A stretch of DNA of 64,000 nucleotides from Polytrichum commune. Lineage: Eukaryota; Streptophyta; Polytrichopsida; Polytrichales; Polytrichaceae. The notes under the pieces are model-generated. The model made no database searches. It had not been told where the DNA came from and saw only the letters and a program-made list of their open reading frames with translations. Each line of letters begins with the position of its first letter. Position 1 is the stretch's first letter. The stretch is from NCBI GenBank assembly GCA_950295325.1, contig OX485803.1, positions 71,749,554 through 71,813,553 on the forward strand, in the 5' to 3' direction. Positions 1 to 64,000 of the stretch are shown one piece after another. The translations under genes were made by a program, and so were the position numbers.

Positions 1-929
1 TGGTGTTGATTGCTAAGGGCGCCACATCAATGGAAGCAAAATGAGATTCAATGGTGACATCAAGATGTTCCTTGGAACAACTCCCCAATTGTTTATTGAA
101 ATTTTGCAGTGGAAAGTCATCCAACAAGTTAGCAGCACATAAGACTGCCCAATTTTTTTGAAGGAATCTTAACCAGTGTCTGACTTGTTGCCCAGAGTTT
201 TCCATTTTACTACCCAAGGTATACCTTCAGCACACTCATCGAAGATAGATGCGAACATTGGCTCCTGAGCTGCTGCTAAGACCTAGTCCAACCTCTAGAT
301 TTTTTGAATCTTGAAGAGACTTGAACGTCACACCTGGAAAACGTTTCACCAAGTAATTGAAGATCTTATTGCACTTCCCATAGCATTTGCTGTGAGGTGT
401 CGGGACTGCTCTTTCCCCCACCAGCAACGACTGCAACGATATCCTGAAGAGTAATTTTGCACTATCTCAAAGAATTGTATTTTGGTGCTAAACAATTTGT
501 AATTTTGCACACCCAATAAAAATATACATTTGCAAACGGAGATTCATGTTGATTCTTGACAACAATTGCAATTACTTGATGCCTTTATCACAGCGAGATA
601 AATTATACAATGGGATGAAATTGCAGAACAGAATTTCAGGTCATGTGCAAGGTATAGAATCCAAGTCAAACTTGTCTCAAACGTGTAGGAGTTGCTCTTT
701 GGTGGGAATGTCCTCGAGCATTGCAAGATATTTGTAAGGATAAGCAGATACTGCAACATGCGGTCCACACTTGACATTGAGTTTACTAGTTGTTACTATT
801 GATCTGATAACCTCTTCTACAAGCCCAGAGCAGGCTAGCACAACAGGGCGTGAGACCTTGTTTCTCCATGATGTTCACTCGATTAGATATGTCCAGAGCA
901 GTCTAGGTTGAATGTGTTGATTTTTATCC
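1..929. other. No gene recognised; partly duplicated flank of the U2 cluster
   Basis: Only short overlapping frames are present, with no recognisable protein. The stretch around 231-300 is similar to 5120-5190 (shared words such as cacactcatc, acattggctc and ccaacctcta). It is therefore part of a segment duplicated together with the U2 snRNA genes. Confidence 0.5.
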
Positions 930-1077
930 CTCGGAACGGAAGTGTCTGACAAGGGGAATGGATAGCGGCTGGAAAGAAGCAGAGCAGCAAGCTGGACTGT
1001 TGCCCCATACGCCTGGGTAGGGGTTGGCGATGTAGAGGTGCATAGGTATATAAGGCGAAGTTGAGGACGGGAGTTGT
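930..1077 (+). promoter_or_regulatory. U2 snRNA promoter, copy 1
   Basis: A TATA box (tatataag, 1047-1054) lies about 31 bp before the U2 start, as expected for plant RNA polymerase II snRNA genes. The canonical angiosperm upstream sequence element was not found. At its expected position, about 70 bp upstream, is tgccccatacgcctgggt. A similar block precedes the copies at 2691 and 5422. The whole region from about 930 is clearly similar to 5279-5421, including agcagcaagctggac and aaggggaatgga. Confidence 0.65.
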
Positions 1078-1270
1078 ATACCTTTCTCGGCCTTTTGGCT
1101 AAGATCAAGTATAGTATCTGTTCATATCAGTTTAATATCTGATACGAGGCTCATCGAGCCTCATGATATTAATCTCATTTTTTTAAGGGTGTTGGTTCAT
1201 ACGGCAGCTTGCTGTCAGAGCCCGCGAGCGCCGCCATGGTATTGCACTACATCTTGAGAGGCGCAACCCT
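1078..1270 (+). ncRNA. U2: U2 spliceosomal snRNA, copy 1
   Basis: The 5' end (atacctttctcggcctttt, then ggctaagatcaag) is the highly conserved U2 stem-loop I. The body continues through ttaatatctgatacgaggctc and an Sm-like tract (atctcatttttttaag), then a 3' stem-loop domain ending near ggcgcaaccc. The length of about 193 nt matches plant U2, which is usually about 196 nt. U2 pairs with the intron branch site through its GUAGUA sequence. Here that stretch reads agtATAGTAtc, so its first base differs from the canonical copy at 5422. The gene could be an expressed variant or an early pseudogene. The end coordinate is approximate. Confidence 0.88.
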
Positions 1271-2640
1271 CTCCGGGAACCCAAAATAAGCCAAACCGCA
1301 TACTTTATGTTTCCACAATCGCATAACGAAAACTCTTCTGGCGCCAAATTATAGACCACACTTCAAAATGCAGAAGACAATCGTTATTGTTAAGGCAGTA
1401 CTGAAACATACCCTTCAGAGTTTAACATCTTTTCGATGCTTACTTGACATTTAGGTAATGAATCATTCAACATTCAATTCATAATCCAATCTTTCAGCTC
1501 TTGCAACTATGAAACTTAGAAACAAAAGATTATAATATTCAGTATTGTGGCTTGATGTCTTTGAATGAATCAATGTGAAATCAGTGTTGATATATGAATT
1601 TGAGGTTTGTGATGCAGGTTATGGTTCTCTGTCATGCACGCAAATATTCCTACTAGTCATTCGAATTCTGTTGCCGTGGCCACAGCATCTAACCAAAATG
1701 TGAAGGCGATTCATTCTTTCCGAAAGCTGCCATCACAACTTCTAATTTCTCGCCGATGCATCTCTTATCCCGTATTGGTTCAGCATTTGGTCTTCTGCAT
1801 GACGCAGTGACTCTGCGAGCCGTGGGACTTTATCTATTGCTTCTGAAGAGCCCTTTATGAATAAGGATGCCCGTCAGCGCTTTCGTAATTTAAGAGTATT
1901 TCAGCGAACTGGAGATGAAAATACGAATTGAATTTGTGCAAGATGGGATTTCGGTGTATGTGCCTTAAGAAAGAAAATGAGAATGTAGAAGCTTGCACTG
2001 GAAATATGAATGTAAGCTCTTGTACATCATTGCAAACGGTGAAGCTGGTTTAGTCACTAGGTTACTGTAGTCGTAAACTTATATTCTTCCCGTCTCAAGT
2101 GACACGAGTCAATTTACTTCATCTTCAAGTCAGAGTTCACATCAACTAACTGTGCAAGAGGTTCTCATTCATAACGAGTAGCTCTTGATTTCCATCGCAT
2201 ACTTATGCCTGTCCAAAATTCTGATAACAGCTAGGTGCCCAACATCCTTCTCAGTCATGTGCTCAGTTTATTTGCTACGAAGAACCCTTGTTGTGGAGGG
2301 AATGGAAATTGCTGATATTTAAAGTCTGAACTTATTGATATGGTGGTTTCAAAACTTGGAGAAATGGCGAGGGTTAAATTTCCAATGCAAGTAACTCAGC
2401 ATCTGTTTGAGGTGTGGTTAGGGGCAAGCTAAGGCCCGGCCGAAACAGGCCATTGAGGCTCAGGTGAGGCCTTTCATGCAAAACCAAAAAGGCTACTAGG
2501 TGCAATTGGGGATATCTTAACCAAGGCGCAAGAAGTCTGTATGTGAGTGAAAACCCAAGTTGGGCAAGTACGCAAGAGGATTTACTGGAGAGTGCTGGTT
2601 GTGGTGGGTGGACGTGGTCGTCCTATACGTATCGGGTATG
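1271..2640. other. No gene recognised between U2 copies
   Basis: This stretch holds no long open frame and no tRNA-like or other RNA signature that I can recognise. It is AT-rich spacer DNA between two U2 genes. Confidence 0.5.
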
Positions 2641-2660
2641 GGTTAGTGAGGGAGAAGAAA

Positions 2661-2668
2661 TATATAAC
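2661..2668 (+). promoter_or_regulatory. TATA box of U2 copy 2
   Basis: tatataac lies 30 bp before the U2 start at 2691, the same spacing as in the other two copies. Further upstream, at the same distance as in the other copies, is cctatacgtatcgggt (2622-2637). Confidence 0.65.
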
Positions 2669-2690
2669 GGGAAGTTAGGAAGGTAGAAGG

Positions 2691-2882
2691 ATACCTTTCT
2701 CGGCCTTTTGGCTAAGATCAAGTTTGGTATCTGTTCTTATCGGTTTAATGTCTGACACGAGGCTAATCGAGCCTCACGATATTAATCTATTTTTTCATGG
2801 GTTCGGGCTCATCGGGCAGCTTGCTGTCGGAGCACGCGAGCGTCGCCTTGGTGTTGCACTAAATCTTGGTAGGCGCAACCTT
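2691..2882 (+). ncRNA. U2: U2 spliceosomal snRNA, copy 2 (divergent branch-site region)
   Basis: This near-full-length U2 copy of about 192 nt begins atacctttctcggcctttt and has an Sm-like site (aatctattttttcatg). The 3' stem-loop region runs from gggcagcttgctgtcgg to ggcgcaacc. The branch-site recognition region reads agtTTGGTAtc instead of the canonical GTGTAGTAtc seen in copy 3. Changes also occur in the following helix (cggtttaatgtctgacacg). An intact promoter and Sm site with an altered branch-site sequence suggest either a variant U2 or a recent pseudogene. Confidence 0.85.
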
Positions 2883-2889
2883 CCCCTTG

Positions 2890-4050
2890 GGGTTCCCAAA
2901 CAATTCATACATCATGTGGAATTGGAATTGGAAATATCATAAGTCATGTAATTTCCATCCCCGGATTAATTTCCTGTTACATGCCAACAGACTCTGTTTC
3001 TTCTTGAACTTCCAGCTAGTAAATTGGTAGCAAGCGAGCGTTTTGCACCTCTGCCATGTCACCTAATCCAGTCCAATATCTTTGATCACGAGCTGGGTTG
3101 TCTGAACGTCTGAACCATGTATGTGGCCGAACTTCGAAGATATGTAGTGAATAACTCTATCATGACAGCTTTTTGGTGTTTAACACAAATCTTGCAACAA
3201 GTAAGACTGTGAATGCGCACCAATCAGCTTGAGTTCCGAAACTGTTTACTACTGAGTTGGATCCAGCAGAAAGTAGGCCCACAAGTTCTTCATCCAGAAA
3301 TCATTCTGCGAATTTCTGAAGAATTGTTATGTTTGCCGGAATCCCCTCATGCGAGGACAGGTTTGGGGTTTATCTATATGTTTTAGTTGTTTAGTTACGA
3401 ATGCAGGGATGTCAGTGGGCATATGTATACAGAGATAAACGAATCAACATGTAGGAGGATTGCAAGGGACTGTTCGTACATGACCTCTCATGCATCTACA
3501 ACAACTGTATCGAAAGGTCCGGGATACCGGATACGAAGCAAGAGCACTGTGGTGTAGGTGAGGAGGAGCTGCATCTAATTCCTTGTACAGTCGAAGTAGC
3601 TGCACAACTTGGTTCGGGTTCGGAGTTGGTGCGGGCAACACGCCAACAGTCCAACAACTTGCAGAAACTCTCATGTATAACTGGCGCAGCAAACTGTTGG
3701 ATCTTCATCATCAACACGCAGTACGCAAATCCAGGCACCATAGATTGCCCAGGCTGCGAGATGCATGCATTCATACACCTCATTGTGAAATCTCTTTGGT
3801 GATCTTCCATCCCCATCTGCAAATTGACGTAGCCTAATGCAATACTGAGATCCTTCCATTCGCAAATCTCACATACAGATCAACATTGTGGTACAAACTT
3901 AGGTCAAGACTGGGTGTCAACTTTTAACTTTCTCAAACACACACATCACACTACTAGAAATTTGCAATCCCTAATTCCACAGTGATCACTGGTACTGTAG
4001 CATACTTTGTACCATCGACATATAAATCACTACCTGAGACACGTTTGTGA
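2890..4050. other. No gene recognised; several overlapping short frames
   Basis: Between about 3440 and 3865 there are open frames on both strands of up to about 108 codons. None has a recognisable domain, and they overlap in conflicting frames. I treat them as chance frames. Confidence 0.45.
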
Positions 4051-4077
4051 GATTTTAGGGCAGGAGCAGGAGCAGCC

Positions 4078-4590
4078 ATGACAACCGCATGGACATCCTG
4101 GCCACTCACGATGATTGTGTCTGTGATGAATCTGCTCTTCATTACCTCAATGGTCGTAGCTGCGCAGCCACCTGAAGCTGCGTCGGATTATACGGGTCTG
4201 GTGGACATCTACAACTATGTGGGGGATCCGATCACAGTTCACTGCAAGGACCAATTCACCGATTTGAAGCCGCAGAGTATTGCCCACGGGGCGGACTACA
4301 CCTTCAAAGTGCAGCCCAACCGGGAAGAAACCACTCTCTACACCTGCTCCTTCGTGTGGGGGCTCAACATGTCCCAAGAGTTTCCTGTCTGGAGAGGGAG
4401 CAGCTATCAAGACTCTTCCATCTGCGGAGCTATGGCTTCCAGGAAGTGCTTGTACAAGGCCACCCAGAAGGGCATCTTCGTCGCCACTTCCAGCATTCCA
4501 GTGAATCGACCGGAGGGTGCCTCTACTTGGGTGCTTCTCAGGAATTGGATAAGTGCTGCAATGAGCTCAAATAGCCAGAATTCGTCATGA
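4078..4590 (+). CDS. S1-like secreted protein (plant self-incompatibility S1 / SPH family)
   Basis: This single-exon frame of 170 residues starts with a hydrophobic stretch (about residues 9-29) that looks like a secretion signal ending near the AAQPPEA segment. The mature part has the S1 layout. It begins with a VDIYNYVGD strand, then VHCKD (Cys55), GADYTFKV, the family hallmark TTLYTCSFVWG (Cys90), EFPVWRG, and a C-terminal pair Cys116/Cys124 before GIFVA. Family members are small, secreted, disulfide-bonded proteins. One controls pollen self-incompatibility in poppy, but most have unknown roles in development or defence. Given a likely non-seed plant, a pollen role is not implied. I chose the first Met because the hydrophobic segment follows directly; a second Met at residue 12 is possible. 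No intron is needed. Confidence 0.85.
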   Translation: MTTAWTSWPLTMIVSVMNLLFITSMVVAAQPPEAASDYTGLVDIYNYVGDPITVHCKDQFTDLKPQSIAHGADYTFKVQPNREETTLYTCSFVWGLNMSQEFPVWRGSSYQDSSICGAMASRKCLYKATQKGIFVATSSIPVNRPEGASTWVLLRNWISAAMSSNSQNSS

Positions 4591-4599
4591 ATATCCATG

Positions 4600-5278
4600 G
4601 AGAGTCTTCAATTTCATCTCACCAATTTCAGTTTGCTGATGAACTGGCTCACTGCAAAGTTGTGGCATACTGATGAAGAAGGAAGTGGACGTTGGCCATT
4701 GCCTACAGTACATTCATTACACTGTCACTGCATGACACATTTCTGTAGAGATTCATGCAGTGATAGTGTCGCGCATTCGGCTTACTCAGGTGGTATGCTT
4801 GATGTAGAAACCAATAAATAGGTACAGGAGCACGTGAATCAAGTGCTTTCGTGGGCTAGAACTTTGAGAGGCTAAGGTGCAAATTAAAGGCCGGATTCAA
4901 TGCTTGCTGTTAAATTGTAAGCACTGATGTTGAGATAGATGCCTGCCATTCAATAAATCCCGTGTTTAGGTATGAATCGACCTCAAGCATGGAAAGTTTC
5001 ATAATTCTCAAAAAACAATTCATGATCGTGTTTCCAATCTACCAGTGTGAGTGGTTAACAAACAGATCAGGTCGAATGTTACATGTATGAATCAAGTGTA
5101 GCCAAGACAATAACTTTGGCACACTCATCAAAGAACGACCTGCACATTGGCTCAAGCTGTTGACAAGACGAATCCCAACCTCTACATATATCGCATCAGA
5201 CATCGTATCGGACATCGTATCAGACGTTGATTCTTCATGATTTCATTAGACTTCTCTATCCTATTTGTTTTCTTTTTC
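4600..5278. other. Spacer downstream of the S1-like gene; duplicated flank
   Basis: No gene is visible. The part near 5120-5190 repeats the sequence near 231-300, so it belongs to the duplication that carries the U2 copies. Confidence 0.5.
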
Positions 5279-5421
5279 CTGAACGGAAGGTGAGGCAAGG
5301 GGAATGGATTGCGTCTGGAACGAACCAGAGCAGCAAGCTGGACCTTGTTGCCCCCTATGCTCGGGGTAAGGAGTAGTAATGATTGGCGAGTATATAAAGC
5401 GAAGTTGAAGAGAAAAGAAGC
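5279..5421 (+). promoter_or_regulatory. U2 snRNA promoter, copy 3 (duplicate of 930-1077)
   Basis: A TATA box (tatataaag, 5391-5399) lies 31 bp before the U2-like sequence. The upstream block agcagcaagctggacc, ttgttgcccc and ctatgctcggggt corresponds to the promoter of copy 1. The whole region aligns with 930-1077. Confidence 0.6.
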
Positions 5422-5585
5422 ATGCCTCTCGGCCTTTCGGCTAAGATCAAGTGTAGTATCTGTTCTTATTAGTTTAATATCTGATACGAGGCTCATTGAG
5501 CCTTATGATATTAACCTAATCTTCAGTCGGGTGCGGGTTCAAGCGTCGCCATGGTATTGCACCACGTCCTTGGCAGGCGCAACCC
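5422..5585 (+). pseudogene. U2 snRNA-like copy 3, Sm site lost
   Basis: The 5' half is U2-like (atgcctctcggcctttcgg) and keeps the canonical branch-site region gtgtagtatctgttctta. After gatattaac the usual T-rich Sm site is replaced by ctaatcttcagtcggg. About 30 nt of the 3' stem-loop region present in copies 1 and 2 (gcagcttgctgtcrgagc) is missing. Shortly after the end, caatagaagtcaaa (5600-5613) fits the plant U-snRNA 3' box CAN3-10AGTNNAA. Loss of the Sm site should prevent snRNP assembly, so this is probably a pseudogene despite an intact TATA box. Confidence 0.75.
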
Positions 5586-6092
5586 TCCCCTTTGGGACCA
5601 ATAGAAGTCAAACAGAAAACTGGTAACTCTTCTGAGCCTATTTAGTTTAATTCCGAGTGAGAGTAGGACAAGCTGATCCTTGAATTTCAGGATGCTGGAT
5701 AAGTGAAAAATGTGTTGATACATTGTGCAGAGAGAATTGAAACAATTGAGACCCTCGCAGCCATGGCAAGAACAAGCAATGTCTTTTAGAGCTGGCTTTT
5801 GGGTTCACTGCAAGATCATACGGATTAAGTTGATATGTGTACAACACTGGATGTGTGGGCAACAGTTGCCATCGTGCAGGAGTTACGGTGGTAATCAAAT
5901 CTTGTCATCGACGTGAAGATGTCTTCTAAAAACTCGAGATTACAAATCCCAAGAATGCAACATTGACCTTGCAATACAACATAATATATAGTGGGTATAA
6001 GTGTCCAGACACATTTCCTCTATGTTTTGCCTGACTCAATATAGTGAGAACCTGCAAAGTGATGGATAATGGATGGATGTGGCTATGGCCAG
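5586..6092. other. No gene recognised
   Basis: Apart from the U2 3'-box-like sequence at its start, nothing recognisable was seen. Confidence 0.45.
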
Positions 6093-6143
6093 TGATAAGA
6101 ACAGATACCGCACTTGATCTTAGCCAACTGCTGAGAAACGTAT
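6093..6143 (-). pseudogene. U2 snRNA 5' fragment, antisense
   Basis: Read on the minus strand this gives atacgtttctcagcagttgg, then ctaagatcaagtgcggtatc and tgttcttatca. That matches the first 50 or so nucleotides of U2 with changes in stem-loop I. The similarity then stops with no Sm site or 3' domain. It is a truncated pseudogene, perhaps derived from reverse transcription. Confidence 0.7.
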
Positions 6144-6149
6144 ATTGAG

Positions 6150-8110
6150 GATTTTTTATACAATTCATGGTTTAACACAGAATTGCCCATATTGGTGAAC
6201 TTTTTGTAGTCTAGCAGTCAAGCTGTAGGTTCTTGTCAAACTTGAGGCGGACCAACTCAATCTTCTCAGTTCGAGGAATTTCCCATAGCAGTTTTCTTGG
6301 CAGTATATACACAAGTATTTTCTTAGGTTACATCTCAATATGCTGGGGCAGCGGGGCTGGACCGTCCATGTGCTCGACATCTGAGCTAGTCACTTGTACA
6401 GAATAGTTTGTTGTTTTCTGGGATCGTTCTGGAGGGTGTTGTCGGTATATCGGTTCCAGGCTGAAGTTGCTGTGGCTCTGGTTGCTGATCCTGGAGCTCA
6501 TTTGGCGAGTAAATATCTATGTGGTGCAATTTCTGATTCCTGAATTGGATTCCACTGTCTCCATCGCAGTGCAAAGTGGTGGTCGAGTGTGTTGTGGATG
6601 CCAGAGTTTGTTTTGGCCGGATTCCAAGGTCGCCTTTAGGGATGTGGTGATACCTAGCAGTTTGTGTGGGTGTTCATAGTAGACCTTTCTCTATTGTACG
6701 GAAAACCTGAACATAATTGTTTGATGGACATTGGAAAAATATTTTGGATTTACGGAAATTTGACCTTTCATTCCACCCAAGGTCCTTCACGACCCAGACA
6801 ATAACTGGATCAGAAGAGGTACCGACTGGTGAATGGAGCTTGTAATCTCCGTCTTGGAGGTCATTTGGTGTAGGCAATCAGATTGAATTGAAGAGAATCG
6901 TTGAGACGCAACATGACAAGGATGAGCGAGAAATTAAGAATTGGAAGAAGAAGAAGCTCTTTTGTTTGCGAATTAATACTCTGGCAAATCTTTGTGACAG
7001 ATTTGAGCAGCATCTCCTCTTCGGATTGCGGAGATGGAGAAATTGGGGGTACCGCGAATTCTGCAGAATGCTATCCCCATATTCGACGGCATGACAGCAC
7101 TCGACGCCTGAGGGGCTCTACAATGTGTTGCACTTATCGTCGAATGTGAATACAGTATTTGTGAGCCACAACAAGGGACTCTATGGAGACCGTGTGCTCG
7201 CCATGGAGGCAAACGCAAGCTTTGACGAGGTTGCTAGCCCTAACCCTCTCCATGACCGTTTCGGTTTGGTGTCAATGTGTCAAAGGTTTCTGTCCCTTGA
7301 TGGAACTGCGGTCGGCTGATTTGGAATCCAAGTCTGTGAGACTTTCCTTTTGTTTCACTTCATTATCACTTGTGCCACTTATTCAGCTTTGCATCTATTA
7401 AGACCCCCTCCCATACACATAGCCCCACAAGAGAAGACTGACTACAAAAACACATGTCATCTTCAGCAAGGCCTGCAACTTTCTCTACCCCAAAAAAACA
7501 CAAAAAACTAACTAACTAAACTTGGCTCGAACAGCAGCCAAGCAGCTGTTCCCGGGCAAGCCAGCACAGCCAGCAAGCATAATGACTCTTGTACCAAGAA
7601 CACTAAGAATAAGTATTGTGTGATCCCTGCCTACAAGCTGCCTTCCATTTCAAAAGGTGCCCAACAATTGCCACCTCCTGCCGTTGCCGCATATAACACT
7701 TCCTATAGGCAACTATCCTAGGCAGGCGTACATGGCGCCGGTCCGCCCTGCCAGCCACTTGGCAGAGGTCCACGTGACCCCCCACGGTTGGCTGGCTAGG
7801 GGCGCGTGCATACCTCTGCTGCAAGGCTCACACGCCAGGCGGGCGGAGAGCACCTTGTGCCCCAACCTCCACCTCTCCCCGCTTCCCGCACTCACTCTTT
7901 CCTAACCTTTTCTACCTCAATATGTGTTTGTGAGTGCAAGAGAGAAAGGAGAAAGAGGGAGTTTGAGAGTGTTGAAGTTGTTTCACAATAAGAAACTTGA
8001 CAAGGAATTACCCGGTAGAGGGCGGGGAACCCACGGCTTCCGGACTGGGGCGGATAGTCCGCTTCGCCACCCTCGTGAGCGGAGCAGAATGAGATGCATC
8101 ACCTAAGCAG
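6150..8110. other. No gene recognised
   Basis: Overlapping short frames (60-82 codons) occur on both strands without recognisable domains. The part from about 7400 is pyrimidine-rich and then GC-richer. It could be a promoter or leader of an unrecognised gene, but I cannot support one. Confidence 0.4.
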
Positions 8111-11100
8111 AGCGGTTGATGGTTGCTCATGTGCGCGGTACCCCTGGCGTCGCATGTCCACCTCCTCGCTCTCCGCCATGAAATCCATTTGTCCACCCCC
8201 ATGCTCTACGTTGCAGACCACCCAACCCTACCACCACCTTGATCACTCTCTATGCCACCGTGTCTCGGAAATCCACCATGGCAAACTCCCTAAACCCTAA
8301 ACCTAGACATTGTTGTGGTGTCACGAGGGTTAGGCACTTGTTGGCTCGTCCACAACAAACCTTGATAGAGAGCTCAATGGAAGCGCCATAGAGGGATACT
8401 AATCAATTCAAGTGAAGTTGAGCTAGGGTTCATAATAGATATGGTTTGGTAACAAGATGAGTCACAAATAAATGAAAGTGGCCAATGAATGCTCAAAGGA
8501 TGTATAATGTTCTAAGGAAGATAAAAAGATATTTAGTTGAGGATGTTTGACTATTAGTAGAGCAACTAATGTCAATACGGTAAAAATACATAGTATGAGG
8601 TAGAGCTACTTGATAGATGTAGTCAACTCTAACACAGCTTAGAAATTGTGAGTGGTTGAAACCCGCATCAATGACTATGGAGGCAAAAGTGGCACGGGTG
8701 GGTCATTCTATAGGGTTTTTGTGCATCATGTGCCATGTAAGGGTATTTGTTTAGGTGCTATTTACTTTTAAGACATGAATTAAAGGTTCCCTACATTTAC
8801 TTGATTCTTTAAAACGACCTATTTGTTTGCACCCTACCATTACTTATATTTCATAGGTTGATGTAATTTTTTTTGGTCTATATTTATTTTAAGTAATATA
8901 GAGTAAAACCATGTTCATACATACCATTCCATACAAACAAAAACCAATGTAACATATATACTATGGCAAACACAATTCCATACAAGCCATTGCTTGAGGA
9001 TCATATTACAAAACACGACAATACTATTTGATCACACAATATAATCCTAGAACAAAAAAACATTGACTCCCATGTGTTTACATGTCAGACCTAACAAAAA
9101 AATTTAATCATGAAGACTATATATTCAATATTTGTCGCAACCTTGCTAGCTCCACTTAACTATATTGACCATTTTCATTTCTAACAAGGATTACGAGCGC
9201 TAACCCTTCGCATTCCGCCATGCTAATGGTTAGCTCCTCCTACCCCGGACCTTATAGTTCATAGGAGGGGAACCAACCTTCTACTTTGCTTTTGGGACTC
9301 ATCCCTTAATCAGTAACCAATTCTTAGATGTGGACTTCCATTCATGAAAGTCCAATCTTATGTTGATCATCGCGTTGCTGGAGCAACACTATAACAACCC
9401 GAACCATACTAGGCAACTATGCCCTCACATTGGGCCAATGCCCATGAAGGCCGTGCCGTTCGGTCTCGGGTGGGTTTGGCCACACCACCTCATCCATATA
9501 AGCCTCTAGGACTTTTGGCAAAGCCCCTACCCCACCGTCAAGAAACCTTTTATCTCTCTACCAAGAGTTGGGGCCAAGTAGGCATTTCCCCTTAGCCGCT
9601 GGGGCTAGAAGCCCCCAACAGCTTCAGAATACCATAACTTCCTTGTTTGATCTTGGATGCTAACAAGAAACCACTCCATCACCATCTACGCTTCACGTAA
9701 ATGCCGATGGACTCCTCACTTGCCCCATACAGGAAATTATTGAAGAAGTTATGCCTCTTCAAACCTTGGCAGTCCCGGGAGCCACTCCCAGGCCACTGCT
9801 GTCCCACGACAACGCCCCACTCAAATTGCCATATCTCCTAACTCATACTTCTGATTGAGGTGTTCTTGAGCATTCTAGAATCCTCATGGCATAAACTACG
9901 CATAGCTTAGGGCCTTACCCTCGTGACTCCTAATCTCCGTGGGTGGGAGGCGTTCCCAACGCCCCAGGCCCTCACCCACACTAGGATCACTTGGGCCTTC
10001 TCACCAACGGCGCCACAAGTCCCAGGTGTCACTCCGGGGTCCCCCTTGTGCCCATGGTGTTTCGGGCACTCCTCATAGAGAGGTGCGCGACAGGGGGGGG
10101 GGGGTGTTTGGGTGGGAGAGGGTGTGTGGTTAGTGATGGATTTATAAGTTGAGTGTCTTTCCCATAGCTATGTTAATCTTTCAAGTGGTATAGCAGTTTG
10201 GTAGTACCTATGTTGTTGTGTATTTGTGCAAGGGAGGATTATATTTCTATTGTGGGTGATGTGGCAATGATGTCTTCGTTCGGGTTACACTCTTGGGTTT
10301 GGAGGGTAAAGTGAGGGATGTCAAGGCTAGGGCAAACAATTCATCTGTCACGTGATTGTTAAGTTTTCAAGTGGTCGAGTTTCATCTCTTGTTTTATTTT
10401 GTGCATGAGTTTTGTGATGAGTACCAAGTTGTGTTTGTAGAGGGTGTTCTTAGGATTTAAAAGTTGGTTTTGTGTGATCCATCTGGAGTACCCACCTTTT
10501 GCACCTTTAGTACTTCTCCCTTTTCACATTTACGTATTCTTTCTTTTATCACATGTTTGTTTTGAACGAAAATCTTTGACATGTGATCCTTTTTCTTTTA
10601 TTATTTTTTGGTTTATGCAAGAATAGTGGGGAATGACAATCACCGCACCACCACCACAATGTCTTCTAAGTTTTGTATATGGAAAGATATAGATATATGC
10701 ACCACTCATTCTAGCCGCCACTTTTAATGGTCAGCACAATTTTGTGCCTTGCAAAGTGAAAAAGGGCAATAATTTAATACGAATCCTGTAATTTGTAGCC
10801 ATGGCCTTCAAAAAAATACTCAACTTTCCCTCTACATATATAAAATCGAATAATTATTGGCTAAGTATAGAGCAGACTAATGACCACCACGTATATAACC
10901 ACAGCAGTCTGTAACTTTGAAAGTATGCAATTTGGTCACCAATTTCTTAAACTTGATGCAAAAAGTTGGTTTCAAGACCAAAAATTCCAACGACAACTAT
11001 GCGATGTCTTTGATCTGGACAAGCTTACTCTTGTCCTAACAACGCGAGAAGATCTCTCTCAGACACATCTTTAAAGCGGTGACTGGAATACTCCCCGAAG

Positions 11101-11340
11101 GACTTATATCGTATCGTTGAGGAAGAGTAGGTGCAAAACTCTTGGGTGAACTCATCAATGCACAGTTCATACTAGATTGAGAGTTAGGAGAAGCACTTGT
11201 ACCATCATTGATGAAATAGAAAAATCTCCAGTAATCAGATTTTTAGGACTTTGAGATCACTTGCCCACTGCATAATTGTGGTCCCAAATATTATAAGACA
11301 TTGCAAATTACACAGATTCAATTCCCTTCACACAAGAGTA
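8111..11340. other. AT-rich and GC-rich intergenic DNA with a G homopolymer
   Basis: No gene is supported. Around 8700-8960 and again near 10480 there are words (gcaccctaccattacttata, gtacccaccttttgcac) that resemble a dispersed AT-rich repeat also seen inside the 25-kb element. Around 9400-10130 is a GC-richer segment ending in a run of about 13 G at 10090. Single-copy or repeat status cannot be decided by eye. Confidence 0.4.
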
Positions 11341-11515
11341 AAATCACACCATTCTCTCTCGCACCATCAATCCACACGGGCTCCGTAAATCATCATCACT
11401 ATTTTCTTTTCGGACACACCACAAGAGATCAGCAGGTTCGTTTCTACTATTAGTCCAAGTAAGCAGTAGAAGTTTATAAACTCGTTGTGTGGCAGGTCTC
11501 CCTTCCATTAATCCT

Positions 11516-12678
11516 TCATGGCCACGCGGGGTGCTCCAGAGTGTACTTCTCAAGCGATTTCATGATCTCAAGGGCAACAAGCTTGACATCTTCCGGTGGG
11601 GGAGTGGCTGGATCTCTCGGCTCAAACTCAACCTGCCAGTTGATGATGGTGCCAGAGCCGCCTGGACCGGCAGTGAATTTGAATGTGTATACAAAAGTGC
11701 TAAATCGAGGATCGTCCACATTCTCATAGCAATACGTGCTGGTGGCTATGTCGTTCACTGTCACACGCTCTCTGACTTTCATTCCAGCGGCGCCGGGCAC
11801 CCCTGCAAGCGGCACATCATTATAGTCAATCTTGAAGGTTTTGTACGTACTTTAATCTATTCCCAAGTGGACACTATATATATATATATATATATATTTG
11901 TAGCACTCGTCTTGAGAATTCCATTTGGAGCAGCTGCCAAAACATGTATAATAAGTATGGATTTGGATCTGGTTTCGATCGTTTTAAATTCCGAGCATTT
12001 TACTAAGTCATAGATACCCCGAAATCAAACAAATTCTTCTTAGAAGTGGAAATTTCTCACTTAGAGGTTTGGATGGTGATTCCAGATTAAGAGATCCTAT
12101 TGCTTCTAATCAGTTCTAAGAACGACAACTGAAAGTATGAAACCTTTTTTAGTTCAGATCTCACAAATAATATCAATATAATGGAGTCCGCTCAATACCC
12201 CACTCTTTCCAACCACACATTTGCTCTTCTGTGTGACATAAAAAATCTTCAATTCAGTAGAAGCATTATTACAAGTAATTTAGAAACAAATCCTGTTCTA
12301 GAAAGTAGAGTTGATAGAGTTGCCACCCCGGGACATATGTAATTCCTCGACGAAGTTGATGATCTTATGATACTGGAGCAGAGCGGAAGCGAGGAAAATT
12401 CGGGTTAATGCCATACATTCTGTTGCGATCGATGGAGCATGGGAAGAGAGAAAAGTGCAGTGTTGCAATTAAGTGTTGACTCGATCGAGGTTATACATAC
12501 CAGGTCCAAGCGTAACAACACGAGTGCTTCCGACGTCTCCGACGCCTTCTAGCCGCTCAACGCTGCCGAAGAACTGTGGCAAAAGTTCGGAAAGCAATTG
12601 GTCACCGTGCAGGCAGATCTTCATGGCTCGCTCCACCGTCATGTGGCTCATTGTGTACTCCAATTTGATGATCCCCAT
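11516..12678 (-). CDS. Bet v 1 / PR-10-like protein, two exons
   Basis: Exon 1 is 12678-12501 and exon 2 is 11802-11516, joined across an intron with donor CTG^GTATGT and acceptor TTGCAG^GG. The joined frame gives about 154 residues, the usual PR-10 size. Family features are a central SVERLEGVGDVGSTRVVTLG segment, matching the Bet v 1 SVENIEGNGGPGTIKKI region, followed by MKVRERVTVND. A C-terminal helix contains MKSLEKYTLEHP. The intron falls in the family position, just after the glycine-rich loop region. PR-10 proteins are cytosolic START-fold proteins with a hydrophobic ligand cavity, often induced by stress. The ligand cannot be told here. The gene appears intact, with no in-frame stops. 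An (TA)n tract at 11875-11896 lies in the intron. Confidence 0.85.
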
Positions 12679-12679
12679 C

Positions 12680-13615
12680 TTTAAGCTCGACGACCGATGC
12701 CAACTCTCGTCACTGCTGCCAGTACCCCAACAAATGATGTCAAACTAAAACTGAACTGCAGATCCTGGAAATTCGGTCGATGAAGGTGGACCAGCTGATA
12801 CTACGTGACAGCTATAGTTCATCACATCATTAAGCTCATTAACATCAGATTCAAGCAACGAATTAAGGGTCCAACGCTCAACCGGTGTCTGACATTTTCT
12901 CTACTAATTAAAACTGATGAATTGACGTGAAAATACAGACATATATATACATATTTGTGATTAACTTTGTGGCCGAATTATACCATTTCGCACATCATCA
13001 TCCTTCACGGGCATCAACACTGAACTTTCTAAAGCAAAACTTGGGTTGACGACCACCCATGATCTACATGAAGCACAAAATGTTTTTGGGAAACTGAAGT
13101 ACTTTCAGATCATGATTCATGATCCAGTTAAAAAAGCGCATAAAAGTAATATCATCATGAGGTCACCACCACCAGATAACGCCGATCATGCATCAGATGA
13201 AGACCCAGAATCAACGGAAACGGCAAGTTATTACCTGTGCGGAGGAAAGGTTGAATCCGCTGGATATTAAGCTTGGCAAGCCTGGAGGATGATGTTGAGA
13301 ACAAATGTGTCGATCTGAATGGGCAGAGGGAGGTATTTGTAGTCGATTGGTGAGAGAATTTAGCCACGCATGTTGATGAGTTTCTCGAAGGTGCTGATGA
13401 ATGAAAACGTTGACGGAGGAAGGCTACGAGGTCGGCAGGCATTTGGAATTTTTTTATTCTATTTTCTAGAAACGCTGCAGGAATGCAGCCATGGCATCTT
13501 CCTACAGCTTAGGAGGCTAGAGCATGTTCCCGTACCGACATTTCCTCTCGACCAGGGTGTAAATTATGTGCAGCATGCTGTCAACAGTTTTGACACTGTG
13601 TAAATAAAATGAAAC
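12680..13615. other. Upstream region of the PR-10-like gene
   Basis: No further gene is supported. The stretch presumably contains the promoter of the minus-strand PR-10-like gene, but no decisive TATA box could be assigned. Confidence 0.4.
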
Positions 13616-13619
13616 TGAT

Positions 13620-13905
13620 TTTTAAAGTCCGGAAAGCCAAAAGGCTTATGGGAATAGGAATAGATCAAGTTGGTGACAAAGAGGCCAATTCCCCACAGTT
13701 ACAAAGAGTGGCCTCAAGCTAATATCAACTTGCTGATCCAATTGGAAGAAAGAGTGGAGACTGTCTAGTACTTACATTTTGAAATAGAGAAGGAAGCCTA
13801 TCTCTAATAGAGTTGTAGAAGGAACACTCCAACACAAATCATGTTTCGTTTTCAACTACATTGTAAGAGTAAGAGTGGTGCATAATTATTTATCTTTCGG
13901 GATTG
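13620..13905 (-). mobile_element. LINE 3'-end fragment
   Basis: On the minus strand a frame reads SYNVVENET, a stop, then FVLECSFYNSIRDRL. This is the Cys/His-type C-terminal motif of plant LINE reverse transcriptases (…ENE.HF.LECP.Y..). It is similar to the better-preserved fragment at 15227-15499. The in-frame stop shows it is dead. Confidence 0.55.
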
Positions 13906-15220
13906 GAAAAGGCGGGTCGGGCCAAGGGAAATGGGGACATGTCTATTTTTTATTTGGTACGAGGAGGCACATTTTCACTTTTAATTGATGATCTAGACCA
14001 CTATATTCAGTATCGGACACATATTGGTTTACCATCAGAGGTAGTAGACACCTTAAATCTACCTCACCACGGCTTGATTGGTTGGACGCCTTCTACAACC
14101 CATGTCGGGGCTCCTCCTTCTTCATGCTTGCCGATTTGGGAGATTTGTTTCCACACTTCGTTTTTGTTTCCAAAAAATTTTATCCTCTGGTGGCACGGCC
14201 ACTTAGGTGAAAGTGGCGAACTCTTGTCATTGACCCAATTCTGTAACCTGATTTTTGGCCCCAAAGCGGGTAAAGCCATCAGCTATTCGCACCCTATGTA
14301 AACACCAAGGACTTTCTGGTCAACCTTTGAAGTTACTAGGATAAAGGGAGTTTCACAAGGGTTTTCATGGATACTATCCGGACAACTCTAAAAGGTATTG
14401 TTATTCGATTGGTAGACCCAAGGCAACTGGTGTGCATGGAATTTTCAATGTACAAGACACACCTAGCGGTTGTGAAAATTTAGTTTCAGTGGGTGAGGGA
14501 TTCTTTGGCTTTCAGCTGCCCTTCACTAAATAGAAAGTGTGGGCCCAAGTTTTTTGCGCAACAAAACTCAATGCCTGTTTGTAAAGGAACAAGTTGCGTC
14601 TTTAAAGTCCCCTCAGGTTGTGTACAATCAATCCCAGATACGTGTGAAACGGTCCAATTTAAGTTCTAGTTTTTGGGATGTTCACGCGATGCCACTCATG
14701 TTTGGCTTTCTGCTGGTGTTAATGGAACACAACCCCGAGCCAGAGAACAAGGCAGTTGTACATGTTTCAAGTTTTACCTTGACAGGCATGAAATCGCAAG
14801 TCTGATATTACACTCTGCTCATTAAATTCAGTTCATGAGCATGTGCAGAGCAGCAAAATCAGTTGTAATGGCAGGATCTTAATGCCCGCGCTTGCTTTGG
14901 GATGTTCACATTGCATTTACACTGGCGAGCTCAAGAAACATGGTGATGTAGTAGTAATTAATTACACTGGTTTCTAATGTTGGGCAGCTCTGAGTGTGAA
15001 CACCGTGAGAGGGGAGTCCTGGTTTGGGGGCAAGCTTCCATATGTGCTTATCTCATCATTCCTAAATCAAAGTCAACTTACTAACAAACTGGCACTTGCT
15101 ATATTATATATAGGAGCCTAAAATTAGCTGAAGAACAATTCCTGCAACCCACATTCTGTTATCATCACATGATACTCAGAAGAATCTAAGTGCAAGTGGG
15201 AATGTACGAACCGGGATATC
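13906..15220. other. Unassigned region between two LINE fragments
   Basis: A 132-codon plus-strand frame (13903-14301) and an 88-codon frame (14539-14805) are open, but I do not recognise them. They may be remnants of a transposable element inserted between the LINE pieces. Confidence 0.3.
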
Positions 15221-15226
15221 CGTACA

Positions 15227-16620
15227 CTACTTACAGATGGGCTGGATGAGTTTGAGAAATAACTGGTTCAGGTTCAAGACTTTAGTGGACAAATGAAATG
15301 AAGTAGGTTTTAAAGTCTGGGAAGTCCAATTGAAAGAAAGACTGGAGCCTCTTTGGAACTGCATTCTCAAATAGTGATGGATAGTTATTTTTAATGTGTC
15401 ATATACGGGACATTCCAACATAAAATGTGTCTCATTTTCAGCTACATTATAAGAGCAAAAGTGGTATAGTTTAGTATCTCTAGAGATAGGGTTAGTCATT
15501 CATTTTCATTACAGTCCAAGGTTTGAGGTGCGATAGGCAGCAATGATCTTGCATTATGGTGGAGTCCATGGTTGCTTCAAGTGCAGCTCACATTTATATT
15601 TTAGAAAATCCTTGAGGTGGAGGTAATCTACTTTCTTCCCCTCATTGATGGAAAGAGTTGCACTCTTTAGCAAGAAAAACCTTCTTGATATCATCATATG
15701 TTATTTTGATGTGATTGGGTTGTCATGGGTTTCCACATGAGATCCCCATGATGTCTTCCACATGATTGTCGATTTGTGACAGATATTAAATCCTTGTTTG
15801 CCCAAGTGTTGGGAAAGTGAGGCTTCTTTTTTGACTACCAAGAGGGATGTTGGTGGACAAGCCGTTGTTGAAAGCCCATCGTGAGCTTGAGAGCATATAA
15901 TTCTATGGGAAGTACTCCAAATTTGGCTAGCAAAATATAATATGTAGTTGAAGAACGCACTTTGACGTGAGACATCATATGCATCGTCATGCCCTTCTCG
16001 AAATGTGAAATATGGGCCCATATGAAAGATTTAGCATTCCCAAAGCTTGTCACATGTCAAAAGACTTCTTCAACCAAACAAGAATAGAGACCTACAAATA
16101 CTTCTTGTTCAATTAAAGTACGTAAGTAAGGATGTGGTCCAAAGTGAATCTACCTTCCCTGAAACTTGTTCATCCTCTCACCTTGACCCCTTTCAATTCC
16201 GTCCATTGACTACTTTTTTTCCTTTCTAAAATAGAGCCATAAGCTTGCCAAAGATTGTTCCTAGGATTATAATGGTCTTATAGTTTGCCATGACCCATCT
16301 TTCATTAGATTTGAAGGTTATTTGAATGATGTTGATAGTCCATGAAGCCACCAAATTAAATAGCTTTGTGATTGGTTCATATGAATCATTTGCAATTCAT
16401 TTTAGAAACTCAAGTTTTAACCCATGGATATCACCGGCCTTGTGGTTTGCTAATCCTTTCATATGGGCCCATATTTCCCTTTTTGTATAAACATCAACAA
16501 GTTGAATATTTAGAAAAAAATAATCATTGATAGTTTGTCCCGAGGTGTATAGTTTTGTGCAATAATCATCGATAACTTTAGAGGAAACTACAAAATATAT
16601 CTTAAATTCATACATGAAAA
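15227..16620 (-). mobile_element. Degenerate LINE (non-LTR retrotransposon) coding region
   Basis: Successive minus-strand frames give parts of a LINE open reading frame in the expected order. Near 16600-16400 is TKREIWAHMKGLANHKAGDIHGLKLEFLK-like sequence, the conserved KAGDxHGLxxEFLK stretch before the reverse transcriptase. Near 15990-15840 is AKFGVLPIELYALKL with GFQQRL. Near 15790-15710 is SLSQHLGKQGFNICHKS with MWKTSWG. Near 15480-15380 is the C-terminal HFCSYNVAENETHFMLECP motif. The reverse transcriptase core is missing and the frames are broken, so this is a dead copy truncated at the 5' side. Confidence 0.65.
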
Positions 16621-16861
16621 TTAGAATATGTCAACGTGTTATTAGCTGGACTTGGATAGACTTGGATCTCAACCAATTTGGACACCTGTGGGCATCTTGC
16701 TTCAAAATCTGTATCTATCTCTTATAACTTAATAGAGGAAAGCTGGGTATTGGTGCTAAGGGCCTTGATATTTCCTAGAACACTCCTACCCTTTCTCATG
16801 AGGATAAGCTTAATGTTCCTTCCATATCTAGCTTGGTACACCTTTGGCAACTTACATCTAA

Positions 16862-17439
16862 TGGCCGCTTCACACTATGGCCGTCCAAGTTGAGAGGCCG
16901 TGGGATTGAATGGCCAAACTTTGTTGTGATTCCAAAGGAATATGCTAAAAATAGTCAATAAAACATAGGAATTGGAACCTTCGGCCGGGCACAGTTTCAA
17001 GCCTCCAAAGGCCAAGCGCAAAGTCCAAACCTTTGGCCATGAACTCCCACAGCCTCTCGACTTGGACGGCCATAGTGTGAAGCCCCCATAGACCAAGCTC
17101 AAAGTCCAAAGGAAGAAGGAGCATCCCACAAAATTCCATGTCCAAAACAACCCCTCCAATCTAACAGCCAAGATCTTGTCAACGTTTGATTGTTTTATGA
17201 AAAAAAATCAATGGCCTCTCAACCATAGTTTGGGTTTTCATTCCCGTCCAATCCAACCTTCCTTTGAGAGTCCGTCGCCTCAGTCAAAAAGTGTTGCCAT
17301 GTAGGCATTTTAAATTGCGACGGCCTTTGAACTTTGGCCTCTACTGTGAAAGGTCAAGAGGCCGAATTCTTGATTTCTTGCACCCTGATTGGTGGAAATC
17401 AACAGCCTCTTGACCTTCGACCATAGTGTGAAGCGGCCC
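16862..17439. mobile_element. PIF/Harbinger-like non-autonomous TIR element
   Basis: The left end tGGCCGCTTCACACTATGG is inverted at the right end as CCATAGTGTGAAGCGGCCC. Both are flanked by TAA (16859-16861 and 17440-17442). A 3-bp TWA duplication and G-rich ends fit PIF/Harbinger-type elements. At 578 bp it codes for nothing recognisable. The first base of the left end has mutated from G to T. Confidence 0.7.
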
Positions 17440-17442
17440 TAA

Positions 17443-17878
17443 GTAGTGTAGACCATCATCATGAAGATTAAGATTTCTTCCCCTGTCAAGCAGACCCGTC
17501 TCATTGTCATCAATGTTCACAAGTTTCTTCTCCACATCTCATACCAACGTGAGTTTGATCATCTCAAGAATGAATCCCACGTTTAATCCTCGACAATCTC
17601 ATCTCTAATCCCTCACACCGAGAGGTAGAAAGGGTCCAATATTGTTAAGTTACAAACTTCTGCAGTTTTTTTTGCATTTTTGCATTTTTGTATTTTTGGA
17701 TGGACAACATTGGACAATAAATTTTTAACAACTTTGTTGAATACAAACTTGTCCAATATTGTTAGGTATGAACTTTTGAGGAAAGAGGAATACTTGGCGA
17801 GTCATTTGAGTTGTTGGTGTTTGTGAATGTATTGTTGGGAAATGTCATATGAGGAATGGGAGGGGTGCCCGATGATTA
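17443..17878. other. Spacer between two TIR elements
   Basis: AT-rich sequence with no recognised gene. Confidence 0.4.
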
Positions 17879-18377
17879 GGGCCACTTCACACACGAGACT
17901 GAGAGCCCGTGACCATTACACTTCAAGCACTCTCATTGGTCCAAAAGGCGGAGCCGGTCCAAGTTCACTTCACACTATACTTGAGGGACCAACGGAGTAT
18001 GTGCATGCAAGATGGATGTAAAGTCTACATGAATTCTTACATGGCATCGAATGGATCAGGTTTTATGGTCACTTGGACTATTTTCAAAAACCACCTCTTG
18101 GAGGCATGCCTAACACAAGACCAGGAGACCATGGCACTATGAATCCTCACAACTTTTGGTTTATTCTATTTGATCATGCGTGAGAACCCACACGAGTAGA
18201 AATTCATTGAAATAGCATTTGGTTGAGGGCCCGGTTACATGTGGCTTCACACTGCACTCGACGATCCGTGACCATACTGCATGATTTTGGAGGTGTGTTG
18301 GGACGGCCTTTGGACACTTTCTTTTAGGCTCTCACAATTTCATGGTCACAGCTCTTGGCTCGTGTGTGAAGTGACCC
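17879..18377. mobile_element. PIF/Harbinger-like non-autonomous TIR element
   Basis: The left end GGGCCACTTCACACACGAG is matched in inverted form at the right end (CTCGTGTGTGAAGTGACCC). TTA flanks both sides (17876-17878 and 18378-18380). Much of its interior also occurs, inverted, in the element at 54908-55440. For example, cacttcaagcactctcattg is shared. Confidence 0.75.
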
Positions 18378-18380
18378 TTA

Positions 18381-19567
18381 GTAGTATGTTTGTGCAAGTT
18401 TTCAAAGACATTGACATGGTTGGGATGGACATGAGCAATATTTGGTAATATCTATTCTAGTCCTATGTGGATTGAGAGGGGTGAGTATGGATTCCATGTC
18501 ACATCATGTTTTATGAAGGCAACGTGACGTTAGAAGTTAACGGTATTAGTTTGATTGCATTTATAATAGACATGTTGGGTGTTAACATTTTATTTTGGAG
18601 GTGCTACCATATTATATTCAATTAATTTTGTTAAAAAAATAGCATTTAATTTGGTGATAATGATGGTGGATGAAGAGAACACATTATCGGAACCTTCACA
18701 TGGCGGGGATTTGTAATTGGGAACAACTCCAAGAAGGTCTCCGTTGTCAACTTTAGGAGACAACTAGGAAAAGATGACCAAATACACCAAGGGGTAGACC
18801 ATAGCCCATCAATTTGGAGGTGGCACAGGATCCCAACATTCTTGTTAATCTTGGTTGATAGAATGAGAACGAATGTGAACGTATAACACTACCCAAAGGT
18901 TTGTGGAGTGGACACAAATGATGACTCAAGATGTTCATTCTAAACTTGAATGTCGATGAAATGCCCAAACAAAACAAGGTGAGCAGGAAGATTTTTGGAG
19001 ACTGGGACAAGAAGGTTTGGAATTTTATGAAGAATGCACCAAAGGATTTTAAGTCATGGGCACTTATTCATGTAGTTGTGCCAAATGGTGAATGTTGAGA
19101 TTATAATGAGCGTACACATAGATTAGTTTACCATCCCACATAGCAATGTCTAGAAGTTTGTGTTTGTTCCAAAGCGCAGGACTTTCGGCAATGATGGTTA
19201 TGTGATCTATAGATGCTCAAAATTTACATAAGTTAATTACTAACAACTCTATTTTTATGAATAAAATGTCTTTAATGTAATATTTATTTATTTTTCTTAT
19301 GAATTGGATACTCATCTAATTCATTATGAGTGCTCACTTAATCAATGTTCAAGAACTAAAATTTATATTTTCTTTTCAAAAATATACAATCCGGGTGCAA
19401 GCAATGCTTGGGTATACTAAAGCCATAATGTTTTTGGTCAAACACCTAAAAGTAATAGCAATGAGTTGTTTAAAGTGGTTTTTTTATGCTGACCTCTATT
19501 ATTATGTCAAATACTCTAATATGGAATATCAAGATGAGATCTTCAAAACTTATCATTAAAAATGATG
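18381..19567. other. No gene recognised
   Basis: AT-rich spacer. Short frames on both strands (up to 85 codons) lack recognisable domains. Confidence 0.4.
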
Positions 19568-19575
19568 CTCAAGAG

Positions 19576-20264
19576 CAGGGTTGTCTATCCCGACGTCATG
19601 ACGGTGTCGTGCCGTCATGACGTGTCGTGTCGTGACGGACCCCTCCGTCACGACACAATAGGGTCCACGTAGGGTCAACCTAGGGGACAGCAAGTAGGGT
19701 GGGTAAAATACTTACCTTCTTGCCAAGGTGGCGTCCTATGTGGCAGAAAAGGCCGACGTGGACGTGGATATGCCTAGCGCCAGGTAAACCATTTTGCCAT
19801 TCTGTTATCATTCTGTTAAAATCAAAGTAGTAAAATATGACTAAGGAGTGTGTGGGGCGAAGGACGAGGGTGGGGCGGACGGGGGGGGGGGGGGGGGGGG
19901 GCGGGCGGACAGGAAGGGAAAAAAAAAGAAAAAAAAAGGGGGGGGGGGGACGGACGGGGAGGGAGGGGAGGGGGGGTGGGAACGGGGCGGGAACGAGGCG
20001 GGAACGGGGGCGGACGGGGGTGGACGGGGGGGGGCGGATGGGGGCTAGTAATTTTTTCCCCACTTTACCTCTACTTTGCTGACATGTCATCACACGTGGA
20101 CATCTTACATCCTACGTGTCCGAAATGGGATAATGTAATTACACACAAAATTCGGTAAAATTCAAGTCCATCAGGATAAAGATAGCATCCGGCATAATGT
20201 CGTGACGCATACGTGTCGTGCCGTGCCGAGATTAGCCTCCGTCACGACACAATAGACAACCCTG
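19576..20264. mobile_element. hAT-like non-autonomous element with an internal G-rich tract
   Basis: The ends CAGGGTTGTCTAT and ATAGACAACCCTG are perfect inverted repeats. They are flanked by a perfect 8-bp duplication CTCAAGAG (19568-19575 and 20265-20272), the hAT signature. Sub-terminal copies of a CCGTCACGACAC motif occur near both ends, as is usual for hAT transposase binding. The interior at about 19868-20045 is an extreme purine tract with long G runs. The element has no transposase gene. Confidence 0.85.
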
Positions 20265-20279
20265 CTCAAGAGAAAATGA

Positions 20280-21450
20280 CTAAATCTAGTTCTGGACTTG
20301 AAGTTCATGATCTTAAAGTTATATTTTTTTCAATTTCCTTGAATCCATTATAGACTTGAGGGCATCAATACAAAATTCTATTGAAAAACATCAATTTAAT
20401 ATAATCTTATCATTTTTAAACAAATGCTTGTTCAATATCACCTACTTGCACACCACTTGCCCGGGGGGTGGACTCTTCATTGGAAACCTAAATGACGTGC
20501 GTGGGTCGCTATGAAATTGACCCTTTATATACGAGAAGTTTATACAGAAAAAAAAAAAGTTGTATACATACTAACGGCATGCTAGAAAACGAGCTCATGT
20601 ATTTATACTAAGCTTTTCAATGTAATGTAATAAATGCCTCCACCACATATACAAAATATAAATCTTGAATTAAATAATCATGTTTACATATAAAATCCAC
20701 TTTCACCTTTCCATAAGAAAGTCATTGAACATTTTTTCCATCCATGATAGCATGCAACTCAACAATAGAGCCAAAGAAAGGAGAAAGCGAAATGCGAGAC
20801 AAAGCAAGGGTTGCATGAACAAGACATGACTACGAGAGCGACGTCAAGAGCTGTGGGAAAAGATAGGGATGTGGGAGTGATGCCATGGTTGTGAGAGAAG
20901 ACATGGTTGTGGGAACGAAGCCACGGCCGTTGGGAACGGTTGCAAGCTCCCGAGAACGCGAGCAAGCCATTGGGAACTTAGGGAATTTAGATAGACTTAA
21001 AAACATAAGTGTGAACACTACTTAACTTGGAAAGTCCTTTGATGAAGTTGAATAGATGAAGGGACATGCCCAAAGGATGACCATCCTTTGAATGAACATA
21101 GCTATCTCAACTCCTTTTGAATGAATGTGGCGGATAGGATTTCATCAGATGCAATGGAAGACCACGACACATCTAGGCATATCGATGGAATGGGCCATAT
21201 GTCTCTCGCATGTACATATCAATTAAACACGTGATTATTACTAAAAATAGGTATACATTGACAAATTCAATATATAAGAATATACCATGCTACAAATAGA
21301 CACTCTTTTGAATATTTTTTTGGAAGACCCTCTTGGAGGCTGTGTTGAGAAACCTTTGGCAGCCAAAGGACTTATGAAACAAAGCAAACTTGGAACTCCA
21401 AGTCTTAGTGTTTAGAGCAAACAAAACACTTGAAATTCAAATGTAGAAGA
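20280..21450. other. No gene recognised
   Basis: AT-rich spacer with no long frame of recognisable type. Confidence 0.4.
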
Positions 21451-21454
21451 TAGT

Positions 21455-21960
21455 CTCAAAACAACCGAAAGGTTGATCAAAGTAGAAGATGGTAAAAACA
21501 ACTGAAAGGTCAAATAAATTAGAAGTTGGTAAATTTGACCAAAAAGTCAAACAAATTAGTGGATAGTAAAACTGACTAAGGGGTCAAACTAAATTAGAAA
21601 ATATTAAAAAAAACCGGAAGGTTATTGAAACTGAGAAGACTTAGAAAAATACTTAGACTTACAAATATCACAAAAATACTTGAATCACAAAATTATGTGA
21701 AACTTAGAGATATCACCAAAAGTACTTGAATCACAAGATTATGTGAAATTAAGAAAAGTACTTAGTCTTAGAGATATCACAAAAATACTTAAATCACAAA
21801 ATTATGTGAAACTTAGAGATATCACCAAAAGTACTTGAATCTCAAGGTTATGTGAAACTTAGAAAAGTACTTAGACTTAGAGATATCACAAAATACTTGA
21901 ATCACAACATTGTGTGAACTTAGAGATAGAAAGTAATCAAAACTTAGAAAGTTGCCGGAA
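21455..21960. repeat. Degenerate tandem repeats, AT-rich
   Basis: Two runs are visible. Near 21470-21620 an aaaggtcaaa-like unit recurs. At about 21640-21930 a longer unit with the words acttagagatatcac, caaaagtacttgaatcac and attatgtgaaact recurs several times with small changes. Confidence 0.7.
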
Positions 21961-21964
21961 ACAA

Positions 21965-23060
21965 CAAAAGAAAAGAATATTTGAAATTCGGAAGTGATAA
22001 GTTAGTTGATATACCTACCAAATGATTTTTTTTTAATTGAGCATCAGATTTGAGACTTTGAATTATGCTTGGAATGATGTGTGGAGTCTAATCGGTAGGT
22101 GATGTGAAGCCATCATGAGAAAAGAGATTCTAAAGTGGAAGGAGGATCGTGAAGATGCCATCATCACCTCTTAAAGTAGGCCAAATCACCTCTTAAACTA
22201 GGATATCCACATCATAAAGAACATCATACCAATCAAGATAGAGGTGTATCACATTAGGGAGGGAATATACTTGAGTTATGATTACGTGCTTGCATGAAGA
22301 TCTTGAAACTTTGACTAAGCACATTTGGAATTGGATTGAATGAATGTTGATATAAGCCATACAAGCCATGAAGTGAATAAGAGTATTTACACATGATATT
22401 AGGCATTGGAAGCAATGTTGGAAATATGAACTTATTCTACTCCAAGACTATTAACCTTGACATTAGAATCTTAGGGGAACATAAACTTGTAAGACTTGAG
22501 AGCACCTACTCCATGGAGATTCCTAAGAGATTGAAAAAGGAACATTTTGAAACTAATAAGATATGTGTGTATTGAAATTACAAAGGGATAAGAAATAAGA
22601 GATTGCCCTTGATGGATGCATCTAAATAACCTTTGAACTGGGGGAGCTCAAAGTATACCTAGAAGGGAATAATCCTCCTTACACCTAGGGATAAGGATTT
22701 CATTGACTCGCTTCATAAGACAAGATATTACATATAAACAACTTGGATTAAAATTTTAGGTTTTCCATAAAATTATCTAATTTACACAAGGCGTGATATT
22801 CATGCAACCGGTCAAGTAGTGGGTTACACCGTTTAAGGTTGAGAGATCCTTTGACCAGAAGGCGACTTCGACATCAATAATTGCATTAAACAACAAAGAC
22901 AATAGTACAACATTCTAGCCACAATCCAAAGAGCAAAATTCAAGGGAGCTCATGCGTGGTTCAAGAGCCTTCAATTTGTAGAACCTAAAACCCAAATGCA
23001 AACCCCAACAAGAATGGACAAGGCAATCATTAAGGACCGAGGGAAGCTAAGATATGAGCG
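21965..23060. other. No gene recognised
   Basis: AT-rich sequence. A 60-codon frame at 22393 has no recognisable domain. Confidence 0.4.
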
Positions 23061-23064
23061 ATGA

Positions 23065-23165
23065 GCGGTGAGCATTGGCGGTTAGCGGTAACACATGAGC
23101 AGTGAGCAATAACACATGAGCAGTGAGCAATAACACATGAGCAGTGAGCGGTAACATGTGAACGA
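23065..23165. repeat. Short minisatellite
   Basis: The unit taacacatgagcagtgagca (with small changes) is repeated in tandem about four times. Confidence 0.75.
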
Positions 23166-23404
23166 TGATGCCATATTTAGCAATCATGCACGATTTTAGG
23201 GTCCATACTCTAAATTTGGTAATATTTTTATTGCAATTTTCAATTGTGAAGTACTAATAGTTTGAATGAACAACAATGAAGGAGGCCTATTACCATGAAT
23301 ACTTTAGAAAACTATCAGTCCATTGTTGATTCTTATTATAACTTTTCATACCAATACATGTCACTTATTGATATTTTCAAGTATGCGGTTGAACACAACA
23401 CTTT

Positions 23405-25570
23405 GAACATCACTCATACTCTACAACACTGGCAAGTTCAAGTAGTCGCATGACCTCGTTGTAGGCATACATTAGAGCATGCATAAACTTATCAATGTCG
23501 TAATCCACCTTGCACATAAATCTAAACACATAATAGAGATGTTTGTAGTGCACCCATTTCCCTTTCTTTCCCAAATCTTGAGATGACGTTTTTATGAAGT
23601 TTGGGCATGTGCAATGCGGGATGTCGCCAATTATGATACAGTATGAGATTTCCTCCTTGGAGACGATGTTGATTATCACTCCAAATCCTGGATATGGAAT
23701 GGCAGTCACTCCAACAACATAATAATTGTCCATGAGTCTAGCGCTCTCTCATTTGTTTTTGTGATTTACCGTGGGTGTTGTTGGATTGTGATGCACTGTC
23801 TTCGAGAATTTGGTAGTTGAGTGGGTGTCCGGATTTGGGGGCACACAAAAATACGACCAAGGGATCGGGAGTGTCGCAATTGTTGAAAGCATGTGACATG
23901 GAGAAAGGGCTTCCCTTTGTTGCAATCGGAACCCAACGTCTTCGAGCGCCAACACCTCCTCCCTTGAGAGATTGGTACCTATCTTCACCGGCCATGTGTT
24001 GGGTACTATAGGCTAGTCCAGAACGTTTATTTTTTTTCATTGCCACTCACACAACATTTAATGTCATCGGGGTAAAACCAAAACTCGTGCTCCACATTGT
24101 TAGTGGAATGAAACTTCTTCTTCAACTCTTTGTAAGTTGAAGCAAGAGTGCCAAGTTTTCCAATGTTAATTTTTGCATTGCATAAAGAACATGTATTGGC
24201 TTGCATTGCCCAACATCTTTTGGCCGAGCTTGGGGGCAATCTAGCAATGTGCCACTAAGAAGCAAAGCAGTTAGTCTCTAACACAGATGTGGTATGAGCC
24301 ACACCATGCATTCCAGAATTCAAGGACTCCTCTCTGCATGCTCTTTTAGCATGACGAGTGTTAGGGCGAGGAATGGAGTAGTTAACCTTGTCGGGTCGAT
24401 GTAAGTCACAATCGGCTCCGGGTGGCAAGTCAAGCTTCCATTTGGTGGACCCAAACAACTCCGAGCCCTCCAAAGCACAATTCCTAGTGTTAAGATCTTC
24501 TACCCCCATATAAGACTTCATGGCATCTACTAGTAGCTTGGGATCTCCACATCTTGCAGCAATCTTCAATTTCAAGGACACTGAATCAAGGCCTTTACCA
24601 GTGGAACCCCCTTTCAACCATGACCTATAACTTGCAATATGCATAAACGCACGAATCAAATTGTCCACTATAGCTTCGTAGAGACAAATCATCTTGTTGC
24701 CGGACTGTTGGAGCCACTTGTTGTGCACCGTCTCTGTAAGGTTACATAATGCATTTCCGCATGTTCATCTATTGTCATATCCTGCAAACACCACAATTGT
24801 AAATTGTAGTAGATTATATATATTTCTTAGATGTTCAAAATAAAATAACATTCAAGAGTATAATTTAGCAATGCACTCACAATAAGCATATGATCACCCC
24901 ATTGCTTGTAACAAAAGTGCCAAAATCCCAACCACTCAGAAAGACCAAAAATGCCTTCTTCTGTGGCAGCTCCGGACAATAACCACCATGAACAAAGCAC
25001 ATGATATTCAGTCTCAACTTTGTCCATTGTCTTCGCATCCTTGTAATCCTTGCATATTTTCTTGTGCTAAAATTGCAAGGATGGTTTGATATACTTCTAT
25101 GTCACCTTATCCAAATTTGGAGTCCAATGGAGAAGACATGTGCACTCACGACCGACTATGACGTGGGTCACCGTCCCCATAGATCTTCCTCACTGCATTC
25201 CAATTAGCTTGAGCGTTGTCTGCCATGAAACCCTTGAAGTTTACATTTGGCACTTCATTCTCCGCCATGATAGAATTCAAGTTTTCCCAAAAGAGTGTTT
25301 ATGCTCTACCATTTTCAAATTGCATGTCACAACATGCAATCATCAACACCTTACAATATTTGTTATTATACACATGGCACGCCAAGGTGGTCCAGTCCTT
25401 CAAACATTATTCATGAATATTTCATGTCCCCTCCGACTCCAAAAATGAGTTCATTAGGGAAGTTGCCACAAAAGATTGTTGTAATCATTGTTGTTGCCAA
25501 TTGTTCCCACGGGGGGAAAATGAAGGTTATTCGGGAAGAAATGTGGCTTAGAGATTTCCACCTTAATTCT
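23405..25570 (-). pseudogene. Decayed SWIM-type (MULE-like) transposase gene
   Basis: Reading on the minus strand from about 25250, pieces follow each other in shifted frames. They begin with MADNAQANWNAVRKIYGDGD, then LHWTPNLDKVT, then WWLLSGAATEEGIFGLSEW with LGFWHFCYKQWGDHM. A further segment follows from 24728 to 24255. The end is YCIIIGDIPHCTCPNF and WVHYKHLYYVF. The latter is a SWIM-type zinc motif (CxC…xKH) in which the second-half Cys is replaced by Tyr. This order fits Mutator-like transposases and related domesticated proteins, which bind DNA and end in SWIM. Several stops and frame changes mean it is not functional, unless some breaks are introns. Assignment to MULE is by motif and recall. 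Confidence 0.5.
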
Positions 25571-25879
25571 TCATAAAAACTTGATGTTTACTGGGGAGTA
25601 CTACGTATGAATGAGACGGAATGTAAGGTGATCCCACTCGAAAGCATACATGTGTGTTTTACAATATGATACATCATTCATGGTGTATCTAAAACAAATT
25701 TTTATAGACAAGTAGCTTCTGCCACATAAGGTTGCCATTCCCGTAACCATGGGAAATTGGGTTTAAAGAAAACTAAGGAAATAATACGATAAAAATTTGC
25801 TACACTGGCGACCATCATTGTGCCTCTTGCTCACATGATGCCACACAAGATATGTACACTTTCCATGGGGGAGAAGGTG
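25571..25879. other. Spacer between two pseudogenes
   Basis: No gene is recognised. Confidence 0.4.
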
Positions 25880-26981
25880 TTTGAAAATGTCATTTTTGTT
25901 TAAACAAAGTGAAAAGACCTTTTTTGGATGTAATTGCAGTTGGTGAGAAGTCTGATTTGGAAACAATTTCATTGTCTAAATTGAGTGTAATTAAGAAAGA
26001 AAACCTAAACGACTACATTACAAAAATACACAGTGACAAGTTTGGTTGGTGTTCCAAATGCAAGACATTGAAGCACCTTCATGATGTACATGCAATCGAG
26101 ACCAAGTCTTACGCAACATATCAATTGCATTATTTTAAGCATGTGAACATGCAAGAGGAAAATCATAATGATTATTACACAAATAAAGCGTAGTCCGTCA
26201 CTAGATCATTGGAGGTGCTCAAGGTCATTCATGACAAAATGGACCATGCCAAAATATCCTCATCATGTTTTGCGTAACGAATCAAGGCTGCATACAATCT
26301 CTTTGAGCTACTTGTGTGAGTCACATGTATGGTTCTTTGTGGATTCTCTCCAACATCTTATAGCTAGTTCTTTATTTTGTGGGGTTCCACAATTCTATAT
26401 CTTTGTTATGGTACTTAGGAACATAGGTATAATGGATTTGGATTCCTTACTTGACAATGAGTCTTTGGGTTGTTTTTGTAAGGATGATTGCTCATGTCCA
26501 TGGCAATGTCAAGTTTGTCCATTATGCTCTTGATTTGTTTCTAGCGGACTCAAAACACATCATTCAATCATTTGCATAGCTTTTGCATGATTTGGAGAAA
26601 TCGCCCACATACTCTTCAATTAGGTGCTGACTTCAAAGCATTTATAGAACTATTCTTTGGAATAGTGCTCACTATCAAATTGGGCACACAAAGGCTCAAC
26701 AAATTTGGTTTTATATGCGTGATGTTTGTATTCCAACCATGCGATACAAGATGTTGTGTAGAACCAAGATTGGAGCCCACTGGAGGGTTTTATTGTTTGG
26801 CGCGTTAACAAGGAAAGTAAGACAATGTTACTAGATGGGGAGCCCAAACCTTGTAAACCAATACCCATGAAGAATGTGGATGATATTATAAAGATCATAT
26901 CAAACTTCATACAATACTTGGATCATCTACGGGTAGTAGATGTTAGTGGATCATTTTGCCACCAATATGGGACTTGGATAG
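25880..26981 (+). pseudogene. DUF7869-like gene, left part, interrupted by the 25-kb element
   Basis: Broken frames match the DUF7869-like proteins in this window in order. First comes KFGWCSKCKTLKHLHD (zinc-like CxxC), then KVIHDKMDHAKIS, which corresponds to IIHDKMDYGKT of the element-borne gene. Next is MIAHVHGNVKFVHYALDLF, and after a gap LLDGEPKPCKPIPMKN. Stops and shifts are frequent. The central part with the DNC and GHTH motifs seems deleted near 26620. The frame then runs to GTWI at 26981, where the 25-kb element begins. It resumes at 51906, so the insertion came after or during the gene's decay. Confidence 0.75.
26973..26981. repeat. Left target-site duplication of the 25-kb element
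   Basis: CTTGGATAG immediately before the left terminal repeat matches TTTGGATAG right after the right terminal repeat (51906-51914) at 8 of 9 positions. Confidence 0.8.
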
Positions 26982-28010
26982 GGATCTCCGTATTTTAGTG
27001 CTACGAGCGTTTGTAGGACGCCTCCCGCGGGCAGCGTTCATGCTCGGGCAACCCGTTCCTGTCCTCCCGACCCGACCCGTCTTACCTGCCCAACTTGGCC
27101 TTCCTGCCCGACGCGGCCTTCCGCCTATCCAGCTGTCCACCCGTCTGTCCATCCGACCGTTCATCCGTCATATCCGTCTCCACCACTACCCCACACCGAA
27201 CCCGAGCTCCGTCATTCTTCCTTGCTCACGCCATTAGACAGCTCCGGAGCGAGTGAGGAAGTTGGGGAAAGGTTGTTGCATTGCTAGTTTAGGGTTTGGA
27301 AGAGTTGTAACTTTTATCGATGTTGTCTTAGTCGCCCGCCATGGAGGTGGACATTGTGGATCTGAGAGGGAAATGTGTATCTTTTGAAGAAGGGTTTGAT
27401 TTTGTAATAGAGGAGGCCACGGAAGATCTACAGGACGGACAAGATTTAGTTTTAGATCTGGAAATTCTTCCGTCATTCTTCTGTCATTCGTCCTTGCTCA
27501 CGCCACTGGACAACTTCGGAGCGAGTGAGGAAGTTGGGGAAAGGCTATTGCATTGCCAGTTTAGGGTTCGGAAGAGTTGTAACCTCGTTCGATGTTGTCT
27601 TAGTCGCCCGCCATGGAGGTGGACACCGTGGATCTGGGAGGGAAATGTGTCTCTTTCGAAGAAGGGTTTGATTTTGTAATAGAGGAGGCCACGGAAGATC
27701 TACAAGACGGACAGGGTTTAGTTTCAGATCTGAAAATTCTTCCGTCATTCTTCCTTGCTCACGCCACTGGATAGCTTCGGAGCGAGTGAGGAAACTTGAG
27801 AAAGGCTGTTACATTGCTAGTTTAGGATTTGAAAGAGTTGAAACTTTGAGCGACGTTGTCCTAGTCGATCGCCATGAAGGTGGACATTGTGGATCTGGGA
27901 TGGAAATGTGTCTCTTTTGAAGAAAGATTTGATTTTGTCATAGAGGAGGCCACGGAAGATCTACAGGACGGACAAGGTTTAGTTTCAGATTTGGAAATTC
28001 CTGCACGTAC
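26982..28010 (+). repeat. Left terminal inverted repeat with three tandem subunits
   Basis: The first 230 bp (to about 27210) match the right end inverted. Then follow three tandem units of about 265 bp, starting near 27210, 27476 and 27746. Each contains ggagcgagtgaggaa, cgatgttgtc and an ATG that opens a frame reading MEVDIVDL or a close variant, then GGKCVSFEEGFDF. The third copy begins MKVDIVDL. Weak further similarity to the right side continues at 28078-28130 (ggggatattaactaaaatga). Confidence 0.85.
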
Positions 28011-28285
28011 AATCGTCCACAAAGACACCCATACGTGTTTGAAAGCTGGTGCGTAAGAAAGGTTTAGGGTGCGGGATGTAATGGGGATATTAACTAAAAT
28101 GAGACAAATGGTCCGCTCATTTTAATGTGGGGAACGTGATGGGAACGCAATGATTGATTTTTTTGTACGAGAGAATACCCGTAGAGGTTTTAGCCTCCAC
28201 AAACCAAGTGTTCCAATGAAACCGGGCAAACAATCAATTGTAATATGGAGGATCCCATCAAGGAAGACAAAAGGATTGTGCCTAC

Positions 28286-28310
28286 ACTCCATGGGTGAAC
28301 ACCCGTGGAC
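28286..28310. repeat. Imperfect copy of the element-specific palindrome
   Basis: CCATGGGTG AA CACCCGTGG: one arm base differs from the consensus CCCACGGGTG-NN-CACCCGTGGG. Confidence 0.75.
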
Positions 28311-28496
28311 TATTAAACATTGGACGACATTGGACGACTCCCACATATTAAACATGTTGGCTAATATGACAATGCACATGAAAATTCACAAAAAAAGATG
28401 CCTTTAAAAGTGGTAGTTTGAACATCCGTGGGACAAATGTCAATGTCTACGGCTCTCTAATTAATGCTCACAAAATTAAAATTGAGCTCCAAACAT

Positions 28497-28520
28497 GCTA
28501 GATGGTGTCAACCATCTAGC
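28497..28520. repeat. Unrelated hairpin of similar size
   Basis: The arms GCTAGATGGT and ACCATCTAGC are exact inverted copies around a 4-nt centre (GTCA). The sequence is different from the common palindrome, but the build is alike. Confidence 0.7.
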
Positions 28521-28574
28521 CCACCCATGAGAGTCCACCCGTAGATACCCAGGAATGAGCAAGGCAACTTTAAT

Positions 28575-31500
28575 CTAGAGGTCTTCTGTTGGTACCCCAT
28601 CCTCGAAAGTATCTCCATCAGTCATTTTCTCACCTCTAGTGCATCGATCTAAATTATCCTTTGCGAAAAGAATTTGCCGAGCTGGGATGAGAACATTGTC
28701 ATCGGACGCATTCCTTTGTCTTGCCCATGATGCCACAACACAATCTAGGGATTGATGTTGTGGTGCATAGTCCTTGAGCCTCGTCCATCAAAAAGATTTT
28801 GCCGTGTCCCATTCCTCATAACGTTCGTCTAAGGTCTTCTTGTTCCTTTGGCCAAGGACCGGTACATAATAGACAATCTCAATGGAACGAGGATTAGGAC
28901 CGATATGTGCCAAATTCGGCTCAGAAATCACTCGTCCCATCCACACTGGATTAGGACAATCCTCACTAGGACGTAGTAACACATAATGGCCAATCCTGAT
29001 ATGTGCGCCGGGACGGAAGGTCTCAACAGGTCGAGAACTAGCTGGCCCCACGTAAGCATAATCAGTGATGTTTTCCTCAAGTAGATGCACATTATCCACA
29101 TGGAGGGTTGGTGCAATGGAGAACCGTGTAGCTGGCCAGAATGGCTCGCTAAGTTCAGATGGAGTTGGGAGTAAAGGTTGATCCATAGCCGCAAGCACAT
29201 TCTCCCAATATAAAATTGTTGGTGCAATGGACTCCATATATTGACCCGAACTATCTTGATCTGCCGTATCCTTCCAATACTTAATAAAACCTTGCACCCC
29301 AAGCTTTATGTTCACGGAATCTTTCATCTCCCTTTTTGGAACGGGACGGGGGCACCCTACAAAAACAAACATACAATGAGCTCGGAGCAATACCACGGAC
29401 TAACTGCCCACGGGTGATCACCCGTGGGCCACATACTTCACACCATGTATTTTCTAGTGCACTTCCAAAGCAATACAAACAAGGGACCCACTAACCTGTT
29501 GGGACCATGGTCTTCTTTGTGATAGGGTCCACCTTCCAAAGAGCAATTCCTCCATCAGGCACCCAACTTGGATCTGTACAATACACTTTGTACTGCATCA
29601 ATGGCACTCCTTGAGGATCTACATAAAAACGGAATTGGTGCGCCTTGGAATGCCCAATAAGTCGATCTTGACCATACTCATTGTAGTATCCCTTCACCCA
29701 TTCCTTGAAATCTGCAACCTCGTGGATTAAGGACGGGACAATAGTGGGTTCCCCAGCAGCCATGAACGATGCCATGAGGTCTGGGAGTGTATGGCAATCC
29801 TCAATCTTCAGCCTTTGTCCAAACCTCCCAAACATTGCATCCACATCCTCATGCGTATGTCCAACAATAAGGAAAGACACCCTGACTTCCCGAAAAATTC
29901 CCTTTGCAGTCAGAGCTGACCAAAACAACATGTTGTATTTTGATTTGTTGTCCTTCGCACAATTGTCCATTTGAACAAGGAGGAGGGGTGGCAAACCTGT
30001 AGGAGGAATACTTGCGGGCGGTGGCAAGGGAAGTACTCCTGAACACTTCTCTACACCAACCACCAATGCGTCGTGTAAAGGATCACCTATGGACGAAATC
30101 GGAATGTGTCTACTAGAGCAAACAGGTTGTACCTCAAGTTGACAAAGCAACTTCATCATCGAGGTGATAGTGAAGTTGGCATCGGATGGGTACATATCAA
30201 GGACATAATGCGCATAATTCACATCTGAGTGACCATGTGCAATCATCCCCGCAATGGATATGGGGAATCGCTCGTATTTGTCAACACGTTTGTTTTTGTG
30301 CGCGAAGACGGGAAGAGCCGTTTTCCCATAATCCATTTTGTCATGGATTATACAAAGCACCTCATTGGGAGCATACTTTGACAAAATCCTATCTTTATAG
30401 TAACTGTTTCTATGAGCCTCCTGCAATGTTAGATGACGAAGGCTAGCATTCGAGATGGCCAAGTGACCAGTTGTGTTCTTTGTGTGTATTCGCAACAAAT
30501 CCTTGAATGCTGCACAAGTTCCACAACGCGAGAAGTTGTCGCCGGGGCTCTTTATAACATACTGCTTGAAATGTTGTCGATGTAGGCGGCTGAAGGTGGA
30601 CGTGGAGATAGGCGTGTACCCTAGGTCTCCGTCCAAGTTGTTCACTTCCTGCAATAGGTTGCACCACGTTGTTCCCACAGGGAGCATCTCCGTCCCTATC
30701 TTCTCACCAGTTGGAAGAGTCCGAGTCATATGGGGCATGGCGTCCGCCCTACCCTCAACCAATACTCCAAGGGTGGCTCGTGCTTGCACTGTATTCGCCC
30801 GTGGTTTTCTAGTTCCTGTATTTCCATGATCTCGAGATCTAACCCCCATCAAGCTTTCAGCCTTGTTCCTATTATATTGTGCCCTTGATATCATATAGAT
30901 GTTCATCCATGCTCGAGTGCATATTGTTCTCCCTTCCAACTGCACCATTTCACGTCCGTTGTGCTCATGTTTCTGGATCGATTGGAACACCGACAGGGCT
31001 ATGAGCTTCCGAGCATTGAATGGCAATGCGAAGTAGTGTTCCCGAATACTCATCAACAAAGGCCTTGGGAATACCTGGCAACAATGCTCGGAACAACAAT
31101 CCACCGCTGATAACATCCGCGCATGCTCCTCAGTGGCTCCCCAAATTTTCTTCCCAGGTGGCCGAGGTGCACACATCCTCACAGTGTTGTATTGGCGTTT
31201 TCCAAGCAAGCGCCGATGACTTTGAACTTCGCGGGTCGCATTATGATGGACCAACAATATTTCCGCTAATGTATGTCCTTCAAATTTGGTGAGTGAAAGT
31301 GGCCATCGGTGCAGCGTATTCTCCCAATCTTGCGAAATAACATTGTCAGTTGGGTTCAAGATAATAACTCCAACATCCTCAGCCCCTAGGATGCTATTGT
31401 CAACACAATCCAACGGATTTGTGTTGCAAATCAATCCATCACACAAAGCATGGCCCTCATCATCAAAGAGCACAACGGCCTTCCCCTTCAAGTCCGTCCT

Positions 31501-32448
31501 CGACAGTCCAATGTAATGTGGAATCTGAACATCGATATCAAAGTATGTCAACACACATTGACCAGAAGCTCACGGGTGTTCACCCGTGGGGGACAACATT
31601 GACATCTCAAGAGAATATTTACATTCATATAGGGGTGAGCTTTACACCTCACTTCACACAACTCAAGTGAAGTATGTGTTACTTATCATATCCCCATTGG
31701 GAGAATGACCCTTATTACCAGTTTCCACAAAGCCCAAACACCAAAACTATCACCCCTAACACTTACTTGTGTACAATTATTACTATGCATGTAGGTGTCA
31801 CATCTGCTGGCCCAAGTGCTAGCGAAATAGTTGCCATTCAGGATAGTGTCAACATTCCAGTTTAACGAATATCATCGTCATCATTTATCATAATGCATCA
31901 CGAAACTCCCAACTCGTAATAATATGTACCAATTACCCATTGACAACATATTTCACATACTCAGCAGGAAATTTACAAATAAGCATAATTGCATATACAA
32001 CTATTGAGTATGTCACACACATGATACATGCCTATCTTATAACCACACATATGTAGGGAGAACTAAAATACAAATCATGAACTGCCACGGGTGAACACCC
32101 GTGGGGGCTTCCATGCTGGTGCCGGATTCTCCCACGGGTGTTCACCCGTGGGAGGCTACCATGCTGACATCTACTACTAGAAAGTTTGTCACACACATGA
32201 GCATATGGATAACTTCTATTCTGACATATGCTAGGATAACCGAAATAAAAACCATAAGCTCCCACGGGTGAACACCCGTGGGGGCCCCAAACCGGGTGCC
32301 AGAGTCTCCCACGGGTGAACACCCGTGGCAGACTGGCCGTACAGGAGGGGTACGGCCAGAGTGTTGTCACGGGTGCACCCGTGGGAAAGTGGATGCACAT
32401 TGGGGTTATAAAACCAACCTCTTCACTCATGTGAGGCACGCTCTCCAT
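28575..32448 (-). CDS. DUF7869-like protein, candidate transposase of the 25-kb element
   Basis: Proposed exons are 32448-32419 (MESVPHMSEE), 31524-29496 and 29356-28788, all with GT-AG borders and matching phases; about 875 residues. Pairs Cys153/154 and Cys158/159, and a CxxC near 344-347, suggest zinc sites. Three acidic motifs follow in order: IIHDKMDYGK (Asp405/408), VQMDNCAKDN (Asp530) and GHTHEDVDAMFG (Glu569, Asp570/572). These could form an RNase-H/DDE-type catalytic triad. I infer this from spacing and motif type; no family member is known to me to be biochemically proven. The frame stops at TGA (28790-28788) where the homologue at 62.6 kb continues (…NFKWT). Reading past it, 70 more codons stay open to 28575 and match the homologue (FAKDNLDR versus FAKDNLAR). 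A single nonsense change near the C-terminus is therefore likely. Both introns carry palindromes. Confidence 0.7.
29357..29495 (-). other. Intron 2 of the DUF7869-like gene, absent from its relatives
   Basis: This 139-nt intron has donor CAG^GTTAGT and acceptor TTTTTGTAG^GG. It contains one perfect 24-bp palindrome at 29406-29429 with an AT centre. The homologue at 62.6 kb and the pseudogene at 26.8 kb are continuous across this position (LVPDGEPKPCK), so the intron was gained here or lost in both others. Confidence 0.7.
31525..32418 (-). repeat. Intron 1 of the DUF7869-like gene with a palindrome cluster
   Basis: Six copies of the CCCACGGGTG-NN-CACCCGTGGG family lie in this intron: 31569-31590, 32085-32104, 32130-32153, 32261-32282, 32308-32328, and a compact form cacgggtgcacccgtg at 32369-32384. 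Centres are AA, TT or absent. Between them the sequence is AT-rich, without coding signs. Confidence 0.8.
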
Positions 32449-32516
32449 GGTTGCTCCTCAAGGGTGAAGGGGGGTGGACTCAAATGAGGAGAAAGAAATG
32501 ACCCTCCAAATGGTGG

Positions 32517-32528
32517 CCTTTATATAGG
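32517..32528 (-). promoter_or_regulatory. TATA box of the DUF7869-like gene
   Basis: On the minus strand cctatataaagg lies about 70-80 bp before the proposed start codon at 32448. That codon sits in a good context (accATGG). A transcription start near 32490 would give a leader of about 40 nt. Confidence 0.55.
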
Positions 32529-32529
32529 T

Positions 32530-33220
32530 CGTGAGCATGGCCATCAACTTCTCATGAGGAAGTACAAGGCATTCCCTCCAAATTCGTAAGTACATAGACG
32601 TCATTCCCTCCAATTCCTATCGCTATTAGCTAATCACGTTCTAACCTTCCTCATATTGAATAATGATGACCTTCGGTAGTGGGGTTCTACATCGTATGTA
32701 CATGGAGTGAAAATTTGTTACAAGGCGAAGGAGAGTCTTTGCGGTACCAATGATCATTGGATAACCTTTGCATACACCTCATACCACTACCAAGCATACT
32801 CATGCCAAAATTACATAAGGACATGTGCACACATAACAGGTCCACCACTTATGATGGGCACCCTTGCAAAATGAATAGTATGAAGGTTAGGTATTGTTTC
32901 ATCCGCAAGAGTTAACAACGACATGGGATTCTCTCACCAGAGTTATAGTTCCTTTATATTTTATAATTGTGAATAGGATGCCTATTTTGTGGGCAAGGTG
33001 CAAGGATAACCCGGTCAAAGCTACTATTATCTTTCATGATTGCAGTCTAATTTGGGAATATGATTGCACCCAAATTCAAGGTTTGAAGCTCAACACTAGC
33101 CTGCTCCTTTTAGAGCAACTAGCATTGTGGCCCATTGTGTTGCAACTTCGGAATAGTTTCATATACTTCTCTCGAGGGGGGGTAGTCATTGGTTGGAGTA
33201 GCAATATACGTGCGAACAAA
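32530..33220. other. Upstream spacer inside the 25-kb element
   Basis: No gene is recognised; a 109-codon frame at 32894 lacks known features. Confidence 0.4.
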
Positions 33221-33224
33221 TGAT

Positions 33225-35146
33225 AGGGTATTTTAAAAACATGGGGGCTAAAAATTATAAATGGAGTTAAGAGTAATATAGGGTATCAACCAGTATGCTC
33301 GACAGCTTTAAAGTCCTATAGGGTATGGAATAATAGGTAATTTGGAATTATAAGTAATGCAAGCCATTTTTCTATTAACCCAAAGTAGAAATTTACATAA
33401 TGATAGCATCATTGTGAGAAAAATAAGAGAATTGAAAGTAACACCCCCCCTATAAAATAATGGTTGTTCGCACCTATATCCTTAACTTTTTAACACACTG
33501 CCCCCCCCCCCCAAGATACTTATACTTTCCTAGCCTTGTCAACTTGCCTCGCTCCACCCCATTGTCCAATGTTGTATTTCATGAGCAAATGTTTTGTTGT
33601 ATCCCCATGATCATTCTTCTTAACCGACTTGACATGTGGCACACCTCAATTTCATGATAGTGGACATTTATCTTTATCAACTTTGTGAATCTTCCATATC
33701 AAGTTCACACTTTATGGTTTTTTTATTTCTCAAATTCTCGCCGCCTCATTTCGCATTCTTTGCCTTCTCATTGTTTTGTATTTACTTGGAAGCCTCTAGC
33801 CTTGATGTCAAATTTTCTTTGGTCTTCATTACACTACCTTGGAGTTAGAAGCAAGCAATGTCATTTTTCCTTTGGTCTTTGATTATTGTACATCAAAGCA
33901 AACAACTCATACCCAACATAGTTGGAGTGCGTAATCTCATGGGTTTGAGAGTGTACGTAGTGTAGTTGGGGGTTTGATTATGGGAAGAGTGTTGGTAGCG
34001 TGAGCAAAGCGCATAACGTTTTTGGAGTGTAGTGTATAGTTGTGCGGAATAGGGAGCAATTTGTTTACTAGGATAATCCTATACATGATGTAATGTTCTT
34101 TGTGAAATAGAGTTATGCATTTCCTAAAATTGATTTTGTGAAGTTTTGAATATGGGTACCAAATCATGAAATTGTTCACAACATGTACTGAAATTGGTTG
34201 TTTAAATAATGAACTTGGTTCATATTTCCAATGAAATTGGAAGAACCTATCGCTAAATTGCTTTGTTAAATCATGAATTTGAGTTTGCACTTTTGTGGAT
34301 TCATCTTACCAAAGGAGTATGTGTCACTTTCCTTTATAAACCTCTTGGTTTTGTTCACGACTTTGAAACATTAAACATCAAAACCCTAAGGTCACAATCA
34401 TGTACTTAAGTTATCGAAGATGACCATTGAGAATTATTACATCAAAACATAAAACCTTGAATTTATAATTATGAAGTTAAGTGGACCACCTTTCCCAAAC
34501 AATCTCAACCTTAACCTCAAACTCAACCTAAACCCCGATGGTTCACGGCAGTTTTTTCAAGTTAAGTTATCCAAGATGATTGTTGAACACTCTTCCCAAA
34601 CAACCTCAACCTCATCATCAACGGTTCACAATGGCTTGTGGTGGTTTTATCAAGTTAAGTTATCCAAGATGCCCATTTAATAACTTTCTCATGTGACCTC
34701 AAATTTAGCACCAATGATTTGTGACCATGCCCAGCCTTGTCAACTTGCCACAACCTTGCCTCGCCCACCCCCATTAATAGTATGATATAGGATGTGATGA
34801 CTCAATACCTACCTAGACTCCTACTATGGCATTATACACAATTTGACAATTCGACCCTTCTCCCAATAGCTCAAGCCTAGGGTTAATCCATCTTTGACTT
34901 GAAAGCGCCACATGTTACAAAATGAATTTGCATGTATTGACTGAAACATGCAAAATGCCACCAAAGAGAGAGAGAGAGGGAGAGAGAGTCCATTTTCATG
35001 GCACCTCTTTGATTTGCACAACCCATTTTTCAACTTTTAGCATCACTTGTCATTCTTATCAATCATGATGTTGGACATGTAGCAACATACCATAGAGTTC
35101 CTTTGCCACAAATATGTGTGTGTGTGTCTATATGTATGTATGTATG

Positions 35147-35181
<35 letters not shown>

Positions 35182-35490
35182 GGCCAACTCGGGCGTCAAT
35201 GCCCTATTTACACTGGGGAAATCATCAAATTTATAGCACTACGCTAGAGATGTTGATCCATTTATAAACCGGTTTAGGGTTTAGGGTTTAGGGTTTAAGG
35301 TTATTTATTTCCTTAGCATTTTCAGCTCTAGGTTAGTAGGATAGGGCCTTGCATTACTTATATTTCCAAGTTACCTATTATTTCAAACCCTATAGTACTT
35401 TAAAGATGTCCAACGCCATTTTTGACACCCTATATTATTCTAAATCATTTTGTTCATTTTACGTCCCCATATACCCTCTCAATTTTTCGC
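33225..35490. repeat. Inverted-repeat-bounded AT-rich segment with telomere-type repeats
   Basis: The left arm (about 33300-33470: ctatagggtatggaataat, taagtaatgcaagcca) is found inverted at about 35265-35460. The right arm begins with TTTAGGG repeats (35270-35300). Poly-C runs sit near the arms (33503-33514, 35521-35534). It looks like a non-autonomous element or a nested repeat inside the large transposon. Microsatellites are at 34966-34988 (GA) and 35112-35180 (GT, TATG, TA). Confidence 0.5.
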
Positions 35491-35499
35491 ACGTATATT

Positions 35500-38400
35500 T
35501 CTACTCCAATACATCACAACCCCCCCCCCCCCCGGTATGTGTCCACTACATTTCTAGCTGCACTTCCTAGGTTTTACGCTATATACTTATGGGCCCACCA
35601 CTTATGCCCTTTGGATGACCGTTTTGAGATCCCATGTCGAAATGATGGCTTAAGGCTGACCGATCGACAAGGCTGTAGAAAAACGTGACTCCAATCATTT
35701 GACATGTCCTTGGATAATGCACATGTTTGGGTAGACTTAGTTTGGACACCACGTGTGTGATTGGAACTCCCAATGCAGCTAGAGGACATATACTCCTTAA
35801 CCTAAACCTTATGCCACAACACATACATTGAAACAACAATACAAAACAAACACATACAACCCCTTAATAGATGCAATGAGATACAATGGTTGCAATGTCA
35901 ACCCCCTCTTCCCAAACTTGGATGCCCCAAATAGATAGTTGCACCCAACATAGCCCGGCTTCCAAAAGGAAGGCAATAAGCCCTATAATGAGCCCCCCCC
36001 CCCCCCCCACCACCACCCCCAAACTCATGTACATTATAGAGCAAACATACTCAATTTTTCCTAATAAAAATTTCTTCCCCTTTTCAGGATGTGCTCTTCC
36101 ATATGTGGAGAAAAACCTCACATTCAAGAGTACCTCTCATCGATCCGACAGAAAATATAAAACTAAACCCCCTTGGTTTAGACTAATTCCGTAACTTTGA
36201 AGCTAATTACGGTGTCAAACCAATTGAATTTTTAAATAAAATGTTTTTGGATGAATGTTGGGTGTGCTTGTATGTGAGCATGTTTTCTTGTCTTTGCCCT
36301 CGGATTGATAGGCTTTGCCTACGCATGGGGAATTTGTGATAGCATTTACATCCTCAAGGGCTTGGGCTTCTAATGTGAGGCCCTATATACATATCAATGT
36401 TTTTTTGGCCAACGAAATGGGATTATCGCATACGAGCATATTACTCTCATTCATCCAACAATGAAACTTTAAACTAGTATGTAGTAAGGAGGTTATTTTT
36501 CAAAGTTTATTGGAAACCCTATTTAGTTGAATTGACCCCAAATTAGTCTAGCCCAAGTTAGGGCACACTTTCATGTACCAATCGTTTTGGTGAAACAAAA
36601 TAGAGTTCTCTGACGTTGGTGAAGGTTTTGCCGGTATCTTCAAGCATCTTTTGGACTGAGCACTCCCATGTGGAGTGGCAATGGTGGTTGGGGGGGGGGG
36701 GGGGTAGCAGATTCGGCTCGTTGCCCAAAACACAAGTTGAAACGTGGCCATCCTTGTACTGACGCACTTTAGTTGTTGATTGACTAGACTGATTGATTTT
36801 TAATCATGGGATGCTAGAAAAATGAAAACCAAAATCTCCATAAATTAAGAAAACTTTGGGCAAGGTTTGAATAGTAAGAACATGGCATCATGAACTCTCA
36901 ATGTAAATACAACAAATTATGGTTCACACTAACAATGTATATAAAAACCAAGGTTTCTCCGCTCAAATGAAAATCAATTTCCATGTGCTAGAATACCAAC
37001 CTAGTCAAGTTTCCCTCCTCAAACTACAACTATCAATGAGCCCCACATACCTTATTAGTTTGGGCATGTGCCATCCTGACCCATTACACCAGTCCGTATG
37101 AATCATTTTGGGTTCATATCTTGCATGAACCCAACCACATACATTAACCCTTGCAAACCATATGCCCATGCCCCTGTAAAACCTTCATGTGCATGTACGC
37201 ACATAGCCCCACTCATAAGCCCCCGTGACCCGCTTTGGGAAAAAAAATAAAAAAATGAATTTATTATCTTTGTTAACTAATTGTCTTTTTTAACTAATTG
37301 CTAAAATAAAAAATGAATTTATTTAGTTATGTAGCATGTGAGCTCTCAAAACAACAGTCAGTACTCAATGCAATAAACTCTAATTGTTGCACCATAGGTA
37401 GGTATCATGGGATGATTCAATACAACATCTACTAAGGGGAGGGAGACCAAGGGAGGGGAAGTCGAAAGCATTGGTAACAATAGGACTAGAGATTTCTATT
37501 TAGAGATTATTAAACTACTCTTTAAAATCGGGGTCAAATACCTTTGAGTAACCTTTAAGTAACCTTTCCATAATGTCATGCTCCAATCCATGGGTATGAC
37601 TTGTGGACTTGCCATAAAGTATTTTTGAAATCACCTTTAAGGAGAATATAAAAGCTCAATTTTGGACCGTGTAGCCATAGATGTTGCATCCATGTGGGAT
37701 TTGTTGTTGCTCAAATTTAGTACTTTGGTACTTAGGTTGTCAATCCATGTGCACTATCGACCCTACAATGACCGAAAATATTTTGAGAGTGTGCGATTGA
37801 CTATGTTAGGTTATAATAAGGCTCTATGTGATAGCATGGTTATACTTACATGAGTACCCTTAGATGTGCACTTTGGGAAGGACATTCGAGGCCGTAAATA
37901 TGAAAGTCAACAAATACCTTAACCGTACAAGCCCACTTGAAATGGCCGGGGATTCGTGGCACTCAAGTAAAGTCATCCGGTAACAAAAATCGGATGAGTC
38001 CATCAAGAAGCTCGGATGGAGCTTACTTTAGTGAAATACCTCCGAGTTGGCATGTAAGACCTACTTTCTCCCTCATAGTTATTTTATAAATATTAATTTG
38101 TTGGCAAGGGGCAATGATGTGGCCTTGGATGCTCTAAGCCTATTTTCCAACCTCCCATGAGATGTTTCCAAGGCCATGATGTGGCTTTGAATTTCACATG
38201 GTTATTTTGATAAATATTGTAAGATATCAATGTGTGCAATATATAATTATGAAGTGTTGTCATAGACATCTTTTTGTTCATAATTCATTTATTTTGCACA
38301 TGTGTGATTGTTCAAACATTTGTAATATGGCACAATAATATATATCACCTTATGATAAATTGGTGAACTAAAAAACTCAATTCAATATTAGTATTAGTAT

Positions 38401-38860
38401 TGTTATTATTAGTATTTGCATAATAGTATTAGTATTAGTATTAGTATCATATAATTATATTTATTTAAAAGTAACGGTTATACACTATGTGATTTGAAAG
38501 ATAATACAATATGTGATGAGGATAAATTATTAAATAATTCAGATAGGCTATAGTCAGAAACTTATGATTTTCTCAGTAATATATACCCCATCTATAACAT
38601 TGTCCCACGAGTCTAATTCCAAATAACATATCATTTATTTATACCTTATTCTCTTATAAACACTTGCACTAATCTATCATTAGAATGACAAATATAAGTT
38701 ATTTATGGTAAGTCAAGCGGATTTTAGTGCACTCAATATGGGATTTGTAGTCAAGCGGCCTTCAAGAATGCAATTTTTGGTCGGGTTTAGAAATTTTCTC
38801 TACAAGATTGCCCCAACCCAGATTAGATACCTCCAAAAGTTCGTGAGGGGGTATTTAACG
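35500..38860. other. AT-rich interior of the 25-kb element, no gene recognised
   Basis: There are only short frames. Long homopolymers are notable: about 18 C at 35992-36009 and about 13 G at 36689-36702. A TAGTAT microsatellite lies at 38385-38450. Confidence 0.45.
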
Positions 38861-38871
38861 TCCGCCCATGT

Positions 38872-39400
38872 TAAAGCAAATATAATATGGGGTGTCAAAA
38901 ATGACACTGGGCATCATTAAAGTACTATAGGGTATGGAACAAATCGATTATTTGGATTTGTAATTAATGCAAGGCCCTTTTCTACTAACCCGACTAAGAA
39001 AACTACATAATCATAGCATGTGAAGAAAAAAATTGAAAGTAATAACCCCATATAAAATAGTGGTTGTTTGCACATGGATGCGCGATAAAAGAGAATTAGT
39101 TGTTGCTAGACTCCTAATTGCATATGAGTAGGACACAAATAGATGGCGAGCAACTAGTAAGGTCCAACACTAAGTGGACTACCACACTAATGGGTTTAGG
39201 GTTTAGGGTTTAGGGTTTAGGGTTATTTATTTCATTAGCATTTTCAACCTTGGGTTAATAGAAAAAGCCTTGCATTTCATATAATTCCAAATTACATATT
39301 CTTCCATACCCTATAGTACTTTAAAGATGTCCATTGCCATTTTTGAAACCTTATATTATTCTAAGTCATGTTGTTCATTTTTAGTGTGGCCCACTGTAAT
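38872..39400. repeat. Compact inverted repeat with TTTAGGG array
   Basis: 38872-39065 and about 39185-39400 are inverted versions of each other. For example, aaagtactatagggtatgga is near 38915 and its inverse is near 39310. The right arm starts with four or more TTTAGGG units (39192-39227). The same arm type bounds 33225-35490. Confidence 0.6.
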
Positions 39401-42400
39401 ATTATTGTACTTTCGTTGCCTTACATTGGATTTTCATCCAAATATACAGATGAAAAACCCACAGTAATGGAAACCCCTATTTTGAAGGGTATGCTATGTT
39501 ATATTGCAGATTAACAACAACACCGTAAGTGTCGTCACATGACACTGGGTGTTTGAGTGCACTTATTAAAATCTTGACATGACATGCCATTAGTATGCTT
39601 AAGGATGTATTCCTCTTAAATATTAAAATGAAACACATGACACTTGCCAATAGTGAGCTTAAGCATCTTACCCTTGGGAATGTAGTGGGAATTAACAAAA
39701 CCGTTTAATATGAACATGTACGTTATCACTATATCACAGTAGACAATATAGCAATCATCCATGACAATGTTGCATCACAAGTTGCTAACATGAGAAGGTC
39801 AATGGATGAACTCATCCATCATCATGACATGGCTCTAAGTTATACCTCATGTAGCGTTCACATATGAAGAGATAGTCTGGCATACAATGGGGTATGGGTT
39901 GGCATGTGAACTATGTTGAGGATCTGTGATCATATGTTTACTAATTTCCAATCTCAATATGATATCCTTGTCCAATAATTCTTAAGTGAGTCAGTGCCTT
40001 TAGAATTCAAGTTGATGTTCCCTAAGCTCGGGGGGGGGGGCATTCCCTTGTATATTTTGCATACACCTGCGATAATGATCTATTAAAATGGGGGCTATTT
40101 ACCTATGAGAAAGGATTATAAGGGATGCTAATTTTTGAAATAATGGTAAATTGTTGTGATTATTTGCACCCTATTGGTAATTATAAATTCTTGGATGGTT
40201 GATTTTATGGTACCCTATATTACTTATATGCAATTTTTCCCCCCTGATTGCCCCCATTCCTTAAAGTGTATGATACAGTAGAATTCTCGTTAGAAGCACG
40301 TGTACAAAGTAAGAGAAACAAACATTTACTAGGGTTTAGGGTTCAGGGTCACACTGAAGTCCGGGCAAAGCAAAACACTAAACAATAACAACAAAAGATT
40401 GCAATTACATGTCATTAAGCAACACGAGCCAACGAATGAAAGTTGTGTTGGATAACACAGTTAGAAACCTTGAGGTCTTAGGGAACAGGCCAGCCACATG
40501 TGTCTCAAAGTCACATTTACAAGGTTTGTAGAAGCCCTACAATTGATGCCTTGATCTTCCAATCCTACACATTGGTAGAAAATCCCACGCCATGCAAGCA
40601 AAATCCACCTAAACTAGCTAGGCTACCATTTACACATGTGGGAGATATGAGGGTAATCGAACTGAAATGGCTACTACAGATTTCAAGGTATACTAATGAT
40701 CATTCAACCCTTTCTCCAAATTATATCTCCACATGTGTGAGATAGTACAAATTTAACAGGTTTTATTTTTTATTTGAAATGAACTCATTCAATGAGTTTG
40801 CATCTACCTCATCTAAGGTGTAGATTTTGCTAGTTGATTCATTGTTACTAGAGACACTGTTGAGAGAATAGCATCCACATCAACCCACACACAATCACTC
40901 TCAACATACTTATATTTGTTGAGACCTAGCTGTTTTTTTAACCAATGGAGGTAAGCCATAGTAGTTGGGAAGAGCGTCTCTCTATTTCCGTTCTGGACTG
41001 CACGTTTCATCAAGTCAATGGGTTGCCAACAATTGCCCCACTTAGTACCAACCTTCACCCTTATCTTTTGAACCCTTCCTATATAGAACATGCCATATTT
41101 TGGTGGCAAAGTATTTAATTTTTGAAACTATCGCTTTTTGTCCATGCTATTTTATATGTACCACTTAGGTAATTTAATCATGTTTTGTCAAATGCTATAT
41201 TACATATAATCATGTTTCACAATCCCAAAGCACCCTATACTACACCTAATAATTTTACAAATTTTACGCCAAATTTTTATACAAGACCCTATATTTTATC
41301 GCACGTAGTTCCTACATTTTTCGCCAGTGCCCCCCCCCCCCGAGTCCCTAAGACATTAATGTCAAAGCTAAGTGTTCATGCATGTAAATCATTCTCATCT
41401 CTAATAACTTATGGAGTTATTTTTATCTCTTTCATGGATTGAATGACCTACGTATTATTCTTCCTCTATTCAATTATATTTCAATATTTCAATTTGAAAG
41501 AGTCTCAAGACTTTATGTATTCCTAACCTACTCCTCGCTAAAGTATCTTTACGAGATTCCACAAACCATTCAATTCATAGAGTACACATGATTTACATGA
41601 ATTCATTCATTGAAGTGTTTGACCCATTTCCTATTCAAGTTCTCATTTCCGTAAATCTTATGCCATCATTTAGAATTCCCTTTAATCGATGAGGTATGGT
41701 TATGGAGATGCAATCTTAATATTGCTCGAGATTCATGTGGTGCTTGATGTGGCCCACTCGTTGGCCACCTCCTTTGTCATCCTCTCAATATGATTTCGAT
41801 TCCGATGTCTCCCGCGGCCTTGCATATCACCTTGTACTTCAATATGTTAGTTTCCAAAGTCCTTTCTCTTTAGTTGACCGCTAATTTTGGCTAAGTCCAT
41901 ATGTGTTGCATGCAAAACAACCAACCCCCACCCAAAAATTTGAGTGGGATAAATGATAACTCTAGTGCCTTTGAGAAGGTCATTCTTGAATTTGTGTTAT
42001 CGCAAGCATGTGTGTTCATATTAGATGTCGACTATGAACGTCAAAAATCTTAGCCAATGAAGAGCACATAATGAATCTAGTAATAATATAACTTAAGATA
42101 CAATTACAAGAATAAACGCTAGGAGAATGACTTTAAAACCAAGTTATGAAGTGATTCTCAATGCATGGGGGTGAGGGCAAAGCCACAAAGAGATTTATGC
42201 TAAAATTGCCTAAATTTTTTTTTTATGTTAAACGATTTATGTTCATTCCTAGTAGTATTTACCTATCCAGTAGGGTTTATTGGGTATGGGAGGTGGGCAT
42301 GTACCCATTATGCGCGGCAAGTATTATGTGTGATGATTTCTAATGGCCAGCAACTTTGATGCTTTATAAGTATCCATAGCCGCTTCTTATGTCATGCCAT

Positions 42401-42700
42401 TATTTTCGTTGCCATAATATATGTTATATTTAAAATTTTGAATTCTTGGAACTCTAATGGTTCATAGTCCAAGAGAAAACAAGAGAACAATCGAACTTGA
42501 GTTCATGGGCTAAGGTGAAAGTGGGCCTATTATGGATGCTCACGACTTCATCAATAAGGAATTGGAAATCATAGCTATGCTTGATGTCAAGCGCGATTGA
42601 GCATCTTACACGCATATTATGAGAATGTGCAATTGACTTTGGTATGTTATAATAGGAATCTATGTTACAGAGTAGAATGTTAAAGTATGGAATCTATGTT
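39400..42700. other. AT-rich interior of the 25-kb element with repeat fragments
   Basis: Fragments similar to the telomere-repeat-bearing inverted repeats recur near 40080-40260 and 41180-41345, again with G or C runs (40031-40040 and 41331-41343). A minus-strand frame of 98 codons (41109-40813) contains IGRVQKIRVKVGTKWGN and ESDCVWVDVDAILSTVSLV. It may be a remnant of a coding sequence, but I do not recognise it. Confidence 0.4.
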
Positions 42701-42714
42701 ATAATATGAACCTA

Positions 42715-43245
42715 TTTTAAGCATTATCAATACTATTACCATTTATCGATTGAAAGTGATTATTATTATTACTATAAATCACTACTAGTCAGCCATTAGT
42801 AATTCATAATTATTAATCACTATTAAACATTATTAATGACTATAATGACCTATGAAGCACTAGCATTCACTATTATTCACTACTAGTCACTATTAGTTAC
42901 TATTAGTTACTATTACTGGTAATTACTATTAATCACTATAAATCATTTTTACTAATATTACTAATATTACTAATATTAACAATAGAGTGAATATGACAAT
43001 TTACTAACAATAAAAATAATATCAATCATACTAATATGAGTTATCTTAATAAGTACTAATAATGAACTTACTAATATGAGTTATCCTACTAAGTACTGAT
43101 AATTATCTTACTAATACGCAGTTATCTTACTAATTACTAATAATTGTCTTACTAATACTTAGATATCTTACTAAGTACTAATAATTATCTCACTAATACT
43201 TAGATATCTTACTAAGTACTAATAATTATCATACCAATAGGGCGA
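42715..43245. repeat. AT-rich tandem repeats
   Basis: Short units such as tattagttac and actaatatt are followed by a longer unit of about 40-45 bp (ttactaagtactaataatta, tcttactaatac) repeated about five times. Confidence 0.7.
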
Positions 43246-43439
43246 ACCTTACAAAGTACCAATAATTTTTTATCGCTACGTCCTAATACCATCATACCGC
43301 CCATCCCTCCTCAAAACGTACTTTAGCCGCCAAATCGCATATCTCTTCGCGTCCCGAGATTTCCTCCATCATGTCCCTTCGTACTAATGAGGCATTATGT
43401 GACATGCGACTTCCACCCTCTCGTCATTATGGCAACATT

Positions 43440-44370
43440 TCGCACCCTCTCTCTCCCTCTCTCTCCCTCTCTCTCATTCTCCTCTCCCAATTCTTTCTCT
43501 CTTTCCTTCACCACTCTCCACTTTTCTGGAATGCTCTTGCAAAACTCTTCTCCCACAATTCTGAACTTGCTTTGCTTCTCTTCATTCTCTTCATTCTCTT
43601 CTCTTCATTCAATTATTGTACTCCTTGTCTTGATTATCTTCTCAAGAAAACCCTGGAATAGATTCAGTGTGCATTTTCTTGGAATATGTGATAGTTTCTT
43701 GGTGAGCATAGTTGTTTCTTGCTCAATCCAGCATGTGGTAGAGGTGAGATGTGGAGAAGAGGAAGGCGACCTTGAAGCAAGTGGAGGGAAGTTCCAATCA
43801 TGAAGAATTGAGAACCCACAAGCTTGTAAGTTTCTGAACTCTTTCAATGTTTTGCACTCTCTTTCACTCTTTTGCTTTCTCTTTCAATTTCATTGTTCCT
43901 CTTGCTTGCATTGTTCCTCTTGCATGCATTGTTCCTCTTGCATGCATTGTTCCTCTTGCATGCATTGTTCCTCTTGCATGCATTGTTCCTCTTGCTTGCA
44001 TTCTTCCTCTTGCTTGCATTTCAAATTTCTGGTGCACTAGGGTTTGAATTGCTTGAAGAATTTCAAACCCAGAAATACTAGAGATTTGCATGTGAGTTGT
44101 GTGATGCTTGGGTGTGAAGAGTTGATTGAAATGTGAGAAAAATGCTCAAATCAGAATGCAAGATGAATGACAAGAGGTTATGTTCATAAAAATGTGAGAC
44201 CAGATTGCAAGAAGAATGTGAGGGCAGAATTTACCTATTGAGATGTTTGAGAGTATGAATGTATTGCACATGTAGGCATAGTTTGAAACAATAGCTCTTG
44301 TGTTTTGTTTTGTGCAGGAAACCACATTCGTATTGAAAGAATTTTGACATGGTCCCCCCAAAGAACCCTG
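43440..44370 (+). promoter_or_regulatory. Proposed leader region of the fusion gene, with repeats and an upstream ORF
   Basis: 43440-43660 is a CT-rich tract typical of plant 5' leaders. A possible donor (agctt^gtaagt) lies at about 43825. 43895-44022 is a tandem array of an 18-bp unit (attgttcctcttgcatgc, about seven copies). A small exon 44318-44370 follows an acceptor (ttttgtgcag). It starts a short upstream frame MVPPKNPG that, when spliced to 45114, ends after two codons (GT, stop). The array and the upstream ORF are seen. Their regulatory role is inferred, and the exon borders are predictions. Confidence 0.45.
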
Positions 44371-44444
44371 GTGAGTGTCCATTACATAAATCCCAGTTTT
44401 TCTGTTAGTGTGAACGCGGTTATCTGAAAGTGGATATTTGAAGT

Positions 44445-44610
44445 GCCCACGGGTGAACACCCGTGGGCTTTTGCACCCACAAGGTGGAGAGGCCCACGGG
44501 TGAACACCCGTGGGCCTCTCCCCCCATCCGGTTGAATGTGCCCACGGGTGTTCACCCGTGGGCTTTTGCACCCACAAGGTGGAGAGGCCCACGGGTGAAC
44601 ACCCGTGGGC
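44445..44610. repeat. First palindrome array (four copies, 47-bp period)
   Basis: Palindromes with GCCCACGGGTG arms lie at 44445-44468, 44492-44515, 44540-44563 and 44587-44610. Their centres alternate between AA and TT. Spacers repeat in pairs, either ttttgcacccacaaggtgga or a CT-rich version. The array lies in the proposed intron before the first coding exon. Confidence 0.85.
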
Positions 44611-44855
44611 AGTGGTGATTCTTCACAAGGTCCCTAACATGTCCGTGGTCACATGTCGACATCTTCGTTTTTTTCTGTTCTTTTTTCCTAATTTTGTACC
44701 AACTTGAGGGAGACTTAACTTGTATAGATATTACCGGTTTCGGGACGGGTTGAGATTTTTTTGCCTTTCAATTCAAGGTTTTTGGACGTGGACGAGCTAA
44801 AACTTTGTGAAAAATCAGCCCTCCCGTGGGCCTCTCCCCTCATCTGGTTGAAAGT
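44611..44855. other. Spacer within the leader intron
   Basis: No feature apart from a palindrome half-site (ctcccgtgggcctctccc) at 44821. Confidence 0.4.
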
Positions 44856-44975
44856 GCCCACGGGTGTTCACCCGTGGGCCTTTGCACTCACCTGGTTAGG
44901 AGTGCCCACGGGTGTTCACCCGTGGGCCTTTGCCCTCACCTGGTTAGGAGTGCCCACGGGTGTTCACCCGTGAGC
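44856..44975. repeat. Second palindrome array (three copies, 48-bp period)
   Basis: Copies at 44856-44879, 44904-44927 and 44952-44975 (the last with one mismatch) all have TT centres. They are separated by near-identical spacers (tttgcactcacctggttagg). Confidence 0.85.
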
Positions 44976-45153
44976 CTTTGCACTCACCTGGGTGGGAGAT
45001 TTTGTTTGATAAATGTCTTTTTGATTTTCTATGTAGACAAATTTGGTGTGTCTCTGTAAGCATTTGAAGGTTTTAGACATAAACATGTGATAGACAGTTG
45101 GTGTTTCATTCAGGTACATAGAGGTGTCGAAGTGTTCTCTCATTTGAATTGAG

Positions 45154-48100
45154 ATGGCAAGAACTAAGCAAACAGCCCGTAAAGGTATAACCACAATACC
45201 TATGTGCACGTCAATGTTATATGAGTTATAGAATCCGTGATAATATTGGGCTATGCTGAATACTTACATGTGCATTGTCTTCTGCAGTATCGGGAGGTGT
45301 GGGCAGACGGGTGAATTACGATGTTGAAGTTTTGGGCCCAGATTTGCAATGGTTCATGCAGTATAGTGGTTTCGGAGAGACAACGGTGCTCTCGCTTTAC
45401 ACGAGGACTGGGCCCAATTCCACATGGAGAAAGTACATGAAGGCAAAACATGTACTGGACATTCAAGCGGATGGGAGCCGGGTATTGATAATGTGCAAGT
45501 CGCCTGAACGGAAGAAGGACTTCAAGGTTGCAGCACTCGTGGAGACTTTCTCATATGCGGATGTGAATGAAGAGCTCAACAATGAGGGAGAGAACATCCG
45601 CTTATTGAACGGTGATTTCCTCACCTATTGTATACTATATTGCGAGACCAATGTGCACACGAAGTCCGTGGAGGAGAGGTCAGTAATGATCGAGCAGGAC
45701 TACAAGTCTGCTCTAGCACGAGTGAAGGTTATAGTTGAGGAGGCAAAGGCGGCAAGGTTGGAAGCATCTTTGAAGAAGAAGGAAATCCGCGATGGCAAGA
45801 GGAAGGATCTTGCTGATGTACGTGCCACCTCGTCTAGGAAGAAGACGAGACCCGATGAAGGACAACCACTGATTGTCGAAGACACTGACGGCCAGGATGT
45901 TGTCTCCAAGAGAGGCAAGAAGAAAACACCTGAGGATAGTCCATTTCTTGAACTCGAGAAGATTCCCAAGCGATCAATGCATGGGCCTCCAGACAAATCG
46001 GTTGGAGACAGGTTGATGGATATGGAGTTGTTCAAGAACAAGTACCAAAGGGTGTGGATATTCGGAGCATTCTGGTCTTTATCGCGAGGTTGAATCTGGC
46101 CAAGCGGATGTTCCGCGGGATGCAATCATGTCTGAAGCTGTGCATGTTGAAGTGACAAACACAGATTTGAACGTCAGCTCACCTGTTGAGGACGTTGCCG
46201 CTGCCGTTCTCGAGGTGCTAGGACATGGGCGATCAAATCGTGATTCACCTGGTGTTGTGGTTGCAGAAGAGCCTACTGTAGCGGCACCATCCAATGAAGC
46301 AGAGGAGGTTATTCGAACCGAAGTCATATGCTTGGATAGTGATGACGATGTGCCCGAAAGATGCGTAGAACTAGACGTGAGGGTGAAGGTGAGAGATCGA
46401 GTTCCACATCGGATTCGGGGGACGTTTGCGGACTACATGACGGATGATTCCGAGGATGAGGATTATGGGAAGCCTGGGTACAACAGAGTGAAACTCAACT
46501 TTGTTGATGACCCTCACCCGGTGTTTGCTGGGAGACCTGACATGGGCAAGGAATCGGATGGGAAGGACAAGGTGCATTTTGCCCCATTTGTGGACAAATA
46601 CTTGGTAGATGTGCCCGAGAACGTGCGATTGAATCTTGCGCATTTGTACACGTCGTACGATTATCACAAGATGTTCGCTTATCTCTCCACACCAGCGTTT
46701 TGTGAAGCAGTGAAGGTGAAACATATTCTTCATGCCGCTGCATTAAAGAAAATGAGAAAGAGATGGACAGCGTTCGAAGCTCCCAAACATCGTGATGAAC
46801 GAGGTCAATTCGCGGGGTCCTCGGCCGCTCAAGCCGGCAGTGTTGTGGACTCTACGTTGGAGATCATTGACATTACTGGAGTGCCAGAGTCTCCAAGGAG
46901 GGAAGTCGATGTTGCAGTTGCGGAGTCCTCAAGCCCTCATGTCGAACGTGTTGCTGAGGGTCAACCGGCATCGTCCGAAATGGTAATACATACTCCCTTT
47001 CCAATGCTATATTGTGTTTGGCGGTGGAAGCAAACTCGTCAAGATTTCTAAAAGTGTCTTTGCAACAGGTGTTGGTTGCGGCAGAACGGGATGTCATTCC
47101 ACCGAGTTCTCATGACGACCCTGCACATGGTGGGGATCCCCCCCTAAGCCAAGCTCAAGGTATCATATATAGTGTTATTTGAATGCAATTGGTCCCACGG
47201 GTGAACACCCGTGGGACCACCTGTTTATACTTTTCAATTTCCATACAAATTGTTATCTCTCGAGTAATATTTATATAAGGGACTTTTGATATTGTGCCCA
47301 CGGGTGTTCACCCGTGGGAGATTATGGGTTTGAGCGTGTGGATCTCATAAGTCATGTGTGCATGTGGTCACAGGTCATACAGCCACTGCCGGAATACCAC
47401 CTTCGGTACGATATTTTCCTCGATCTCGCAAAACTAATCCATAAATGTGGAGGCATTCTTTTATCTTGCATACTCATGTGTACCCAACGTGTTGTTTCAT
47501 TCGATAAAAATCATGTAGAATATACTTTTTCCTTAGATAGAAATTCTTTACAATGACTTTCAATTTTGTCATCGCCAGATCCTCACCTCTCCAACCACTG
47601 TTGTCCATCGGAGAGAGAAGATATGGTTAGTGCTGGATGTGAACGGGATCCTGGTGAGGTCAACAAAGTGCGACAATGTCAACACCAGGAAGACTCTTGA
47701 ATCACAACATAGCCCTCAGATAACTGGGGAGTTGGTTCCACTTTTTCTCCCATATAGTGCCCTCATACCTAGGAGAGGACTGGGACGCTTTCTGCGTTTT
47801 GTTCTCTCAAACTTCCATGTTGTCATCTGGTCGTCGAAGCTTATGAAGAATCTTCAGCCAATTGTCCGGCACTTCTTCAATGGTTGTAGACATCCAGAGT
47901 ATGTGTTTGGGCAAGAATTGTGTCACACTCTGAAGGATGAGAGAGGACAAGTTCTTCCTAGTCCTATGAATGCTGATTCAAGCTTCTTCATGAAAGACCT
48001 GTGCGCATTTTTTGAGTGGAGCCGGACGCATCCAGTGCCGCATACGAAGCAACCCAGTCATAGGACTACATTACTTGTTGATGACTCCCCTTACAAATGC

Positions 48101-48361
48101 ATCCCAAACCCTCCTGGGAGCTACATTAACCCTGTACCATTTATGTCAAACCAAAGCTTGGATACTCTGCATAGTTACCTGCAAAGGCTCTTGAGTTCTC
48201 AACAGTATGTGCCAGATTTTGTGGGGAGCAACCCTTATCCATCAGGACAGGGACCCTTCAATCTAGAGCTGCCAAGTTCTCTGATTTATAAGCAATCATT
48301 AGTTAGACATAAAATACTGACTTCTGCCCGTATGGTTCCAGAGGCTCAGATGTTAATGTAG
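45154..48361 (+). CDS. Fusion protein: histone H3 tail mimic, coiled-coil/acidic region, FCP1/NIF-type HAD domain
   Basis: Predicted coding exons are 45154-45184, 45288-46982, 47069-47159, 47374-47405 and 47579-48361, all with GT-AG borders; about 876 residues. Exon 1 reads MARTKQTARK, identical to H3 residues 1-9 after Met removal. The next residues VSGG align with H3 STGG. An in-frame TGA at 45145-45147 fixes the start. Then come an unknown domain, a helical charged stretch (EEAKAARLEASLKKKEIRDG), basic nuclear-type signals (SSRKKTRP, SKRGKKK) and a SUMO-interaction-like VICLDSDDD. The C-terminal domain has the HAD nucleophile motif KIWLVLDVNGIL, HVVIWSSKL, YVFGQELCHTL and LLVDDSPYKC. In family terms it is FCP1/NIF, acting on RNA polymerase II tails or other phosphoproteins. 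The second motif-I Asp is Asn here. One base too many near 46040-46090 breaks the frame in exon 2. Confidence 0.65.
47160..47373 (+). repeat. Intron with two palindromes
   Basis: Palindromes at 47191-47218 (28 bp, arms GGTCCCACGGGTG, AA centre) and 47297-47318 (TT centre) both lie in the intron between the third and fourth coding exons. Confidence 0.8.
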
Positions 48362-48845
48362 ATTCCCTATTGGGGCCGCCTATAGTGCACATTTGCACTA
48401 TCGGTACATTGTATTTGAAATGAGTGGATCTGAAACTTTGTTGCCTTTCAACTTCATTTGAAACTTGTTTTGGTTTTGTGGATTTTCTTCATGCAAACAT
48501 GTCATGGTCATGAATGTATCTCACTGGGAGTCTACTACTTTGCAACACTGCGGTGTTAGAGAATACCCGACTATTTCCGACCACAGTGAATGTCTGGCAT
48601 TGTCCCACGGGTGTTCACCCGTGGCAATGTGGTAGTTGATTCAATGAATGTATCAGGCCACTTGGACAATGTTAGTTGTGTTTTTGGGAATTATGGTTGT
48701 CATAGCGAATTTTAATATGTAGGACTTAGTCGGCTATAATTCATATGTTTTGAACATGTTCATCTTTACTAAAGGGCAACGGACGGGCTCCTCTTGCACA
48801 TAATGTCCTTCTTCCATGGACTCTTATGTTATTGTATCCTAACAG
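48362..48845. other. 3' flank of the fusion gene with a palindrome
   Basis: A palindrome lies at 48604-48624 (TT centre). The rest is AT-rich and may include the 3' untranslated region. Confidence 0.5.
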
Positions 48846-49430
48846 CATTCCCCATTCCAAACGCGACCTAAGAACTATATTGCCAGTCCACCATGTCGAC
48901 AACGTCCTCCGGATGCTAACGCCGACTTCGCCGAAGTGACATCTCCATGCCCTAAGGTAATTCATTTTCCACATGAATCCCAATTTTTTTAGTTGTGTTT
49001 CATCCCAGGGATTCTAATATCAATTTGTCGTTTGTTGTGGTAGACACATATGCTCCAAACACACGATGTTGCGCTCGCGGTTGCGGTGGCTGTTCCGGTC
49101 GCGGTTGAGAAGGCTGTTCCGGTCGATGTTGCGGGTCCGGTCACACGCGCTCGGGTGAAGAGACACCTTTCTCTCCAAACCACTCACCCCAATGAGCCCA
49201 CGGGCTCGGGAAATAGTTCTCGATGTTGGAGGTGTAGTTCACCCAATACCACCTCATCCATGTCTGATTACGTGGCTGCAAGGGTGAAACAACTTCGAGA
49301 AGCTACAGTTTTGATGGAGGAGAAAAAACGGCTTGAAGAAGTCAAGCGCAAGCAATGTACTATAGCTCAAAGACAACCTCATGACAAGATGTTGAAAATG
49401 ATTAAGGATTCATACTCCTCTTGTAGATAG
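48846..49430 (+). CDS. Possible two-exon gene end, unknown function
   Basis: A frame from 48846 (after a possible acceptor ctaacag) to 48956 joins in phase, across a GT-AG intron, to 49044-49430. The joined product contains RPPDANADFAEVTSPCPK, a valine/alanine-rich stretch, and a charged helical end (YVAARVKQLREATVLMEEKK). No start codon or upstream exon was found, and I do not recognise the protein. It could be an additional gene of the 25-kb element or chance coding. Confidence 0.3.
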
Positions 49431-49439
49431 CCGGACCTT

Positions 49440-50010
49440 TATGGTGATAGATTTTCCACGGGTGTTCACCCGTGGATACAACAATTCATATACTTTGTTC
49501 ACATTTTTTGTGCCCACTGTGGCATCTATGATTCAATCAAATGATTTTTTGACCCTCATTTGTGTAGTCGGATATGATATGTAGACCTTCCTTCATGTGT
49601 TATGGATCTTGCATCGTGTGTTGCATGGCGTTGATTGGTCACGGGCGTTCACTCGTGGTTAGATGTATTTGTATTCTCTGAGTAGTATTAAGTGCCCATG
49701 ATAGCTTTTATGATTAGGCCCATTATATTTGCATACAGTTGTTGACATGCGCATGGTTGTTCCTTAGTGGTATCGACTTATGTTGTATTATGGATATACT
49801 AGGCTCATCTGTTGCGGGGTGTTGGTTGGTCACGAGTGAACACCCATGGTGACAACTGGGCTAAGTTTTTATGTGGGCTAGAATAAGCATTATTTTAGCT
49901 TATATATATACACCAATGTGCATGAAATAGTGCCCTAGTCTATGTTGATGACCTTCCTCTTGTTCTAAACCTTGTCAATGATGGCAATTCACGGATATTT
50001 ACTCGTGAAC
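49440..50010. repeat. Decaying palindrome series
   Basis: Copies become less perfect rightwards. 49455-49476 is perfect over 22 bp. 49640-49657 reads cacgggcgttcactcgtg. 49831-49848 and 49988-50009 have several arm mismatches. Confidence 0.65.
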
Positions 50011-50199
50011 CACGTTCCCAATGCACGTTCCCATTGGTACGAATTGTCTCATAATGGCCCAATTGGCTCATTTTAGTTAATATCCCCATTGTAACTCTTG
50101 AAAATGTGCGGGCGAGGTTGCACATCCCACCCCTTGGGCCCTTTGACATGACATACATTTCTTGGGAGGAGAAATCAACCAAGGACGGGGTAGGATCAA

Positions 50200-50590
50200 C
50201 CCTAGATGCTAGGACAGTGGAAAAACAAAATAGTACAAAGACACCTCTTGTTCCACCTTTAGTTGTCCAATTGTTTCTACAGCCTCTGACTCTGATACAA
50301 GCTGTCCTAAAAGTCTTATAGGGCAACCACTCCCAATAGGACAGATAAAGCAGAGGAGGGTAAGTAGATTGCAAGCCAGTTTAACCTCTAAGCGAGGATG
50401 CCAATGCAATTTTGTGATGAAGCAATTGTATATGGACAACACTTTATGTGAAATTCAATACCATAAAATTAACCATTTCAACAAGATTGGACAAGCTTGT
50501 CATGGGAGTTTAGATTATGTTAGGACAATACTGAAAACAATGGATGTTGCATAGATTGATATATGACATTGATAGGATACATTACAATAT
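50200..50590 (+). pseudogene. Possible N-terminal fragment of a MULE/SWIM-type transposase
   Basis: The frame at 50369-50554 reads SKRGCQCNFVMKQLY, then HKINHFNKIGQACHG. This arrangement (CxC…H…CH) resembles the N-terminal zinc domain that I associate with plant MULE-like transposases of the SWIM type. It is followed by stops. Sequence before and after gives no longer match. The assignment is tentative. Confidence 0.35.
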
Positions 50591-50917
50591 TATTGAATTC
50601 AATGAGGAAGGCATAAAGTCTTTCCAGGACACCAATGTTGTACATGTCCTGTCATATTTTACTAAATTGCTTGTTTTCCGAAAATTCCCAATTGCCGAAG
50701 TTTCACTTACATTCAAAATTCAACAAACAATGATACTTTATTGAAAATGGGTAGGGGCCAATGTATCAATACTCATGTGTCCGAAGTGGACATGTAATGG
50801 TTCTTACCTATCATAACTGTGTCCTATTATGATTCAACCTTACATTGGTTTTACCTTGTCTTATTGTAACATCCAACACCATTATTCTAAGAAATAACAC
50901 TAAACTCCACAATGTTA
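50591..50917. other. Spacer near the right end of the 25-kb element
   Basis: No gene is recognised. Confidence 0.4.
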
Positions 50918-51292
50918 TCAACGATTGCATTGCACTCGCCTTCCACCACCAAAATTTGTGCCCTTTGACGCGTCCAACCACAGGACACAAAGATTATCAT
51001 CTTTGTCCATAGCCAACATATCCAAGCAGGCGTTCCAGAAACAAGCTCTCATCCAGGACGAGGCCTCAGCCTGCATGGCCTCAAACCCATTGCATGTCCT
51101 CATAACTTCCAGATCGGAAACTAGCATGTACAATCGCCTGTCCTCATAATCGTCCATCCTGGCAAGAATTTTCAGATCTGAAACTAAACCCTGTCCGTCT
51201 TGTAGATCTTCCGTGGCCTCCTCTATTACAAAATCAAACCCTTCTTCGAAAGAGACACATTTCCCTCCCAGATCCACGGTGTCCACCTCCAT
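50918..51292 (-). CDS. Unknown ORF starting in the right terminal repeat
   Basis: This open frame of 124 codons begins MEVDTVDLGGKCVSFEEGFDF in the innermost tandem unit of the right terminal repeat. It runs inward through a unique part (SSWMRACFWNACLDMLAMDK, then DDNLCVLWLDASKG). The same start occurs truncated in every tandem unit on both ends. It may be the first exon of a gene captured by the terminal repeat. I do not recognise the family. Confidence 0.35.
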   Translation of the reverse strand: MEVDTVDLGGKCVSFEEGFDFVIEEATEDLQDGQGLVSDLKILARMDDYEDRRLYMLVSDLEVMRTCNGFEAMQAEASSWMRACFWNACLDMLAMDKDDNLCVLWLDASKGTNFGGGRRVQCNR

Positions 51293-51905
51293 GGCGGGCG
51301 ACTAAGACAACATCGATCGAGGTTACAACTCTTCCGAACCCTAAACTGGCAATGCAATAGTCTTTCCCCAACTTCCTCACTCGCTCCGAAGTTGTCCAGT
51401 GGTGTGAGCAAAGACGAATGACAGAAGAATGACGGAAGAATTTCCAGATCTAAAACTAAATCTTGTCTGTCATGTAGATCTTCCGTGGCCTCCTCTATTA
51501 CAAAATCAAATCCTTCTTCGAAAGATACACATTTCCCTCTCAGATCCACAATGTCCACCTCCATGGCGGGCGACTAAGACAACATCGATAAAAGTTACAA
51601 CTCTTCCAAACCCTAAACTAGCAATGCAACAACCTTTCCCCAACTTCCTCACTCGCTCCGGAGCTGTCTAGTGGCGTGAGCAAGGAAGAATGATGGAGCT
51701 CGGGTTCGGTGTGGGGTAGTGGTGGAGACGTATATGACGGATGAACGGTTGGATGGACAGACGGGTGGACAGCTGGACAGGCGGAAGGCCGCGTCGGGCA
51801 GGTAAGACGGGTCGGGTCGGGAGGACAGGAACGGGTTGCCCGAGCATGAACGCTGCCCGCGGGAGGCGTCTTACAAACGCTCGTAGCACTAAAATACGGA
51901 GATCC
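51155..51905 (-). repeat. Right terminal inverted repeat with two tandem subunits
   Basis: This is the inverted counterpart of 26982-27745. The outer 215 bp lack an 18-bp segment present on the left. Two units of about 265 bp follow, against three on the left. Weaker inverted similarity resumes near 50060-50100 (ttttagttaatatccccatt), beyond about 1 kb present only on this side. Confidence 0.85.
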
Positions 51906-51914
51906 TTTGGATAG
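51906..51914. repeat. Right target-site duplication of the 25-kb element
   Basis: TTTGGATAG, matching CTTGGATAG at 26973-26981 except for the first base. Confidence 0.8.
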
Positions 51915-52530
51915 GTTATTGGACACATGTTTGTTTTGCTTTGATGGACCTTCACCAAGATAGCCCCCTTCTTTGAGGCAAGGTTTTTGGCCACAAAGTC
52001 ATGTGGATGTCCATGGGATCTTGGGAGGCTAGGCTTTTGGAGAATAGGGAGGTTCACGAGGAGTTCAATGAGGACAACCAATACATTGGGCTTGCTAGTA
52101 ATCGTCCCCCACTGTCGTTTTGTGTTGTAGTGGATTGTCATGAAGGGTATATGCAAATTTTGTGTCATGGAGTTGAGATATATGCTAAACAAGTGTGGGT
52201 GGTAAGAACTTTGTCTCAATCTAATTTTATAGCTTCTAGTCCTCGTTTTTGACAGAGTCAAGTGCAGTTTACTGACCAACAACACAAAATGAAGATGTGA
52301 TTCGTCATTACACATGCGGGGATACAAATCATAATTTTCGTTGGAGGTTGGTTTTTGAGCATGGTTCAAGTTTGATAGATACAAATTCCATATTTATAGC
52401 ATGAAAACCATTGAGAAATCATAGTGGGTCACTATTCATCTCTCAAAAATACATTTTACTTGCAAAAGACAACCTTGCTCGCCTCGTGAGGATTTATGCC
52501 AATGGTAACTTGGTAGAAGTCAAGTTTTTT
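51906..52530 (+). pseudogene. DUF7869-like gene, right part, interrupted by the 25-kb element
   Basis: This continues the pseudogene that ends at 26981. GYWTHVCFALM matches AYWDRIRSALM of the gene at 62.6 kb. NEDNQYIGLASNRPPLSF and VVDCHEGYMQ match its DEHYVGPARNRPAPSF and VGVDCHEGYL. Near 52380-52500, KPLRNHSG and LAKDNLARL match its C-terminal KPRKGSN and FAKDNLARI. Stops and shifts confirm decay. Confidence 0.8.
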
Positions 52531-52980
52531 TTACTGTGAACAACCACCAATAATATCCAACATTTTATACTTGATCTAACATTATATTATCATATTTAAT
52601 ATTATAGTAGATTACTACACTAAATATGGTATTTAGTGTCATCATTTCTAATTGTCTTGCTCAATACTAATTGCTTGTTTTGGCCGACCATTAATTCTAG
52701 GATTGGGCTATATATTACTTGCCGGTATACCATAGCCTATGTTTAAGGTGACTTCATGTCGTTCTCATCCATATATAAATTTGAGACAATGCAAAGTCTC
52801 AAATCACCTAATAGAGTGTTATACATGATGAATAATAATTCTCTTTTCACTTTGGGAAGTTGAACTTGATTGTAAGAATAGAATAAGCATGGAGCTCCAA
52901 AATTGTACTACATTGTTTATGATATTTAGTGTCACATGCGTAATAGTGTCACTTACCCTATTTTGAGGTGTATGCTAGGT
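52531..52980. other. No gene recognised
   Basis: AT-rich spacer. Confidence 0.4.
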
Positions 52981-52988
52981 TTCATTGA

Positions 52989-53398
52989 CACGGGGAGGTC
53001 ACTCCATTGTCAAGTTGAAAACCACGTGCAAACAAAGTTTGCTACCCCTATATTATATGCCATAGATAATTTTTAAGATTATGATATTTTTCTATATATA
53101 CATATCCATTGATAATATCTTTTGCATATTTTTTTGAAATTTCTAGTCATCTCCATTTTTTCTAGTAATTTGTTTAGTTCAATTTTGCATCATTCTAGTT
53201 AGAAACAATATGTTTTCTAGAATAAACATATTATCAAATTTGGTCATCAATTTTTACTATGTAATAGATACCATGTATATGTACTCATAAAAAAATTTTG
53301 ATAAAATTTTGACCCATTTTGTTGATGCAACTTAGAAAAAGTAGATTTTTTTTGTTCGCACGTGGTTTTCAACTTGACAATGGATTGACCTCCCCGTG
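52989..53398. mobile_element. hAT-like non-autonomous element (410 bp)
   Basis: The ends CACGGGGAGGTCA and TGACCTCCCCGTG are inverted. The similarity extends over about 45 bp (attgtcaagttgaaaaccac, gtgc). They are flanked by a perfect 8-bp duplication TTCATTGA (52981-52988 and 53399-53406). There is no coding capacity. Confidence 0.85.
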
Positions 53399-53406
53399 TT
53401 CATTGA

Positions 53407-54904
53407 TGGTCAACAACTTCAACATAAGTCTTCAACTCGTGACACTTGGCATTCAAGTGCACTTACTAATATCTCGGCATGAGTATCATTAATAATGTTA
53501 TGAAGTGCATGTGTATGTTATGCAATGGTCTACAAGTTGATTAAAGTGTACACAAATGACACTTGCCATTAGTATGCTCAAGACAATCTTCCACTTGCAT
53601 ACTAAAATTTAAACACATGACAAGTCTTCCCGTTAGTACACTCAAAAGTATCTTCCCCTTGCATACTAAAACGCAAGACTATCATTTAATGTATCCCAAT
53701 GTTCTACTCTGAATGTCATAATGTAGATAGTTTTTAACTTTAAAAAGTTGCTTATATTTACGAATGAAATTGTATTAGCAATTAGCGGGTGTGACACTTT
53801 GAGACCTCTAGACATCCAGTTTAGGCCCTCCGCAAATAGTGTATGTGACACTAAATACCATAAACGGTGTAGTGGTCAAAGATATACACAATATATGAGG
53901 ATGGAATATGGCTTTGGTGGTGTGGACACTTGCCAGGAGGGAGATGTGCAATACTTACGCCCTACGATCATATTTTGGCTACAAGGCAAGTATACCAATG
54001 TCTCAAATTCTTCATACAATTTCTTCAATTACAACTCCAAAAATGCCAAAATGATTATAAATTGTATTTCTAATTCCACCAAGATGATTATTGAAAACAA
54101 TCAACTAAAAAGAAATGTATGTTGTGTTTCTGTAGCCTTTTCGGGACCTGTACCCTAAAAATTATTTTATATTTTATATTTTCTAACTTAGATTGTATAT
54201 CATGGCTGGATGAATGAAATGCATCAAAAGTGTGTCTGTCAAGGCCATGAGAGCTCATGAGAGGTACATTTGAAGTAAAACGACCTCAAAGGTACGACCT
54301 TCATCCCTCACAACAATAAGACTAAAATCGTCAAGCTGTCAAAGTTTGCAGCTCTATGAATGTCCATGGTGTTTTCAAAAGCATGCCTTACCTTTCAAAT
54401 TTCAATTTTCATATTTAAAGTCTTAACATTTACGAGATTAATTTTTTTTCTAGGCTAAATTATAACATTACACAACATTCACTTCCAGAATATAACAGTA
54501 GGATGTTTAAAAAGTTATGCAGGAAGACTTAGATTCACACTGAACTCCCAACATTCCACTATTATATTATGAAGGCCCATGCATGTCATTGACTAATGTT
54601 ATGAACTTTTGGTAACACATTTGTTGTGAAATGAGTGGAAGAGTTGGTACAAGTTGTTCACAAATCCATATTCCGAACTATAAAGGATTTTTGCCTTCCC
54701 CATGAAATCAGTGTTCAAAGATTTTGGATATTAAACGATATAGTGCAAAGAGCATATTAATACACTATACTCGATAACAGTAGAATGTAAAACAATAATC
54801 AGGGGGTTGGTGTGTATTTATAGGGTGTGTCAATTGTGTTTGACAAGTGCAATAATTGTATGCAAGTGACAATAGGCTTTGTTGTGTGCAACATAATGTA
54901 AGAC
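53407..54904. other. No gene recognised
   Basis: AT-rich. A 136-codon frame at 53748-54158 lacks recognisable features. Confidence 0.4.
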
Positions 54905-54907
54905 TTA

Positions 54908-55440
54908 GGGTCACTTCACACACAAGCCAAGAGCTGTGACCATAAAATTGTGAGAGCCCAAAAGAAAGTGTCCAAAGGCCATCCTAAGACACTTCAAAAT
55001 TCATGTGGTGTGGTCACGGGTCCTCAAGCGTAGTGTGAAGTCCTATGTAACCGGGCCCTTAACCAAATGTTATTTAAAATGAATTTGTATCCATGCAGGG
55101 TCCTCACACATGTTAAAATATAATAAATCGATGGTTGTGAGAATTGGAGTGCCATGATCTCCTAGGGGGTTGTTTTGTGTTAGGCCTACCTCCAAGAGGC
55201 GGTTTTTGAAAACAATCCTAGCATGATCCATTTGCCATGTAGGAATGAAACATGGTCCATTTGATGCCATGTAGGAATCCATGTAGACAAGTTTGTGTTC
55301 ACCTTGCAATTTCAGTTACTCCATTGGTCCCTCATGCGCAGTATGAAGCAAACTTGGACTGGCTCCGCCTGTTCTACCAATGAGAGTGCTTGAAGTGTAG
55401 TGGTCACGGGCCCTTAATCTTGTAATATGGAAAGTGGCCC
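54908..55440. mobile_element. PIF/Harbinger-like element, member of the 17.9-kb family
   Basis: The left end GGGTCACTTCACACACAAG is flanked by TTA (54905-54907). The right end AAAGTGGCCC is flanked by TTA (55441-55443). Its interior matches 17879-18377 in inverted orientation. Confidence 0.75.
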
Positions 55441-55443
55441 TTA

Positions 55444-55916
55444 GGGCCGCTTTATACACAAACTAAGAGTTGTGGCCATGAGAACCTAAGGGTCCTATAT
55501 CCTGTGGGAACTGGAAATCCAATTTTGTAATTGATGGGCCCTCATGCGTTACTTTGTGTAAAGTGAATGTGGACCATGTTGAGGGACCGCAACATATGCT
55601 CAAGTTCAAGTCCCCACCACGGCAATATAATAATTCTAAAAACCAAATGAAAATTTAATTGATTTCTAGGGTCCTTTTATGTTAGACTCATCTCTTCTTG
55701 ATGGGTCTAACACAATATCCAGAAGACCATGAAAATCCATGCACTTGTTGTCATGTAAGATGCCAAGTATCATTTTCATCGAGTCCAATTTCATTGCTCC
55801 CTTAGACCTTCAAGGTCGAGTTTAAAGTAAACTTGGACCATCTCCGACTTCTTGACAAACCACATAACTTGTAAATCATGGATCAAGAGCCCTCAAGCTC
55901 TTGCTTAAAGTGACCC
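55444..55916. mobile_element. PIF/Harbinger-like element directly abutting the previous one
   Basis: The left end GGGCCGCTTTATACAC starts right after the TTA shared with the neighbouring element. The right end TTAAAGTGACCC is followed by TTA (55917-55919). The end sequence matches the family but the interior differs. Confidence 0.7.
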
Positions 55917-55989
55917 TTAGAAGGCCCTCTCTGATCCCTTCATCCAGCGCCTCCAAGACTTGACACCAACGAACAGGGAGAACTACTGA

Positions 55990-57080
55990 TGGCAAGTTAC
56001 AGATGAGCCATTTAAGTTTGAGAAATAACCAGTTGAAGTCAAACAAGACTTACGAAAAAAAACTACTGATCGTTCAAAAAAAATGTAGAGAATACACCTC
56101 AAAATCAATTAATTATAATAACAAAAATAATACCAAAAGCGAAAGATGTGAACATGAAACTGGTTGGAGTTGGGAACACTCGGATCTCGACTGATTGTGC
56201 CCAGAAATTTGCCTGGGAACTGCTGGATACATATATACATATGATCTGAAACCCAACAGGAGTCGCACTGCCAGCCGTGTGTACATACAGGGAGCACATA
56301 CAGGCAGGCAACAATAAAGGATCCAGCTGCAGCGTTGCAGGTTGGTCTGGGCAGAGGCGAACCACGCCATTCATTGGATCTTGACTGCTGGGCATCATAG
56401 ATAGGCCTTCATGTAATCGTACGTGGTCGATTTGGTGGGTTAATTTGGCAGCTGTTGCCGCTCCTTTCACTTTGAAGTTGCTGCCTCCTGCTGTTGGCAG
56501 ATCTGCATTCGGAAGGGTGACAGTGGTGGTGGTGGTGCAGCAGCAGCAGCAATGGTAAGGTAATCAATCAGCAGTGATTGCCTCCTTCCCTCCCTCCCTC
56601 CCTCGCACAGCACAGAACGGAACGGAATGGAACAGGTCAGAGCATGCAGCGGGCAGACACGTACTGCACCACTTCGAAGCTCAGATCATCACTTGATATT
56701 TGAAACGTGTGGGGACAACCAACCTGGCTACGAAGTGAAGACCCTCGATCAGGTGACAAATAAAGTGAAGTGGGTGCAAGTGAAATTATCTGAGCAAGGC
56801 TGGAGGGAAGGAGTGCATCGCAGTGGTGGTCGGGGAGAACTGGCAGTTCGTTATGGATGATCGAACCGGTTGAGTTTGAGAAAGAACCAGTTGAAGAAGT
56901 TCAAGACTGCATGCAGGAGAATTACTGATCGGTTTAGAGGAAACTATTATAGAGTAGAATTCAATTCAATAAAGGAGAAGCGGAGGATGGATGTCAACAT
57001 GTATGTAACCGGTTGGACTTGCAAACACTAGGATCTCGACCGATTATGCCCAAACATCTCCCCGATCGATCACTGGTGCA
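55990..57080. repeat. Direct repeats, possibly LINE 3' tails
   Basis: About 56000-56210 and 56866-57070 share ttgagaaa.aaccagttga, actactgatc/attactgatc and ggatctcgac.gatt.tgccc. The minus strand reads FNWLFLKL or FNWFFLKLN. This resembles LNQLFLKLIQP at the end of the LINE at 15227, so these may be 3' ends of related LINEs. A microsatellite (GGT, CAG, CCCT) lies at 56520-56605. Confidence 0.35.
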
Positions 57081-57800
57081 TTGTGTATCACAGGTTCGAC
57101 TTTCTACTTGCATGGGGAAAACTTGATCAATTTACACCTGAATTAGGTTGGTGCCGAAATTTGAGTTTCTCCCTTTCTGTGCCTTTAAAGTTTCCAGTGA
57201 GTTTCAAATCCCAAGAACAACTGTTAATTAGTTGAGTCTGTACATACGACTTTTGAAGACCTTTTGCACCTGGCTGATCACTTGAGAACAGAGCCCTCTG
57301 ATGTCAAGACCACACACGTTCAAAAACGGCCAGTCGGTTTTGAAGTGTAAAAGTCGCTTTTTGGCCCATGGCCTATCGAAGTGGGCAATTTTCAAATTTT
57401 GGTGGTTTTCATTTAGTGCTTGAGAGTGAGAAATTGAGAATGTCACCCATTATAGGATCATAAGGCTATTATTGTCGTGGTAAGTTGGTTATTGCTTGTC
57501 ACCACCTTCCCCTTCCTCCTAAGAAGGTTGGCCAAGGAAGGAGCATGCGACTTTCATTCGTAGAATCAAGCACAGTCTCATAGAAGGCAATAGACTTTGG
57601 AATCGCCAATGCTCAATGATTGAGATCCGGTAGACATTTATTAGGCCAAGAAGGCACTAGACTTGTAGAACTGAGTGATTCGGATTCTTGGACTCATTTA
57701 GTACTGATAAGTTGGTTTAGGGTTATTCGTAGAATATTCGTTTTTTTGGAGACCACTGTGTGCCTTACCACAATATCATGTCCTAGCTTTCCTGTTAACC
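57081..57800. other. No gene recognised
   Basis: Spacer DNA with short frames only. Confidence 0.4.
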
Positions 57801-57802
57801 TC

Positions 57803-57967
57803 AACAGTAATAGGGTCGGTTTAAGCTTAAGAGATTTGGGGCTCGACAATAATAGGGTCGGCTTAAGCTTAAGGCACTTGGGGCTCAACGGTAATAGGGT
57901 TAGCTTAAGCTTAAAGCATTTGGGGCTCAACGGTAATAGGGTCGGCTTAAGGTATTTAGGGGTTAAC
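57803..57967. repeat. Minisatellite, about 45-bp unit, four copies
   Basis: The unit aataatagggtcggcttaag, cttaaggcacttgggg, ctcaacggt repeats about four times with changes. As its length is a multiple of three, it leaves an open frame (NRVGLSLRHLGLN repeats) that is probably not a gene. Confidence 0.75.
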
Positions 57968-57969
57968 AA

Positions 57970-58875
57970 CTAATGTCCTATGCGACCATAATTTGGCCAT
58001 GAGTAGTTCACTCTCACCCCTTTGACACTAGTTGAGACGGTTTCTTGATTGTTTTAAGTATTGCTCTTGTTTATGTCAAGTATGCTATGTTCTACCACGT
58101 GGATAATTTTGATTTAATAGAGTTATTTATGTTTGGAATATTTCAAATATGGGAGTGTGCTCTCAACTAGTTTACAACATGACCGCTCCATAAACCAAAA
58201 CTTGACATTTGTCACCTCCGCTATTTAGGGGCAAAATATCCTAGACATGTTTTTTTGTTGATCCTTGTGTGCAAATGATTCCCAATTGATTTGAAAATTT
58301 GCATGACACTCAAATGCAAGATATCCTAAACATCTATCGTCGGAATTTTTAGTTGGACATGTGTTGGGTGTACATCCATGTGGAAGGTGCACAGTTGAAG
58401 CACCATTGCCTCAAATTGCAAAGCTTCCCCAAAAATCACAAAAATAATGGTTTCAAGATTTATGAGGTTCTTTGAGTAGGTATAATGCCCCTCTATTGAA
58501 TGAGGGTAACATTTTGTCATTTCAAGATGATTTGAGTGGAGGTCCGATAAAAAAAACAACCCTAATTTAATTTTCAAATTTTAGCCCCTTAGGTCCATTA
58601 TTATCATTCCTATTATAATCTCCTACATGATAAAACTTTAACGTTTAAAACTTGAACAATGAGTGGTCACCTCTAACCTGCAAACATCTATATGGTTGGA
58701 TTTGTCAAATAAGCTTTAAATCTTCAGCTATGGTCGTTGAAATTGAGATCACATTTTCTGGACAGATTTGAGGGAAATTGGGCATGGGAAGTTTTAAATT
58801 AAGCTTAGCTCCGGCTTAGCGTGACAGAGCAAACACACAAGTACAGTTCTAAAGATTCCTGACTACTATAGCTAA
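57970..58875. other. No gene recognised
   Basis: AT-rich spacer. Confidence 0.4.
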
Positions 58876-58877
58876 AG

Positions 58878-59765
58878 TCTAACCTCATTAATACAACACT
58901 CATTTATATGACACCCTCGATATTACGATACACTTTTGCGAGACCAAACTTTTTAGTTCAAAACTTCCTCTTTTATACAACTACGACACTCCATAATACG
59001 ACATTTAGAATCTCCATTTTGTCATATTAAAGAGGTAGTTAATGCTAAAATTCCTTTCATCCATGTTATTTACATCTAAAATACATCCATTTTTCACTTA
59101 GGAATTTCTTGGGAACTTCACTTATCATTGGAAACTTAATGAGAATTAGGGTTACTAGTGTCGAATGGACATGGTTAGGGTTAGTGTGGCCTCCTACCTA
59201 GTATGTTGCCTTGTACTCATGGTGATATAGTATCACTAGTATCTTGTGCACTCTCTTGCATGAATTGTTGGAGTATAGCACGTATATAACCTGCAACACG
59301 GAATGTTGTTTTTGCCTTGGTTGATGAAAGGGAGAAGAATAGGATGCAAAAAGAATGAGATGAACTTGGTGCTTTAATTTCAAAGTTGCAATTGGGTGAT
59401 GATGAGACGTTAATCGAGACTTACATTCAGGTGGAAGGGGAAGAGGTTACTAAGCTAGAATTGAGTACTCATGAGTTGGTGGATGCTACTTTGGGAACCA
59501 ATTCTACACAAGACTTTGATCTTGATGTTGATCTAAATTCAGTAGATGTGGATGATGTTGCTCCACCTACAATAAAGCTTAGTGATGCTAAACATCATGC
59601 ATCATTGTTGTATATATTTTAAAGCTCATATTACTTATGATTTTGTATTCCCTCAATAATGTGACAACTTTACGCCATTTTTCATATTATTGAGAAGATG
59701 ACATCTCGATAATACGACTTTTTTTGTGTTTCCCGAATGTGTCATACTAAAAGAGGGAGAACAGT
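58878..59765 (+). mobile_element. Tigger/pogo-like transposon remnant
   Basis: The left part has repeated phrases such as tatgacaccctcgatattac, gatacac and ccataatacgacattt. The right part has atctcgataatacgac and gtgtcatactaaaagaggga. Such gene-poor ends are typical of plant pogo/Tigger-type elements. Between them a 78-codon frame (59386-59622) is very acidic (DFDLDVDLNSVDVDDV) and ends PPTIKLSDAKHHASLL. I associate that with the C-terminus of this transposase family. Most of the transposase is gone. Confidence 0.4.
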
Positions 59766-59769
59766 AGAT

Positions 59770-60085
59770 GCTTCCATGTGACGTAACTTAGATCCTGATG
59801 TGTTCATACATTTATGCCTTGGGATAACTGTCTGTAGAGAGGCCTCGATGTTCTTGATGTCTGCAACGAGCTTGAAATATGGTGCAAATGTTTCAATCTC
59901 CTTGTTTCTTTTCTGTTCATCAGGCTCACACATGTAAAGTCAACTGGTCTCATTATTGTTGTTCAATGAAGCAATCCAAATATACAGTAGACTAGCTAGG
60001 CATGCAAACACGACAAACTTTTTAGCAATCAAACACCCATTGAATCTGCTCTCAGAGTAATCGCAACAAGAGTGTGCCATTGGCG
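59770..60085. other. No gene recognised
   Basis: Short spacer before the next TIR element. Confidence 0.4.
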
Positions 60086-60088
60086 TAA

Positions 60089-60482
60089 GAGCATCCTCAG
60101 TCGGTCTAGGTAAAGCTCACTGCAAACCAAAACCTATCTTCTGACTGACCTAAAATTAGAAACTGAAATTACCATCATTAGAAGCACACCTAAATAAACG
60201 TGAGATATTTCTCAAGAAAAAAGAATTGTAAAAATTTGACGTAGGTGAAATCCCTCATTGAAAACACCACATTTTCAAAATTTAGAGGGAGTGCACCAAA
60301 TCTTGCTTAAAAATGGAAAGATCCTCCCACACTCCCTCCAATTTTTTGACATTTAGAGGGAGTGTGGGAGGATCTGTCCATTTTAAGCAAGATTTGGTGC
60401 ACTCCCTCTAAATTTTGAGCAATTTTAAGCAAGATAGGTCTTGGTTTGCAGTGAGCTTTACCTAGACCGACTGAGGATGCTC
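60089..60482. mobile_element. PIF/Harbinger-like MITE (394 bp)
   Basis: The ends GAGCATCCTCAGTCGGTCTA and TAGACCGACTGAGGATGCTC are perfect inverted repeats that continue over about 40 bp. They are flanked by TAA on both sides (60086-60088, 60483-60485). An inner inverted pair (about 60285-60345 and 60355-60420: aaatcttgctta, gatcctcccacactccctc) makes nearly the whole element foldable. It carries no coding sequence. Confidence 0.9.
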
Positions 60483-60485
60483 TAA

Positions 60486-62580
60486 GCATGTGATTATGTC
60501 ACTTTACCCTAGATCCAAATTGTGGTTGACATTGTGGCTGCCCAAAAAATCCTCCACAACCACACTAGTAGGAAACCAGGGTACGCATGACAGCAAGCCG
60601 TGACAGGCTGGGCTGACAGTGTCGGAAATTTCCACACTGCCGCCGCTTGCGGGCAAAAAGTTGGAAATTGCCGTGAGAAAATTAAACGCCGTGCATGGAA
60701 GGCGAGGGCCTGTGGAAGTTGTGTTGCTGCAGGTTAAGGTGTTCGGCACAACCACGCAGACATTAATTAATGTAACTTGGGAGGCGGGCCGGGGATTAAG
60801 TGCTTTGGGGCATTTAACACGCCACCCCGGCATTGTTTACTGGACCGAGCCTCACCGTTGATGTACATGCCTGTATAGTATCTTATAGGTGGTTTAGGCA
60901 CTATTTTAAAGTGTGCGCTGTATTTAGCAGTCAGTATGAACTTCCCGTATATATGTATTGCACACATATACCAAGTGCATATTGGTGGACTTAAGAACTT
61001 CGTATACAGTACTGTTTCATGTCAGTCGCAATGTAAAGATAACAATACGAATTTTTTTTTGGAATTTTTTTTTAATCCGGTTGCAATAAAAGAATTGGGC
61101 ATAACAGCTGCCACATCTGCCAGTTCTGAGGTGGATTTTCCAAGGCGTCACAAAAAGCAGCAACACGGACACAGATATGGGAGGTTTGCAATACAGATTG
61201 TTTGCAAAATTCAATATATATGAATGTACAAGGTTATTTCAACCGTGTTGTGCGTGGCAGAGTTGGGGATATCGCTTTGAAAGCAATGCTAATGTCTCCC
61301 CATCATCCCCTACTATTGTCCTTCTGTTATTCTATCACATTCAATCTCCTTGCCTACACTGTGAGCTATGATGTAACACAAAGTTGCAATTCTGGCATAC
61401 GGGCTCCGACCTCCCCTTCATGTGCACCGCCGTCTTCCAGGGGCCTTCGTCGAGAATGCCACCTTAAGGTCGCCCACCAGGAGCATCCTTCGCAGATGTT
61501 GCCCACATTGGGCTCAATGTTTAGCATCCTGCTCCTGCAGGTCAAAACAATGGGCATTCAGGTACACACACTGCAACATAGTGCCCAAACACAAAAAATA
61601 ACCATGCTTGGTGATAGAAAAGCATATCACAAATGCGCACACACATGGCCTGCTGCGACTTGAATGCGGACGGTGTTCCATCCTGGCGTTATCTGTGGCA
61701 ACACCACTTACCCCATCTCCAGCACACACGGAGATGTTTGAGAATCCTAATTGCATGCCCCCTTCAAGTGCAAATTTTTTTCCCTAAGGATGTAGGGCAT
61801 GCCATGCAGGTTTCAACAATTCAAAACACACCTGCGCCTTGTGCTTCTGTCTGTAGTGTGCTTTGCGAGTGGGGTGATGCGGGTATCGATTACTGGGCGG
61901 TGTCCTGGTCTGAGGCAACATCCACTTCAATCACTTGTTCGCATCATCGTGCGCCTACAACATCTGCCACTTGCTGTCATGCTCACAGGCAATTCAGCAG
62001 GCTTCGTCCCGGTTCCGTCTCCTCCTGCCGCTGCTGCGCAAAGCTCCTGCATCTTCTGCAAAAACGTCTCCCCCACCCCCTGCAAACTCCAAGCCAGCAA
62101 ACACCTGCATGTCGTCCATGCATTCCTCTTGTCCCAAGCCGTGCTCCTCTTCCGTGGAGTTGATTCTTCTGCTGCGAGTCTCTAACACTATATTCGTTAA
62201 TCGGAGACTTTTGAAAGTCTCAAAATAAAATATGCCCATAGTTTGGGATGCCAATATTGTGGGCATATGGAATGTTGGGAACATCAAGAACATGACAATT
62301 TAAAAATTCGCACGTAAAGAATATTCCTAATACTAAAAATAGAAAATTGCAATTATAATGAAAACGTGAACTCCATGTGGAAAATAACAAGCGAATCTAA
62401 AAAACAAATGGTTTATGTCATTATAGAGTTTGGGGTGCGCATCCCATAAGTAAGGTTCTTATGGTTTTGGATGGCACATCCCAAACGTATACCACAATTG
62501 AGTGTGACAAGTCTACTAAGTCTATTAAAAACCAAGACTACTAAGCACTAATGTTTTTTCCCGCCGTTAACTTTCACCTA
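60486..62580. other. No gene recognised
   Basis: Several overlapping frames of up to 176 codons occur between 61200 and 62300 on both strands, without recognisable domains or consistent frame. I see no supported gene. Confidence 0.4.
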
Positions 62581-62588
62581 TGTTATGT

Positions 62589-64000
62589 TTACCCATCTCC
62601 ATCTTCCGCTTCATATCCATTCTCGGCGTCATTTTCCGCAGCTGCAATACGTGCCAAATTGTCTTTGGCAAAATCTATATGTTTTTGGGGGATGGTCATT
62701 GCTTCTGTGTTGGAACCTTTGCGCGGCTTCCAAGCACAAAGTATAGTATCCGTGTTTATCCAAACCGGTGTGTACGCTGAGTCCACTGTCCACTTAAAAT
62801 TCTTTTTGGTGTCCCAACCTAAATAAGTGCGTAGCACGTTTTGGTCTTTAGTGCTTGGACGACAATATTCCACCTCAATTTGACGAAAGTTGGGGCTAGT
62901 TCGAACAAAATTGGGTGAAGACAATGCTTTTACCAACCAAATTGGCTTGGGATGCTCCTCATCCCCTGCTCGTACGAGGACCAAATACCCTTCATGGCAA
63001 TCAACACCTACACGAAACGACGGTGCCGGTCGATTACGGGCAGGGCCAACGTAATGCTCGTCCATTGCGAACTCTTCACGAACGTCTCCATTGCTGAAAA
63101 ACATAGTATCGGACTCGACAACCGTCAAACGACTTTGTGGCCAAAATCCTTGTGTCAAAGTCGTACGGGTGTCGCCACCAAGTGTCATCAAGGCTGAGCG
63201 AATGCGATCCCAATACGCGATCAACGGTTCATGGGTATCTCTAACACGTCTTGTGATGTCCTCCTCGCACAACTCTTTCCAATATTCAACGAATCCGGAT
63301 ATGCCTTTGATGATTTCCGGCCCATTCCTCATGGGTTCGGATTTGCAAGGCTTTGGTTCCCCATCCGGGACCAAACATTTCCCATCATTGTCTTGACGCC
63401 ATACGAGTATACCATCATCCGGGCCCCAATTAGGAGATGTGCACAAAAGCTTGAATTGCATGGCCGGGAGACCATCGTCCCTCATATAAAATCGGAATTG
63501 TTGTGCTTTGGTATGCCCCACCAAACGGTCCCCTCCCTTCAACATGTATGGCTTGATGAAGGCCTTGAAATCTGGTACTTCCTCAATCAAGTGCGGAATT
63601 ACTGGCATATGGTCCAAATCCATATACGATTTCATAAGAAGAGGTATGGTTGGAAAATCTTCTTCATGCAACTTCATGCTCCACCGTCCGAATGATGCAT
63701 CAATGTCGTCGTGTGTATGTCCCACCATCAAGAAAGACACAAACACCTCCTTGAAGATTCCTTTCGCCACGAGCAATGACCAAAAACAAAATACGTATCG
63801 ACATTTGTTGTCCTTCGTACAATTATCAAGTTGAACGTGGAGAGTTGGAGGCAATGGTTTTGCACAAATGGGCTCTCCGGGTGGTTTTGGCAATGACGAC
63901 ATACAAACCTCCTTCCCCGCAAGCACTGCCTCATAAAGGGATGTGGTTCCACAACCATCAAAAAGTGCACGGGAAGAATGTACCGGTGGCTTCTCAAGAT
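62589..64000 (-). CDS. DUF7869-like protein, partial at the window edge
   Basis: The frame is open from the window edge (about LEKPPVHSSRALFDGCGT) for some 470 codons without a stop, and its N-terminal half lies outside. The motifs VQLDNCTKDNK and GHTHDDIDASFGRW correspond to the second and third acidic motifs of the element-borne gene. The C-terminal half includes QFRFYMRDDG, VGVDCHEGYL and FAKDNLARIAAAEND. It has no intron where the gene at 28.6-32.4 kb has one, and it continues past that gene's premature stop. It is the best-preserved copy here. Function as a transposase or a domesticated derivative is inferred only. No terminal repeat was seen downstream within the window. Confidence 0.75.
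   Translation of the reverse strand, partial: LEKPPVHSSRALFDGCGTTSLYEAVLAGKEVCMSSLPKPPGEPICAKPLPPTLHVQLDNCTKDNKCRYVFCFWSLLVAKGIFKEVFVSFLMVGHTHDDIDASFGRWSMKLHEEDFPTIPLLMKSYMDLDHMPVIPHLIEEVPDFKAFIKPYMLKGGDRLVGHTKAQQFRFYMRDDGLPAMQFKLLCTSPNWGPDDGILVWRQDNDGKCLVPDGEPKPCKSEPMRNGPEIIKGISGFVEYWKELCEEDITRRVRDTHEPLIAYWDRIRSALMTLGGDTRTTLTQGFWPQSRLTVVESDTMFFSNGDVREEFAMDEHYVGPARNRPAPSFRVGVDCHEGYLVLVRAGDEEHPKPIWLVKALSSPNFVRTSPNFRQIEVEYCRPSTKDQNVLRTYLGWDTKKNFKWTVDSAYTPVWINTDTILCAWKPRKGSNTEAMTIPQKHIDFAKDNLARIAAAENDAENGYEAEDGDG

Follow-up and report, generated by a model that had tools for sequence, protein, structure and literature searches.

A histone H3 tail at the predicted N-terminus of a transposable-element gene in the moss Polytrichum commune

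A stretch of 64,000 nucleotides from Polytrichum commune (the window) contains a reading frame that begins with MARTKQTARK, the N-terminal tail of histone H3 preceded by a methionine, inside what had been read as a transposon. The locus raises the question whether this start is an accident, a relic of a histone gene or a selected imitation, and what an imitation could do for the element that encodes it.

In the sequence-only reading the frame was given the N-terminus MARTKQTARK, the donor AAAG^GTATAA and an in-phase join to VSGG, and all of these were found again when the sequence was re-read. The tail exon runs from 45154 to 45184 (+) as ATG GCA AGA ACT AAG CAA ACA GCC CGT AAA G and is followed by GTATAA; the acceptor TTCTGCAG of its intron ends at 45287, and the spliced frame goes on as VSGGVGRRVNYDVEV (VSGG...) and stays open to 46093. 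After its Met, the window copy is identical to H3 residues 1-9, and its GG aligns with H3 residues 12-13. A degenerate pattern for such a start matched nowhere else in the window and not at all in 100 shuffles. The gene and its surroundings in the window are as follows:

45114..45184, forward strand: exon 1b, starting GTACATAG, with an acceptor TTCATTCAG that ends at 45113
45154..45184, forward strand: H3-tail coding exon MARTKQTARK, read from the sequence, the copies and the tree
45185..45287, forward strand: phase-1 intron, GT...AG, 103 nt, with a GT donor after the tail exon in 53/53 tails of the genome
45288..46066, forward strand: exon 2 of the tail gene (VSGG..., a weakly PH-like domain and a charged helix), cut by a deletion
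46067..47051, forward strand: 3' remnant of a neighbour gene; the tblastn match of its relative P0006 starts at residue 295 of that protein, at the junction

The genome to which the window belongs (407.8 Mb, 64 contigs) was searched for the coding start and, independently, for the protein encoded by exon 2. The coding-start pattern was found at 55 places, 38 of which have an element-like start ATGGCAAGAAC, and each of these 38 precedes a place found by the exon-2 search (in L025 an insertion separates the two). From the other 17 places four were read, all of them true H3 genes with the start MARTKQTARKSTGGKAPRK, and 13 were left unread. With the exon-2 protein 61 rows were obtained; in 34 of them the frame is open over at least 450 residues and the match contains no stop. 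The 54 copies that were read consist of 36 of the 38 element-like starts and 18 exon-2 places missed by the pattern, which counters the bias of an exact pattern; the count leaves out the upstream part of C6:5458949 and three fragment rows of the exon-2 search. In 53 of the 54 the tail exon is followed by this same second exon, and a check for protein-keeping copies that do without this start yielded only L054, which lost the exon through truncation, so that the proposal was left standing. The tails read MARTKQTARK in 35 copies, MARTKQTTRK in 13, MAKTKQTTRK in two, and MARTKQTAHK, MARTKQIARK and MARTKQTSRK in one each, and together they match H3 residues 1-9 at 457 of 477 positions. After the splice comes VSGG in 44, VPGG in six and VLGG in one, with two disrupted. 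The N-terminus had been said to be fixed by an in-frame stop, and this was seen not only in the window, where TGA is the third codon upstream of the ATG, but in every tail: the stop lies at codon -1, -2 or -3 in 52 of the 53 and at -21 in one, its place differing by subfamily, as though the tail had to remain right at the N-terminus. A protein search with the first 40 residues (proteins of about 316-1005 aa) scored five candidates, and the four among the matches listed were all family members, which is weak evidence that no other protein would have such a tail.

Constraint on the tail, which comprises 6.7 synonymous and 20.3 amino-acid sites, was assessed by parsimony on a tree made from the flanking UTR and intron only (143 changes in 79 alignment columns and 245 changes in 121, respectively). 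Sixteen synonymous and 17 amino-acid changes were placed on this tree. Thirteen of the 17 fell at position 7 (A to T 11, A to S 1, T to A 1), where tree error from the short flanks may inflate the 11 A-to-T events. The other positions had 12 synonymous changes and four amino-acid ones, namely two of R2K and one each of T6I and R8H, every one of the four on a terminal branch; the binomial probability is 2e-5 without position 7 and 0.003 with it. Third codon bases of the tail vary freely while the residues, position 7 set aside, hardly do, and A1, T3, K4, Q5 and K9 are unchanged in 53 copies. Any two of five subfamily representatives are 1-5 synonymous changes apart in the tail, with no amino-acid change in any pair. 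The second exons of the A/D and B/C groups are separated by a dS from 1.6 to beyond measure at a dN of 0.22-0.29; the tails of these two groups show 2-5 synonymous and no amino-acid differences. As the five representatives were drawn from the exact-match set, the absence of amino-acid differences among them is partly a matter of choice, and the tree is the fairer test. The expectation that ten such residues did not arise by chance is borne out by this retention across diverged subfamilies under amino-acid constraint. That purifying selection has kept the tail at the exact N-terminus appears well supported, and the encoded protein very probably carries a selected mimic of the H3 tail.

Position 7 differs from H3 in 16 of the 53 tails (Thr in 15, Ser in one), some of them in copies with an open exon 2, and the L063, L064 and L066 lineages have only Thr at this position among the copies read. 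The commonest change, A7T, is a G to A in CAG and occurs mainly in L049-L066; its repetition possibly stems from deamination at a methylated CHG hot spot. Chromodomains bury A7 of H3, and because Thr is tolerated here, mimicry directed at K9 readers would be weaker than mimicry of the K4 side.

That the gene lies on a transposable element, as had been proposed, was confirmed by inverted ends, target duplications and the limits of homology with other copies. Homology stops at 28081 (L074) or 28083 (L072) on the left and at 50089 (L073, L075) on the right, and the ends are inverted repeats beginning ATGGGGATATTAACTAAAATGAG:

28077..28080, forward strand: left target-site duplication, TGTA on both sides
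28081..50089, unstranded: element carrying the H3-tail gene, 22.0 kb here
28081..28114, forward strand: left terminal inverted repeat, about 91% complementary to 50056-50089
28791..29399, reverse strand: further ORF beside the DUF7869 ORF
29494..31569, reverse strand: ORF with DUF7869 (PF25273), Pfam E 2.4e-46
47630..48361, forward strand: ORF of an NLI-interacting-factor-like phosphatase inside the element (PF03031, E 1.7e-9)
50056..50089, reverse strand: right terminal inverted repeat, pairing with the left one
50090..50093, forward strand: right target-site duplication, TGTA on both sides

By coordinates, other copies measure about 25.0 kb (L013) and about 26.8 kb (L010), and their target duplications are ATCC/ATCC and CAAG/CAAC (three of four letters), respectively. 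The DUF7869 ORF is likely the transposase of the element; the ORF beside it, for which there was no Pfam match and no usable PDB sequence match, is perhaps the C-terminal part of the DUF7869 protein. The phosphatase ORF reads LVLDVNGILV at 47627-47659 (+), where FCP1/SCP enzymes have DxDxT, and its activity is doubtful. Long inverted repeats farther out (26982-28004 and 51162-51905) were rejected as the ends of the element, since two other copies share nothing there and homology with the window ends at 28081-28083 and 50089. The tracts 26982-28080 and 50090-51905 have inverted repeats of about 760 bp, composed of subrepeats of about 260 bp and flanked by CTTGGATAG/TTTGGATAG, and look like another element, interrupted by the one with the H3 tail. 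A giant-virus origin was also discarded, as a related-locus search confirmed no relative among viral contigs. Elsewhere in the window there are a second DUF7869 ORF, outside the H3-tail element (62589-63926 (-), E 1.9e-37), and three consecutive U2 spliceosomal RNA genes or gene copies (+) at 1078-1271, 2691-2883 and 5421-5587 (Rfam RF00004).

The idea of a single gene over 44.3-48.4 kb had to be given up, since past residue ~270, beyond a deletion, the frame continues in what is left of a second gene. Exon 2 breaks off at RVWIFG, passing at about 46066 into the neighbour gene, and the tblastn match to a relative of that gene suggests that about 3.1 kb are missing from the window copy. The window copy is a deletion-fused remnant, and the window itself therefore cannot encode the whole protein, which would have roughly 900 residues if the relative P0042 is a guide to its size. 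What holds of the proposed transposon mimic is an exact and conserved N-terminal tail; what does not hold is an intact gene in the window, and the tail exon may be optional (see below). The domain right after the tail may be PH-like. No Pfam histone match was obtained at E<=1 with the exon-2 ORF and the relatives P0042, P0014 and P0032, and no DNA-binding domain was recognised for the tail protein in searches including Pfam, the PDB profile search and the Foldseek and VIA-align rows listed. Fifty-eight proteins (sources ena, jgi and lgn, and one from ncbi) were found in the first two protein searches; some of them, P0002-P0007 among others, are related to the neighbour gene, the first query having run on into it. 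The longer relatives of the neighbour gene have about 600-640 aa and start MKVVNIVP. This gene keeps VICLDSDD[DE] (46323-46349 in the window; also P0002, P0003, P0006, P0016 and P0049), a putative SUMO-interacting motif by its look. The tail gene is preceded by an 18-bp tandem repeat CATTGTTCCTCTTGCATG at 43891-44038.

A second feature of the element, besides the tail, is a palindrome that recurs in its DNA:

28288..49659, unstranded: 19 palindrome-like sites (up to five substitutions), with none elsewhere in the window
44446..44974, unstranded: seven 22-bp palindromes CCCACGGGTG(TT/AA)CACCCGTGGG, one with a mismatch, between exon 1b and an upstream exon 1a

Throughout the genome 819 T-type palindromes CCACGGGTGNNCACCCGTGG, 208 C-type palindromes CCACGGGCGNNCGCCCGTGG and 36 mixed sites were counted, with 0 for the reversed control each time. 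The two arms have changed together: 1,027 symmetric sites stand against 36 mixed ones, where independent arms would lead to about 356 mixed sites, a deficit whose tiny P value ignores the relatedness of the sites. Among 16 copies taken at eight kb, 12 carry T-type sites only (109 in all); the four copies of groups B and C have 34 C-type and three mixed sites between them. On contig C1, 35 of the 50 T-type sites among the matches listed are within 30 kb of an A-type gene, six at 30-60 kb and nine farther away, and 20 of the 29 C-type sites are within 30 kb of a B-type gene, one at 30-60 kb and eight farther away; the T/A-type and C/B-type pairings do not cross over there (for T-type sites, among the matches listed). 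Paired change of this kind would be expected at the sites of a symmetric DNA-binding protein. The palindrome seemingly also occurs inside the reading frames of P0002, P0006, P0016 and P0042, as peptides like HGCSPVG, HGRSPVG or TGVRPWE. The palindromes and the peptide VVNGQHTLAAC gave rise to the idea of a clamp with a ParB/DGQHR-like DNA-binding fold on parS-like palindromes, for which the structure model is weak (mean pLDDT 52.8); no ParB chain was among the Foldseek or VIA-align matches listed for this weak model, a PDB profile search returned one meaningless row, and tblastn to plasmids gave two matches with E of 1 and 4, of which the one examined (H2) lies in a histidine-kinase-like frame.

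The best explanation overall, to which we give a probability of roughly 0.5, would be a self-directed element protein whose H3 tail is displayed to chromatin factors of the host. Its mature N-terminus after Met removal would be ARTKQTARKVSGG, copying H3 residues 1-9 and the glycines 12-13, and would most likely be offered to the host's readers and modifiers of H3K4/K9. The protein would be directed to the element's own DNA, the target being marked by the co-evolved palindromes, and the outcome would be that silencing is weakened or that the chromatin state of the element is set otherwise. Translation of the spliced product, action in the nucleus and recognition of the palindromes by the tail protein, not by the DUF7869 protein, are presumed here. 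An action in chromatin on the element's own copies is somewhat better than an even bet, and a net anti-silencing effect a little worse than one. It is doubtful, if attractive as a picture, that artificial H3 tails coat the element via its palindromes and confront K4/K9 readers and writers of the host with a tail outside any nucleosome, so that silencing is diverted or an active state maintained, while use of an optional exon would exchange the H3-tail form of the protein for a tail-less one. The Thr residues at position 7, the bypass exon 1a, the lack of a recognised DNA-binding domain and a palindrome switch that seems to have happened once on the tree would all count against the best explanation.

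While chromatin-directed self-regulation or anti-silencing is favoured, the main rival is that the tail serves as a tether for transposition, binding readers of the H3K4 type and leading the integration complex to or from given chromatin, with the palindromes belonging to the transposase. A tether would be under the same constraint, K4 side and K9 both being kept outside position 7, and the element does have a likely transposase and 4-bp duplications. However, the palindromes sit in introns and spacers across the element and not just at its ends, which is more like regulatory or VANC-type targets than like terminal sites of a transposase, and the tether is considered unlikely.

Exon 1a offers a way around the tail:

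44349..44370, forward strand: alternative first coding exon 1a, MVPPKNP, phase 1, donor GTGAGT; coding-like

It has a counterpart in 15 of the 16 eight-kb copies, with the variants MAPPKNP, MSPPKKP, MTPPRKP, MSRPKKT and MVRPKNP; the residue pattern M-x-[P/R]-P-[K/R]-[N/K]-[P/T] is in large part presumed by the search pattern itself. When exon 1a is joined to exon 1b, the frame closes two codons on (MVPPKNPGT and a stop in the window, the stop being kept in 15/15). Joined to exon 2, it stays in frame in the window and reads MVPPKNPVSGG with the tail skipped. Exons 1a and 1b end in the same phase, and the tail exon could work as an optional cassette by which one N-terminus is exchanged for another. 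These features would suit a regulated switch of the element's own protein, in which host H3K4/K9 enzymes modify the tail or the tail docks on another protein of the element, and the form made depends on splicing of the optional exon. Pfam and PDB sequence searches with the ORFs revealed no reader domain, however, and a switch is less probable than a tether.

A captured H3 exon whose only role is to make a good N-terminus, retained because it helps translation or stability with no imitation involved, is improbable. Capture as such may still be the origin of the tail: the GG at H3 positions 12-13 looks like leftover ancestry, and would fit ancestry and convergence equally well. The residues stay while the third bases vary, beyond the needs of start-codon context or the N-end rule, and the four host H3 genes compared (L011, L012, L016 and L028) all read without an intron after K9. 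Chance or a false gene model is practically dismissed, for the predicted frame recurs from subfamily to subfamily with the same donor, acceptor, phase and residues.

How does the moss element compare with known systems? VANC proteins are anti-silencing proteins of Arabidopsis VANDAL transposons (PMC5735166, PMC10398659); according to the available text of PMC5735166, VANC21 binds motif arrays with subgroup-linked letters in VANDAL21, where the motif lies in non-coding tandem repeats and is T-type in one subgroup only and C-type in both. As far as that text goes, the moss element is alike in having short motifs piled up in non-coding parts with letters that differ by subgroup: an element-specific motif has accumulated in element DNA, and motif and subgroup change together. 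It is unlike in that its motif is a 22-bp palindrome and in its short inverted ends and 4-bp duplications. Mutator-like (VANDAL) transposons make target duplications of 9-11 bp, whereas those found here have 4 bp (TGTA and ATCC, with three of four letters agreeing in a third copy). The candidate here also carries an H3 tail, which the available text of PMC5735166 does not mention for VANC.

Histone mimicry is already known from viruses and host repressors. The extreme N-terminal peptide of the SNAG-domain repressors GFI1 and SNAI1 imitates the H3 tail and binds LSD1 (available text of PMC5896174). As far as that source describes it, an H3-like peptide likewise stands at the exact N-terminus of the moss element frame, judged by sequence. 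SNAG is a motif of host transcription factors that resembles H3 and is not known to copy residues 1-9, and it is not mobile. Influenza NS1 and SARS-CoV-2 ORF8 are viral histone mimics whose short motifs are not known to be N-terminal; the moss element resembles them as a selfish agent imitating a segment of H3 and differs from them in that its transposon protein would begin, at the very N-terminus, with nine H3 residues. Compared with histone H3 itself, residues 1-9 are identical in 35 of the 53 copies, together with GG at 12-13, and no histone fold was found after them. No comparable case was among the literature matches listed (titles and abstract openings, bioRxiv preprints being outside the scope). 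A selected, exact H3 N-terminus on a self-addressed transposon protein would give transposons a new means of contending with silencing, and the copies amount to a natural experiment on the residues of the H3 tail, with A1, T3, K4, Q5 and K9 fixed and A7 often changed.
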